Shown: positions 1 through 51,675 of the stretch, one piece after another
Layout: the number at the start of each line of letters is the position of its first letter
Position numbering within the stretch: the stretch's first letter is position 1
DNA from: Eubacteriales Family XIII. Incertae Sedis bacterium
GTDB lineage: Bacteria; Bacillota; Clostridia; Peptostreptococcales; Anaerovoracaceae
Direction of reading: 5' to 3'
Assembly (NCBI GenBank): GCA_031261395.1
Contig: JAISJT010000051.1
Coordinates: 1-51,675, forward strand
Length of the DNA: 51,675 nt
Notes under the pieces: generated by a model
Databases searched by the model: none
The model's input: only the letters and a program-made list of their open reading frames with translations
What the model was told of the DNA's origin: nothing
Translations under genes and position numbers: made by a program

Positions 1-599
1 TTGATCGGCAGTATCCCCGTCATATACGCCAGCGCGATAAACGAGCGATCCTTGAACCAGCTCCGCAAGAAATCAAGGAAGATATCCTGCTCCTTCTTGG
101 CATCCTTTTTGACACGGAATATGCAGTCCCATTCGTCTATCAGCACAACAAATGACCGCCCCTGATTTTGATGGATACCCTCCATCAATTTCTCCAATTT
201 GGTCCCGGCAACACCGAATTTCTCTCTGAGTTCTTTCCCCAAAGAAGCGCGGATGATCTTCACCATTTTCTCCACGCTGCCGCCGGCCTCGGAAAGAAAG
301 CGCTGGATGTCGATAGAAATGACCTCGTACTTGCCCTGGTGCGCCTCATATCCCGGATCGTTAAAGATCTCAAAAGGACGGAACAGCTCGCTCGGGTCGC
401 CCTCGCAATCATAATAATTGGCCAGCATGCTCATGGCGATTGATTTGCCAAAGCGCCGCGGCCGGCTCACACAGACATACCTTTGCTGCGTATTGATAAG
501 CTTGTTTGTAGCAGCGATCAGACCCGTCTTGTCGACATAGATCTCGCTGTTTAATGCCAGTTTGAAATTTCCCTTATCCGGATTCAAATAATATCCCAT
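1..599 (-). CDS. AAA-ATPase-like protein (PF09820/DUF1703-type), 3' part truncated by window edge
   Basis: Minus-strand translation from ATG at 599: MGYYLNPDKGNFKLALNSEIYVDKTGLIAATNKLI...YVCVSRPRRFGKS...FVVLIDEWDCIFR; typical 'VDKT..RPRRFGKS..LIDEYD' family signature; SD ggagg upstream; open at left edge. Confidence 0.85.
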   Translation of the reverse strand, partial: MGYYLNPDKGNFKLALNSEIYVDKTGLIAATNKLINTQQRYVCVSRPRRFGKSIAMSMLANYYDCEGDPSELFRPFEIFNDPGYEAHQGKYEVISIDIQRFLSEAGGSVEKMVKIIRASLGKELREKFGVAGTKLEKLMEGIHQNQGRSFVVLIDEWDCIFRVKKDAKKEQDIFLDFLRSWFKDRSFIALAYMTGILPI

Positions 600-686
600 G
601 ACCATCCTCCGTTGTTACGCATCCACGTTCCATGTCCAGTATATCACGGAAAAGCGGATCTCAGACACCGTCCTGGAGTGTTCTGT

Positions 687-715
687 TTGCGATTGCCTCG
701 TGTCTTTGGTAGAAT
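687..715 (+). promoter_or_regulatory. Leaderless-type promoter TTGCGA-17-TAGAAT of the ABC permease gene
   Basis: TTGCGA 687-692, TAGAAT 710-715, ATG 725 (9-nt gap), no SD. Confidence 0.6.
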
Positions 716-724
716 GCATTGGCT

Positions 725-1537
725 ATGCGAACACTATTGAAAATCATCAAACAGCACATCATCTGGCGGCATCAGCTGCTGAAATTGGCGCGTGCCGATA
801 TTATCAAGACCTACTCGGGCTCGGCGCTCGGCTGGGCCTGGGCGCTGATCAAACCGGCCGTCACGATTGCCGTATACTGGTTTGCGTTTGATGTCGGTCT
901 GCGGCTTGGCGACAATATGGACAACGGATTCCCTTTCATCCTCTGGTTCATGGCAGGTATGATGCCCTGGTTTTTCATGGAAGAGATGTTCACGCAGGGC
1001 GCCAATTCTCTGCGCCAATACAATTATCTTGTAACGAAAATGCGATTCCCGATTGCCACGATCCCGACTTTTGTTTCCCTGTCAAAGATACTCGTACATC
1101 TTTTTCTGATGGGCCTCACCGTGGTATTTTTCCTCTGCTACGGTCACCCGCCCGATCGGTATTTGCTCCAGCTGCCGATCTATATGTTCCTGATGCTGCT
1201 CTTTTTCATCGCCTGGGCGCAATTTGCTTCGATGCTGACCTGTATCAGCAAAGACTTCTTCAATTTGATCGGAGCGGCAGTGCAGGCATTGTTCTGGCTG
1301 TCCGCCATTATCTATGACGTCAAAACGATGAACATTCCGGAAGTCCTTAGGACTTTTCTGTTGTTCAATCCTATCACCTTCATTGCCAGCGGCTACCGCA
1401 ATATTTTCATTTACAAGGTCTGGATCTGGGAAGAGCCACGCGTGCTCGTCTACTTTCTGATCATGCTCCTCATCATGTCGAGCCTTGCGCTTTGGGCCTA
1501 CCGCAAGCTGTACAGGGAGATACCCGATGTCCTCTGA
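725..1537 (+). CDS. Polysaccharide/teichoic acid ABC exporter permease (ABC-2, TagG/Wzm-like)
   Basis: Polytopic protein with LLKLARADIIKTYSGSALGWAWALIKPAVTIAVYWFAF; overlaps the downstream ATPase gene. Confidence 0.88.
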   Translation: MRTLLKIIKQHIIWRHQLLKLARADIIKTYSGSALGWAWALIKPAVTIAVYWFAFDVGLRLGDNMDNGFPFILWFMAGMMPWFFMEEMFTQGANSLRQYNYLVTKMRFPIATIPTFVSLSKILVHLFLMGLTVVFFLCYGHPPDRYLLQLPIYMFLMLLFFIAWAQFASMLTCISKDFFNLIGAAVQALFWLSAIIYDVKTMNIPEVLRTFLLFNPITFIASGYRNIFIYKVWIWEEPRVLVYFLIMLLIMSSLALWAYRKLYREIPDVL

Positions 1538-2261
1538 TAAAGTCGTTATCCGTTTTTCAAACGTGAAGAAACTCTACAAGCTCTTCAAGAGCGACAAGCA
1601 AAGGCTCTTGTCCCTTTTGAGCAAGCGCGTGAAGTATGCCGAGAAGTGGGCGGTAGATGACGTAAGTTTTGAAATCAAAGAAGGCGAATCCGTCGCCATC
1701 TTTGGCGTCAACGGAGCGGGAAAGTCAACCGTACTCAAGATGATCACGGGCGTCACCTTCCCGACGAGCGGCTGGGTCGATGTCTACGGACGCGTCAGCG
1801 CCCTGCTGGAACTAACCGCAGGTTTTGACTCCGAGCTCACCGGCAAGGAAAACATCTATCTCAAATGCCAGCTCATGGGGATGCGCGATCAGGAGATCAA
1901 AGACGCCGAAAAGAGCATCATCGACTTTGCCGAAATTGGGGATTATATCAACCAACCGACGAGGACCTACTCCTCCGGTATGCTTGCGCGTCTCGGATTT
2001 GCAATCAATGTCAACACGGAACCGGAGATCTTTATCGTCGACGAAGCGCTGTCGACGGGAGACAGTCGGTTTCAGGAAAAATGCCTGCTGCGCGTGCAGG
2101 AGATTATTGCAAAGGATCACGTGACCCTTCTTTTCGTAACACACAATTTGGGAACCGCAACGAAGTTTTGTTCACGGGGGCTTGTAATGAAAGACGGCCG
2201 TATCATCTTTGACGGCCCCATCTCAGAAGCATCTCAATTGTACGAGGGAGGATCATATTGA
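1527..2261 (+). CDS. Polysaccharide/teichoic acid ABC exporter ATP-binding subunit (TagH/Wzt-like)
   Basis: Walker A GVNGAGKST, signature YSSGMLARLGFA, Walker B IFIVDEALSTGD; ATG at 1527 preferred over the track start 1485. Confidence 0.92.
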   Translation: MSSDKVVIRFSNVKKLYKLFKSDKQRLLSLLSKRVKYAEKWAVDDVSFEIKEGESVAIFGVNGAGKSTVLKMITGVTFPTSGWVDVYGRVSALLELTAGFDSELTGKENIYLKCQLMGMRDQEIKDAEKSIIDFAEIGDYINQPTRTYSSGMLARLGFAINVNTEPEIFIVDEALSTGDSRFQEKCLLRVQEIIAKDHVTLLFVTHNLGTATKFCSRGLVMKDGRIIFDGPISEASQLYEGGSY

Positions 2262-4195
2262 ACCGCGCGGGCATCTTTGTCTTTTTCGACAAAGAAGGCG
2301 TGGCCGATGACTACGTCCTGTATTACCTTGCGGAACTGAAAAAGAATATCGAACGCCTCGTCATCGTGGTGAACGGCGCGCTTTCCTACGAGACAAGACT
2401 CACCTTTGAAAAATTTACGAGCGACGTCCTTGTGCGGGACAACAAGGGATTTGATGCCTGGGCCTACAAGGAAGGACTCGAGCACATCGGCTACGATACC
2501 CTATCGGCCTACGATGAAGTGGTGATCGCCAATGATACAGTCTTTGGTCCCGTCTATCCCTTTGAGGAAATGTTCGATGAAATGTCCGCAAAGCCCGACC
2601 TCGGTTTTTGGGGAATCACCAAGCATCCGGCCTATGAAAAGGAAGACCTCGTCATCAGGAACAGTCCGCTCGGCTATGCGCCGGCACATATCCAGACCTA
2701 TTTCATGGTGTTCCGCACGCCGGTACTCAAGTCTGAGGCGTTTCGGAATTTCTGGATCAATCTGCTCTCGATCGAGCGCTACGAAGAAGCCGTCGGAAAA
2801 TTTGAGACCTATCTGACAAAAACGCTGGAGGATGCCGGCTTCCTCTGGGACAGCTTTGTACAAACGGATGCGGCCGCTACCGATGACCCAAATCTCCTGC
2901 TCTACTGCCCGGCCGACATGATAGAAAAATGGCATTGTCCCGTACTCAAATGCCGAGTCTTCAAACAGGACACGCTCACGCTCAATGCGGGAGACCAGCC
3001 GCGCGAGGCGTTTGCGTATATCAAAGAACACACGGACTACGATACGGACCTGATCTGGAAGAGCCTGCTCCGCAAATTCGATATGTGCGACTTCGTGAAA
3101 TCGCTCGCCCTGACCTACGTCCTGCCGGCCGAAGCGCCGCTTCCGACCGTCGAAGCGGAAGGCAAGCAAAAGATCGCACTTTTCATGCATATTTATTATC
3201 TTGAATTAGCTGAGGAAGCCGCAACGCTTGCCATGAATATGCCGGGCGGGACAGACATCTACATCACGACAGACAACAACGAAAAGGCCAAGCAGCTCCG
3301 CTATATCTTTTCGCAAAAACGACCGACGCGGGAGATCCGCATCGTCGAAAATCGCGGGCGTAGCGAGAGTGCGCTGCTCATCGGCATCGGCGCTGCCGCG
3401 CTCAAATACGATGTCGCCTGTTTCTGGAAGGAAAAGGTGAGCCGGCAGGTCGACTACCACGCATCCCTCGCGTGGGCAAAAAAGATCAACGACAGTTTGC
3501 TGGCCTCTCCCGATTATACCGAAAATATCGTACGCACTTTCACCGCAAATCCCCGGCTCGGCCTGCTCTGTGTGCCCGAGCCCTTCCACGCCGTCTATCA
3601 CTTCGTGCCCGGTCACGAATGGGCGGCCAATTTCGAAAACACGGTGGCGCTGGCAGACAGACTCGGCCTGCACGTACCGATGGACAAGGATGCACAGCCG
3701 GTCTGTTCGATGGGCGGGGCTTTTTGGTTCCGGCCCGCAGCGCTGAAAAAATTATTCACACATCCGTGGAAATACACGGATTTTCCGGAAGAACCACTCG
3801 CCGAGGACGGCACTCTGCTTCATGCGATTGAACGCATCTATCCTTTCACCGCGCAGGATGCCGGCTACTATCCCGGCTTTGTAATGAGCGACCGCTATGC
3901 CGCCCTGGAGTATACAAACCTCAGACAATACCTGTCCATGTACACCTACAGTACGCTCTATGCATGGCACAATTTTGACAACTATCTGCAGGCCACCGAC
4001 TACGTGCTCGCTGTCAGCGCAAGACCTCTGCGTGCGCGCATCAAGCGCTTCGCCAAACGCAGACTGCCGCGCTCGCTCTATATCATGATCCTCGGAGCCA
4101 AGCGTGTCCTGATGGGTCCGGACCGCGCCGGCGCCTTCCGCGAGATCCGCTTCCGCCTCACGCGCAAAAAGCAGGCAAAAAAGTTAAACAGCTGA
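2258..4195 (+). CDS. RgpF-like (rhamnan synthesis F family) glycosyltransferase
   Basis: IFVFFDKEGVADDYVLYYLAELKKNIERLVIVVNG...NKGFDAWAYKEGLE..., second domain MHIYYLELAEEAATLAMNMPGGTDIYITTD; TTG start overlaps TagH stop. Confidence 0.85.
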   Translation: MNRAGIFVFFDKEGVADDYVLYYLAELKKNIERLVIVVNGALSYETRLTFEKFTSDVLVRDNKGFDAWAYKEGLEHIGYDTLSAYDEVVIANDTVFGPVYPFEEMFDEMSAKPDLGFWGITKHPAYEKEDLVIRNSPLGYAPAHIQTYFMVFRTPVLKSEAFRNFWINLLSIERYEEAVGKFETYLTKTLEDAGFLWDSFVQTDAAATDDPNLLLYCPADMIEKWHCPVLKCRVFKQDTLTLNAGDQPREAFAYIKEHTDYDTDLIWKSLLRKFDMCDFVKSLALTYVLPAEAPLPTVEAEGKQKIALFMHIYYLELAEEAATLAMNMPGGTDIYITTDNNEKAKQLRYIFSQKRPTREIRIVENRGRSESALLIGIGAAALKYDVACFWKEKVSRQVDYHASLAWAKKINDSLLASPDYTENIVRTFTANPRLGLLCVPEPFHAVYHFVPGHEWAANFENTVALADRLGLHVPMDKDAQPVCSMGGAFWFRPAALKKLFTHPWKYTDFPEEPLAEDGTLLHAIERIYPFTAQDAGYYPGFVMSDRYAALEYTNLRQYLSMYTYSTLYAWHNFDNYLQATDYVLAVSARPLRARIKRFAKRRLPRSLYIMILGAKRVLMGPDRAGAFREIRFRLTRKKQAKKLNS

Positions 4196-5125
4196 TTACT
4201 TTCCCTTCAGCATCAAGTCCAGCATATTCATTCTGATTTCGAAATTTTGCCGGTTTTGGCCGACGAGCGTGTTCAGGATCAAACCGCACGAGAGCGACAG
4301 AACCCCGGCGACGAAGAGAAATCCGACGCCGACAAGAGTCGGGATGCGCAAAATATCCGTCTGAAAATACGCTGCCAGCACGAATATGAACAGCACGATA
4401 CAGACCGCGAAAAAGAAAAGCGCAATCAGACCAAAGAACTGAAGCGGTTTGTAATTTTTGTAGGTGAGCGCAATCGTCGTCAGCACGCGCATGCCGTCGC
4501 TGACGGTATTGAGTTTGGAAACGCTGCCCTCCGGCCGGTCCCGGTATTCGACAGGGATCTCCCGCAGATTCATATTTTTGTCGAGCGCGTGAATCGTCAT
4601 TTCCGTTTCGATCTCAAAGCCATGCGAAAGCACAGGAAAGGTCTTGACGAAAAGCGGCGAAAAGGCCCGGCTCCCGGTCATGATATCTTTCACATTGCCG
4701 TGAAACAGGCGGTTGACAAGGCGGCGTACAGCCTTGTTGCCCGCATTGTGAAAAGCCCGCTTGTTTTCCGTGAAATAGGTGGAGGACAGTCTGTCGCCTA
4801 CGACCATATCGGCGCCCTCTTTCAATACCAGATCCGCCATTTCACGAGCTTTGTCAGCCGGATAGGTATCATCGCCATCCGCCATGATGTAGCAGTCGGC
4901 GTCTATCTCACGAAACATGGTACGGATCACGTTGCCTTTGCCCTGCTTGTGTTCGTAGCGGACAATCGCGCCTGCTGCAGCAGCGATTTTGTCAGTACCG
5001 TCCGAAGAATTGTTGTCGTAGACATAGATATCCGCTTCGGGCAGCGCGTCTTTGTATTCCCGCACGACTTTTTCAACGGTCTGTGCTTCGTTGTAACACG
5101 GTATTAGTACGGCGATGGTGCTCAT
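4196..5125 (-). CDS. Glycosyltransferase family 2 with C-terminal TM helices (DPM1/GtrB-like)
   Basis: MSTIAVLIPCYNEAQTVEKVVREYKDALPEADIYVYDNNSSDGT...ADGDDTYPAD; SD ggaggg before ATG at 5125. Confidence 0.9.
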   Translation of the reverse strand: MSTIAVLIPCYNEAQTVEKVVREYKDALPEADIYVYDNNSSDGTDKIAAAAGAIVRYEHKQGKGNVIRTMFREIDADCYIMADGDDTYPADKAREMADLVLKEGADMVVGDRLSSTYFTENKRAFHNAGNKAVRRLVNRLFHGNVKDIMTGSRAFSPLFVKTFPVLSHGFEIETEMTIHALDKNMNLREIPVEYRDRPEGSVSKLNTVSDGMRVLTTIALTYKNYKPLQFFGLIALFFFAVCIVLFIFVLAAYFQTDILRIPTLVGVGFLFVAGVLSLSCGLILNTLVGQNRQNFEIRMNMLDLMLKGK

Positions 5126-5238
5126 TTTTCCCTCCATCCACGATTCAGTCAATCGTTCTGTCACTTCCGTTTCCGGCAGGCGCAGATTACTGTATATATG
5201 ATATTATATTATATCATGCCGGGAAATTGTAATGTGAG

Positions 5239-7020
5239 GTGACGCTTCTGGTTCTGTCTGTTTTTTATATCATTACCTACCTAGCCTTGTGCGGCGCGGT
5301 CTATCTTTTTCCGAAGACTGCGGATCCGGGCAGAAGGCAGGCGGCCTTTCTTTGGGTTCCGGTATCGCTGCTGCTTGCAGAATGCTGGGTCTCCGTAGCG
5401 GCGGGCCTCTTTTCCCTGTTGCATATCCCTGTAACACTGCTTTCTATCGGTCTGGCGCATCTTGCAGCTGCCGTGGCTCTGATCCTCTTCATGCGCAAGC
5501 ATACCCCCGGACTCCAAAAGATAGAAATCAAAATAGCGGATATTGCGCTCGGCGCCCTCTTGCTTGCCCTGATACTCATCATCGGCTATGTTCGGTTTTT
5601 CACGGCAAACCCGATCATATTTTTGTCGGTAGACCCTGCCGAACGGCTCGGCAACGCGATGACCATCGCGGTGACACAGAGCGTGATCACGCATTTTCCC
5701 AACCAGTATTTCATTCAGCTCACAGGCTCGCTCTTTATCCAGACGATGCAGTCCCTTGTGCCGGACGTGCTGCCTTTCCGCTTTTTCGAATTTAAAGACT
5801 TATTCAACCTGTGGTTTACGGGTGCGTTGTTTTACGGCGGCATTTCGCTCTTCATGCGCAGCCGTTTCTCACGCGTCTTAGCGTTTCTCGCCACCTTTGC
5901 TTTTGTCCTCGGCTATCCGTGGATGGGACAACTTTTCGGCTTTGTCTATCCGGGCGTGGCAACGAACCTCATCCTGCTCATCCTCATTGCCTTCGCTCTG
6001 CTGTTTCGCGGCGACATCGGCCGCATTCCGGCATACCTGATCGTCAGTCTCGGCTGTTTCGGTCTCGGCGTCTGCTACACCTTGTACGTCCCGCCGGTCT
6101 TTCTGGCGGCCTTCCTCGCGGTCGCTGTGTATGAGCGGCGGATATCCACACAATGGCGCCGTCTTGCACTGACAGAGTTTGCTATCTTCATCATCCCCGC
6201 CGTCTGGACGGTCATCAACGCGATTGCTCTGGATGCGGGCGGCGAGTTCAACGTATCCAACTCTATCACAGCCGAAGGAGGGATCTACCGCAACCTCTTT
6301 ACGGACTTCCTGCCCTATGCGCCCTTCGTCTTTTGGCTGCTCTGGCGCCAGATCTCCAAGCGCAAATGGGATTTCCCAACCCTGTTCTCCCTCATCTTCG
6401 CCGTATATCAAATCGGAATTTTTGCGCTAATGATGACAAATCGCGTCAGCACGTACTACTACTACAAACTTTACTATGCGACTTGGCTGATTTTCTTGTT
6501 CCTTGCATGCCTCGCCGTGGACGCTCTCGTTCACAAAGGCCTCTTTCGGCGCTTTGTCACTACCTACATCGTATGCTGGGGCCTCATTGCCGCCATCGGG
6601 ATCACCGGCGCAGAAAATATGATCGACAGTCATCGCCAGTTTTCAAATCCCCAGCCGAGCGGCAATATCGCCTTCCGCATTTATTCCGCCAATATCTTTT
6701 ATTCCATGCCGCCCGGCGAATACAGTCAAATCAATTATGATTGGGCCTTTATCGATCTATGCAGCCGGGCGCGAGAACAATTGGGACCTGTTGACGAAGA
6801 TATCCGTGTTGAAATCATCACAGATAATATCCATGACACGTTTTGGAAAGATGCCCTTACCGCTCAGATGCTGACTCCGCGTGAAGGCACGCCGGAAAAC
6901 AAAAACGGTCTTTGGATCGTTCTCTATGAAAGCGCCGGATATTCGGCTGACAAAGAGTATTACGACAGTTTGCCAAAACTCTTTGAAAACGAGCGAGGCT
7001 TTATCATTCAGCCTGTCTGA
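5239..7020 (+). CDS. Polytopic membrane protein, probable GT-C-type glycosyltransferase
   Basis: 593 aa with many TM segments, located in the glycan cluster; no strong motif, so function inferred from topology and context. Confidence 0.6.
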   Translation: MTLLVLSVFYIITYLALCGAVYLFPKTADPGRRQAAFLWVPVSLLLAECWVSVAAGLFSLLHIPVTLLSIGLAHLAAAVALILFMRKHTPGLQKIEIKIADIALGALLLALILIIGYVRFFTANPIIFLSVDPAERLGNAMTIAVTQSVITHFPNQYFIQLTGSLFIQTMQSLVPDVLPFRFFEFKDLFNLWFTGALFYGGISLFMRSRFSRVLAFLATFAFVLGYPWMGQLFGFVYPGVATNLILLILIAFALLFRGDIGRIPAYLIVSLGCFGLGVCYTLYVPPVFLAAFLAVAVYERRISTQWRRLALTEFAIFIIPAVWTVINAIALDAGGEFNVSNSITAEGGIYRNLFTDFLPYAPFVFWLLWRQISKRKWDFPTLFSLIFAVYQIGIFALMMTNRVSTYYYYKLYYATWLIFLFLACLAVDALVHKGLFRRFVTTYIVCWGLIAAIGITGAENMIDSHRQFSNPQPSGNIAFRIYSANIFYSMPPGEYSQINYDWAFIDLCSRAREQLGPVDEDIRVEIITDNIHDTFWKDALTAQMLTPREGTPENKNGLWIVLYESAGYSADKEYYDSLPKLFENERGFIIQPV

Positions 7021-7025
7021 AAATC

Positions 7026-8180
7026 TCAGTTCAGATCCATCGAAAAATAAAACTCTTCACCGCCGCCCTCAACAATGACAGCGTCGTAATCCCCGGTATT
7101 CATAGCCTCCGAGAGCAAAGCATTGCCGTTTTCACCACGGGGATCGATGACAGTGATCTGTCCCGCACCGAGCGAGAGATAGGCGACGGAACGCATCGCA
7201 ACGGAATCCATCACAAACAAAATCTTGCAGCCATCTTCTTGCTGATGATTGGTGATCGTATACATCGCACTCGGATAGGCCAAATAATCGAGCACCCAAT
7301 AAGGTTCTTTCACATATTCAAGCTCATCTTCCATCCCGTTCATCAAAGAATGCCTGAAATCGCCGCTCCTCTCCTTACCGCTTTCAGGATTTTCTATCGT
7401 GAAATCCGTTTTGAAACGAGGATGAAGAAGTTCAAAACTATCTCCTCCAAGAGTGAAGTACCTGCCGGCAGACTTGACGAGGTTCCCGTAGAACGGATGG
7501 CTTTCCGAATCATAATTCCCAAGATCAAAGATCTTGCCGGCATCCCGGTAGTCGATCCCCAGGGTTTCGAGCCGCTCTGCGATTTGACGCGCCACCTCAA
7601 ATTCGGCGGCCGTCGTGAGATGCATATCCGTTTTCAGCATCACCTTTCCTTCAACATTTGCCTCAAGGACATCTACGCCGGCATCGGTCAGCGCCTTCAA
7701 AAATACAGGATCGCGGCCGCCAAAGAAATGAACTTCCGCAGAAACAGGGAAACTCTCCTCTGTAAACCGCGGCGGCTGGGCGACAAAAATCAACGGTATG
7801 CCGCGTTCGGCAAAAGAAGCCGACAAAGTCTTGACCGAATCTTCGGCCTGCTGCCGGTCAAAGGCCTCCTGCGTTTTTTGCATCACGCCTTCTCCGTCTT
7901 TGACCAAGTCAAAATTGTCAAGGCTTTGTTTTCCTACACTCAAATTAAAAAGGCCGTACAAGTCGATCAGCTCCCACCGAAAACGGAAGTACTCAGTAAA
8001 ATTAGTGTTCCAGCTGCCGGTACGCCAAATCGCATTTTCCGGGGTGATGCCCGGCAGGTCGGTTTTCATCATCGCCACAAATCGGTCTGCATTCCATCCT
8101 GTCAGAAAAATGACAACGATGAGGAAGGCGAGAGTGAGCGCGAGTCCTGATTTATTTTTCTTCTTTTTTTGTTCCGTCAT
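7026..8180 (-). CDS. DHHW/AlgJ-AlgX-like SGNH-fold periplasmic protein (O-acetylation partner of the adjacent MBOAT)
   Basis: N-terminal TM, DMHLTTAAEFEVARQIAERL motif, VMDSVAMRS, directly downstream of MBOAT gene; ATG at 8180. Confidence 0.75.
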   Translation of the reverse strand: MTEQKKKKNKSGLALTLAFLIVVIFLTGWNADRFVAMMKTDLPGITPENAIWRTGSWNTNFTEYFRFRWELIDLYGLFNLSVGKQSLDNFDLVKDGEGVMQKTQEAFDRQQAEDSVKTLSASFAERGIPLIFVAQPPRFTEESFPVSAEVHFFGGRDPVFLKALTDAGVDVLEANVEGKVMLKTDMHLTTAAEFEVARQIAERLETLGIDYRDAGKIFDLGNYDSESHPFYGNLVKSAGRYFTLGGDSFELLHPRFKTDFTIENPESGKERSGDFRHSLMNGMEDELEYVKEPYWVLDYLAYPSAMYTITNHQQEDGCKILFVMDSVAMRSVAYLSLGAGQITVIDPRGENGNALLSEAMNTGDYDAVIVEGGGEEFYFSMDLN

Positions 8181-8196
8181 GCTCCAAATCCCCGCC

Positions 8197-9648
8197 TTAA
8201 AAATTGAAATAAATGAATGGATTGTAGCTGCCGTTGACCATATAGCTGACACAGATGACAAAGAGCGCTATGAGACAAACTGTCCCGAGCGCATCCCAAG
8301 TCTTGACCAAACGCGCGCCTCCCTTATGCACCCGCGTGGTAAGCGCCGTGAGAATCGGTGTACATGCCAGTACACAGATGATCAGGATCATCCAATTGTC
8401 CTTCACGTAAAAAAGCGAGAGTTCACTCGCCGCCGGAAAATGCTGTCCGTCTACCGAAAGGCCTACCATGACCTTGAGATAGCGCAGAGCTTCCGCGAGT
8501 CCGGATGCACGAAAGATGACCCATCCGAACAGAAAACAAACGATCGTGAAGATGCGATAGGGAATGGCGAGAAGCGGCGTCTTTGCCGTTCTTTCGGGAA
8601 TGCGCACCAATTTTTCAAATGCAAGCAGCACGAAATACATGAGACCCCAGGCGATGTAGTTCCAGCCCGCCCCGTGCCACACACCGGTGAGCATCCAGGT
8701 GACAAACAGGTTGAAGATAAGCCGCCCCATCGGCACGCGCGAACCGCCGAGCGGGATATAGACATAGTCGCGAAACCAACTCGAAAGCGAGATATGCCAC
8801 CTGCGCCAAAATTCGGTGATCGTCCGCGAAATATACGGGTAGTTGAAATTCTCAAGAAAGCGAAAGCCGAACATGCGCCCCAGACCGATCGCCATATCAG
8901 AGTAACCCGAAAAATCAAAATAAATCTGAAAGGCATAACAGACGGCGCCGAGCCATACCGTCAGCAGCGTCGGAGGATCCGCCGCCGGGGCGCCAAAGGC
9001 CCGGTCCGCCACGACGGCGACCGTATTGGCCAGGATGAGTTTTTTTGAAAGTCCGATGATGAAGCGCTTGACGCCATATGAGAAGGACTCAAGATCAAAG
9101 CCGCCGGACCGCCCTGTCAGTTGTTCTGCGATCGAATTGTAGCGAACGATGGGACCCGCCATCAACTGCGGGAAGAAGCTGATAAACAATGCCGTGTTCA
9201 AAGGATTTTTCTGGACAAGGGCCGTGCCACGATAGACATCGATCACATAGCTCATAGCCTGGAAAGTGAAAAACGAGATGCCGATCGGCAGGACAAAACC
9301 AGGCAGTTCGAAGTCAAATCCAAGGAAACGGTCAATATTGATAATTGCGAAATCAAGGTATTTGTACACGAAAAAAATGCCGACATTCCAAACGACCATA
9401 CCGGCAAGACAGATCTTCGCAGAGACTTTCCCCCGAAAACGATCGACGCAAAGGCCGAATCCCCAGTTGACAAAGATCGACAAGATCATCACATAAACAA
9501 ATTTGGGCTCGCCATATCCATAGAAGGCCAGACTCATGATGAGCAGAAAAATATTTTTGACGGCTATCAGGGATTTTGGAATCAGGTAGTACCCTGCAAG
9601 ACAAAGCGGGAAAAATACGAACAGGAAAACCGCTGATGAAAAAACCAT
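8197..9648 (-). CDS. MBOAT family O-acyltransferase (AlgI/DltB/PatA-like)
   Basis: MVFSSAVFLFVFFPLCLAGYYLIP..., FDFSGYSDMAIGLGRMFGFRFLENFNYPYISRTITEFWRRWHISLSSWFRDYVYIPLGGSR, GVWHGAGWNYIAWG. Confidence 0.95.
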   Translation of the reverse strand: MVFSSAVFLFVFFPLCLAGYYLIPKSLIAVKNIFLLIMSLAFYGYGEPKFVYVMILSIFVNWGFGLCVDRFRGKVSAKICLAGMVVWNVGIFFVYKYLDFAIINIDRFLGFDFELPGFVLPIGISFFTFQAMSYVIDVYRGTALVQKNPLNTALFISFFPQLMAGPIVRYNSIAEQLTGRSGGFDLESFSYGVKRFIIGLSKKLILANTVAVVADRAFGAPAADPPTLLTVWLGAVCYAFQIYFDFSGYSDMAIGLGRMFGFRFLENFNYPYISRTITEFWRRWHISLSSWFRDYVYIPLGGSRVPMGRLIFNLFVTWMLTGVWHGAGWNYIAWGLMYFVLLAFEKLVRIPERTAKTPLLAIPYRIFTIVCFLFGWVIFRASGLAEALRYLKVMVGLSVDGQHFPAASELSLFYVKDNWMILIICVLACTPILTALTTRVHKGGARLVKTWDALGTVCLIALFVICVSYMVNGSYNPFIYFNF

Positions 9649-10517
9649 TAACTCTTGGCCAGAATCTCCCGAATCAGACCGTCATCTCCCCAAATCTCCC
9701 GGCTGTCGTAGGGACGATCGGGGAAAGCGCCGTATTCGAGTTTTACGTCAAAGCCGTTTTCTTTGATAAAGGTTTCGACCTGCTGCGCGAGGCTGACCGG
9801 TTTGCCTGAGCAGACATTGATCACGCCCGTAACAGGGGCAGCGGCGGGTTCGCCGCACTGCGTAGCAGCTGCTACGATTTGCCGTGCAAGTTCGTCTATA
9901 TGAATGAAATCGTATTTGCTTTGACCCGTCGTGAACGGGAAGGTTTTCTTGCCCTCAGCAGCCGCCTGCGAAATCTTTGCAAAAATCGAACTGCCGCGCA
10001 TATCGTCCCCGTAGATATAATACCCTCTAAGCCAGTAAAGCCGAAAGTTTTGCCGCGCCGCCTCGATGAGCAGAGCCTGACGCAGTGCATTCTTGGCAAC
10101 GCCGTAGAGCGAAAGAGGATTGCATGGCGCTTCCGCTGTTACAGCCCCCTCGAAAAAACCAACCTCGTGCATCGAACCCATAACAGCCATATCGGCAAGT
10201 CCGCCGGCCGCCATGTCGGTAAGGAAGCGGAAATGAGCCGACAGTTTCTGCATATGCACCGCCGAATTGTGAACGAAACCCGCCTCCCATGCCAAGTGAA
10301 TGAGGACATCCGGACGGCCGAGCCTGTCGAAAATATCCGGTGCGCCGGAAAAGATATCTTCCTGCGTCTGTGTGATACGAGGCTCTCCGATATAATACGA
10401 ATCTAATGCCATGTCGCTTGCGATCACGCGATGTCCGCGCCCCAGCAATTCTGCCACGACATGCCTCCCGATATATCCCGACGATCCGGTGACTAATATA
10501 TTCATTTCTCTTTTCAT
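9648..10517 (-). CDS. NAD-dependent epimerase/dehydratase (SDR extended)
   Basis: MNILVTGSSGYIGRHVVAELLGRGHRV Rossmann motif; SLYGVAKNALR (YxxxK). Confidence 0.92.
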   Translation of the reverse strand: MKREMNILVTGSSGYIGRHVVAELLGRGHRVIASDMALDSYYIGEPRITQTQEDIFSGAPDIFDRLGRPDVLIHLAWEAGFVHNSAVHMQKLSAHFRFLTDMAAGGLADMAVMGSMHEVGFFEGAVTAEAPCNPLSLYGVAKNALRQALLIEAARQNFRLYWLRGYYIYGDDMRGSSIFAKISQAAAEGKKTFPFTTGQSKYDFIHIDELARQIVAAATQCGEPAAAPVTGVINVCSGKPVSLAQQVETFIKENGFDVKLEYGAFPDRPYDSREIWGDDGLIREILAKS

Positions 10518-10525
10518 ACTACGGA

Positions 10526-10531
10526 ATTATA
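10526..10531 (-). promoter_or_regulatory. -10 element TATAAT of the epimerase gene, 8 nt before ATG
   Basis: Minus-strand TATAAT-TCCGTAGT-ATG; no SD. Confidence 0.55.
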
Positions 10532-10551
10532 CCATATCGACCGCAGGACAA

Positions 10552-10580
10552 TTGTCTATATTCGCGCGATATGCTATTAT
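10552..10580 (+). promoter_or_regulatory. Leaderless-type promoter TTGTCT-17-TATTAT of MBOAT gene 2
   Basis: TTGTCT 10552-10557, TATTAT 10575-10580, ATG 10588 (7-nt gap). Confidence 0.6.
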
Positions 10581-10587
10581 CCTGTCC

Positions 10588-12033
10588 ATGGTATTCAGCT
10601 CCATTATATTTTTATTCATATTCCTTCCGATCGTCTTGCTGGCTTACTATATCCTGCCCGGGAGAAAAGCCAAAAATATTGTCCTGCTTCTATCAAGCCT
10701 CTTTTTCTATTTCTGGGGCGAGGACAAACTCATTGTGATCCTGCTCTGTTCGATCCTGATCAATTACGGAAGCGGGTTTGCAATCGAGAAGACACGCAGC
10801 GGCGCCTTGGGCGGCAAACCGGCCTTGGCGATTGGCATCATTCTCAATCTGGCGCTGCTCGGTTATTTCAAATACTTTGATTTTGCTGCCGGGTTGCTGA
10901 ACGCCACCATTCATACGGATATCACCCTGAGGAATATCGTCTTGCCCATCGGCATTTCCTTTTTCACCTTTCAGGGCATCACGTATATCGTCGATCTCTA
11001 CCGGGGAAAAGTCGCTCCTCAGAAAAACCTGCTCAAATTCGGTCTCTATATTGCGCTCTTCCCTCCGCTGATTGCGGGCCCCATCGTGCGGTATGCGGAT
11101 GTATCGGAAATGATAGATGACCGCCATGAATCCGCCGCCATGTTCGCAGAAGGCATTTCGCGTTTTGTCTGCGGCCTTGCAAAAAAAGTCCTCATCGCAA
11201 ACAGTGTCGCCCTCATCTGCGATCCGATCTTTTTGGCTCCCGTGGATACGCACAGCGCCGCCACCTTGTGGATAGGAGCGTTCGCTTACACACTGCAAAT
11301 CTATTTTGATTTTTCGGGTTACTCCGATATGGCCATCGGTCTCGGGCTCTTGTTCGGATTCAGGTTTCGCGAAAATTTTGAACACCCCTATACCTCGCTT
11401 TCCATCAGGGAGTTTTGGCGCAGGTGGCATATCTCACTCTCATCATTTTTTCGCGACTATCTCTATATCCCGCTTGGCGGAAGCCGCACGGGCAATGTCT
11501 ATATCAATCTGATTATTGTCTTCTTCGCCACCGGACTATGGCACGGCGCAGGGCTGACCTTCATCGTCTGGGGACTCTGGCACGGCCTTTTCATTGTTAT
11601 TGAAAATATCCTTCGCAGAAGATCCGCTGCCACCGCCTTGCTCAGCAAGATCCGGAATCCGTTCACCCTGCTGCTCGCGCGGATCTATACACTGCTCGTC
11701 GTCGTTTTGGGCTGGGTCATTTTTCGCAGTGAATCTCTTGCCTATGCAGCAAACTACCTCAGGGGAATGCTGCTTTTGGAATCCGGTACGGATATGAAGG
11801 TCAGCGTCTTTTATTATCTTGATCACTACAACATCCTTGTGCTCATCCTTGGCGCCGCATTTTCATTTCCGCTGGCCAGCGCACTCAGAAAGTTCTTCCG
11901 GAACCGGCTCTTGGAAGACAGGCCAAACTTTTATGCGGCGCTTAGGGTTCTCTGCCTTGCTGCCCTGCTCTTTTGGTCGGCGGTGAAAGTCATCGACCAG
12001 GGCTACAACCCCTTTATCTATTTCAGGTTTTGA
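10588..12033 (+). CDS. MBOAT family O-acyltransferase (second copy)
   Basis: MVFSSIIFLFIFLPIVLLAYYILPG..., FDFSGYSDMAIGLGLLFGFRFRENFEHPYTSLSIREFWRRWHISLSSFFRDYLYIPLGGSR; ATG at 10588. Confidence 0.95.
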   Translation: MVFSSIIFLFIFLPIVLLAYYILPGRKAKNIVLLLSSLFFYFWGEDKLIVILLCSILINYGSGFAIEKTRSGALGGKPALAIGIILNLALLGYFKYFDFAAGLLNATIHTDITLRNIVLPIGISFFTFQGITYIVDLYRGKVAPQKNLLKFGLYIALFPPLIAGPIVRYADVSEMIDDRHESAAMFAEGISRFVCGLAKKVLIANSVALICDPIFLAPVDTHSAATLWIGAFAYTLQIYFDFSGYSDMAIGLGLLFGFRFRENFEHPYTSLSIREFWRRWHISLSSFFRDYLYIPLGGSRTGNVYINLIIVFFATGLWHGAGLTFIVWGLWHGLFIVIENILRRRSAATALLSKIRNPFTLLLARIYTLLVVVLGWVIFRSESLAYAANYLRGMLLLESGTDMKVSVFYYLDHYNILVLILGAAFSFPLASALRKFFRNRLLEDRPNFYAALRVLCLAALLFWSAVKVIDQGYNPFIYFRF

Positions 12034-12034
12034 T

Positions 12035-13210
12035 ATGAAAACAGAAAATCGCATTTTGATCATTCTCTTCCTTGCCGTCATCACCGTTCCCGCCCTGATG
12101 ATGTTTCAGAGCGCCGGCCGCTATCTTCCCGGGGACAACCGCATGGCCGCAGCTATTCCGAAATTCATCAAGGATGACGGCAGCCTCGTGAACAGAACAG
12201 ATATTGAAGACTTCGCCAACGACAACATAGGATTCAGAACGGCGGCGCCAAATCTGGATACGAGGGTCATGTATGAATTGTTTCATCTCATGCTCGACAC
12301 GGCACAGCTTCAGGGGAAAGAAAACAACCTTTTTGCCGGAGATGACCGGTATTACCCAAGCAGGCGCGCGCCTTATCAACCGCTTTCCGAAGAGGAACTG
12401 GAGGAAAACGGACACAACATTGAAGCCGCTGCAGACTATTTCAAGGCAAAAGACATCCCATTTTTATTTATCACGATTCCCGACAAAGAAGAGGTCTACC
12501 CGGAACTTTACCCCGATACTTTTCTGAAAAGACCGGATCAAACCAGATTGTCGCAACTGACCGACTGGCTAACGGAAAATACCGAAGTAGACGCCTATGA
12601 CCTGACCGGGGCGCTGCGCGAAAAGGCCTCAGCATCCGATGATATGCTATGGTATGAAACAGGCGACTCCGCTCACTGGAACTATCTGGGTGCATATTAC
12701 GGTTACAGAGAAATCATGGGCCGTCTGCAAAAATACGATCCGGCCCGAAAGGCGCTGACCTTAGATGATTTCGAGATCGCGGTGACGACGGAACCGTATA
12801 CAAACTGGGACGGCTCGTTTCGTTATAGGGATTTGGACAACACGATGTATACCTTTGATTACAAGGCCGGCTTCAAGTCCGCCCTTGTTGACTATGCGAA
12901 CGATCCATGGGCGCCGCCGGATCAGCTTGAGCTGGCCGGGTTTGAGAAAAACGGCCATTTCTATCACTATCACAATGACACACAGGAAGACCAGCTCGTT
13001 TTCTTCGGCGATTCCTATATCTATCAATTTCTGCTACCGTATTTTGCCGAGACTTACGGCGATGTTTATCTGTTTCACCTCCCGACCGACTACCGCATCA
13101 TGAGGCCGGTACTGGACCTGATCGGCGCGGACTTCGTGATACTCGAAAAAGTCGAACGATCCTTTAACGGTGATGATTTTCTGCTGATGGCGGAGGAATT
13201 TGCTCCATAG
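12035..13210 (+). CDS. DHHW/AlgX-like SGNH-fold protein (second copy, partner of MBOAT)
   Basis: N-terminal TM, ETGDSAHWNYLGAYYGYREIM, FFGDSYIYQFLLPYFAETYGDV. Confidence 0.8.
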   Translation: MKTENRILIILFLAVITVPALMMFQSAGRYLPGDNRMAAAIPKFIKDDGSLVNRTDIEDFANDNIGFRTAAPNLDTRVMYELFHLMLDTAQLQGKENNLFAGDDRYYPSRRAPYQPLSEEELEENGHNIEAAADYFKAKDIPFLFITIPDKEEVYPELYPDTFLKRPDQTRLSQLTDWLTENTEVDAYDLTGALREKASASDDMLWYETGDSAHWNYLGAYYGYREIMGRLQKYDPARKALTLDDFEIAVTTEPYTNWDGSFRYRDLDNTMYTFDYKAGFKSALVDYANDPWAPPDQLELAGFEKNGHFYHYHNDTQEDQLVFFGDSYIYQFLLPYFAETYGDVYLFHLPTDYRIMRPVLDLIGADFVILEKVERSFNGDDFLLMAEEFAP

Positions 13211-14612
13211 TCACCGGATCATCCTTTCTGAGCATTCGCATGAATGTTACGACCACCAATATCAGTATCAGACTCATGGGCACCGCCATGATGATCGTCA
13301 GGGATTTCAGTCCGTCCAGAACAACGCTATTGAATACCAAAGTCAGCGGCAGGATCACCAAAATCACGGAGCACAATACCTTTCCTTTTGTCGTATGATT
13401 GTTGATGAAACTCGACAAAACTTCTACGATCGAATCAAATGATGTGATATAAAACATCAGGATAAGTACCACCAATATGAAGATCAAAGCCAGACCTCCC
13501 GGCAATGACTGAAGCACATGATTGATGACATCATTCGGATCGGCGCCGATATCTACAGCGCCTTTCAAATAGCTTGATACTCCGTTGTTGCCGAATACAA
13601 AGAATGCCAGTCCGGTTGCTGCGGATCCCGCCAATACGCCTCCTATCAGCATCTTTCGGATCGTCATGCCTTCCGATATTTGCCCGATCCACTTGGGTAC
13701 CAGCACGCTCCACGAAATCCAGTAGGCAAAGAAAAATACAGTCCAATCCGATTTGAAGCCGTTTGATACATTGTCTATGTCAAGCCAGGTTGACATCTTC
13801 ACAAAATTGATAACATATGTTGACAATCCGGATGCTGTGTATTTGATGATACTCAAGGTGTCACCAAGTATAAATACGGCTGCAAGAAGTACAATGTACA
13901 GCACAACACAGCCTGTAGCGATCCTTGCAATCACTGTTATGCCAAATACGGAGGCCAGCATATAAACTACTGCAATAATCACTATTACCACAATGGATAC
14001 GATCACCGAATCCGGTATGCTAAACAGCAGATTCAATGTGTGGGTCACGTAGGGTGTTGTAATGCTGAATGTCGTTGCACAGCCTACGATCAAAGTCACC
14101 AATGAGATCACATCGATCGTGTTTGATAATTTTTTATGATTGCTGATTTCGGCGGATATCTTATCGCTTTTGTTGCCCCTCACATGCATAAAGTAGGCAT
14201 AGGCTACTGCCGGCAAAAAGTATATGACCCATGGAATAGTCGTCCAGTGAAGAATGCTGTACGTGGTCATATTTGTAATATTATCTGTCCCCAGCGCTGT
14301 CGTTTGATCCGCATAGTATTTGAACTCATGGAATCCGAAAAACACCAGGTCGCCTGCCAGACCTGTTGTAAATACCATGGAGATCCATGTAAAGAATTTA
14401 AATCTCGGCTTCCCTTCTCCCAATTTGATCTTGCCGTGACGAGAAAAGGCGACAAATACCAAAACCACTACGCCTATAAATGACAAGATAATAAAATAAT
14501 TCCCAAATACACCTGTGACGGCCGTGAACATGCCTGCCAGCAAATCCGGGAAAGTGAATATCAGAATACAAAATACGATCACGATCCCCAATGCGATCAG
14601 CAATAAACTCAC
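13164..14612 (-). CDS. BCCT family transporter (choline/betaine/carnitine type)
   Basis: Polytopic; FKFFTWISMVFTTGLAGDLVFFGFHE, SWSVLVPKWIGQISEGMTIRKMLIGGVLAGSAATGLAFFVFG, FYITSFDSIVEVLSSF. Confidence 0.85.
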   Translation of the reverse strand: MSLLLIALGIVIVFCILIFTFPDLLAGMFTAVTGVFGNYFIILSFIGVVVLVFVAFSRHGKIKLGEGKPRFKFFTWISMVFTTGLAGDLVFFGFHEFKYYADQTTALGTDNITNMTTYSILHWTTIPWVIYFLPAVAYAYFMHVRGNKSDKISAEISNHKKLSNTIDVISLVTLIVGCATTFSITTPYVTHTLNLLFSIPDSVIVSIVVIVIIAVVYMLASVFGITVIARIATGCVVLYIVLLAAVFILGDTLSIIKYTASGLSTYVINFVKMSTWLDIDNVSNGFKSDWTVFFFAYWISWSVLVPKWIGQISEGMTIRKMLIGGVLAGSAATGLAFFVFGNNGVSSYLKGAVDIGADPNDVINHVLQSLPGGLALIFILVVLILMFYITSFDSIVEVLSSFINNHTTKGKVLCSVILVILPLTLVFNSVVLDGLKSLTIIMAVPMSLILILVVVTFMRMLRKDDPVTMEQIPPPSAENHHR

Positions 14613-16408
14613 TTTGCACCTCCTGCCTCATCCAGAAATCCTTCATCATGAAGGATTTTGTAGTAGTCCTTCATATACCGATACATGACCAACGGATACT
14701 CACCGAACTCTTCACCGAAACTCTGCTTGTACTCGCACCAGAGCGCCCACAAAAAACCCGCCAGCGCCATGTACATATACAGGCGGGCCGTTTCCTGCCT
14801 TTCCGGTATCCTTCCCAGATAATAAGAGAGCGCCAAATCGGCCCGTTCCCTCGGAAAATACGAGTAGATGGAAAACATCGCGATATCGATGATGGGATCC
14901 GCCGCCCCGCTGTATTCCCAGTCGATGACACGCATGCCGCCGTCCGGCAGACAGAGCAGGGTCGCGAAGATATAGTCGATGTGACAGAGGATCTCGGGAA
15001 TCCCAAGCCGTCTCCTGAATGCCAGCAATTCATTGGCCTTCGCACGCACCTCGGCATAATCGGTAAAGCGGATCGCCTCGGCGTCCTGCGCCAAACGCTC
15101 ATAAAAACCGATCAGCTCTTCGATGTCAAAACGATGCTCCGCCTTGATCCCGGCGCCGTGGATCCGGCCCAGCAATTCCATCGCCCGCTTCAGCTCCGCA
15201 TCGTTCTCCGCATCCAATACTCCTGCGCCTTCATAAAATTTGCTGATTTTGACGCCCGTCTCCCCGTCGAAAAATACAAGCTCGTCGGCAATGTCAAGCG
15301 GCGCAATCAGCTCATAGCTCCGCTTTTCATTCGCGCGGCTCAGCAGCTGCTCCGTGCCCTTTCCCGGCAGCCGGAACACATAGCTCAAGCCGCCGACAGA
15401 GAACACAAAACTCTGATTGGTCATGCCCTCTTTGACCGGATGAATGCCCGTGATCCCGCTCTGCGCGACGCCAAAGGTCTCTGCGATCTGACGCATGACG
15501 GCATTGTCGGTATCGCGTGAATAGCTGTCATCATACCGGCGCAGCTCTTCAAGACTCTCAAACTCCCGGACATTGTCTGCGGATTGTTTGTTGATATAGA
15601 TGGGAAGTTCCTTCAAGTGTTCGGCAAGGACATGCTCCCAATAATAATCATCTGTCCCCGGCGTCTCATAACTGTCCATGATGAATGCCGCAAAACGTTC
15701 GGAAAACGAAGCGGCGAAATACGCGGGGCCGTTCAGCCCCCAGGTATCCTCGCCCAAGGTGTCGATCTGCGTGATGAGCCCGCGTGCGCCCGTCGTCACG
15801 CCCCATTCCTTGGTCGGTCCGTCAAAATACGTACAGCAGAGATAGCTGTCCGGTTCATAGGTGTGAAAAATATTTTTCTCGGTATGATGATCCGCCATGA
15901 GCAGGTAGGTGTTTTTCAGCTGCTCCGACGCATAGTAGACGCTGACAAAATTGTTCTTCACAGCATATTCGGGATTGTAAATCAGCTTGACGCCATACTT
16001 GTCGATCAGATAATCGAATTTTTCCTTCAGATAGCCGACGACGATCGTGATGTCATTTATGCCGACTTCATGCAGTTGTTCTATTTGCCGTTCGATCATC
16101 GGCTGCCCGTTGACCAACAGCAGACCCTTAGGCGTGTCAAAGGTAAACGGCACAAAGCGCGACCCAAAGCCGGCTGCCAAGATGATGGCGTTATCAACGC
16201 GATATGAATCCAACCATATTCGCCCGTCCTCAGTCAGCTTTGCATCGCCGCCAAGCAGACCTTGCCTTGTCGCGTCCGCCACCAAAGCATTGACCTTTCC
16301 GAGTGAAATGCCAAGGCGGCCGGCCAATTCACGCTGAGAAAGCGTACGATCGTTTGCCTCTGCAAGGGTACGTAACAAAAAAACGAATTCTTTCACAGTC
16401 TCTCCCAT
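14609..16408 (-). CDS. Tri-domain protein: winged HTH + phosphocholine cytidylyltransferase (LicC-like) + choline kinase (LicA-like)
   Basis: wHTH LSQRELAGRLGISLGKVNALVADATRQGLL; NTP-transferase AIILAAGFGSRFVPFTFDTPKGLLLVNGQPMIERQIEQL; kinase EILCHIDYIFATLLCLPDGGMRVIDWEYSGAADPIIDIAMF. Confidence 0.88.
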   Translation of the reverse strand: MGETVKEFVFLLRTLAEANDRTLSQRELAGRLGISLGKVNALVADATRQGLLGGDAKLTEDGRIWLDSYRVDNAIILAAGFGSRFVPFTFDTPKGLLLVNGQPMIERQIEQLHEVGINDITIVVGYLKEKFDYLIDKYGVKLIYNPEYAVKNNFVSVYYASEQLKNTYLLMADHHTEKNIFHTYEPDSYLCCTYFDGPTKEWGVTTGARGLITQIDTLGEDTWGLNGPAYFAASFSERFAAFIMDSYETPGTDDYYWEHVLAEHLKELPIYINKQSADNVREFESLEELRRYDDSYSRDTDNAVMRQIAETFGVAQSGITGIHPVKEGMTNQSFVFSVGGLSYVFRLPGKGTEQLLSRANEKRSYELIAPLDIADELVFFDGETGVKISKFYEGAGVLDAENDAELKRAMELLGRIHGAGIKAEHRFDIEELIGFYERLAQDAEAIRFTDYAEVRAKANELLAFRRRLGIPEILCHIDYIFATLLCLPDGGMRVIDWEYSGAADPIIDIAMFSIYSYFPRERADLALSYYLGRIPERQETARLYMYMALAGFLWALWCEYKQSFGEEFGEYPLVMYRYMKDYYKILHDEGFLDEAGGAK

Positions 16409-16469
16409 CCTGTGTTCATATTTTTTAATTATACGAAATAATTGAACACTGTCAAGCGCCCGATTCCGA

Positions 16470-16499
16470 TTGCCAAACCGACGGCAAGTGAAGTATAAT
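16470..16499 (+). promoter_or_regulatory. Leaderless-type promoter TTGCCA-18-TATAAT of the YidC-TagF fusion gene
   Basis: TTGCCA 16470-16475, TATAAT 16494-16499, ATG 16507 (7-nt gap). Confidence 0.65.
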
Positions 16500-16506
16500 T
16501 TTTGCC

Positions 16507-18582
16507 ATGAGTTTGATAAACGATTTGATTGGGACTCCCCTCGGCTATTTGATGTACTGGTGCTATATAGGAGTAGGCAGTTATGGCGCTGCCATCCTTC
16601 TATTTACGCTGCTGACAAAGATCATTCTCTTCCCGCTGTCGGTGATCGCGCAAAAAAATTCGATCAAAATGGTGCGTATGGCGCCGGAATTAGACGATAT
16701 CAAACGATACAATTCCGGCAACGGCGAACTGATCGCGCAGGAGATCAGCGCCCTCTACAAAAAAGAAAAGTACAGTACCATCGCCGGCATCCTGCCGCTG
16801 CTCGTGCAAATTCCGATCATCCTCGGGCTGATCAATGTGATCTACAATCCCCTGCAGCACCTGATGCGCTTGAATCCGGCCGTAATATCTGAATTGACGG
16901 CGAAGGCCGCAGAGCTCCTCGGCAAAGCCGGGCAGGATCTCGGCTACAGCGGACAGATCCTTGTACTCGAGGAGATGCGCAAGACGCCGGATGCTTTTGC
17001 CGGATTGGCGGATGCCGCCGCCGCGCTTCGCGACGCAGCCGCTCTCCATATGGACTTTCTCGGCATCAATCTTTCCGTAACGCCTTCGGCCGGCAATGTG
17101 ACCATGATCATCCCTATCCTGTCCGGAGTGAGCGCCCTTGCGCTTTGTATCGTCCAAAACAAATACAACGTCCTTCAGGAAAACGCCGGCTTCGTCAGCA
17201 AATGGGGCATGACTATTTTTCTCGTCGCATTCTCTGCATATTTTGCCTGCGTGCTGCCGGGCGGGCTTGGCCTGTACTGGACGGCAGGCAACCTGATTTC
17301 TATCCCGGTACTCGGCGTTTGCAATCTCATCTACAACCCCAAAAAATACATCGACTATGCGGCGATGGCCGAGCGGCACAAAGAAACGCCGGAAGAAAAG
17401 ACGGCGGCTCGAATCATGAAAAAAAAGCTTGCCGCCCGATCCAAAGAGGATATGCGCAGATTTTTCGCAAAAGACAATCAGCGAGAGCTTGTGTTCTATT
17501 CGGAAGCGAATGGGTTTTATAAATATTTCAAAGGATATATCGAGCATATCCTCGCCGGCAGCGACCTGACGATCCATTATGTGACGAGTGACCCCGATGA
17601 TCGCATTTTTGAAACGGACGAGCCGCGCATCCGGGCGTATTACGCAAATGAAAAAGATCTCGTCGCCCTATTTATGAAAATGGACGCGGACATCTTCATT
17701 ATGACGACGCCCGATCTTGACAAATACCAGCTCAAGCGTTCGTTGGTCAGCAAGCAAGTCGAGTATATCTATACCGATCATGGTATGACAAGTTTTCATC
17801 TCATGCTGAGAGAGGGAGCGCTTGACCATTTCGATACAATTTTCCTCTGCGGGCCAAATCATATTGACGAAGTCCGGCAGACCGAATATGTCTATCGGCT
17901 GCCGCAAAAGACCTTGGTCAAAACGGGATTTGCCCTGCTTGACGAATTGCTCATGCGCGTAGTAGCCTTGGGGGAGCCTGCGCATGTCCGCAAAAAGATC
18001 CTGATCGCACCGTCCTGGCAAAAAGACAATTTGCTGGATTTCTGCCTTGACGAATTGGTAAGCGGACTGTCGGGGAAAGACTACGATATCGTGATCCGCC
18101 CTCATCCCGAGTTTGTCAAACGTTTTCCGAACAAAGTGGAGAAGATCCGCGAGACATACCGGGACAGATTGGGCAAGGACATCACCCTTGAAACCGACTT
18201 TTCTTCCAGCGAGTCCATATATACGGCGGATGTCATAGTTACCGACTGGTCGTCCGTCGCACAGGAATATTCCTACACCACGAAAAAGCCTTCACTTTTT
18301 GTCAACACGCCGATGAAAATCGTCAATCCCAACTACGAATACATCAAGACCGTACCGCTCGATATCGCGCTGCGCGATGAGATCGGCGTATCCGTCGATG
18401 TAGAGGATCTGGAGAAGATCGGAGAGATTTGCGAAACGTTAATCGCGGGCAAAGGCGATTGGAAGGATCGCATATCCGGGATCGTCGAACATTATATTTA
18501 CAATATAGGAGACGGCGCAAAAAACGGTGCGGACTATATCATCGGCCGCATTGATTACAAAAGAAAGAATAGGGCTTCATGA
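16507..18582 (+). CDS. Fusion: N-terminal YidC/Oxa1-like membrane domain + C-terminal CDP-glycerol glycerophosphotransferase (TagB/TagF-like) domain
   Basis: N-term: GSYGAAILLFTLLTKIILFPLSVIAQKNSIKMVRMAPELDDIKRY...YSTIAGILPLLVQIPIILGLINVIYNPLQHL...GGLGLYWTAGNLISI. C-term: YIYTDHGMTSFHLML...ILIAPSWQKDNLL...DIVIRPHPEFVKRFP...ADVIVTDWSSVAQEYSYTTKKPSLFVNTP. One continuous 691-aa ORF. Confidence 0.9.
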   Translation: MSLINDLIGTPLGYLMYWCYIGVGSYGAAILLFTLLTKIILFPLSVIAQKNSIKMVRMAPELDDIKRYNSGNGELIAQEISALYKKEKYSTIAGILPLLVQIPIILGLINVIYNPLQHLMRLNPAVISELTAKAAELLGKAGQDLGYSGQILVLEEMRKTPDAFAGLADAAAALRDAAALHMDFLGINLSVTPSAGNVTMIIPILSGVSALALCIVQNKYNVLQENAGFVSKWGMTIFLVAFSAYFACVLPGGLGLYWTAGNLISIPVLGVCNLIYNPKKYIDYAAMAERHKETPEEKTAARIMKKKLAARSKEDMRRFFAKDNQRELVFYSEANGFYKYFKGYIEHILAGSDLTIHYVTSDPDDRIFETDEPRIRAYYANEKDLVALFMKMDADIFIMTTPDLDKYQLKRSLVSKQVEYIYTDHGMTSFHLMLREGALDHFDTIFLCGPNHIDEVRQTEYVYRLPQKTLVKTGFALLDELLMRVVALGEPAHVRKKILIAPSWQKDNLLDFCLDELVSGLSGKDYDIVIRPHPEFVKRFPNKVEKIRETYRDRLGKDITLETDFSSSESIYTADVIVTDWSSVAQEYSYTTKKPSLFVNTPMKIVNPNYEYIKTVPLDIALRDEIGVSVDVEDLEKIGEICETLIAGKGDWKDRISGIVEHYIYNIGDGAKNGADYIIGRIDYKRKNRAS

Positions 18583-20618
18583 ACCGCCGCAGGATCGTAC
18601 TCGCATACTGGGTCATCGCGCTCGCATTTTTCACGCCAAGTGCGGTTTTTGCATACATAGATCCGGCGACGACGACCTACATCATCCAAATCATCACGGC
18701 GCTTGTCGTGACCGCCGGGGTATCTCTCAGCGTCTTCCTCTACCGCTTCCGCATGATTTCAGCCAAACTGAAGTACGGACTGTACGGGCTGTTTTCCGGG
18801 CGCGGGATGGCAGCGAGCCAATCAAAACGGAAAACGCAGACCGAATATATATTGCCGCCCTATGCCATCGCCGGATCCCCGGAGCCGCTGTCAGAGGAAG
18901 ATATGAAATCCATAGGCGAACCGGCAGACATGGAATTCGCTCCGCAGCAAAATCGTGCAATGGCTGACCCCGGCAAGCGAAGCTATGCAGGCAGACTGAA
19001 AGCCGCCCTCCCGGTCATCCTCGGCGTGTGCCTTAGTTTCATCCTGTTTGGCTGTATCGATTTGGCCGCCCAAAACGCTATGGATATGCCTTTCCGGATC
19101 ATTGAGGCCGTTCCCGTCATTGCCGTTTTTTTCGCGGTTGTTTTCGTTTTGCTTCTCTTTGTCGTTCCGCTTTTTCGTGGTTCCCTGTTTGAGATCATCC
19201 TGTCTCTCGCCGTCTCCCTGCTGATTGCAGGCTACATCCAGGGGAACTATCTGAATATGGGACTTGGAGAATTGACCGGCGATCAAATCCTGTGGGATAC
19301 GTTTCAAACAAAGATGGTCATCAGCGCAATCGTCTGGATAGCCTTGTTCGCCGCGATTTTCCTTCTGCATCGCTTTGCAAAACCAACATGGCGGGGATTG
19401 ACGGTTTTAGCTCCGTTCCTGCTGATTATTGTCCAAGCGGTAGCGCTTGTTTCCGTACTCGGCGAGAGCAGTGACAACAAAAACGGACCCGCAGGAACGC
19501 TCTGGGGGGCAACGGATGAAACGCTGTCCGTCTCCGGAATCGACGAACTGTCCGCAACCAACAATGCCATCATCTTCGTTCTCGACAGACTCGATGAAGA
19601 GTATGTAGAGGCAATCACCGACTACGATCCTTCGTTCTTTGACCGGTTGGACGGATTCACAAAGTTTGAAGATAATATATCCTACTACGTGAGCACCTTC
19701 CCCTCTGTCACAAGTATGCTGACAGGCCACCGGCATTTCTTCGAAAGACCCAGACCGGAATATTTCGAAGATGCATGGGCGCATGCTGCGATGATGCATG
19801 AGATGAAAAACCGGGGCGTAGACATCAGACTATATATGGCGCGCGGTTATACCTATGACCGGATCGAGCAGCTTGAAGGACTCGCGAGCAATATTCTTGT
19901 ACCCGAATATGACGTCAGCGAGCGGATCGTGCTCGTGAAACTTCTGAAGCTCTCGGGGTTCCGCTATGCGCCGATGCCGCTGAAGCGCATATTCTGGCTA
20001 TCCCCGACCGAATTTGCGGATGCCATCTCCCTTACCGCAAAGTCTTCGCCGTATATCACCAATGATATGTCCTTCTATGACATGCTCACGACGCAGCGCC
20101 TGAAAAAACTTGACACACCTGCCACGTTTACTTATTACCATCTAACGGGTGCGCACGACCCCATCACGATAGACGAAAACATTCAGCTGAACGATCACTC
20201 CACACCCTCGCGCCAAGCGGCAGGGGCCTTCAAAATCGTCTACGAGTATCTCGATCAGATGAAGGCGCTTGGGCTGTATGATGGCGCGACGATCATCATC
20301 ACCGGAGATCACGGCATGCTTCACGGCGACGATGTCTATAGACCCGCATTGACAGGTTTGTTTGTCAAGCCGGCGGGCGCCCACGGAACTCCGCTCGCGT
20401 ACAACGAGGCCCCCGTTTGCCCGGACGAACTTCTTGCCACCATTATGCAGGGGCTCTTCGGCGAGGACGAAGATTTTGGGGCGACTTATTTTGATATCAA
20501 GGAAGACGACAGCGTAACACGGGAATATATTTCCGACCTCAAATATTATGAAATCAAGGGAGACGGCAGGGATTTTTCAAATTGGACCTACCTTGAAACC
20601 CTTGCGAATAACGAGTAA
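18579..20618 (+). CDS. Membrane-anchored alkaline-phosphatase-superfamily protein (LTA synthase / sulfatase-like)
   Basis: N-terminal YIDPATTTYIIQIITALVVTAG, multiple TM, NAIIFVLDRLDEEYV...STFPSVTSMLTGHRHFF...YYHLTGAHDPI...IIITGDHGM. Confidence 0.8.
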   Translation: MNRRRIVLAYWVIALAFFTPSAVFAYIDPATTTYIIQIITALVVTAGVSLSVFLYRFRMISAKLKYGLYGLFSGRGMAASQSKRKTQTEYILPPYAIAGSPEPLSEEDMKSIGEPADMEFAPQQNRAMADPGKRSYAGRLKAALPVILGVCLSFILFGCIDLAAQNAMDMPFRIIEAVPVIAVFFAVVFVLLLFVVPLFRGSLFEIILSLAVSLLIAGYIQGNYLNMGLGELTGDQILWDTFQTKMVISAIVWIALFAAIFLLHRFAKPTWRGLTVLAPFLLIIVQAVALVSVLGESSDNKNGPAGTLWGATDETLSVSGIDELSATNNAIIFVLDRLDEEYVEAITDYDPSFFDRLDGFTKFEDNISYYVSTFPSVTSMLTGHRHFFERPRPEYFEDAWAHAAMMHEMKNRGVDIRLYMARGYTYDRIEQLEGLASNILVPEYDVSERIVLVKLLKLSGFRYAPMPLKRIFWLSPTEFADAISLTAKSSPYITNDMSFYDMLTTQRLKKLDTPATFTYYHLTGAHDPITIDENIQLNDHSTPSRQAAGAFKIVYEYLDQMKALGLYDGATIIITGDHGMLHGDDVYRPALTGLFVKPAGAHGTPLAYNEAPVCPDELLATIMQGLFGEDEDFGATYFDIKEDDSVTREYISDLKYYEIKGDGRDFSNWTYLETLANNE

Positions 20619-20621
20619 ACC

Positions 20622-21422
20622 ATGGCGAACAATCACACTTTTGTCATTTGCGCCTACAAAGAAAGCAAATTTCTCGACGACACTACGTCGAGATTGATAG
20701 GGCAGACCACGCCCAGCCGCGTCATTATCAGCACTTCAACGCCGAATGAAACAATCAGTCGGGTTGCGCAAAAATACGGTCTTGAAGTACGCATCAACCC
20801 GCTCGGCGGCACCTCTGCACGGGATTGGAACTTTGCCTATGCGCAGGCGGAAACCGACTATGTCACGCTCGCGCATCAGGACGATGTGTACGAACCATCC
20901 TTCGCGGAAAAAACCCTCTCCGCCCTCGAGAGCTGCAAAGATCCCGTCCTCGCCTATACCGACTACTATGAGATCCGGTATGCGGAAGCGGACGGAGAAG
21001 GCGTTCGGACGGATAGTAACAGAATACTGAGATACAAAAGGCTCATGCTTCGAACCATCGCACGCGCACCCGGAAACCGCTGGCTCAGGAATCGAGTATT
21101 GTCTTTGGGATACCCGATGAACTGTCCGGGGACCACCTATGTCAAACGCCGTTTTGATTCGGTTGATTTCATCCCGAACTGGCACAATAGTCACGACTGG
21201 GAAGCGGCCATCCGGCTTGCAGGCGAATGCGGCGATTTCCTGTATATTCCGGATTTGCTGCTCGGACACCGAATCTACGCAGCATCTCAGACGACGAACA
21301 CTATCGGGAGCGGGATAAGGCGCGCAGAGGATTTTGCCTGCTTCCGCCGCTATTGGCCGGAGCCCATCGCAAAAGCCATTCTGAAACAATATGTTAAAGC
21401 CTATGATAGTAACAAGCTTTAA
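20622..21422 (+). CDS. Glycosyltransferase family 2
   Basis: FVICAYKESKFLDDTTSRLIGQTTPSRVIISTSTPNE...AHQDDVYEPSF. Confidence 0.85.
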   Translation: MANNHTFVICAYKESKFLDDTTSRLIGQTTPSRVIISTSTPNETISRVAQKYGLEVRINPLGGTSARDWNFAYAQAETDYVTLAHQDDVYEPSFAEKTLSALESCKDPVLAYTDYYEIRYAEADGEGVRTDSNRILRYKRLMLRTIARAPGNRWLRNRVLSLGYPMNCPGTTYVKRRFDSVDFIPNWHNSHDWEAAIRLAGECGDFLYIPDLLLGHRIYAASQTTNTIGSGIRRAEDFACFRRYWPEPIAKAILKQYVKAYDSNKL

Positions 21423-21452
21423 ACGACAGCAAACAAAGATTGTGAGGGACAA

Positions 21453-21806
21453 ATGCTCGAATCGCTAAGGAATAACAAAAAAGGAATCTTGCTGATGGCG
21501 CTTTCCGCCTTTTTGGCATCCTTTGGACAGATGTTTTGGAAGATGTACCACACAGAGGGTCTGTGGGCGCTGGCAATCGGCTTCATACTCTATGCCTGCG
21601 GCGCCCTGCTCATGATCGTCGCGTACAAGTACGGCAAACTCTCAGTGCTGCAGCCGATGATCTGCCTTTCATACGTTTTCGCGATTTTCATCTCTGTCTT
21701 CATCCTGAAAGAGACCATGACGCCGCTTCGCTTCGCGGGCATCCTTGTCGTCATCTTTGGCGTCGTGATGATCGGCGGCGGTGATGAGAAGGAGGAAAGC
21801 CAATGA
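21453..21806 (+). CDS. Small 4-TM EamA/SMR-type transporter subunit 1 (ArnE/ArnF-like)
   Basis: 117 aa, 4 predicted TM; LMALSAFLASFGQMFWKMYH...LQPMICLSYVFAIFISVFILKETMTPLRFAGILVVIFGVVMIG. Confidence 0.8.
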   Translation: MLESLRNNKKGILLMALSAFLASFGQMFWKMYHTEGLWALAIGFILYACGALLMIVAYKYGKLSVLQPMICLSYVFAIFISVFILKETMTPLRFAGILVVIFGVVMIGGGDEKEESQ

Positions 21807-22150
21807 ACACCATCCTGCTTTATGCGATGCTGATCGCCGGCTGTGCCCTTGGCGCCTTCGCCTCCTATTTTTTCAAAGGCGCTTCAGGCGCTCTGAACGG
21901 GCTGAATGTGACCATATTACTCCGGCAAAAAACCTTTTGGCTTGGAGGTCTCCTCTACCTCGTTGCGGCGGTCAACAATATCTTCCTGCTAAGGTATTTT
22001 GATTATTCGATCCTGCTTCCTATGAGTTCGATCACCTACATCTGGACGATGGTGATCGCAAGCCGCTTGCTCGGCGAGCAAATCACAAAACGCAAGATCT
22101 TCGGAGTCTGCGCTATCATTGCCGGCGCCGTGCTGATTTCACAGGGGTAG
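21803..22150 (+). CDS. Small 4-TM EamA/SMR-type transporter subunit 2
   Basis: 115 aa, 4 TM; overlaps previous gene by 4 nt; ILLPMSSITYIWTMVIASRLLGEQITKRKIFGVCAIIAGAVLISQG. Confidence 0.8.
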   Translation: MNTILLYAMLIAGCALGAFASYFFKGASGALNGLNVTILLRQKTFWLGGLLYLVAAVNNIFLLRYFDYSILLPMSSITYIWTMVIASRLLGEQITKRKIFGVCAIIAGAVLISQG

Positions 22151-22208
22151 GACATATATTTACAAATATTCGTAAATATTTCAAACACAATACTTCAAAT
22201 AAAATTCA

Positions 22209-22237
22209 GTGAAACTTCACCTTGTTTCGTGTATAAT
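22209..22237 (+). promoter_or_regulatory. Leaderless-type promoter GTGAAA-17-TATAAT of the LCP gene
   Basis: TATAAT 22232-22237, ATG 22245 (7-nt gap), no SD. Confidence 0.55.
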
Positions 22238-22244
22238 ACGTCTT

Positions 22245-23765
22245 ATGTATGCTGAAAGCGCCGTGGCTCGAACCCACGATACAAAACAAGTTGATACCTT
22301 TATGCATCTAATTGGGGTCCTCGTCGGATTTGCCGGCGTGGCATGTGTGGCGTTGGCCGCAGTTTATGTGCTGCGCTTGGGCGTCCTTCCCTTTCGTTAT
22401 GCACTGCTCATTTTCGGAGTCGACGCCGTCATTGCATTGTTCCCGCTCTATCTTTTGATTAAGAAAAAATTTGACATCAAAAAAGTACTGTGTATCGTTC
22501 TTTCGGCCCTGATGGCCATATTCAATCTTTTCGTTGTTTCCTACGGCGACTTGACCTACAATTTCTTAAACGACCAATATGGAGTAGGAAGTGTCGGCAA
22601 CGTAGAATACTGCGTGGTGGCGCAATCCACCTCACGGATTGAGCTTCAAAGCGCCAAGCGAACGCTCTCCGCCGGTATTCAAAGTACGGATATCTGCAAG
22701 GACGAAGCCGAAGCGGAAATGCAGAAACTTGCGCCCGCAGAGTTTTCCGAATACGATAACGTCAGCGAATTAATCAGCGCGACGGAAGGCGGCGGTGTTG
22801 AGATCGCAGTGGTTCAGACAGCATTTCTGGACGCATTCGCCGAGTACTTCCCTGATTCATACGAAAAACTATCGATTCTCACGAAGTTCAAAACGGATGC
22901 AGGAACCACATCCTCACCATTGGACGGGATTGCCATCGATATTACAAAACCGTTTGCGATTTATGTCAGCGGGGCAGACGATTACGGAGATATCGACCAG
23001 ACTGCCCGCAGCGACGTCAATATGCTTGTCCTGATAGACCCTGAAAACTACCGCATACTGCTCGCCAATACACCGCGCGACTACTATGTGCAGCTTCACG
23101 GAACGAACGGACTCCCTGACAAACTCACACATGCCGGAACATACGGCATCGATGTAAGTGAAGCGACACTTGAAGATCTTTATGATATCAACATTGATTA
23201 TCACGTCCATATCAACTACGACACGCTGATCAATCTCATTGACCGATTGGGCGGAATCTCGATTTACAACCCGAATGAATTCAATCTGTGGGGCGCTCAG
23301 TTCGACAAGGGCAATATCTATATGGACGGTGCACATGCATTGCTGTATGCACGGGCGCGCAAAGAACTTCCGAACGGCGACAACGACCGCGGCGAAAATC
23401 AACAGCGCGTCATCTCAGGCATCGTGGCCAGGATTTCCGCCGCCAACGTAGCCACTCAATACACACAAATACTCGAGAGACTCTCCGGGACTTTCCGTTC
23501 CAATATTCCGCCTTCCGTCATTGCGCAATTGTTCAAGAGACAAATTTCGCTGGGCGGGAACTGGGACATCGAAACCACTTCTGCCACGGGGACAAACGAT
23601 CAAAGGCCAACCTATTCGATGGGTGCGGACCGGCCTTTGTCCGTCATTATACCGGATCAGGATTCGGTAGACGCTGTTTCGGAACAGATGCAATCGTTTT
23701 TGAGCGGTGTCGATCCTGAGGTGGGATCGGGCTTAGGCGCTCCTGCGGATTCTGCGGTAGAGTAG
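22245..23765 (+). CDS. LytR-CpsA-Psr (LCP) family cell-wall glycopolymer ligase
   Basis: MLVLIDPENYRILLANTPRDYYVQL...HAGTYGIDVSEATLEDLYDINIDYHVHINYDTLINLIDRLGGISIYNP...HALLYARARKELPNGDNDRGENQQRVI. Confidence 0.93.
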   Translation: MYAESAVARTHDTKQVDTFMHLIGVLVGFAGVACVALAAVYVLRLGVLPFRYALLIFGVDAVIALFPLYLLIKKKFDIKKVLCIVLSALMAIFNLFVVSYGDLTYNFLNDQYGVGSVGNVEYCVVAQSTSRIELQSAKRTLSAGIQSTDICKDEAEAEMQKLAPAEFSEYDNVSELISATEGGGVEIAVVQTAFLDAFAEYFPDSYEKLSILTKFKTDAGTTSSPLDGIAIDITKPFAIYVSGADDYGDIDQTARSDVNMLVLIDPENYRILLANTPRDYYVQLHGTNGLPDKLTHAGTYGIDVSEATLEDLYDINIDYHVHINYDTLINLIDRLGGISIYNPNEFNLWGAQFDKGNIYMDGAHALLYARARKELPNGDNDRGENQQRVISGIVARISAANVATQYTQILERLSGTFRSNIPPSVIAQLFKRQISLGGNWDIETTSATGTNDQRPTYSMGADRPLSVIIPDQDSVDAVSEQMQSFLSGVDPEVGSGLGAPADSAVE

Positions 23766-24791
23766 CCAGGCGCACGCAAACATTCCCTTTGCTTTGACCA
23801 TGAAAAAGACAGTGATGCGAAAACGCAGCGCGGTGTATCGGTATGCGGTGCGCGCTTTCAGCAGTTTGAGCAGATCGATCATCTCTTCGCGCAGCGCAGC
23901 GTATTCTTGTTTGGCGCCCTCGTCATCCGTACGTGACATCGCGTAGACAGAGGCAGTGTAGTACCAGTAGAAATGCCGGAGGGCGGCCGTGATACCAATG
24001 CGTTTGCGCTCCGGGTTCAGAGCCGATGCGGCATCAAACAGCAGCATGCTCGTCTCTGCGCCGCCGCGCAGCGCAGCGGGAGCGCGGAGGAGCGACTGAC
24101 TGCCTTCCCTGTTTCGCCAAAAGTAAAACGGGGTTTCAAGGTAGGCGATCTTGTCATCGTCCCCGCCTATGTCGGACAGGTTTCGGAATGCGGCAAGATT
24201 GATCGGGACATCTTCGGCCGAGTCGGTCGCGGGGTCAAAGCGAATGGCCTCCCCGCCTTCAGGGCCGGTGCGAAAAAGACCGGCATCATAGATCTTGTTC
24301 CAGACGGAAAACCATACGGTCTCCTGATGCCCGTGAGCTTTCCCCATACTGTTCAGAAGTTCCCACAGAGCGTCCTCGCCCGTAAAAATCTTTGTCTCAC
24401 CCGTTGTCCGCGACAAAATTTGTCCGCTTTCCCGCTCATCGATCACCGCGCACATCGCGATGCGTGCGCCGGTCTGCCCGAGCATGCCGAGCAAGGTCTC
24501 ATACATACCGGGCAGGATATAGTCGTCGCAGTCAACGAAGGCAATATAGTCACCCGCCGCACGGTCAAGTCCTGCATTGCGCGCGCGCGATACGCCGCCG
24601 TTTTCGCGGTGAATCACGCAGACCCGTTCGTCTTCGGCCGCGAATGCGTCGCAGGCCGCCCCGCTGCCATCCGCCGAGCCATCGTCAACAAGGATGAGTT
24701 CCAGATCGCGAACGGACTGATTCAGGATAGAGCGCACGCAGGGCTCAAGCCATTCTCCGGCATTGTAGACCGGTACAATAACGCTCAGCAT
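23733..24791 (-). CDS. Glycosyltransferase family 2
   Basis: MLSVIVPVYNAGEWLEPCVRSILNQSVRDLELILVDDGSADGSGAACD. Confidence 0.93.
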   Translation of the reverse strand: MLSVIVPVYNAGEWLEPCVRSILNQSVRDLELILVDDGSADGSGAACDAFAAEDERVCVIHRENGGVSRARNAGLDRAAGDYIAFVDCDDYILPGMYETLLGMLGQTGARIAMCAVIDERESGQILSRTTGETKIFTGEDALWELLNSMGKAHGHQETVWFSVWNKIYDAGLFRTGPEGGEAIRFDPATDSAEDVPINLAAFRNLSDIGGDDDKIAYLETPFYFWRNREGSQSLLRAPAALRGGAETSMLLFDAASALNPERKRIGITAALRHFYWYYTASVYAMSRTDDEGAKQEYAALREEMIDLLKLLKARTAYRYTALRFRITVFFMVKAKGMFACAWLLYRRIRRSA

Positions 24792-25798
24792 CAGCGCCCT
24801 GCCCTTTCTTCGGCGCGGGCTTTCAGAGAGGCCGGCGCCAGCATCGCCAGACGCATCAGCGGCAAACTGGTCTTCACTCGCGCAAAGGCGATCCCGTCAA
24901 GCGTATGCATACGCGCCTTCCAGTCCGGAAAACGGGCGCTGAGAAAATCAAAGGAATACCTGAGATACCGTATCTGAAAATCCCTGTCGCCGCCGCGCAG
25001 GATAGCATTGGCACGCCTGTCGTAGTAACGAATGCAAAGTTCCGAGAGATAGGGCATCAGCGCATCCTGCCCCTCAAAATAGTAGAGGATCTCTTTGAGG
25101 TTTTCAAAGATGTCATACCACGCATCCGAAACCGTATTGGTGATCGAACCCGTGCTGAAAGCCGTGTAGAAGTAGAGCGGTTCGGGAACAAAGACAGCCC
25201 TGGCCGTATGGCTCAGATATTTCGCAAGAAAAACCGTGTCCTCCCCGAAAACCCGTCCGTCCGGGAAACGAATTTCTTCGCGGCAGATGATCTCGCGGCG
25301 AAACAGCTTGTCCCAGATGAAATCGGGAATGCGGGTGAGCAGCAGACCAAGATCCTGAGGACCCGTGATCTCCATCACTCTCCCGAGCCGGTCGTCAATG
25401 CCTACCGCGCACTCGCTCCCGTCCGCGCCCACGCTATAGTGTGCGCAGCAGGCGAGATCGGCCCCGCTCTCCGTCATCGCCGCGAGCAGTGTTTCATACA
25501 TCGAAGGAGCGACCCTGTCATCCGCATCCACAAAGCCGATATAGTCCCCGCCGGCAGCCGAAAGTCCGGCATTCCTGGCTGTAGCAGGTCCTGTGGAACC
25601 GTCCTGTTCAATGACCCGCACGCGCGAATCACGCCGGGCAAAATCATACAAAATACCCGCGCTCGCATCACCGGCGCCGTCCACCACGCACAAGACTTCA
25701 ATGTCTGTGTAGGTTTGCGCAAGCACGCTGTCTATGCAAACGGATAGTGTCCGCTCGGCATTGTATACGGGGATAATGATGCTGATCATAGAATTCAC
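24791..25798 (-). CDS. Glycosyltransferase family 2
   Basis: MISIIIPVYNAERTLSVCIDSVLAQTYTDIEVLCVVDGAGDASAGILYDFARRDSRVRVI. Confidence 0.93.
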   Translation of the reverse strand: MNSMISIIIPVYNAERTLSVCIDSVLAQTYTDIEVLCVVDGAGDASAGILYDFARRDSRVRVIEQDGSTGPATARNAGLSAAGGDYIGFVDADDRVAPSMYETLLAAMTESGADLACCAHYSVGADGSECAVGIDDRLGRVMEITGPQDLGLLLTRIPDFIWDKLFRREIICREEIRFPDGRVFGEDTVFLAKYLSHTARAVFVPEPLYFYTAFSTGSITNTVSDAWYDIFENLKEILYYFEGQDALMPYLSELCIRYYDRRANAILRGGDRDFQIRYLRYSFDFLSARFPDWKARMHTLDGIAFARVKTSLPLMRLAMLAPASLKARAEERAGR

Positions 25799-26874
25799 TC
25801 AGATTCAGTTAGGATGTCCGCGAGCAATCCCGCAAGAAATACGCCGTCCTCTAAGGTGAGCGCTCCGAGATGGCCTACACGCAGCAACTTGTCCGCAAGT
25901 TCTCCTCCGTTCGGATTGAGCCAGACGTCATGCTCCTCTGACAGGGTCTTGAAGACCGCCTTGGCGCCGCCCCGAGGGAAGAACAGAGGAGTACAGGCGG
26001 CTGAAAGCGGGTGAGCCGGCAAGGCGACCGGCAGACCCTGCAGCGCCGCCCGAAACCCGTCAGATAGAGCCTGCGTGGCGGCAGCGGCGGCGGCGTACCC
26101 GCCTTCCGCCTCAAGGTGTTCGAGGCGCTCGCGAAGTGCGAGGATCGTCCCGACAGCCGGCGTGAAAGGCGTCTGCCCGCGCACCGCATTGGCTTCTGCA
26201 TCGCGCAGATCGAAATACAGGGAAAATGGCCGGATATCCCGCTCGGAGATACGCCGGTACAGGCGATCCGACAGGATGAGCATAGACAGACCCGGCGGCA
26301 GCGCTAGCGCTTTCTGCGAACTCAGGATCAGCGCGTCGATACCCTGCCCTTCAAAGTCGATCGGATCGGCCAGAAAACTCGAGATCGCGTCAACGACGAG
26401 ATAGGCGTTTTTTTCCCGGCAAAAGGAGGCAATCAAATCGAGGTCGTACAGGCGTCCAACGCTCGTTTCGTGATGATTGACTAATACGGCGTCGAGGGGT
26501 TTGTTCTTATTATTAAAATCCAAATGGGAAGGCGACAGGGTTTCTCCGAAGGGGACGCGGACGGCCTCGTGACTGATGCCGTGATGCGCGCAGATCTCAG
26601 CGAACCTGTGGCCAAAGCCGCCGCCGTCGATGACGAGTAGGTGGTCGTCCGGGGCAAAGCAGCCCGCCACGGCCGCCTCCATAGCGCCCGTGCCCGAACC
26701 GGTGAGCAGATATACATGCGCGTCCGCCGGCGCCCCCGCAAGCCTTTTCAGCCGCTCGGCGCACTCGAGGACAACTTCGGAAAACGCTCCCGTGCGAAAA
26801 TACGGAAGTTGCTCACCGAGCAGATCCCGCGTGTACGGATACATTTCGACCGGGCCGAGTGTGAAAAGTTTCAA
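25795..26874 (-). CDS. Class V PLP aminotransferase (PhnW / alanine-glyoxylate aminotransferase-like)
   Basis: LKLFTLGPVEMYPYTRDLLGEQLPYFRTGAFSEVV...LLTGSGTGAMEAAVAGCF...VDAISSFLADPIDFEGQGIDALILSSQKALALPPGLSML (SQKAL lysine); TTG start at 26874 with GAGGGCG SD-like preferred over ATG at 26913. Confidence 0.87.
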   Translation of the reverse strand: MKLFTLGPVEMYPYTRDLLGEQLPYFRTGAFSEVVLECAERLKRLAGAPADAHVYLLTGSGTGAMEAAVAGCFAPDDHLLVIDGGGFGHRFAEICAHHGISHEAVRVPFGETLSPSHLDFNNKNKPLDAVLVNHHETSVGRLYDLDLIASFCREKNAYLVVDAISSFLADPIDFEGQGIDALILSSQKALALPPGLSMLILSDRLYRRISERDIRPFSLYFDLRDAEANAVRGQTPFTPAVGTILALRERLEHLEAEGGYAAAAAATQALSDGFRAALQGLPVALPAHPLSAACTPLFFPRGGAKAVFKTLSEEHDVWLNPNGGELADKLLRVGHLGALTLEDGVFLAGLLADILTESE

Positions 26875-26884
26875 CGGCGCGCCC

Positions 26885-28159
26885 TCAAAGCAGGTCACCG
26901 CGCGCGAGCACATCCATGAGGCGCAGCGATTTTTCGGGGGTCAGCACGCCGGATTCCGTCCGGCCTTCAGCGATCGCCTTCACCGCTTCTGCGAGCAAAT
27001 AGCGCAGCCCGGGGCCTTCCGTATTGAACGAATAACGCCGTGGCTGTGCGCACTCCCCTTCGAAGATGCGGAAATAATTCATATTCCACCACGCGCCCGG
27101 CACATCTACCCTGCCGTCCGTCCCGAGGATCGTCATGCCCGGCGTCAGCCAGGCGCTGTCCGAGACCGTACAAACCGCAGCCGCATCCGGATAGGAGAAG
27201 ATTACTTTGTCCTGACGCGTGCGCGCGCGGAGCGCCAGACGCCGCACCTCCGCAGGTTCCGATCCCAATATACGTGTGACCGCAAAGGCCGCCAGCGCCT
27301 CTGCGTCGCGAAAACTTCCTTGCGCAGGCAAGGCGCATTCGGCCGAGAGGATCTGCCCGATCGCCCCGCCGTGCAGCATCCAGATGAGTTGATGGAAGGT
27401 GCTCAGGTAGGCGAGCGGCACGCGCTCGATGAGCGCCAGACCTTTTTTCTGCGATAGATCAAACACGGCCTGCGCTTCCTCCGGCTTGTTGAAAGGGAAA
27501 TCTACGATCACGTGTTTGCCGGCCTCGAGCGCCGCCATAGCCGCCTGAAAGCGGTCTCTGCGCCGTAGATGCACAAAGATCAGATCGTTTTCGCCACAGA
27601 GCGCCGGGGCGTCCGGAAAAACTTTTTGCAGATCATAACGATTTTGAAAATCCTCACGCACCGCCGCATCCCCTGCATACACACCGGTGACTTCGACCCC
27701 GCTGACAAAATTCGCCTCCGCGATCAGGTCTGCATCGTCTGCCGCATCCGTCAAAATGCCGACGCGCAATATCCGCCCTTTGACTTCGCGCAGGTCCGTA
27801 CTCGATACACCCTTCGTGCGCTCAAGATAAACGACCTCGCAATATTTCCCGAGATAATCAAATTTGCCTTCCCAGTCGCTGCCGATCGCGAAGACCTGCA
27901 CGCCGTGTTTGACCACGTCGCTGAGTTTTTGGCCCTGATATTCCTCGACGAGGATTTCGTCCGCCAGGCCCGTCTGCCGCACCGATTCGATGCGCCCGGC
28001 AAGGCTGTCCCTGACATTGAGTTTGCCGCGCTCCCTGTCAAAGCCCTCGCTCGTCACGCCGACGATCAAATAGTCGCCGAGCGCCTTCGCGCGCTCCAGC
28101 AACCGCTGATGCCCGATATGAAACATATCAAATGTGCCGTATGTAATGACCTTTTTCAT
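26885..28159 (-). CDS. Fusion: cytidylyltransferase (TagD-like) + Gfo/Idh/MocA-type NAD(P)-dependent oxidoreductase
   Basis: N-term MKKVITYGTFDMFHIGHQRLLERAKALGDYLIVGVTSEGFD...KGVSSTDLRE; C-term LRVGILTDAADDADLIAEANFVSGVEVTGVYAGD...GKHVIVDFPFNKPEEAQAVFDLSQKKGLALIERVPLAYL. Confidence 0.9.
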   Translation of the reverse strand: MKKVITYGTFDMFHIGHQRLLERAKALGDYLIVGVTSEGFDRERGKLNVRDSLAGRIESVRQTGLADEILVEEYQGQKLSDVVKHGVQVFAIGSDWEGKFDYLGKYCEVVYLERTKGVSSTDLREVKGRILRVGILTDAADDADLIAEANFVSGVEVTGVYAGDAAVREDFQNRYDLQKVFPDAPALCGENDLIFVHLRRRDRFQAAMAALEAGKHVIVDFPFNKPEEAQAVFDLSQKKGLALIERVPLAYLSTFHQLIWMLHGGAIGQILSAECALPAQGSFRDAEALAAFAVTRILGSEPAEVRRLALRARTRQDKVIFSYPDAAAVCTVSDSAWLTPGMTILGTDGRVDVPGAWWNMNYFRIFEGECAQPRRYSFNTEGPGLRYLLAEAVKAIAEGRTESGVLTPEKSLRLMDVLARGDLL

Positions 28160-28167
28160 ATGGATTT

Positions 28168-28187
28168 AGTATAACATAGTGTAGAAT
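28168..28187. promoter_or_regulatory. Overlapping divergent -10 elements (minus TGTTATACT extended -10; plus TAGAAT)
   Basis: Minus TATACT 28168-28173, 8 nt before ATG 28159; plus TAGAAT 28182-28187, 7 nt before ATG 28195. Confidence 0.55.
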
Positions 28188-28194
28188 AGTAGAC

Positions 28195-29493
28195 ATGAAA
28201 ATGTTCCTGCTCCGGTGCGCGGTGCTCGCGCTGAATATCGCCTCAGCCTTCATCCGTGCTTTTTCCCGCAGAATAACAGGCAAGGTGACCCTCCTCTGTA
28301 GCCAGGACGACCTGCCTTCTCTTGACATCCGCCTACTCGCCGCCGCCATATCGAATGGCGAACCCGTGACAGGAAGCCCCAAAGTAGTCGTGCTCGCAGG
28401 TCGCATGCGAAGATCCCCCGCGGGTGCACTGAAATTCGCGGGCCATCTGCTGCGCGAACTTTACCACATAGCCACTTCCGAGGTGGTCGTGCTGGAGGGA
28501 TATACCGTATCAATCGGCGCTGTGAAACCGGGCCCCGGCGTCACTGTCATTCAAATGTGGCATGCACCCGATGCGATCAAAAAATTCAGCCGTCAGATCT
28601 TGGACACCCCCGCCGGTCAGAGTTCACGAACCGCTGACATCCTCGGCATGCACCGCCATTACGATTATCTGCTCTGTCCGTCTCCCGCCGCAGCGCCGGC
28701 CTTCCGTGAAGCGTTCGGTGTGACTGACGACAAACTCGTCTACCTCGGCATGCCGCGCATCGACTATCTATCCGCCCCATCTGTCACCCTGGCCGCCGAG
28801 CCGCAATCCACAAGGGACAAAATACGCAAAGAATATCAGCTCCTGCAAGAGCGCCCGGCGATCGTCTATGCGCCCACCTTCCGCGACGGCAGGCCCGTCG
28901 ATCTCGAAGGTCTCCTCAGGAATTTTGATTTCGAACGCTTCACCCTCATAGTCAAACTGCACCCGCTCGACGAACAAAACATCGCCGCCCCTGTCATCCC
29001 CGGCGCCGCTACTGTCATCCCGGGCGCCGCTACTGTCATCCCGGGCGCCGACCCGGGATCCACGCCCCCCGGCGCCGACTCTGTCATCCCGGGCGCCGAC
29101 CCGGGATCCACGCCCCCCGGCGCCCCGATCTTCGACCACGAATTCACCACTGACGAATGGCTGACCCTAGCCGCCGCCGTCATCACCGACTATTCCGGTA
29201 TCGCCGTCGAGGCCGCCGCCGCCGGCGTCCCTCTCTATTTTTACGTCTACGATATCGACCGGTACATGGCGGAGCGCGGACTCAATTTCGATCCGCGCTG
29301 CGAAGCTATCGCTCCATACGTCTTTACAGACGCCGCCGCCCTGACTGCCGCGATAGATCCCGCCACTTACGATTTGACACTACTAAGAACCTTCCGCGAG
29401 CGCATGCTTTCATGTCCGGACACAGGAAACACCGAACGTCTCGCCGACTTCGTGCGAACATTTCTTACACAGCAGGAGACCAAAATCCGGTAG
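28195..29493 (+). CDS. CDP-glycerol glycerophosphotransferase family protein (TagB/TagF-like) with an in-frame palindromic-repeat insertion
   Basis: VIQMWHAPDAIKKFS...YDYLLCPSPAAAPAFREAFGV...PAIVYAPTFRDGRPVDL...FTLIVKLHPLDE...TTDEWLTLAAAVITDYSGIAVEAAAAGVPLYFYVYDIDRYMAERGLNFD. Confidence 0.9.
   Translation: MKMFLLRCAVLALNIASAFIRAFSRRITGKVTLLCSQDDLPSLDIRLLAAAISNGEPVTGSPKVVVLAGRMRRSPAGALKFAGHLLRELYHIATSEVVVLEGYTVSIGAVKPGPGVTVIQMWHAPDAIKKFSRQILDTPAGQSSRTADILGMHRHYDYLLCPSPAAAPAFREAFGVTDDKLVYLGMPRIDYLSAPSVTLAAEPQSTRDKIRKEYQLLQERPAIVYAPTFRDGRPVDLEGLLRNFDFERFTLIVKLHPLDEQNIAAPVIPGAATVIPGAATVIPGADPGSTPPGADSVIPGADPGSTPPGAPIFDHEFTTDEWLTLAAAVITDYSGIAVEAAAAGVPLYFYVYDIDRYMAERGLNFDPRCEAIAPYVFTDAAALTAAIDPATYDLTLLRTFRERMLSCPDTGNTERLADFVRTFLTQQETKIR
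28990..29126. repeat. REP-like palindromic repeat array (CTGTCATCCCGGGCGCCG.. / ..GACCCGGGATCCACG) inside the TagF-like CDS
   Basis: Direct reading: CTGTCATCCC(C/G)GGCGCCGCTA in 21-nt steps, then two GTCATCCCGGGCGCCGACCCGGGATCCACGCCCCCCGGCGCC units; same element at 32061-32133. Confidence 0.9.
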
Positions 29494-29499
29494 CCAAAC

Positions 29500-29676
29500 C
29501 TATGCTTGCGTTTTAGACAGAGGTTTGTTTTTACGCTTTTTCGCTGCGTTTTCTTCCAAAGCGCGGTCAAGGTAGCCGTTTAAATATTCTCTATCCGGAT
29601 CGGAAAGCAATTTGATTTTTTCTTCGATGGACAGATGCGCAATGTCCGCCGTCTTATCTTTATCTTTCGGCGACAT
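29500..29676 (-). CDS. Small conserved-looking hypothetical protein (58 aa)
   Basis: MSPKDKDKTADIAHLSIEEKIKLLSDPDREYLNGYLDRALEENAAKKRKNKPLSKTQA; SD AAGGAGAG 6 nt before ATG; promoter-like TTGCCG-17-TATAAT on the minus strand (29708-29736). Confidence 0.65.
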   Translation of the reverse strand: MSPKDKDKTADIAHLSIEEKIKLLSDPDREYLNGYLDRALEENAAKKRKNKPLSKTQA

Positions 29677-29742
29677 GGATACTCTCCTTTCATATTAACC
29701 AAGTGAAATTATACATAACTACGTCAATTTCGGCAAGCAATT

Positions 29743-29802
29743 TGTACATTTTTCTTTGTTTTTGTACATATTTCTTTGGTTTTTTTTGTACATTTTTGTA
29801 CA
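29743..29802. promoter_or_regulatory. Cluster of four TGTACA palindromic boxes (putative operator) between divergent genes
   Basis: TGTACA at 29743-29748, 29763-29768, 29787-29792 and 29797-29802, in T-rich sequence. Confidence 0.6.
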
Positions 29803-29828
29803 TTTTTTTCAAAGCTGTCGGTTTATCG

Positions 29829-29857
29829 TTGACCGAGTTAATATTGCACGTTATAAT
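29829..29857 (+). promoter_or_regulatory. Promoter TTGACC-17-TATAAT for the XRE regulator
   Basis: TTGACC 29829-29834, TATAAT 29852-29857, GTG start 9 nt downstream at 29867. Confidence 0.65.
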
Positions 29858-29866
29858 TTAACCGAG

Positions 29867-30232
29867 GTGAATGCATTGTTAAACGAACGACTTGAAAAAT
29901 TGATTCGATATCTTGGTATCAAGAAGATGTATTTCGCCGAGAAAATTGGCTTTACACCTTCCTACGTTTCCATGATACTCAGCGGCAAAAAGAGAAATCC
30001 GAGCGCGCGCTTCTTCGACTCCATTACGAGGGCCTTCCACGTGAATATAGAATGGCTTCGAACCGGATCCGGCGAAATGTTTTCCGGCACGGATCTGAAT
30101 TTATCGGATGAGGATGCTGCACTGATCGAAAAATACCGCGCCTTGCCTCCGGCAGACCGCAAAACGGTCGAAACCATCGTCGATGCGATGCTGCAAAGAA
30201 GCACCAGCGAAAATAAGAGCGGGGGCGGTTGA
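29867..30232 (+). CDS. XRE-family HTH transcriptional regulator
   Basis: LLNERLEKLIRYLGIKKMYFAEKIGFTPSYVSMILSGKKRNPSARFFDSITRAFHVNIEWLRTGSGEMF; GTG 29867 or TTG 29876 start, not the track's upstream poly-F extension. Confidence 0.88.
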   Translation: MNALLNERLEKLIRYLGIKKMYFAEKIGFTPSYVSMILSGKKRNPSARFFDSITRAFHVNIEWLRTGSGEMFSGTDLNLSDEDAALIEKYRALPPADRKTVETIVDAMLQRSTSENKSGGG

Positions 30233-30900
30233 TGAACGACGTACGAATACTAAAAATCAAAAAGAGCGTTTATGAAAACAATGATCTCGAAGCGGAAAAA
30301 CTCCGCGGCGAACTGCGCGCAGAGGGGACCTTCCTGATCAACCTCATGTCATCGCCGGGATCCGGCAAGACCTCGTCCGTTCTGCGTATCATCGAGCAGC
30401 TGCGCGGCGAGATGGCGATCGGAGTCATGGAGGCAGACATCGATTCGGCAGTAGACGCAAAGACAGTGGCGGCAGCAGGCATCCCGGTGGTTCAGATCCA
30501 CACGGGAGGCATGTGCCACCTCGACGCCGGCATGACGAGACAAGGTCTCGAGACGCCGGAGATGCAGGGACTCGATCTCGTGATCCTCGAAAACGTGGGC
30601 AATCTGGTCTGCCCTGCGGAGTTCGACACGGGCGCCTGCAAAAACGTGATGATCCTCAGCGTTCCCGAGGGCGACGACAAGCCCCTGAAATATCCGCTGA
30701 TGTTTTCGGTGGCCGACCTGCTGCTCATCAACAAGATCGATACGCTGGGTTTGGGTATTTTTGATTTCGACATAGCGGCCGTCCGCGAACGGGCAGCCGC
30801 CATCAATCCCTCTATCTGCGTGATCGAAGTCTCAGCCAAAACCGGCGAAGGGTTTGACCTCGTATCCGACTGGATCCGAAAAGCTATTTCTCGGTTTTAG
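30232..30900 (+). CDS. hypB: Hydrogenase/urease nickel incorporation GTPase HypB
   Basis: LINLMSSPGSGKTSSVLRIIEQL...GVMEADIDSAVDAKTVAAAGIPVVQIHTGGMCHLDAGM...VILENVGNLVCPAEFDTGACKNVMILSVPEGDDKPLKYPLMF...LLINKIDTL. Confidence 0.93.
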   Translation: MNDVRILKIKKSVYENNDLEAEKLRGELRAEGTFLINLMSSPGSGKTSSVLRIIEQLRGEMAIGVMEADIDSAVDAKTVAAAGIPVVQIHTGGMCHLDAGMTRQGLETPEMQGLDLVILENVGNLVCPAEFDTGACKNVMILSVPEGDDKPLKYPLMFSVADLLLINKIDTLGLGIFDFDIAAVRERAAAINPSICVIEVSAKTGEGFDLVSDWIRKAISRF

Positions 30901-32041
30901 GCGGCTCCGGGTGCTTCCGCTGCCATTTCTGTGCCGCCTTTTCCTGTTTCCGCCGCTGTCTCGCCTGTACCTTCTCCGCATGCTTGTCGTTGTATTTTCT
31001 GCGTATCCAGCGAATCAGTTTGACGATCAGCCAGATGATGATCAGGATGACGACGATCAGCACGATGACCGGCGCCGCTCCGGCAAAGAACACGACCACG
31101 CCCCTAAGGAAGTCGCCGACCCCGCTCAGAGACATCTGGAACGCATTCTGCGCACGCTCCCCGAGCGGCTCTCCGTCCTTGCCGATCGTATCGGCCGTGA
31201 TCACCTCATACAGATTCACGTCGACCGTCGCGTAGTCCACCAATTGGTCCATTCCGCGCTTTGCCCCTTGATAACTATCCAGATCATAAAGAACATTCGT
31301 CAATTCCCGTTCAAATTCAATAATAACATCGGGATCTTCAGCCTTCTCTATGTACTCGATCAGCCTCGCCTTGCGCATCTCCAGCAATTCGATGCGCGAT
31401 TCCGTGTCAAAATACTGCGAGGTCAGGTCCTGCGAAGATTTGCTTTTGTTGACGACATCTCCTACGCCTTCGATCCCGGCCAGAAAGGTATCGTAGCCGC
31501 CGACCGGAATGCGCAGCGTCAGCCACGAACTGCGCCCCTGGCTGCCGGCATAATATGAATGCGCATCCGTACTTTCATTTGCGATATAACCGTTTGTATT
31601 TTTCACCAGCGCCGCGATGCGCCCATAGTCCTCGTCAAACCGTTTCGTTTCAATCGAATAAATTGCAGAGAACGTGATCTTTCGCCCGCTTTGCGAAGCA
31701 TTGCCAACAGTCCCCTCCGCTTCCCCGGCGCCGCCGCCATCCTCCGCCGCCGCCTCGTAATCATAATCGCCTCCGCCCGAGCCATCCGCCGCAGCCATAG
31801 GCGCTTCGGCGGCAACGTCAAAAGATGGGGCCGGAGCATTCTCCGACGGGTAAAGCTCATCCGAATAGGTCGGCGGAACAAACTGCGCTTCGGACGGAGC
31901 GCCCGCATTCGCCGCACTATCCTGTGCCGCGCCGGAGTAGCTATTGCCGCTGCTGCTGCAAGCCGCAAGAGAGACCGCCATCAAAGCAATCAGCAAAAAT
32001 ACGGCAATCTTCATCATTCCCAATCTATCTATCGTTCTCAT
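30884..32041 (-). CDS. DUF4349-type membrane lipoprotein
   Basis: Lipobox-like LMAVSLAACSSSG; KITFSAIYSIETKRFDEDYGRIAALVKNTNGYIANEST...SSWLTLRIPVGGYDTFLAGIEGVGDVVNKSKSSQDLTSQYFDTESRIELLEMRKARLIEYIEKAEDPDVIIEFERELTNV; C-terminal TM. Confidence 0.85.
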   Translation of the reverse strand: MRTIDRLGMMKIAVFLLIALMAVSLAACSSSGNSYSGAAQDSAANAGAPSEAQFVPPTYSDELYPSENAPAPSFDVAAEAPMAAADGSGGGDYDYEAAAEDGGGAGEAEGTVGNASQSGRKITFSAIYSIETKRFDEDYGRIAALVKNTNGYIANESTDAHSYYAGSQGRSSWLTLRIPVGGYDTFLAGIEGVGDVVNKSKSSQDLTSQYFDTESRIELLEMRKARLIEYIEKAEDPDVIIEFERELTNVLYDLDSYQGAKRGMDQLVDYATVDVNLYEVITADTIGKDGEPLGERAQNAFQMSLSGVGDFLRGVVVFFAGAAPVIVLIVVILIIIWLIVKLIRWIRRKYNDKHAEKVQARQRRKQEKAAQKWQRKHPEPPKTEK

Positions 32042-32060
32042 GTTTTCTCCTTCTGTTACC

Positions 32061-32133
32061 TGTCATCCCGGGCGCCGCCTCTGTCATCCCGGGCGCCGCC
32101 TCTGTCATCCCGGGCGCCGACCCGGGATCCACG
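32061..32133. repeat. REP-like palindromic repeat array, intergenic
   Basis: (CTGTCATCCCGGGCGCCGCCT)x2 then CTGTCATCCCGGGCGCCGACCCGGGATCCACG; same family as 28990-29126. Confidence 0.88.
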
Positions 32134-32220
32134 AATACATAATAGAGGACAGCGCTCCGCAAAAAAGGTGCATCCATCAAAAAAGTAACTACACCATCAC
32201 TACCATCACTATACAGCATA

Positions 32221-33393
32221 TCATCCACAGCCGCCGAGCAATTTCGTCCGAATATGCTGCATCCGGTTCAGCGCCTCGATCAAAGTCTCATCCTTCTTCG
32301 CAAAGTGCAGCCGGATGATGTGGTTGATCTTTTCCTTAAAAAAGCTCGACCCCGGCACCGCCCCCACGCCGACCTTCTCAGCCAGCTCCTCGCAAAAGCG
32401 CACATCGTCCGTCGGCCCAAATTCCGACATATCGAGCAAGATATAATAAGCGCCCTGCGGCTCCGTATAAGGGATGCCGATGTCCGCAAGCCCCTTCAAA
32501 AACAAATCTCTCTTGCGCGTATATTCCGCAAGCAGTCCCGCATAATAATCTTCTCCGAATTTCAGCCCCGTCACAGCCGCCTCCTGCAGGGGCGCCGCCG
32601 CGCCGACAGTGAGAAAATCATGCACATTGCGCGCGATTTTCGTGATGCGTTCCGGTGCGATAATGTAGCCGATACGCCAGCCCGTGATAGAGTACGTTTT
32701 CGAAAGTGAACTGCACGATATTGTACGCTCAAACATGCCGGGCAGAGAGGCAATGTACGTGTGTGCGTACGGGGCATATACAATGTGCTCGTAGACCTCG
32801 TCTGTTATTACATAGGTATCGTACTTTTTCGCGAAGTCTGCGATCAGCGTCAATTCTTCTCGCGTGAAAACCTTGCCGCTCGGGTTCGACGGATTGCACA
32901 GAATCAGCGCCTTCGGATCCTGCCGGAAAGCCTCTTCGAGCTGATCCGCATCAAAGGCAAAGTCCGGCGGCCTCAGGTGTACATAGATCGGCTCGGCGCC
33001 GGAAAGCACCGTGTCCGCCGTGTAGTTTTCGTAGAACGGCGAGAAGACCACGACCTTGTCGCCGGGGTTGACGACCGTCATCATGGCCGCCATCATCGCC
33101 TCCGTGCTGCCGCAGGTCACGACGATTTCTTTTTCCGGATCAATGGGGATCCCCATGTATTTTGACTGCTTCTCCGCCAGGGCCTCACGGAAATTCTGAG
33201 CGCCCCAGGTGAGAGAATACTGATGCGGGCCCACCGGCGCGATTTGCGCCAAGCGGTTCAATATTTCCGCAGGGGGCTCAAAATCCGGGAAACCCTGACT
33301 GAGATTGACGGCGCCGTATTTCATTGACACTCTGGTCATTCGCCGTATAACGGAGTCCGTAAACCCCGATCCCCTTACCGACAAATCCTTCAA
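32221..33393 (-). CDS. Class I/II PLP-dependent aminotransferase
   Basis: VNLSQGFPDFEPPAEI...LILCNPSNPSGKVFTREEL...TISCSSLSKTYSITGWRIGYIIAPERI. Confidence 0.93.
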   Translation of the reverse strand: MKDLSVRGSGFTDSVIRRMTRVSMKYGAVNLSQGFPDFEPPAEILNRLAQIAPVGPHQYSLTWGAQNFREALAEKQSKYMGIPIDPEKEIVVTCGSTEAMMAAMMTVVNPGDKVVVFSPFYENYTADTVLSGAEPIYVHLRPPDFAFDADQLEEAFRQDPKALILCNPSNPSGKVFTREELTLIADFAKKYDTYVITDEVYEHIVYAPYAHTYIASLPGMFERTISCSSLSKTYSITGWRIGYIIAPERITKIARNVHDFLTVGAAAPLQEAAVTGLKFGEDYYAGLLAEYTRKRDLFLKGLADIGIPYTEPQGAYYILLDMSEFGPTDDVRFCEELAEKVGVGAVPGSSFFKEKINHIIRLHFAKKDETLIEALNRMQHIRTKLLGGCG

Positions 33394-33418
33394 GACATTT
33401 TTCTCATCTCGTCATTGG

Positions 33419-35566
33419 TCATAAATATTTCCCGAGGATGCCCATCACCTGATCGAAATCGAGCGGCTTTCCGATATGCGCATTCATGCCCGAGGCGAGC
33501 GCCTGGTCAATGTCCTCCTGGAAGACGTTTGCGGTCATTGCCACGATGGGGATGGCCGCCGCCTTTGGGATGTTCAGGGCGCGGATCTCCTGCGTCGCGG
33601 CATAGCCGTCGAGGATGGGCATCTGTACATCCATCAGGATCAGATCGAAGGCCGCCGGATCTTTTTCGAAAAGGTCCACGGCTATGCGCCCGTTCTCGGC
33701 TTCCGTGATAGCGACTCCTGTCACTTCGAGATAGGCGCTCACGATCTCGCGGTTGATTTCCATATCCTCCGCAAGCAGGATGCGCTTGCCCGCAAAAATA
33801 TTGTCTACGCTTTCCGGCGTGATCGTCTCGGACGAAACCGCCAAACCCGACGTATCCGCGATCTGCGCAGACACCGTGAATGTGAAAGTCGAGCCCTTGC
33901 CCGGCTCGGAGGTGACCCAAATGCGGCCATCCATCATCTCTACGATATTCTTGGAAATGGCAAGACCCAAACCTGTCCCGCCGTACTGTCTGGACACATT
34001 GCTGTCCGCCTGCTCGAAGGCCTGGAACAAACGCGCCTGCTGTTCCTCTGTCATGCCCACTCCGGAATCTGAAACGGCAAATTCGATTTCGCAAACGCCG
34101 TCCGTTTTGGACAGAAGACGCGCAGACAAGAGGATATTGCCTTCATCCGGCGTGAACTTCACGGCGTTCGAAAGCAGATTGGCCAGCACCTGTACGAGGC
34201 GCTGTTCGTCTGAGTGCAGGCCGTCCGGGATCTTCGCATCGATGTCCGTCCCGAAATTCAGTTGCTTTTCAACCATCTTGAACGACATGATGGTAGAGAC
34301 TTTTTCGATCAATTCCGCAAAGGCAAAGTCGTAATGATTTAGTTCGAGTTTGTTCGCTTCTATCTTCGACATATCGAGGATGTCGTTGATGACGCCGAGC
34401 AGGTGCCGGGACGCATCCTCGATCTTTTTCAGCCCGTCATCCTTGCGCTCCATGCTCTCCGATTTCTGTGCGATGGCGGTCAGACCAATCACCGCATTGA
34501 GAGGCGTCCTGATTTCGTGGCTCATATTCGACAGGAAGGTCCCCTTGGCGCGGCTCGCGTCCTCGGCCTTCGCTTTCAGCTCTGTCAGTTCCGCGTTTTG
34601 ATGATCCAGTTTCACATAGGGCGCCGCCTGCATTCGCGACAGGAAAATAGCCGCGACCGCCCCGATTAGCAAATACAGCAGACCCGACAAGAGGAATGAA
34701 TTGCGCATGCTCGGGATCGGGGTATCCGATACCGGGACGGACAGGAAGAGCACCCAGCGCTCCGTATTGTGCATGATGGGGATGTAGGCGCAAATGATAT
34801 CCGCGCCATCTTCCGTATAATGAGCCACCACGGCATCGCCTCCGTCGCCCGCGAGTGCGTTCACCACCAGCTTGGCCAGCGCACTATTGCCTTCATCGTT
34901 GTATTGTGCGTTCAGTCCGGCCTTGTCCGAAGCCGCGATCACATAGCCCTCGCCGTCGACGATGAAGATCTTGCCCGCATCGTAGATCCCATAATCAGAA
35001 CCGGAAATCAGCTGTGAGAAATATCCGCTGACGAGCGTCGCGACAAACACCATGCCGTCCGACAAAGGCGTATAACAGCGGATCACATAATCCCCGCTTG
35101 CCGTGACCACCGTGTCCGCCACATAGACGCCTTCTGCCGGCGTATTTTTCAAATCTTTTTCGATGCTCGCAAAATCGGGTTTTGCGTATGCCGCGTCTGC
35201 TTTCTCCGCAGAAAACAAGCGTCCGTCCGGCAGGGCAACAGCAAGGGATACAAAGTTCGGACCCTTGCCCACTTCGTCCGAAAGCGCCGCACTGACCCCG
35301 GCTTCTCCGCCATCTGTGTAGGCACGGTCCATCATGCCGCCGACATACATCGTATCGTCCATGATCTTGCCGATGGACGACGTCGTCATGTCCGAGGCAA
35401 GGTGTCCGACAAGCACAAGGTCCTGTGACACGGTCTTCGTGATCTCGTTGTTGCCGTTGTATATACCCACAATAGTGGCGACCACGGAATTGGCAGCGAT
35501 CACGATAATGATAATCAGCGCGGCCCGCAGTCTTACCGACTTTATCCTATCTGTTTCTTTGTGCAT
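33419..35566 (-). CDS. Hybrid sensor histidine kinase/response regulator (extracellular sensor, HisKA, HATPase, REC)
   Basis: FLSNMSHEIRTPLNAVIGLT H-box; VLANLLSNAVKFTPDEG; FEQADSNVSRQYGGTGLGLAISKNIVEMM; REC RILLAEDMEINREIV...FDLILMDVQMPILDGYAATQEIR. Confidence 0.96.
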   Translation of the reverse strand: MHKETDRIKSVRLRAALIIIIVIAANSVVATIVGIYNGNNEITKTVSQDLVLVGHLASDMTTSSIGKIMDDTMYVGGMMDRAYTDGGEAGVSAALSDEVGKGPNFVSLAVALPDGRLFSAEKADAAYAKPDFASIEKDLKNTPAEGVYVADTVVTASGDYVIRCYTPLSDGMVFVATLVSGYFSQLISGSDYGIYDAGKIFIVDGEGYVIAASDKAGLNAQYNDEGNSALAKLVVNALAGDGGDAVVAHYTEDGADIICAYIPIMHNTERWVLFLSVPVSDTPIPSMRNSFLLSGLLYLLIGAVAAIFLSRMQAAPYVKLDHQNAELTELKAKAEDASRAKGTFLSNMSHEIRTPLNAVIGLTAIAQKSESMERKDDGLKKIEDASRHLLGVINDILDMSKIEANKLELNHYDFAFAELIEKVSTIMSFKMVEKQLNFGTDIDAKIPDGLHSDEQRLVQVLANLLSNAVKFTPDEGNILLSARLLSKTDGVCEIEFAVSDSGVGMTEEQQARLFQAFEQADSNVSRQYGGTGLGLAISKNIVEMMDGRIWVTSEPGKGSTFTFTVSAQIADTSGLAVSSETITPESVDNIFAGKRILLAEDMEINREIVSAYLEVTGVAITEAENGRIAVDLFEKDPAAFDLILMDVQMPILDGYAATQEIRALNIPKAAAIPIVAMTANVFQEDIDQALASGMNAHIGKPLDFDQVMGILGKYL

Positions 35567-35668
35567 CCCTTTCGCGGATTCTCCCCTCCGAACTATGTAA
35601 GCAACAATTGCCTACATTGTACCCCATCACAAAAGCGAGTTCAAACAAAGAATATACGAGGCATCATT

Positions 35669-35836
35669 TCAGCCTGTCAACAAGATCTTTATTCCGATAA
35701 TAATAAGAATCACGCCCCCGGCGATCAGAGTCTTTTTTGCCGTGAATTTTTCCGTAGCCAGACCAATACAGACAGCGACAGCAAACGCATCCATAGCAAG
35801 CCCAAGAGCAATCAAAATTATTGTTATGTCGCTCAT
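35669..35836 (-). pseudogene. MntP-like manganese efflux protein with large internal deletion (55 aa; N- and C-terminal ends joined in frame) or a microprotein
   Basis: MSDITIILIALGLAMDAFAVAVCIGLATEKFTAKKTLIAGGVILIIIGIKILLTG: MntP N-terminal LALGLAMDAFAVA motif directly followed by MntP-like C-terminal GGxILIxIGIKIL. Confidence 0.65.
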
Positions 35837-35872
35837 TTTACTCCGTTGGGAAAGCGAGTTCAACAGGATTGA

Positions 35873-35915
35873 CCCTGCCGGAAACTCTTGGGGGGAAGAG
35901 TGTCTCCCGGCAGGG
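35873..35915. other. Strong GC-rich hairpin (9-bp outer stem, 6-bp inner stem)
   Basis: CCCTGCCGG-AA-ACTCTT-GGGGGG-AAGAGT-GTCTC-CCGGCAGGG; no T-tract on either side. Confidence 0.7.
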
Positions 35916-35951
35916 CCATCATAAAGATATTAGAATATACTTAAAAAAGTA

Positions 35952-38900
35952 TTATTCTGCAGCTGCTTGCATGTAATTCTTCTCATCCCCATCGCCGCTT
36001 GCTCTCGATTTTCTGTTTCTGTAAACAGCGAACGATGCGAGTTGTACGATGAATACGATACCAACATATGTTGTCGATTTGTTGAACCAAACCACCGGAA
36101 GACTCATATCATCCAGAATGATCCATACAATCAGCGTCGCGCCCCCAAGAATAATCGTCAGCGCCTTGAAGATGTTCTCTGCACCATATGATTTCAAATC
36201 ATCCCTGCGTCCGCGATTCATGACAATTCCGATGATCAGCAAGACGGAAACGAGAAACGCGATCAGGGAGAGCAGCAGGGAGATCAGGCTCCATGCGCCC
36301 TGACCAATGAAGTTTCCGAGCGGTACATTTCCGCTTGTCAGGTCATTGAAGATATTGCCGGTCTGCGCTTCCAGTTTGATCTCCGCCTCGGGAGGGAATC
36401 CTGATTCGGCACGTGGCAGTGTAGGCTCCGCAATGTCTGTCTCTGTCGCAGTAGATGGATCTGCGTTAACGGTCTGCTCGGGCGGAGGCGCCACGGTAGT
36501 CGCGGGAGGCTGAGTGATCTCAGGCGGATCCGCCGGTGTATCCTCAGGCGGATTCGCGGGCGGTCTTGGCGGCGCAGGCGGTTCATTGCCGCCTCCGCTA
36601 TTATAAGTCCACTGAGCGAAGAACGTCACATTCGCTGTGATATTGCTATAGGATGATCCTTCCGCATAGCCTATACCCGAACCATCAAACTTCGTATTCC
36701 AGCCGCCGAAAGTATAGCCATCCTTTGTCAGAGTGCCGGCGCCGAGAACCGTTACCGCACTTCCTTTGTAATACGAATTGCTTCCGGAAGGCGCATTGCC
36801 CGCATTGTCTGCAGGAGCAGAGCCGCCCGTATTGCCGTTGCCGTCGTAGGTCACTGTGTATTTGGGGGTTATGACGGTTTCGTCATCTCCGTTATAAATC
36901 CACCGTGCAAAGAACGTAACATTCGCTCTGATATTGCTATAGGATGAGCTGGCCGCATAGCCGATACCCGAACCATCAGCCTTGGTATTCCAGCCGCCGA
37001 AAGTATAGCCTCCCTTGGTCAGTGTGCCGGCGCCGAGAACCGTGACCGCACTTCCTTTGTAATACGAATTGCTTCCGGAAGGCGCATTGCCGCCTTTATC
37101 TGAAGGAACAGTACCACCCGTGTTGCCATTGCCGTCGTATGTCACGGTGTATTTTGGGAGTACGACCGTGCCGCCGCCACCGCCTTCGCCGTCACCGCCG
37201 CTGCCGTCCGAAACGGTGACGTTGTTGGTGAAGGAACCGGCTGTGTCCGGGGCTTTATCGGTATAGGTAAGCGTGATCTCTGCGTCCGCAGCAAGCGTGT
37301 CTATCGTAACGATGTGATCTGTTACGTGGATATTTCCCGTCCCGGCAGTCGTGAACTGACCCGTGCCGCTGCCGATACCATTGTCGGTGACTGTGATGGC
37401 ATTCTTCACGCCACTCGTGATGTTCTTCACTTTGATCGTGAAGGTCAAATCTTCTCCCGGCGCATACGCAGCCTTGGGATTGTTGATCGTCTTCGTCACT
37501 TTGTAGTCATCAACGTCATCTTCGACAACAAAATGCGCAATCACGAATACATTCGGCGCCGCAGTGACTTTAAAGCGAATATTGTATGTCCCCGTGATAT
37601 CCTTATCAAAACCGCCTGTTGAATCTACCGTGACAGCTGCGCCGGGTGCGGCATAGGGGCCGGGATTTTGCCATGCGTGTGCAAGGGCCGCATCGATGAA
37701 ATCCTGGTCATTCACAGGCGCGTTTGCAGCGCCCTTTGTGAATGTAGCATCGTTTGCGGCAATACTGTATTCGTCGCTTGCGTTCGTATTATCTGCGGGA
37801 GTAATAATAAATTGAGTCGTCGATGATTCATCATGGCCTGCAATGCCAAGTTCATAGGCTACCGTCAGTGTGAACTCAACCGAATCAGGGTCGATGTTCA
37901 TGCTGAGCGCCTCGTTGATCAAATCATTGATATCATTCGTGATTTGAGCGGCAAGGGCATTGATGTCTACAACAATATCTTCAAAAGATGCTCCGTTTTT
38001 TGTAGCCTGCGCATGCCCGGCCAGAACCAAGGCCTCAATAATTGCGTCTTCGTTCCCAAACAGCGCCATAAGGTCAACAAAATCTTCAAAGCTTAGTTGT
38101 ACTACCGGGTCAGAAGTGATTTGATACGCATCCCGCAACTTGTAAGTTACCGTTGCAAGCGTACTTTCAGCCCCTGGATAAGCCTCTGCCTCTGTCCAGT
38201 AATCTTGCGGATCAGGCCCGAGTGCGGTTTGAGACAAAACCCCGTACGCTAATGTAAGCGTATCGCCTTCGTTTGCGAATTGCACACTACTACCGCTTTT
38301 GTTGATACCGCTACCATTGCCGTAGGCATCCAATTCGCCAACCGGCCTATAGGTATAGTCGAAAACAGTGTGTTCTGAGCCCGACGGACCGGTCGTATAC
38401 ATGCTGTTTACAAGCGGTATATTTACTCCGTTTTCCCAGGCGCGCACATTTGCAAGTCCCATGAGATACTGATATTTTGAACCCGGATGCTGATCTGCAT
38501 TTTGCGCTGCATCAACAGCGTCCGCCCACTCAGCCGGCGTCAGATAGATAGGCGAGTCATCGGCAACGATAGTGTATCCGCTGCTAAAGCCTACAACAAG
38601 GCTGTCGGTGACGATAAACCATGAATCTACAGCAAGCCCTTCCGCCGGAACGCTAAAGTTCACTTTGTAAGAACCCTCAGCCGCCGCAAAGGCCGCGCCG
38701 CCATCGCCATCATAGTCAACTTCGATAATTCCGGGAGCAACAGGTACCAAAATACCACTACCCACAGAACTCTCAACATATGCGCGAGCATTGGCCGCAT
38801 CAATAAAGGCCAGGTCAATAGCGTCCTGACCGCCAGCGCATAGAAGCGCGTCCGCCTCGTCAATGCTGAGAATAACCGGCGAATTTGCATACGCGCCTGC

Positions 38901-41027
38901 ATCGATCACGTTCAGCGTGTATACAAGCGAAGTAATATTGTTGTTCGCGATCATTTTCGGAAGCATACTGCCGGCGATGCTGAAGTTGATAGCATGAACG
39001 CCGGCGGTAGTGCACGCCGCAGCGAGCGTCGGATCATCGACCGCCGTCAATGGATGCACCACGGTAACGGGCGCCAGCCATTCCGGTCTTTGTCCGTCGT
39101 TCGTATCAGGATCCGTTCCTGCCGTGAACATCGCATTGTAGTCCAGCCCTGTGTGAGTCTGTAGCACTACCGGACTCGGCGGAAGCATATTGATTGTCGT
39201 TTCTCCGCTGTTTGCGCTGAGTGAGAAATAGACGATGGGATTTTGATTGAAAAAGACGCCGCCGGGCTCGAGAACATCTTCTGTATAGTTGTTCGGATTG
39301 TAAACTAATGGTATTCCATAGAATGCAATGTCTTCTACGGAACAATTCAGATAGACAGCATACGCTTGCTTTACTTCATCGCTCAACCCATTGAGCATCT
39401 GTTGTACATCATCAAATATTTCCTGAAAATCGCAGCCGTAGTAAGCGCCCTGCGGATAGCCGCCGCGCAAATCTAACGCATTGCTCCAAAAGGCGCCCGC
39501 TCCATATGCAGCAGATGATGCAAAATCAACATCTTCGAGCAGTATGCACATACCAAAAGCGCCTGTTCCGATACTTGTAGTATTACGAAGGTCTGCCGCC
39601 TTAAGACTTCTGCACGCATAAAAAGCAAACAAGCCTATCGTCTCAAGCTTGCTCGTATCTACATTGGCAAGGTTAAAACAACCGCTAAATACACTCTCAG
39701 GGATATCGGTAAGTGTTCCTAAATTCGCAGTTGTAAGGCTTTGGCAATTTGTAAATGCGCTTTTCCCAATTGACGCAGCATTTGAAAGGTCAATTGTTTC
39801 AAGACTGCCACACTCAGAAAACGCACCTTCTCCGATTGTCAATGCATGCTCAAGATTTATTTCTTTAAGATTTCCGCAGTTCTGAAATGCCTGTTGCCCA
39901 ACTGCATACAAATTATTACTATTAATATTCACTGTTACCAAACTGGTATTATCTCCGAATGCACGCTCACCGATTGACTGGACATCGGTAAAATCCGCTC
40001 CGATAAGATTAGAGCATCTGAAAAATGATAGTTCATCAAGTATCGTGACGCTTGTCAGGTCAACATTCGTAAGTTCGGTACACTCGCGAAACGCACTGTT
40101 GCCAATTTCCGTTATGCTATCAAGATTAATATTGGTCAGTGCAGAAAGCTTGGCGAACGCTTGCTCGCCAATGATGGTGGTACTGGAACCGAGTATTACG
40201 GTTTCCAGTTTTTTTGGCCTGTGGTTGGCAAAGAGAAAAACACTAGAATTGCCGAAAGCTCCATCCGGAATTTCCAAATTGATGATCCCTGACAAATCGA
40301 GTGTTACAATATTTTCCAAACCGGGTTCAGATGCATGCACAGGGTAAGGGGAATAACCAATCAGCTTCCAGTCGCTATTGAAAATATAGCTATACCCTTT
40401 ATACGGATCGGTGTCAAAACGATAAGAGTCGGCGGAACATAGTTCACCGTTTAATGCGAGTTTTGAAATATCATCAAAACTAAAGGTTTCGGTATAGGCA
40501 GTGTTGAAGTCCGTGAGAGCATCGTATAGTTTGTCAAACAGACCATAATTTTGACCCGTAAGCCCTGTCACGACCACATCCAGAGTCCCGTCAGAAAGCA
40601 GCGTGATCGTTACACCGCCGTAGGTATGGGATGTACCCACCGGCGCCTCCAATATTTCCAATGACTCCTCATCCTCTTCCGGAGACTCCGGGACAACAGC
40701 CTCTTCATCCGGTACTTCGGAAAGAATCATGTCCACGTCTGCATCCACATCCACGTCCGAATCCACGTCCGCATCCGAATCCACGTCCGCATCCGAATCC
40801 ATGTCCGCATCCACACCTTCTTCTTCTGGCGGATCAAGATCAACGGGCAGGTCAATGTCTGCAGAAGTCTCATCCTCTTCAGAAGCGGCGGCACCCACCC
40901 CCATGGAATTATCTTCCATCTCCTGATCGCTTGCCGCGCTTGCCGGCACCGAATACAGAACCATCATCATCGCGGCCATAATGATCGCAATTATTCTGCT
41001 CTTCATAGTTGTACGCTTACTTTTCAT
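35952..41027 (-). CDS. Large BspA-like leucine-rich-repeat surface protein with InlB B-repeat (Flg_new) pair and C-terminal TM segments
   Basis: Signal peptide MKSRIIAIIMAAMMMVLYSVPASAA; LRR_5 repeats (IGEQAFAKLSALTNINLDSITEIGNSAFRECTELTNVDL...); two YTVTYDGNGNTGG...GYTFGGWNTK...ITANVTFFAQW units; DUF11-like VTDNGIG segment; C-terminal hydrophobic helices. Confidence 0.93.
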   Translation of the reverse strand: MKSKRTTMKSRIIAIIMAAMMMVLYSVPASAASDQEMEDNSMGVGAAASEEDETSADIDLPVDLDPPEEEGVDADMDSDADVDSDADVDSDVDVDADVDMILSEVPDEEAVVPESPEEDEESLEILEAPVGTSHTYGGVTITLLSDGTLDVVVTGLTGQNYGLFDKLYDALTDFNTAYTETFSFDDISKLALNGELCSADSYRFDTDPYKGYSYIFNSDWKLIGYSPYPVHASEPGLENIVTLDLSGIINLEIPDGAFGNSSVFLFANHRPKKLETVILGSSTTIIGEQAFAKLSALTNINLDSITEIGNSAFRECTELTNVDLTSVTILDELSFFRCSNLIGADFTDVQSIGERAFGDNTSLVTVNINSNNLYAVGQQAFQNCGNLKEINLEHALTIGEGAFSECGSLETIDLSNAASIGKSAFTNCQSLTTANLGTLTDIPESVFSGCFNLANVDTSKLETIGLFAFYACRSLKAADLRNTTSIGTGAFGMCILLEDVDFASSAAYGAGAFWSNALDLRGGYPQGAYYGCDFQEIFDDVQQMLNGLSDEVKQAYAVYLNCSVEDIAFYGIPLVYNPNNYTEDVLEPGGVFFNQNPIVYFSLSANSGETTINMLPPSPVVLQTHTGLDYNAMFTAGTDPDTNDGQRPEWLAPVTVVHPLTAVDDPTLAAACTTAGVHAINFSIAGSMLPKMIANNNITSLVYTLNVIDAGAYANSPVILSIDEADALLCAGGQDAIDLAFIDAANARAYVESSVGSGILVPVAPGIIEVDYDGDGGAAFAAAEGSYKVNFSVPAEGLAVDSWFIVTDSLVVGFSSGYTIVADDSPIYLTPAEWADAVDAAQNADQHPGSKYQYLMGLANVRAWENGVNIPLVNSMYTTGPSGSEHTVFDYTYRPVGELDAYGNGSGINKSGSSVQFANEGDTLTLAYGVLSQTALGPDPQDYWTEAEAYPGAESTLATVTYKLRDAYQITSDPVVQLSFEDFVDLMALFGNEDAIIEALVLAGHAQATKNGASFEDIVVDINALAAQITNDINDLINEALSMNIDPDSVEFTLTVAYELGIAGHDESSTTQFIITPADNTNASDEYSIAANDATFTKGAANAPVNDQDFIDAALAHAWQNPGPYAAPGAAVTVDSTGGFDKDITGTYNIRFKVTAAPNVFVIAHFVVEDDVDDYKVTKTINNPKAAYAPGEDLTFTIKVKNITSGVKNAITVTDNGIGSGTGQFTTAGTGNIHVTDHIVTIDTLAADAEITLTYTDKAPDTAGSFTNNVTVSDGSGGDGEGGGGGTVVLPKYTVTYDGNGNTGGTVPSDKGGNAPSGSNSYYKGSAVTVLGAGTLTKGGYTFGGWNTKADGSGIGYAASSSYSNIRANVTFFARWIYNGDDETVITPKYTVTYDGNGNTGGSAPADNAGNAPSGSNSYYKGSAVTVLGAGTLTKDGYTFGGWNTKFDGSGIGYAEGSSYSNITANVTFFAQWTYNSGGGNEPPAPPRPPANPPEDTPADPPEITQPPATTVAPPPEQTVNADPSTATETDIAEPTLPRAESGFPPEAEIKLEAQTGNIFNDLTSGNVPLGNFIGQGAWSLISLLLSLIAFLVSVLLIIGIVMNRGRRDDLKSYGAENIFKALTIILGGATLIVWIILDDMSLPVVWFNKSTTYVGIVFIVQLASFAVYRNRKSRASGDGDEKNYMQAAAE
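36601..37160 (-). repeat. Two near-identical ~270-nt InlB/Flg_new-type repeats in the surface-protein CDS
   Basis: NAPSGSNSYYKGSAVTVLGAGTLTK(G/D)GYTFGGWNTK present in both copies. Confidence 0.85.
40741..40812 (-). repeat. 18-nt tandem repeat encoding acidic DADVDS motif in the surface-protein N-terminus
   Basis: GAATCCA(C/T)GTCCGCATCC at 40759, 40777, 40795, plus a diverged unit at 40741. Confidence 0.9.
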
Positions 41028-41282
41028 AGTTACCCCCCGATTGAGTTTCTACAATGTTTTACGAATGATAGCGTCATATGAAACGCCGGAACCAACGTAA
41101 AACTACGCTTTTATTTGTTCTAAAACTTTAGAAGAGATGAGTGGACAGTTTACTGCCTCGCCGGTATTTTTTTATTCAAGTTCGATTCTCCCAAAATATT
41201 CATGCCTTTGCGTTACAAAATATATACCACGATAATCAGGATGTTAAACATAACTTTTTTGATTTTTTCGGGACTTTTCGTA

Positions 41283-42446
41283 TTATATGGCGTCGCCCTT
41301 GAAGTTCCCTATTGTGATACTTCTTGTCATGCTGATGAAGTTGCCGTCCTTGTCGTAGAGACTGCAAAGCACGATGTATTTTCCGTCCTGGTCGTTTTCG
41401 GACAGGGCGCGAATCGCTTGTGAAATTTCTGCGCCGCTTCCGGAGGCGAATGCGATACCATCTTCCGTTTTAAGTTCCCACGAGAGCGATGTATCGCCAT
41501 CTTCCAGTCCGTTAATCGTGACTGCCACAGGATTGATATGTCCGCAGTCACAATCATTACCTGCAAAAATAATCGTCCGGCCGCTTTGCGCACCGGCCGT
41601 GACAGTGGCGGTCGGTGCGTCATCGTGCATCCTGTCATATTGAACTACCGAGTACACAATGCCCGAAAAGGCGGCAACCGTCGCCACGACCGCGACTGCG
41701 ATTTTGAGCGCAACAGCAGACCCAACAACCGCCGCCGGATAGGTAATCATCTTGATTTGCGCGGTCCATTTTGACTCTACTGACGCCATCTGAGCGTCAG
41801 TGATCCGCTTTGCCGCCTGGTCTTTGAGCATGCGTCCCATCACAGTTGACGTTGAAGAGGAAGCTGTTGCTGCAACCGACATATTCAGTTTGTCTTTTAT
41901 CATCTTTCGCGCCTTCATCAAATTGGTTGAAACGGTCTTTACCGATGTACCTGTAATTTCTGCAATTTCCTTGTAACTCAAATCTTCATAGTAGTACTGA
42001 AGGATTGTTTCGCGTCTTTTTTCCGGAAGCCCGAGTATTATCTCGTAGAGCCGATCACTCATCGCTTCATCTTCCGCATACGCTTCCGGCAAAAACTCTC
42101 TGTTTTCTTCGACGAGTACAATCGACTCATCATCGATATCTTCATCTCCTTCATACTTGGTGCGCCTCCGCAGTATCTCGATGCACCGGCTCCGTACTAT
42201 CGTTTCAATCCATGCGCTTACCGCCTCGGGACTTTTCAGTTCGTTGATGCTGCGATACATCGTGATGATGGTTTCCTGTGCCGCATCTTCTGCATCGGCA
42301 TTGCTGCCAAGCATCGTATAAGCGGTGAACAGGATACTGCGCTGTTTCCTGCGGCAAAGTTCTTCAAATGCCGCACGGTCACCGCGCTTGGCTTTTCGGG
42401 CCAGCGCTACGATTTCCGATTTGTGCTCTGATTTCCTCTGCATCAA
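41283..42446 (-). CDS. Sigma-70 family (ECF-like) RNA polymerase sigma factor with C-terminal TM segment and extracytoplasmic domain
   Basis: Region 2 RAAFEELCRRKQRSILFTAYTMLGSNADAEDAAQETIITMYRSINEL; region 4 LPEKRRETILQYYYEDLSYKEIAEITGTSVKTVSTNLMKARKMIK; then hydrophobic AAVVGSAVALKIAVAVVATVAAFSGIVYSV and ~120 aa C-terminal domain. Confidence 0.87.
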   Translation of the reverse strand: MMQRKSEHKSEIVALARKAKRGDRAAFEELCRRKQRSILFTAYTMLGSNADAEDAAQETIITMYRSINELKSPEAVSAWIETIVRSRCIEILRRRTKYEGDEDIDDESIVLVEENREFLPEAYAEDEAMSDRLYEIILGLPEKRRETILQYYYEDLSYKEIAEITGTSVKTVSTNLMKARKMIKDKLNMSVAATASSSTSTVMGRMLKDQAAKRITDAQMASVESKWTAQIKMITYPAAVVGSAVALKIAVAVVATVAAFSGIVYSVVQYDRMHDDAPTATVTAGAQSGRTIIFAGNDCDCGHINPVAVTINGLEDGDTSLSWELKTEDGIAFASGSGAEISQAIRALSENDQDGKYIVLCSLYDKDGNFISMTRSITIGNFKGDAI

Positions 42447-42579
42447 TGCTCACATCCTATATGACGTAAAATATGACAAACATACTGCCTCGCAATAAAA
42501 TCACGTCTCTTCTTCTAAAGATAGTATAATCCAAAGAGAATATTATTTGTTACAGTGGCGTCAAAGTATCGAGGTATCA

Positions 42580-43767
42580 ATGAAGTCGAAAAGTACAAAT
42601 CGGATCGGTCTGTTTTATGCTGTCGTGTTTTTGTTTTGGTTTGGGCAGTTCATTTATGTTCCCTTTCTTTCTCCCTATATGCGGGTGGCGGGTATCTCCG
42701 GGACTATGATCGGCGTCATTGCGGGGGCCTACGGACTCACGCAAATGATGCTTCGCATTCCGCTCAGTATCGGCGGCTGGAAAAGCGGCAGTCACAAAGT
42801 CATCATCGGCAGCGGATTGGCGGCGCTTTTTCTTTCCTGCATGTTCCCGTTGTTTTCCGAATCATGGATCGCCTTTCTGCTGGTCCGGGCGCTTTCCGGC
42901 GTTGCTTCGGCTTCATGGATATCCTATTCATCCTACGTCCTTGAGGGCGCAGGCAGCGAGGCCAACAAACGGATGGGGTATCTGATGACCGTGAATACCG
43001 GCGGCATCTGCGCCTCGCAGCTACTCGGGACGCTGATCTACGGACATGTCGGGCTGCGTATGATGTTTGTTATCGGCATGGCTTCCGCTGCGTTGGCGCT
43101 CGTTCTTTTCGCCATGCTGCCAATGAAAAGCGCCGTGCCGGCAGGAGAAAGACGCATTATGGAAAAAGGTGCCTACCGCGCCGTCCTCACAAACAAGAAT
43201 CTCTGGCTCTGCGCCCTGCTCATGGCCGTTGGCCAGCTGCTCCATTTTTCGACAAGTCTGTCCTTTTCCGGGGTCTATGCTCAGGAAGCGCTCGGGGCTT
43301 CGCCTTTCCAGCTCGGATTGGTCGTGCTCGTCGGACAGCTCGCAACGATGGCCATATCAATATCCTTCGGCAAACTCGAACGCCGGGGGCTGACCGAACG
43401 CTTTGCCCTCACTTTCGGGTTTTTGTTGTTTGCCGCCTATGCCTTTATCGCGCCAAGTTTGACGTCCGCTACCCCCTTGATCATCGCACAGGTCATCGCA
43501 GGCACAGCAGGATCACTGACAGGCATCATCCTCTTTGCCAACGCCGGACGTGATTTTTCGGACGATCAGCAAATCCTCGCCATGGGGCTTTTTCAGACCA
43601 TCTACAGTATCGGCATCACGGGCGGGCCTATCCTCACCGGCGCCGTACTTGATCTCGCGAAGGCAAATTATGGGCCGCCGTTCTATGTCCTTGGATGTTT
43701 CGGGATCCTCGGGGCAGTCATCGGCGCGGCTTGTTATCGCTCAAAAGTCAGAGGAGGCGTGAATTGA
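42580..43767 (+). CDS. MFS transporter
   Basis: 12-TM-like; GVIAGAYGLTQMMLRIPLSIGGWKSGSHKVIIGSGLAALFLSCMF; SD gaggt before ATG 42580. Confidence 0.9.
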   Translation: MKSKSTNRIGLFYAVVFLFWFGQFIYVPFLSPYMRVAGISGTMIGVIAGAYGLTQMMLRIPLSIGGWKSGSHKVIIGSGLAALFLSCMFPLFSESWIAFLLVRALSGVASASWISYSSYVLEGAGSEANKRMGYLMTVNTGGICASQLLGTLIYGHVGLRMMFVIGMASAALALVLFAMLPMKSAVPAGERRIMEKGAYRAVLTNKNLWLCALLMAVGQLLHFSTSLSFSGVYAQEALGASPFQLGLVVLVGQLATMAISISFGKLERRGLTERFALTFGFLLFAAYAFIAPSLTSATPLIIAQVIAGTAGSLTGIILFANAGRDFSDDQQILAMGLFQTIYSIGITGGPILTGAVLDLAKANYGPPFYVLGCFGILGAVIGAACYRSKVRGGVN

Positions 43768-44540
43768 CATCATCGGCTCTGACCTCGCGCAAGGTCATCA
43801 CCTATTGTGCCGCCGGTTTGATTGCAGGTTTTCTTTCCGGATTTTTCGGCATTGGCGGAGGCACGATCATCGTGCCGCTCCTCGTCCTGTGCGGCTTCAC
43901 TCAAAGATCTGCGGCAGCGACTTCACTTGTCGCCATCCTGCCGTCAGCCGTGGTCGGCGTCATTGCCTACCTGCTCAGCGGCGCGGTACACTATCCGGCG
44001 GCGATTCTGCTTGCCTGCGGCATCATCGCCGGCGCACAGATCGGGACCAAACTGCTCGTCATACTGCCGGAAAAAACGCTCAGATGGGCCTTTGTCATCT
44101 GCCTCGCCGTCATGGGCGCTCAGCAATTCATCATTGAGCCGGGCCGCGGTACCGCCTTCACATTGACGCCGGGGCTTGGCGCCGGGCTTGTACTGCTCGG
44201 CGTATTGACAGGCATCCTTTCCGGCCTGCTCGGCATTGGCGGCGGCATCATCGTAGTGCCTTGTCTGACCACGCTCTTCCACGTCTCGGATCTCACCGCG
44301 CGCGGGACGTCACTCCTCATGATGATCCCCGGCACGATCTCCGGCACAGTGCGCAACAAAAAGAACAACCTGACCGATATCCGTGTCGGCGCTATCATCG
44401 GCGTCTGCGCCTGCCTGACCACCACCTTCGGAAAACTTGCCGTAGAGCATACTTCGCCGAAGACGGCCGCCGTGCTTTTCGGTGTATATATCTGCATCCT
44501 GATCATACGGTCTGTCGCAGTAGCGTTAAAGAAAGACTGA
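43764..44540 (+). CDS. TSUP (TauE/SafE) family membrane permease
   Basis: GLIAGFLSGFFGIGGGTIIVPLLVLCGFTQRSAAATSLVAILPSAVVG and internal repeat GILSGLLGIGGGIIVVPCLTTLFHVSDLTARGTSLLMMIPGTISG; TTG start overlaps MFS stop. Confidence 0.93.
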   Translation: MTSSALTSRKVITYCAAGLIAGFLSGFFGIGGGTIIVPLLVLCGFTQRSAAATSLVAILPSAVVGVIAYLLSGAVHYPAAILLACGIIAGAQIGTKLLVILPEKTLRWAFVICLAVMGAQQFIIEPGRGTAFTLTPGLGAGLVLLGVLTGILSGLLGIGGGIIVVPCLTTLFHVSDLTARGTSLLMMIPGTISGTVRNKKNNLTDIRVGAIIGVCACLTTTFGKLAVEHTSPKTAAVLFGVYICILIIRSVAVALKKD

Positions 44541-44611
44541 CTCCTTTTTTGTGTGCGTGTATTACGAAGCGCCTCCGTGTTATAATTTGCGCGGAACAGG
44601 AGGACACTGCA

Positions 44612-45769
44612 ATGACATTTTCTTTTACTTCAAAGCCGCCGATTCTTTTTGGAGAAGGCGTCGTCAGCGAAACCGGCGAACGTGCGAAAGCTTTCGGGTG
44701 GGCAAATCCCATTCTCATCTACGACAAGGGCGTCAAGAACGCAGGCATCACTGACAAAGTGACGGCGAGCCTCACGGCAGCCGGATTGAGCTATAGCGAA
44801 TTTGACGGAGTCCTTCCCGATGCGCCTGACACTGTCATCGAAGCGGCGGCGCAGTTTGCCCGGGAATCCGGGGCTGACGGCGTGATTGCTATCGGCGGCG
44901 GCAGCAGCCTTGACATCGGAAAATGCGTCAGTATCTTGCTGACAAATCCATCGCCAATCAGCAGCTACTGGGGACCGCGCGACGATCTGGCGCCCGTACC
45001 GGGTACGATCCTTATCCCGACGACGGCAGGCACGGGCAGCGAAGTGTCCGATACGGCGATCATCCTGAATACCGAACTCGGCGTCAAGGTGGGCGTCATG
45101 GGGGAACACAGCAAGGCCAAATTGGCCCTGGTGGATCCCGAACTGACCTTCGGACTCCCGCCCGCTTTTGCCGCACAGGCGGCAATCGACGCCTTCACAC
45201 ATGGCTTTGAAGCCTACACGGGGACCGGTCACAACCCGATCTCCGACCTGTACTGCGAAAAAACCATGGCTCTCGTCGTAGGCAATCTGCTCCCTGCTCT
45301 TGCCGATCCCGGCAACACAATTGCGAAAACGAACCTGAGCCTCGCGGCCACACTTGGCGGCATTTCTTTTGGCGATTCCATGGTTCACCTCGGCCATAAT
45401 ATAGGACAAAATGTCGCGGCGCTCTCGCATATGGCGCACGGAACCAGCTGTGCCCTCGGCGTGCTTGCCATCATCGAATACCTTGCGGACGCCGTCCCCG
45501 ACAGACTGCGCTTTGTCGCTTCGCTCTTTGGCGTCACCGTCTCGGACGGTCTAAACGACGCCGAACTGGGCCGCGAACTTGCGCGTCGTTACAAGGTATT
45601 TTGCCAAAATGCGGGCGTTCCGACGAGCCTTTCCGAGGCCGGCGTGCCGGAAGACGTACTTCCGCAAGCGGCCGCAGCGATCGAGGCAGACCCCATCCTG
45701 CAGCTCGCAACGCCCAAACGCTTGGACGCCAAAACCGCACTCGAACTGCTGAAAAAAATATACGTATAG
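44612..45769 (+). CDS. Iron-containing alcohol dehydrogenase
   Basis: FGEGVVSETGERAKAFGWANPILIYDKGV...GADGVIAIGGGSSLDIGK...IPTTAGTGSEVSDTAII...AAIDAFTHGFEAYTG...MVHLGHNIGQNVAALSHMAHGTSCAL; SD AGGAGG. Confidence 0.95.
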   Translation: MTFSFTSKPPILFGEGVVSETGERAKAFGWANPILIYDKGVKNAGITDKVTASLTAAGLSYSEFDGVLPDAPDTVIEAAAQFARESGADGVIAIGGGSSLDIGKCVSILLTNPSPISSYWGPRDDLAPVPGTILIPTTAGTGSEVSDTAIILNTELGVKVGVMGEHSKAKLALVDPELTFGLPPAFAAQAAIDAFTHGFEAYTGTGHNPISDLYCEKTMALVVGNLLPALADPGNTIAKTNLSLAATLGGISFGDSMVHLGHNIGQNVAALSHMAHGTSCALGVLAIIEYLADAVPDRLRFVASLFGVTVSDGLNDAELGRELARRYKVFCQNAGVPTSLSEAGVPEDVLPQAAAAIEADPILQLATPKRLDAKTALELLKKIYV

Positions 45770-45835
45770 AGACAAAGACCCGTCCCAAAAATTGTAGAGG
45801 AACGGGAAGCGGATGAGGAGAAATACGAGGAGAAA

Positions 45836-47074
45836 ATGAACGCGAGCGAAGTGAGACGGTATTTGAAGATGGACCATCGGGGGTCGATTGAGGCGGCGGC
45901 GGCGCGGATTTCGGAGGTGCTGAAGGAAACGCATTTGATTCAGAGTAGTTTTTATAGCAGCGAGTACGGCGCGGGGGTCTGGCTCAAGCCCGAAAATCTG
46001 CAGACTACGGGGTCGTTTAAGATTCGCGGCGCTTACAACAAGATTGCTTCGCTGTCCGATAAGGAGTTGAAGAAGGGTATCGTCTCCGCTTCGGCGGGCA
46101 ATCATGCGCAGGGCGTCGCGTTTTCGGCGGCCAGACGCCGGGCGCCGGCGACGATTGTGATGCCGCAAATCACGCCGCTGCTCAAGGTCGAGGCGACGAA
46201 GGCTTATGGGGCAAAGGTCGTGCTGCACGGCGATGTGTATGATGAAAGTTTTGCGAAGGCCGTAGAACTTGCGGAGAAGAAGGGGTTGACGTTCATTCAT
46301 CCCTTTGATGATTATGATGTGATTTGCGGGCAGGGTACGCTGGCGCCGGAGATTTTGGCCGACCTGCCGGATGCGGATGAAATCATCTGTCCGATTGGCG
46401 GCGGCGGGCTGATTGCGGGGCTGCTGCTCTGGGTCAAATCGGTCAGCCCCAAGACCAAGGTCATCGGCGTCATTCCCGAGGGCTCGCCGGCCATCAAGGA
46501 TTCCTTGGAGAAAGGGAAGGTGCTGCGGGAAGCGGATATCTATACCTGCGCCGAGGGCGTGGCGGTCAAGCAGCCGGGCGACCTGACCTTTGCCATCATC
46601 CAAAAATATCTCGACGAACTCTTTACCGTCAGCGAGAAGGATATTATGGAAAATATCCTGCTCATGATGGAAAAGCACAAATTGGTGACGGAGGCGGCGG
46701 GCGTTGTCTCGCTGGCGGGCGCGGCGAAACGCGCGCGGGCGGACCGCAAACTCGTCTGTATCATCAGCGGCGGCAACATCGATACCGTGACGATTAGTTC
46801 CGTGGTCAATCAGGGGATGATTAGCCGCGGCCGTATCATGTGTTTTTCGGTCGATTTGCCGGACAAGCCCGGGCAGTTGGTGGCGGTCGCACAGTTGCTG
46901 GCGCGCGAGGGAGCCAATGTTATCGAACTCGACCACGACCAGTTCAAGGTGCTCGACCGTTACTCCAACCGCGTCGCGCTCGAGGTCACGGTCGAAACAA
47001 ACGGACCTGCGCATATTGAGCGCGTACTCGATGCGCTTTCGGCTGAGAACTTCCGCGTCAAACGGATCTATTGA
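45836..47074 (+). CDS. ilvA: Threonine ammonia-lyase (catabolic/biosynthetic type) with ACT domain
   Basis: KPENLQTTGSFKIRGAYNKIASL...VSASAGNHAQGVAFSA...IICPIGGGGLIAGLLLW...LVCIISGGNIDT; C-terminal ACT-like. Confidence 0.93.
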   Translation: MNASEVRRYLKMDHRGSIEAAAARISEVLKETHLIQSSFYSSEYGAGVWLKPENLQTTGSFKIRGAYNKIASLSDKELKKGIVSASAGNHAQGVAFSAARRRAPATIVMPQITPLLKVEATKAYGAKVVLHGDVYDESFAKAVELAEKKGLTFIHPFDDYDVICGQGTLAPEILADLPDADEIICPIGGGGLIAGLLLWVKSVSPKTKVIGVIPEGSPAIKDSLEKGKVLREADIYTCAEGVAVKQPGDLTFAIIQKYLDELFTVSEKDIMENILLMMEKHKLVTEAAGVVSLAGAAKRARADRKLVCIISGGNIDTVTISSVVNQGMISRGRIMCFSVDLPDKPGQLVAVAQLLAREGANVIELDHDQFKVLDRYSNRVALEVTVETNGPAHIERVLDALSAENFRVKRIY

Positions 47075-48573
47075 CAGAGGTGACTCCCATCACACCTGCG
47101 AAAACATACCATATCCGCACGTTTGGCTGCCAGATGAACGAGCGCGACAGCGAGACGATTGCGGGGCTGCTCGAGCAGATGGGTTATGCGCGGGCGGGCG
47201 ATGCGGGCGAGGCCGACGTCGTCGTCATCAATACCTGCAGCGTTCGCGAGAATGCCGACAATCATTTTTTTGGGTTGCTCGGGCAGACCAAGCATGTGAA
47301 GGCGAAGCGGCCCGGGACCATTGTCGCCGTCTGCGGCTGCATGATGCAGCAGGCGCATATCGTGGAGAAAATCGAGGGCAAATACGGCTGGGGGGATTTG
47401 ATTTTCGGCACGCACAATATCGACCGCCTGCCGGAACTGATAGACGAAGTATTGGCCTCTCGCAGGGCGCAAATATCGCATGGATTGCGGCTCGGCGGCC
47501 GCAATGACAACAGTAGCGGCGGTCGCAATGACAAAAGCAGCCGGCGCAATGGCAGAGTCCATGTACGACCTTCGGTTGCAGTCGAGAAAGAGCGCGCAGG
47601 GATCATCGAGGGACTTCCTGCAAAGCGCGAATCTGCCGTCCGCGCCTACGTGAACATCATGTACGGCTGCAACAATTTTTGCACCTATTGCATCGTACCC
47701 TATACGCGTGGTCGCGAAGTGAGCCGCACCCCCGAGAGCATTCTCGCCGAGGTCCGCGATCTCGCCGCATCCGGCACAAAGGAGATCACCTTGCTCGGGC
47801 AGAATGTCAATTCCTATGCAGGGGTATATTCGGACGGAACTTCCTCTATCGCTTTGCCCGGAGCCGACACCGGCCTTGACTTCGCGGGTCTGCTCGAACG
47901 TATTGACCGCGATCCCGATACCGCAGGCATCCGGCGCGTCCGCTTCATGACCTCGCATCCCAAGGATCTTTCCGATCGGTTGATCGCCTGTTTCGACAAG
48001 AACACCGGTCCGGAAAAACTCTGCCCCTCGATCCACCTTCCCGTACAGGCCGGATCGGACAGCGTACTGGGTCGCATGAACCGCCGCTACACAAAGGAAG
48101 GATATATCGACCTGGCCGCAAAACTCCGCGCCGCAAACCCCGATATCGTGCTGACAACGGATTTCATCGTCGGCTTTCCGGGCGAGACCGAAGATGACTT
48201 CATGGAGACGATGGATCTGATCGAACGCGTGCGCTTTGACTCGGCCTTTACTTTCATCTTTTCGCCGCGTGTAGGGACGCCTGCCGCCGGCTATGAATGC
48301 CAAGTCCCCGAAGCGGACAAGCACGCCCGGTTCAATCGCATGGTCGAACTTCTGAACGCGATCTCTGCCGAAAAGAATCAGACCTACATCGGAAAAGTCT
48401 TCGAAGTGTTGATTGACGGTCCTGCGAAGGAGGGCGACGCCATGTTGACAGGCCGTACCCCCGGAGGCAAATTAGTGAACTTCCCTGCGCCGGCGGAGGC
48501 AGATCCTTTCGCCCGCGTACTCATCACCGCAGCAAATACCTTCAGTCTGATTGGCAAAATTATCAATAAATAG
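47071..48573 (+). CDS. miaB: tRNA-2-methylthio-N6-dimethylallyladenosine synthase MiaB, with in-frame repeat-derived insertion
   Basis: YHIRTFGCQMNERDSETIAGLLEQMGY...VINTCSVRENADNHFFG...VAVCGCMMQQ...YVNIMYGCNNFCTYCIVPYTRGREVSRTPESILAEV; C-terminal TRAM. Confidence 0.96.
   Translation: MTEVTPITPAKTYHIRTFGCQMNERDSETIAGLLEQMGYARAGDAGEADVVVINTCSVRENADNHFFGLLGQTKHVKAKRPGTIVAVCGCMMQQAHIVEKIEGKYGWGDLIFGTHNIDRLPELIDEVLASRRAQISHGLRLGGRNDNSSGGRNDKSSRRNGRVHVRPSVAVEKERAGIIEGLPAKRESAVRAYVNIMYGCNNFCTYCIVPYTRGREVSRTPESILAEVRDLAASGTKEITLLGQNVNSYAGVYSDGTSSIALPGADTGLDFAGLLERIDRDPDTAGIRRVRFMTSHPKDLSDRLIACFDKNTGPEKLCPSIHLPVQAGSDSVLGRMNRRYTKEGYIDLAAKLRAANPDIVLTTDFIVGFPGETEDDFMETMDLIERVRFDSAFTFIFSPRVGTPAAGYECQVPEADKHARFNRMVELLNAISAEKNQTYIGKVFEVLIDGPAKEGDAMLTGRTPGGKLVNFPAPAEADPFARVLITAANTFSLIGKIINK
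47480..47555. repeat. Second-family REP-like repeat (GGATTGCGGCTCGGCGGCCGCAATGACA plus partial copies) inside miaB
   Basis: ATTGCGGC-TCGGCG-GCCGCAAT palindrome followed by GGCGGTCGCAATGACAAAAGCAGC and GGCGCAATGGCAG; translated as GLRLGGRNDNSSGGRNDKSSRRNG. Confidence 0.8.
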
Positions 48574-48576
48574 TTC

Positions 48577-48605
48577 TTGACATATACTTCCATATAGTGC
48601 ATAAT
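48577..48605 (+). promoter_or_regulatory. Leaderless-type promoter TTGACA-17-CATAAT in front of comEC
   Basis: TTGACA 48577-48582, CATAAT 48600-48605, ATG 48614 (8-nt gap), no SD. Confidence 0.7.
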
Positions 48606-48613
48606 CATACAGT

Positions 48614-51322
48614 ATGGAAACGCTCGCTCCCAAAACCTGCCACGCCCTCCCGCGCAGACCCTTCGTCTTCGCCGCATCCGCATATATTTTCGGTATCGCC
48701 GCCTGCTATTTGTTCGCGCCGCCGGCGCCGTTCCTGACGTTCGCGATTGCAGCAGCATTGGCCGGCGCCGTACTTTTCCTTTTGGCCGGAAAGAAACGGG
48801 CGGCCTTTGTCTGCTTCCTCGGCGTCATCGCTTTGGCCGGAGCGCTTCAGGCTCATGCCGCTTTCGCGAAGACAGACGGCCTCGAAAATCAAATGACGGA
48901 CAGCGACGGGGGCGGCTATGTGAGCGGATTCGAAGGCCGGGTGCTTTCATTCGAGCAGAAGGATGAAGAGTCGTTCGCGCTGACATTGCTCGCAGACGAA
49001 CGCAAAGTACTCGTGCGGTATTATGGAAAAGAAAATACACTGCCGCCTCGCGAGACTTTCGTCGGCGCCCGCGCCCGGGTCAGCGGCAAACTTTCCGTCC
49101 CCGACACCGCGCGCAATCCGCGCTGTTTTGATTACCGGCTCTTTCTGCTTTCGAAAAATATCCGCGTGATCGTGACGGCCGACGCGCCGCCCGCCGTCAT
49201 CGAATCGTCAGCGGCATCCCCCGGCGAGCCTCTTTGGAAGGCATACAATCTGATTTACCGCGCAAAGCGCATCTTCACAGGCGAGGTGCGGCGCGTGCTC
49301 GGCGGCGAAGGCGAAACCGCGGCGATCTTTGTCGGCATGATGTTCGGCGAAACGGAGCTGATGGACGATGAAACTTACGACCTCTTCAAGCGGACTGGCG
49401 CGGCGCATATCCTCTCGGTCAGCGGCCTGCACGTCGGCATGCTCTACGCTTTTGTGAGCGCGGCGCTCGGGCGCAGGCGCAACAAGCGCTTTTACCTGAC
49501 CGTGATCGCGCTGCTCGTCCTCTACGCAGCGCTCTCGAACTTTTCGCCCACCGTGATGCGCGCGGTCAGCATGATCGCCGTCCACATCGGCGCGAAACTC
49601 CTGAACCGCCGCTACGACATGCTGACCGGCGTCTTTCTCTCGGCGGCAGCCTGCCTTGCCGCAAACCCGCTCGCGCTCTTTGGCACGGGCTTTATCCTGT
49701 CCTATACCGCCGCCGCTTCGCTGGCTTTTGGCCTGCCATTCGCCGCGCGATATACCGGATTTCGAAGCCGCATCACAGGACGGCCGGTGCGCCGGGGCCT
49801 CTTGACAGATATCTACCGCGTGCGCGGGTGGCGATTGATCGCCGCTGATGCCCTCGCCCTCCTCATCCCGATGATCGTCATCCAGGCGCTCATGCTGCCG
49901 CTGACAGCTTTCTTCTTCAACCTCGTGCCGCTCACCGCCCTGCCGGTCAACATTCCCGTCATAGCGCTTTCTTCCCTCATCGTTCCTTTGGGAATAATAG
50001 TTTTGTTGCTGTCTTGCATCGCGTCCATTTTCGTTTTTTTGGGATCCGCCTTTGCTCCCTTTGCCGGCATATTTTCAGATTTGGCCGGTGTTATGACGCA
50101 GAGCGCAGGATGGCTGATCGATGTCATGATGAAATTTACACAGGCGGCCGCTGCAGTGCCGGGTGGTAGTCCTGCCGTGGCGTCGCCGCCTCTGCCGCTG
50201 ATTTTGCTGTTTTATGCCCTCGTCTTTTTTCTGATGTCGGATGCCTTTGCGATCATGCGCCGGGGGCCGGAGGGGATGCAGTTTCCGAAACGTTTCTTTG
50301 CGATTGCGGCGCTCGTTTTTTGCTGTCTGCTTGTCTTCGCCTCGCCTGTCTCGCGCATAGCAGACGCGCCCTATACCTTTGTCGACGTCGGGCAGGGAGA
50401 CTGTCTGCACATCCGCACGGCAGGCGGCCACAACTGGCTGATGGACGGCGGCGGCCGCTTTGACTACGACGTCGGGGCGGGCGTCCTGCTGCCCTACCTG
50501 CAAAAGAACGGCGTAACGCAGCTCGACGGCATCTTCGTCTCTCACCTGCATATGGATCATTTCAAGGGTCTGTGCGAACTCTCGCGCGTCATGGACGTCG
50601 GGCGCGTCTATGTCTATGAAGGCCACTCAGCCAGACCAGAGGATGTGACCGAAGCGTTCCTCGAAAACACTGGTACAGACAATTCGATTACGAAAACATT
50701 TTCCGAAAACAGTAACACAGGCAATGCGCGAAATAATCTTATTATGAACGGATTCACCGAAGACGACATTGTCTGGCTCAAGGCCGGTGACGTCGTCTCG
50801 CTCGGCGGGGACGCGACCGCCGAAGTCCTCTTCCCTGAAGGGCGCAACGCTGAAGAATACGAGATCGCCTCGCAGTTCGAGGAGGACGAAAACAAGACCA
50901 GTCTCATCATCCGGTTTTCAAACGACGGGCTCACCGCGCTCATGACGGGCGACGTCGGTTTTGAAGCTGAAAAAGCCGTACTGGCGGCGGGCGGTAGCAG
51001 CGGAGGGGCCGTGAATGCCGATCTGCCGCCACGGAACCTCTCGGCCGATCTGCTGAAAATCGGCCACCACGGCAGCAAGACGTCGACATCAGAAGTTTTC
51101 CTGAGCGCGGTCGATCCCCTTGCCGCCGTCATCCAAGTCGGGAAGAACAACTACGGCCACCCGACGCCCGAAACGCTGAGCCGCATCGCGGACGCCGCCG
51201 TGCCCGTCTTCCGAAACGACCAGTCCGGCGCCATCCTCGCCAAGCCCGCCGGCGATGGCGTCCGCATCCTCACGACCAAACGCGACTTCGTCTCCCCAAT
51301 GCTGCGGAAACCGTACGAATAG
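48614..51322 (+). CDS. comEC: ComEC/Rec2 competence DNA channel with metallo-beta-lactamase domain
   Basis: FKRTGAAHILSVSGLHVGMLYAF; TFVDVGQGDCLHIRTAGGHNWLMDGGG...FVSHLHMDHFKGL...LMTGDVGFEAE...LLKIGHHGSKTSTSEVFL. Confidence 0.96.
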   Translation: METLAPKTCHALPRRPFVFAASAYIFGIAACYLFAPPAPFLTFAIAAALAGAVLFLLAGKKRAAFVCFLGVIALAGALQAHAAFAKTDGLENQMTDSDGGGYVSGFEGRVLSFEQKDEESFALTLLADERKVLVRYYGKENTLPPRETFVGARARVSGKLSVPDTARNPRCFDYRLFLLSKNIRVIVTADAPPAVIESSAASPGEPLWKAYNLIYRAKRIFTGEVRRVLGGEGETAAIFVGMMFGETELMDDETYDLFKRTGAAHILSVSGLHVGMLYAFVSAALGRRRNKRFYLTVIALLVLYAALSNFSPTVMRAVSMIAVHIGAKLLNRRYDMLTGVFLSAAACLAANPLALFGTGFILSYTAAASLAFGLPFAARYTGFRSRITGRPVRRGLLTDIYRVRGWRLIAADALALLIPMIVIQALMLPLTAFFFNLVPLTALPVNIPVIALSSLIVPLGIIVLLLSCIASIFVFLGSAFAPFAGIFSDLAGVMTQSAGWLIDVMMKFTQAAAAVPGGSPAVASPPLPLILLFYALVFFLMSDAFAIMRRGPEGMQFPKRFFAIAALVFCCLLVFASPVSRIADAPYTFVDVGQGDCLHIRTAGGHNWLMDGGGRFDYDVGAGVLLPYLQKNGVTQLDGIFVSHLHMDHFKGLCELSRVMDVGRVYVYEGHSARPEDVTEAFLENTGTDNSITKTFSENSNTGNARNNLIMNGFTEDDIVWLKAGDVVSLGGDATAEVLFPEGRNAEEYEIASQFEEDENKTSLIIRFSNDGLTALMTGDVGFEAEKAVLAAGGSSGGAVNADLPPRNLSADLLKIGHHGSKTSTSEVFLSAVDPLAAVIQVGKNNYGHPTPETLSRIADAAVPVFRNDQSGAILAKPAGDGVRILTTKRDFVSPMLRKPYE

Positions 51323-51348
51323 CCTATATACAAACTGAAATTTGTCGT

Positions 51349-51466
51349 TGTCATTCCCGGGCGACGGCGAAGCCGACGGTGACCCCGGGCTTGACCCGGG
51401 GGAACGAAACGCTGAGGATCCAAGTCGGCAGCGGCCTCTGTCATTCCCGCGAAGGCGGGAATCCAG
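51349..51466. repeat. REP-like palindromic repeats downstream of comEC (two subtypes)
   Basis: TGTCATTCCCGGGCGACGGCGAAGCCGACGGTGACCCCGGGCTTGACCCGGGGGAAC and CTGTCATTCCCGCGAAGGCGGGAATCCAG (8-bp perfect stem ATTCCCGC/GCGGGAAT). Confidence 0.88.
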
Positions 51467-51675
51467 TTATAATTCATCCCGCATGAAAGGCGGAGCGCCG
51501 CCACCGACGAATTTACCGGTCGGAGTATACAACAAATGTTGTATTTTCTTGTGATCCCCACGAATTCACGTTTTAGTGCATAACAGTCAGGAGTATTTCT
51601 CTTGTGAACCCTTGATATTCACACATTAAAGCCTCTAAAATGTGATTTTGCATACATAACAAGAGAATTTACAAA

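Follow-up and report, generated by a model that had tools for sequence, protein, structure and literature searches.

A YidC–TagF fusion protein of Clostridia and its candidate role in the zwitterionic decoration of surface polymers

The locus and the fusion protein

The window, by which we mean the whole stretch of 51,675 nucleotides that was analysed, encodes a protein in which a YidC/Oxa1-like membrane domain is followed by a TagF-like transferase domain (Table 1). The reading frame of 691 codons is unbroken from the ATG at 16507 to the TGA that ends at 18582, and the ATG of the following gene overlaps this stop codon. The fusion gene heads a run on the plus strand that continues with genes for a sulfatase-fold enzyme, a family 2 glycosyltransferase, two ArnE/F-like transporters, and a LytR-CpsA-Psr (LCP) ligase. 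LytR-CpsA-Psr transferases attach surface polymers to peptidoglycan. A relative of the glycosyltransferase gene also adjoins the fusion gene at another locus (G129/L126). A licC-licA-type gene is divergent from the fusion gene, and the genes upstream include MBOAT/ALGX-type O-acetylation genes and, as judged by eye, genes resembling an ABC-2 exporter pair. The gene set fits a decorated, peptidoglycan-linked surface polymer.

Table 1. Features of the fusion locus, with positions in the window
Feature	Position	Strand	Evidence
BCCT-family (choline/betaine-type) transporter, overlapping the licC-licA-type gene	13164..14612	-	PF02028 (7.6e-90), TIGR00842
Winged-helix, LicC/PntC-type nucleotidyltransferase, and choline-kinase-like domains (CDP-choline supply)	14609..16408	-	PF12804, PF01633, PF01636, PF13412; nucleotidyltransferase search (E 7.9e-83)
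YidC-TagF fusion protein, 691 aa	16507..18582	+	Single ORF; PF02096 and PF04464; relatives in 80 other loci; AlphaFold2 model
YidC/Oxa1-like membrane domain, about aa 1-289; K38 at 16618-16620	16507..17373	+	PF02096; alignment with E. coli YidC
TagF-like GT-B transferase domain, about aa 315-691; catalytic-type H425 (17779-17781), H533 (18103-18105), D580/S582	17449..18579	+	PF04464; Foldseek
YIDP peptide (about aa 6-62) fused to LtaS-like sulfatase-fold protein; D336, T373, H526, D577, H578	18579..20618	+	HMMs, active-site columns, profile matches
Family 2 glycosyltransferase, next downstream of the partner gene	20622..21422	+	PF00535
Two small EamA/SMR-type (ArnE/ArnF-like) transporters, 21453-21806 and 21803-22150	21453..22150	+	PF00892; ArnE/ArnF models weak, below cut-off
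LytR-CpsA-Psr glycopolymer transferase	22209..23765	+	PF03816 (1.1e-32); NF051849 below cut-off

Two minor features of the upstream region were observed. Two MBOAT and AlgX/DltD-like pairs lie within 6 kb on opposite strands (8197-9648 and 7026-8261 on the minus strand, 10411-13210 on the plus strand) and are a doubled O-acylation system. The fusion transcript may be nearly leaderless, because a promoter-like motif found by eye, TTGCCA-N18-TATAAT at 16470-16507, ends about 8 bases before the ATG, and no ribosome-binding site is evident by eye ahead of it.

The fusion protein matches PF02096 with residues 26-266 (111.2 bits, cut-off 35, E 6.5e-32) and PF04464 with residues 441-598 (31.5 bits, cut-off 22.1, E 1.2e-7), and these are its only Pfam families at E<=1. 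The PF04464 match is weak and partial, covering model positions 134-291 of 367; relatives of the fusion score 45-57 bits. The N-terminal half additionally matches TIGR03592 (yidC_oxa1_cterm) with about 101 bits against a cut-off of 84.3. An earlier note, which had recognised the two family signatures and a covalent fusion of YidC to TagF from the motifs DHGMTSFH, IRPHPEF, and VTDWSSVAQEY among others, is thus borne out, and all three motifs are found in the protein. A profile of 45 homologues identified YidC structures (E 2.4e-22), mitochondrial OXA1L (4.8e-5), and, with its C-terminal half, TarL (PDB: 8va1, E 2.6e-4). Searched against the PDB as a single sequence, the TagF half had no match; the matches came from profile and fold searches. 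The AlphaFold2 model proposed in the earlier note was calculated from the 45-sequence alignment; it has a mean pLDDT of 90.7 and a pTM of 0.69, with high confidence also in the linker between the two halves. Its best match in the PDB according to Foldseek is TagF (PDB: 3l7l, E 1.4e-10), and it also resembles YidC (PDB: 6al2, E 1e-5).

The YidC half, modelled with five membrane helices, begins at the amphipathic EH1 helix. It shares these elements, the C1 hairpin, and a positively charged groove residue with YidC/Oxa1 proteins (PF02096, TIGR03592), and differs from them in that the transferase takes the place of the C-terminal ribosome-binding tail. In the window protein, about 80 residues are inserted on the outer side of the domain, an addition absent from many relatives. 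K38 of the groove aligns opposite R366 of E. coli YidC, and the position is occupied by lysine in 44 of the 45 homologues and by arginine in one. The earlier note had suggested looking for a conserved arginine of the groove. The polar membrane residues T34, Q101, Q217, N218, and N262 are invariant or nearly so.

The TagF half has the GT-B fold, two catalytic histidines, and the HP and D-x-S motifs of TagF and TarL, the CDP-glycerol/CDP-ribitol wall teichoic acid polymerases of PF04464. H425, H533, D580, and S582 are present in 45 of 45 homologues, and the columns of the two histidines carry histidine in canonical PF04464 members too; the role of the catalytic histidines of TagF, H444 and H584, is described in PMC5974469. 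However, the transferase is divergent: it is joined to a membrane domain and lacks a segment after the first catalytic histidine that is common to canonical PF04464 proteins. Capsule multi-enzyme polymerases likewise combine a TagF-like module with further glycopolymer modules, but none of those examined in PMC5974469 includes an insertase or an extracytoplasmic enzyme.

When GTDB species genomes were scanned, 80 further loci with relatives of the fusion were identified; together with the window locus, these are the 81 loci analysed below. Almost all relatives span both halves in one ORF with the domains in the same order, and the exceptions (L004, L063, L067, and L070) are truncated or late-starting ORFs, most of them at the end of a contig. 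The earlier note had named a sequencing frameshift that joins two genes as one finding that would refute the fusion. An assembly or gene-calling error that joins two genes is ruled out, because 80 loci of other species encode relatives, nearly all as one ORF. The identical junction occurs in dozens of independent assemblies, and the linker is modelled with high confidence, so we regard the probability of an artefact as negligible. Isolates with the fusion include Bittarella massiliensis, Clostridium aminobutyricum DSM 2634, Ruminococcus flavefaciens, and Eubacterium coprostanoligenes. The family is rare in random samples, with two full fusions, the window's own included, in 147 genomes of the class, and likewise in 399 genomes of the phylum. 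A separate housekeeping YidC, the presence of which the earlier note had left to be confirmed, is encoded in the window's own genome as a 256-aa frame on another contig, and in each of the nine genomes tested, the fusion and the separate YidC are the only PF02096 proteins.

Several further matches were inspected. A hit in the phylum scan (G111) turned out to be a housekeeping YidC adjoining a jag-like gene. A Lentisphaerae MAG (L062), of the Gram-negative type, encodes the fusion and elsewhere a long YidC with a 622-aa frame, which is due either to horizontal transfer or to a binning error. No annotation of the fusion was found in annotated plasmid and phage records. Three short faecal records labelled 'Bacteriophage sp.' (MT838376.1, MT836947.1, and MT836777.1) encode the transferase domain with 44-46% identity and are probably mislabelled bacterial contigs.

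Partner modules and their lineages

Neighbour clustering and profile searches identified a membrane peptide, YIDP ('YIDPS'), near the fusion at 70 of the 81 loci and an LtaS-like sulfatase-fold enzyme at 55. The peptide has 60-120 residues and the motif A|Y[IL]DP[SA]xx[TS]YxIQx(V/I)(A)G..., followed by a membrane-spanning segment and a basic tail. The Y, D, P, Q, and G of the motif are all but invariant, and the peptide matches no family in Pfam. At E<1e-15, it was detected in 19 of 19 fusion genomes and in none of 22 fusion-less genomes of the same class, which were not phylogenetically matched to the fusion genomes. A gene for a type I signal peptidase (PF10502) adjoins the YIDP gene at L045, L048, L049, L026, L063, L126, and other loci, which suggests cleavage before YIDP.

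In the window, the peptide and the sulfatase-fold enzyme form one protein, recognised by the small-peptide HMM (3.1e-13) and by the sulfatase HMM (1.3e-184). The five residues of the sulfatase fold listed in Table 1 are invariant in 21 sequences, and the closest profile match is LTA synthase (PDB: 2w5q, 9e-12). The window protein itself matches neither PF00884 nor any of the NCBIfam models; relatives pass PF00884, for example with scores of 27.6 and 52.4 against a cut-off of 25. The partner shares the membrane-anchored alkaline-phosphatase fold, the threonine nucleophile, and the metal ligands with the LtaS/EptA sulfatase-fold phosphotransferases, among which LtaS is the best PDB match, but differs from them in being fused to the YIDP peptide, to YidC, or to YidC-TagF.

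Four arrangements of the modules were observed: YidC-TagF with YIDP-sulfatase, as in the window; YidC-TagF-sulfatase; three separate genes; and YIDP-TagF with YidC-sulfatase. At L013, L017, L044, L061, and L081, the sulfatase forms the C-terminus of the YidC-TagF protein, and the peptide gene is located just upstream. At L125, L135, and L136, a YIDP-TagF protein is the neighbour of a YidC-sulfatase of 912-922 residues. Such swapping of fusion partners among the same modules is strong sequence evidence, and the prediction that the four function together is well supported. The earlier note had proposed that synthesis by the transferase is coupled to insertion or translocation at the membrane. 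Such a coupling is strengthened by the LtaS-like enzyme fused to the same protein at five loci and by the YidC-sulfatase elsewhere; insertion or translocation by the YidC half is a step that we infer.

Phylogenetic analysis of the YidC domains placed the YidC-TagF proteins in one clade (100/100), which groups with the housekeeping YidC of Oscillospirales-type genomes (98/95) and is thus separate from the clostridial housekeeping proteins but nested near them. The domains of the YidC-sulfatase proteins form another clade, separated from the first by other housekeeping YidCs. A single clade for both kinds of fusion was rejected with an AU p of 0.03, which is modest, with long branches and with groups that were named after the tree had been seen. 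The TagF domains of the fused and permuted forms constitute one clade apart from canonical PF04464 (SH-aLRT 99), also with long branches. Because the TagF domains group together and the YidC domains split, the transferase appears to have a single lineage, and a YidC domain was probably acquired on two separate occasions.

Genes for activated donors

Genes for CMP-activated zwitterions are located near the fusion at 37 of the 81 loci, and the flanks examined at the other 44 contain no donor gene. A LicC/PntC-type nucleotidyltransferase is found at 34 loci, and the companion genes encode choline kinase (9 loci), PEP mutase (10), phosphonopyruvate decarboxylase (9), AEP transaminase (12), and a CobD-like PLP domain (16). 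Representatives of the PEP mutase, the decarboxylase, and the transaminase pass TIGR02320, TIGR03297, and TIGR03301. In several loci, the window included, a LicC-type nucleotidyltransferase fused to choline kinase is accompanied by a BCCT transporter. The nucleotidyltransferase is fused to the PLP domain at 16 loci (L027, L048, L059, L068, L074, and others), with CobD as the best model, below its cut-off. This fusion would make ethanolamine phosphate or aminopropanol phosphate, and the activated donor at such loci is probably CDP-ethanolamine. A single protein may thus convert a phospho-amino acid into a CDP-amino alcohol. The gene row at L134 consists of a PEP mutase-type gene, decarboxylase, nucleotidyltransferase, aminotransferase, TagF domain, YIDP, and sulfatase, and a similar arrangement of AEP-type genes with TagF, peptide, and sulfatase is present at L136 and L137.

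Genome-wide, LicC/PntC-type genes occur in 15 of 19 fusion genomes and 2 of 22 unmatched controls (Fisher p 6e-6), or in 12 of 16 and 2 of 22 (p 8e-5) when the three genomes chosen for a local copy are left out. Four fusion genomes have no LicC/PntC-type gene at E<=1e-30. The loci have a choline transporter, choline kinase, and LicC in common with the LicD pathway (lic operon), and PEP mutase, decarboxylase, transaminase, and PntC in common with AEP tailoring, for which the activation to CMP-AEP is described in PMC6697681. In contrast to the LicD pathway, LicD (PF04991) is located near the fusion at only 4 of the 81 loci and had no match in the window's own genome, which is not proof of absence because this genome is only 83% complete. 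LicD was also not found in four other fusion genomes tested; some fusion genomes do encode it. The genomes G001, G002, G003, and G007 encode no PF04464 protein other than the fusion. Because LicD was not found or is rarely nearby and the fusion is the sole PF04464 protein in these four genomes, guilt by association makes the TagF-like domain the best candidate transferase for CMP-activated zwitterions. The donor genes could also serve other enzymes in the same surface-polymer loci.

Two other uses of the donors were considered for the window's own organism. Phosphatidylcholine synthesis from CDP-choline is unlikely because the genome encodes a single CDP-alcohol phosphatidyltransferase (196 codons), which is presumably PgsA. 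Aminoethylphosphonate is not proposed, despite a PhnW-like gene at 25795, because PEP mutase gave only a weak, sub-threshold match in this genome.

A candidate machine and its alternatives

The reading we prefer, in which we place about even confidence, is that the four modules constitute an envelope machine that would decorate surface polymers with zwitterionic phospho(no)amines, with the fusion as the membrane-embedded transferase and the YidC fold as a path for lipids. At the cytoplasmic face, the TagF-like domain would take phosphocholine, 2-aminoethylphosphonate, or phosphoethanolamine from the CMP-activated form, which in the window's own organism would be CDP-choline supplied by the divergent licC-licA-type gene, and transfer it to a membrane lipid or lipid-linked glycan. 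The hydrophilic groove of the YidC fold would hold the lipid substrate, the head group of which would probably cross the membrane, and the sulfatase-fold enzyme, helped by the YIDP peptide, would finish the transfer onto the surface polymer outside. YidC-TagF and the sulfatase would thereby replace LicD, doing its job by a different route. Within this machine, we infer both the identity of the donor and the role of YidC. The idea of lipid passage was put forward because purified E. coli YidC and other Oxa1-family insertases scramble lipids in vitro (PMC10491306); the scrambling by E. coli YidC is unspecific in vitro and is no evidence on the YidC domain of the fusion itself. A broader proposal, which we advance tentatively, is that the YidC/Oxa1 fold was diverted on two independent occasions from inserting proteins to moving lipid-linked phospho- or phosphonoamines through the membrane, so that cytosolic CMP-dependent and extracytoplasmic LtaS-like transferases are coupled in one complex. 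This would be a class of machine previously undescribed.

As the main alternative for the YidC half, the domain may be a mere membrane anchor that places the transferase at the lipid interface, with a groove that passes nothing. TagF-family enzymes are peripheral and require membrane contact, and at L134 and L137 the TagF domain has no YidC fusion partner in the stretch seen, both of which are consistent with an anchor. We nevertheless consider it somewhat doubtful, since the groove lysine and the polar membrane residues named above are conserved, and the YidC fold was apparently recruited twice, once to an extracytoplasmic enzyme that needs no cytosolic anchor. The YidC half could also be a true insertase dedicated to the YIDP peptide or the sulfatase-fold partner. 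The peptide is short and single-span, with its N-terminus outward and a basic inner tail, like known YidC clients; its gene adjoins the fusion, and the C1 region and groove are kept. Such a function is quite improbable, however, as a housekeeping YidC is present in every genome tested, and an extra insertase would be odd in the several genomes where YIDP is fused to sulfatase or TagF.

The earlier note had favoured a poly(polyol-phosphate) made from CDP-glycerol. The fusion would then be a CDP-glycerol or CDP-ribitol polymerase or primase with a covalent YidC-like anchor or translocator, and the LtaS-like partner would extend a teichoic-acid-like chain. PF04464 membership with both catalytic histidines, TagF and TarL as the nearest folds, and a partner closest to LTA synthase agree with this, as does a TagD-like cytidylyltransferase 10 kb from the fusion, with 97.8 bits for TIGR01518, below the cut-off of 165.4. 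Nonetheless, the transferase belongs to a clade distinct from canonical PF04464 and lacks the segment after the first histidine. Genes of the CDP-glycerol type (CTP_transf, TagD-like, with Gfo/Idh) are near the fusion at only 3 loci, compared with 34 for LicC/PntC-type genes, and, unlike for TagF and TarL, the neighbours supply choline or AEP and not glycerol. Furthermore, a second TagF-like protein encoded in the window (28195-29493) is the likelier CDP-glycerol user. CDP-glycerol is therefore the less likely donor, and we regard the polyol-phosphate product as unlikely.

Although the individual domain families are known, the literature searched contains no description of their combination, of the YIDP peptide, or of the likely role. 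No paper on a YidC-TagF or YidC-sulfatase fusion was found there, subscription journals lying mostly outside its coverage. The module fusions of varied order tie a protein insertase fold to surface-polymer chemistry, and the family offers a natural test of a physiological use for lipid scrambling by YidC. Choline and aminoethylphosphonate surface groups have known effects on host recognition, and the fusion is a candidate enzyme for this decoration in gut Clostridia without LicD.

Further observations concern the downstream part of the window. The TagD-like cytidylyltransferase is fused to a Gfo/Idh oxidoreductase and located beside the PhnW-like aminotransferase gene (25795-28159, minus strand), and the pair recurs at L066 and L079. 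The second TagF-like gene contains a GC-rich repeat (TGTCATCCCGGGCGCCG...CCCGGGATCCACG) at 28990-29112, which is in frame and adds about 40 residues; the repeat occurs again at 32059-32133. A large surface-protein gene at 35952-41027 includes two tandem copies of 291 nucleotides, 85% identical, at 36601-37182.
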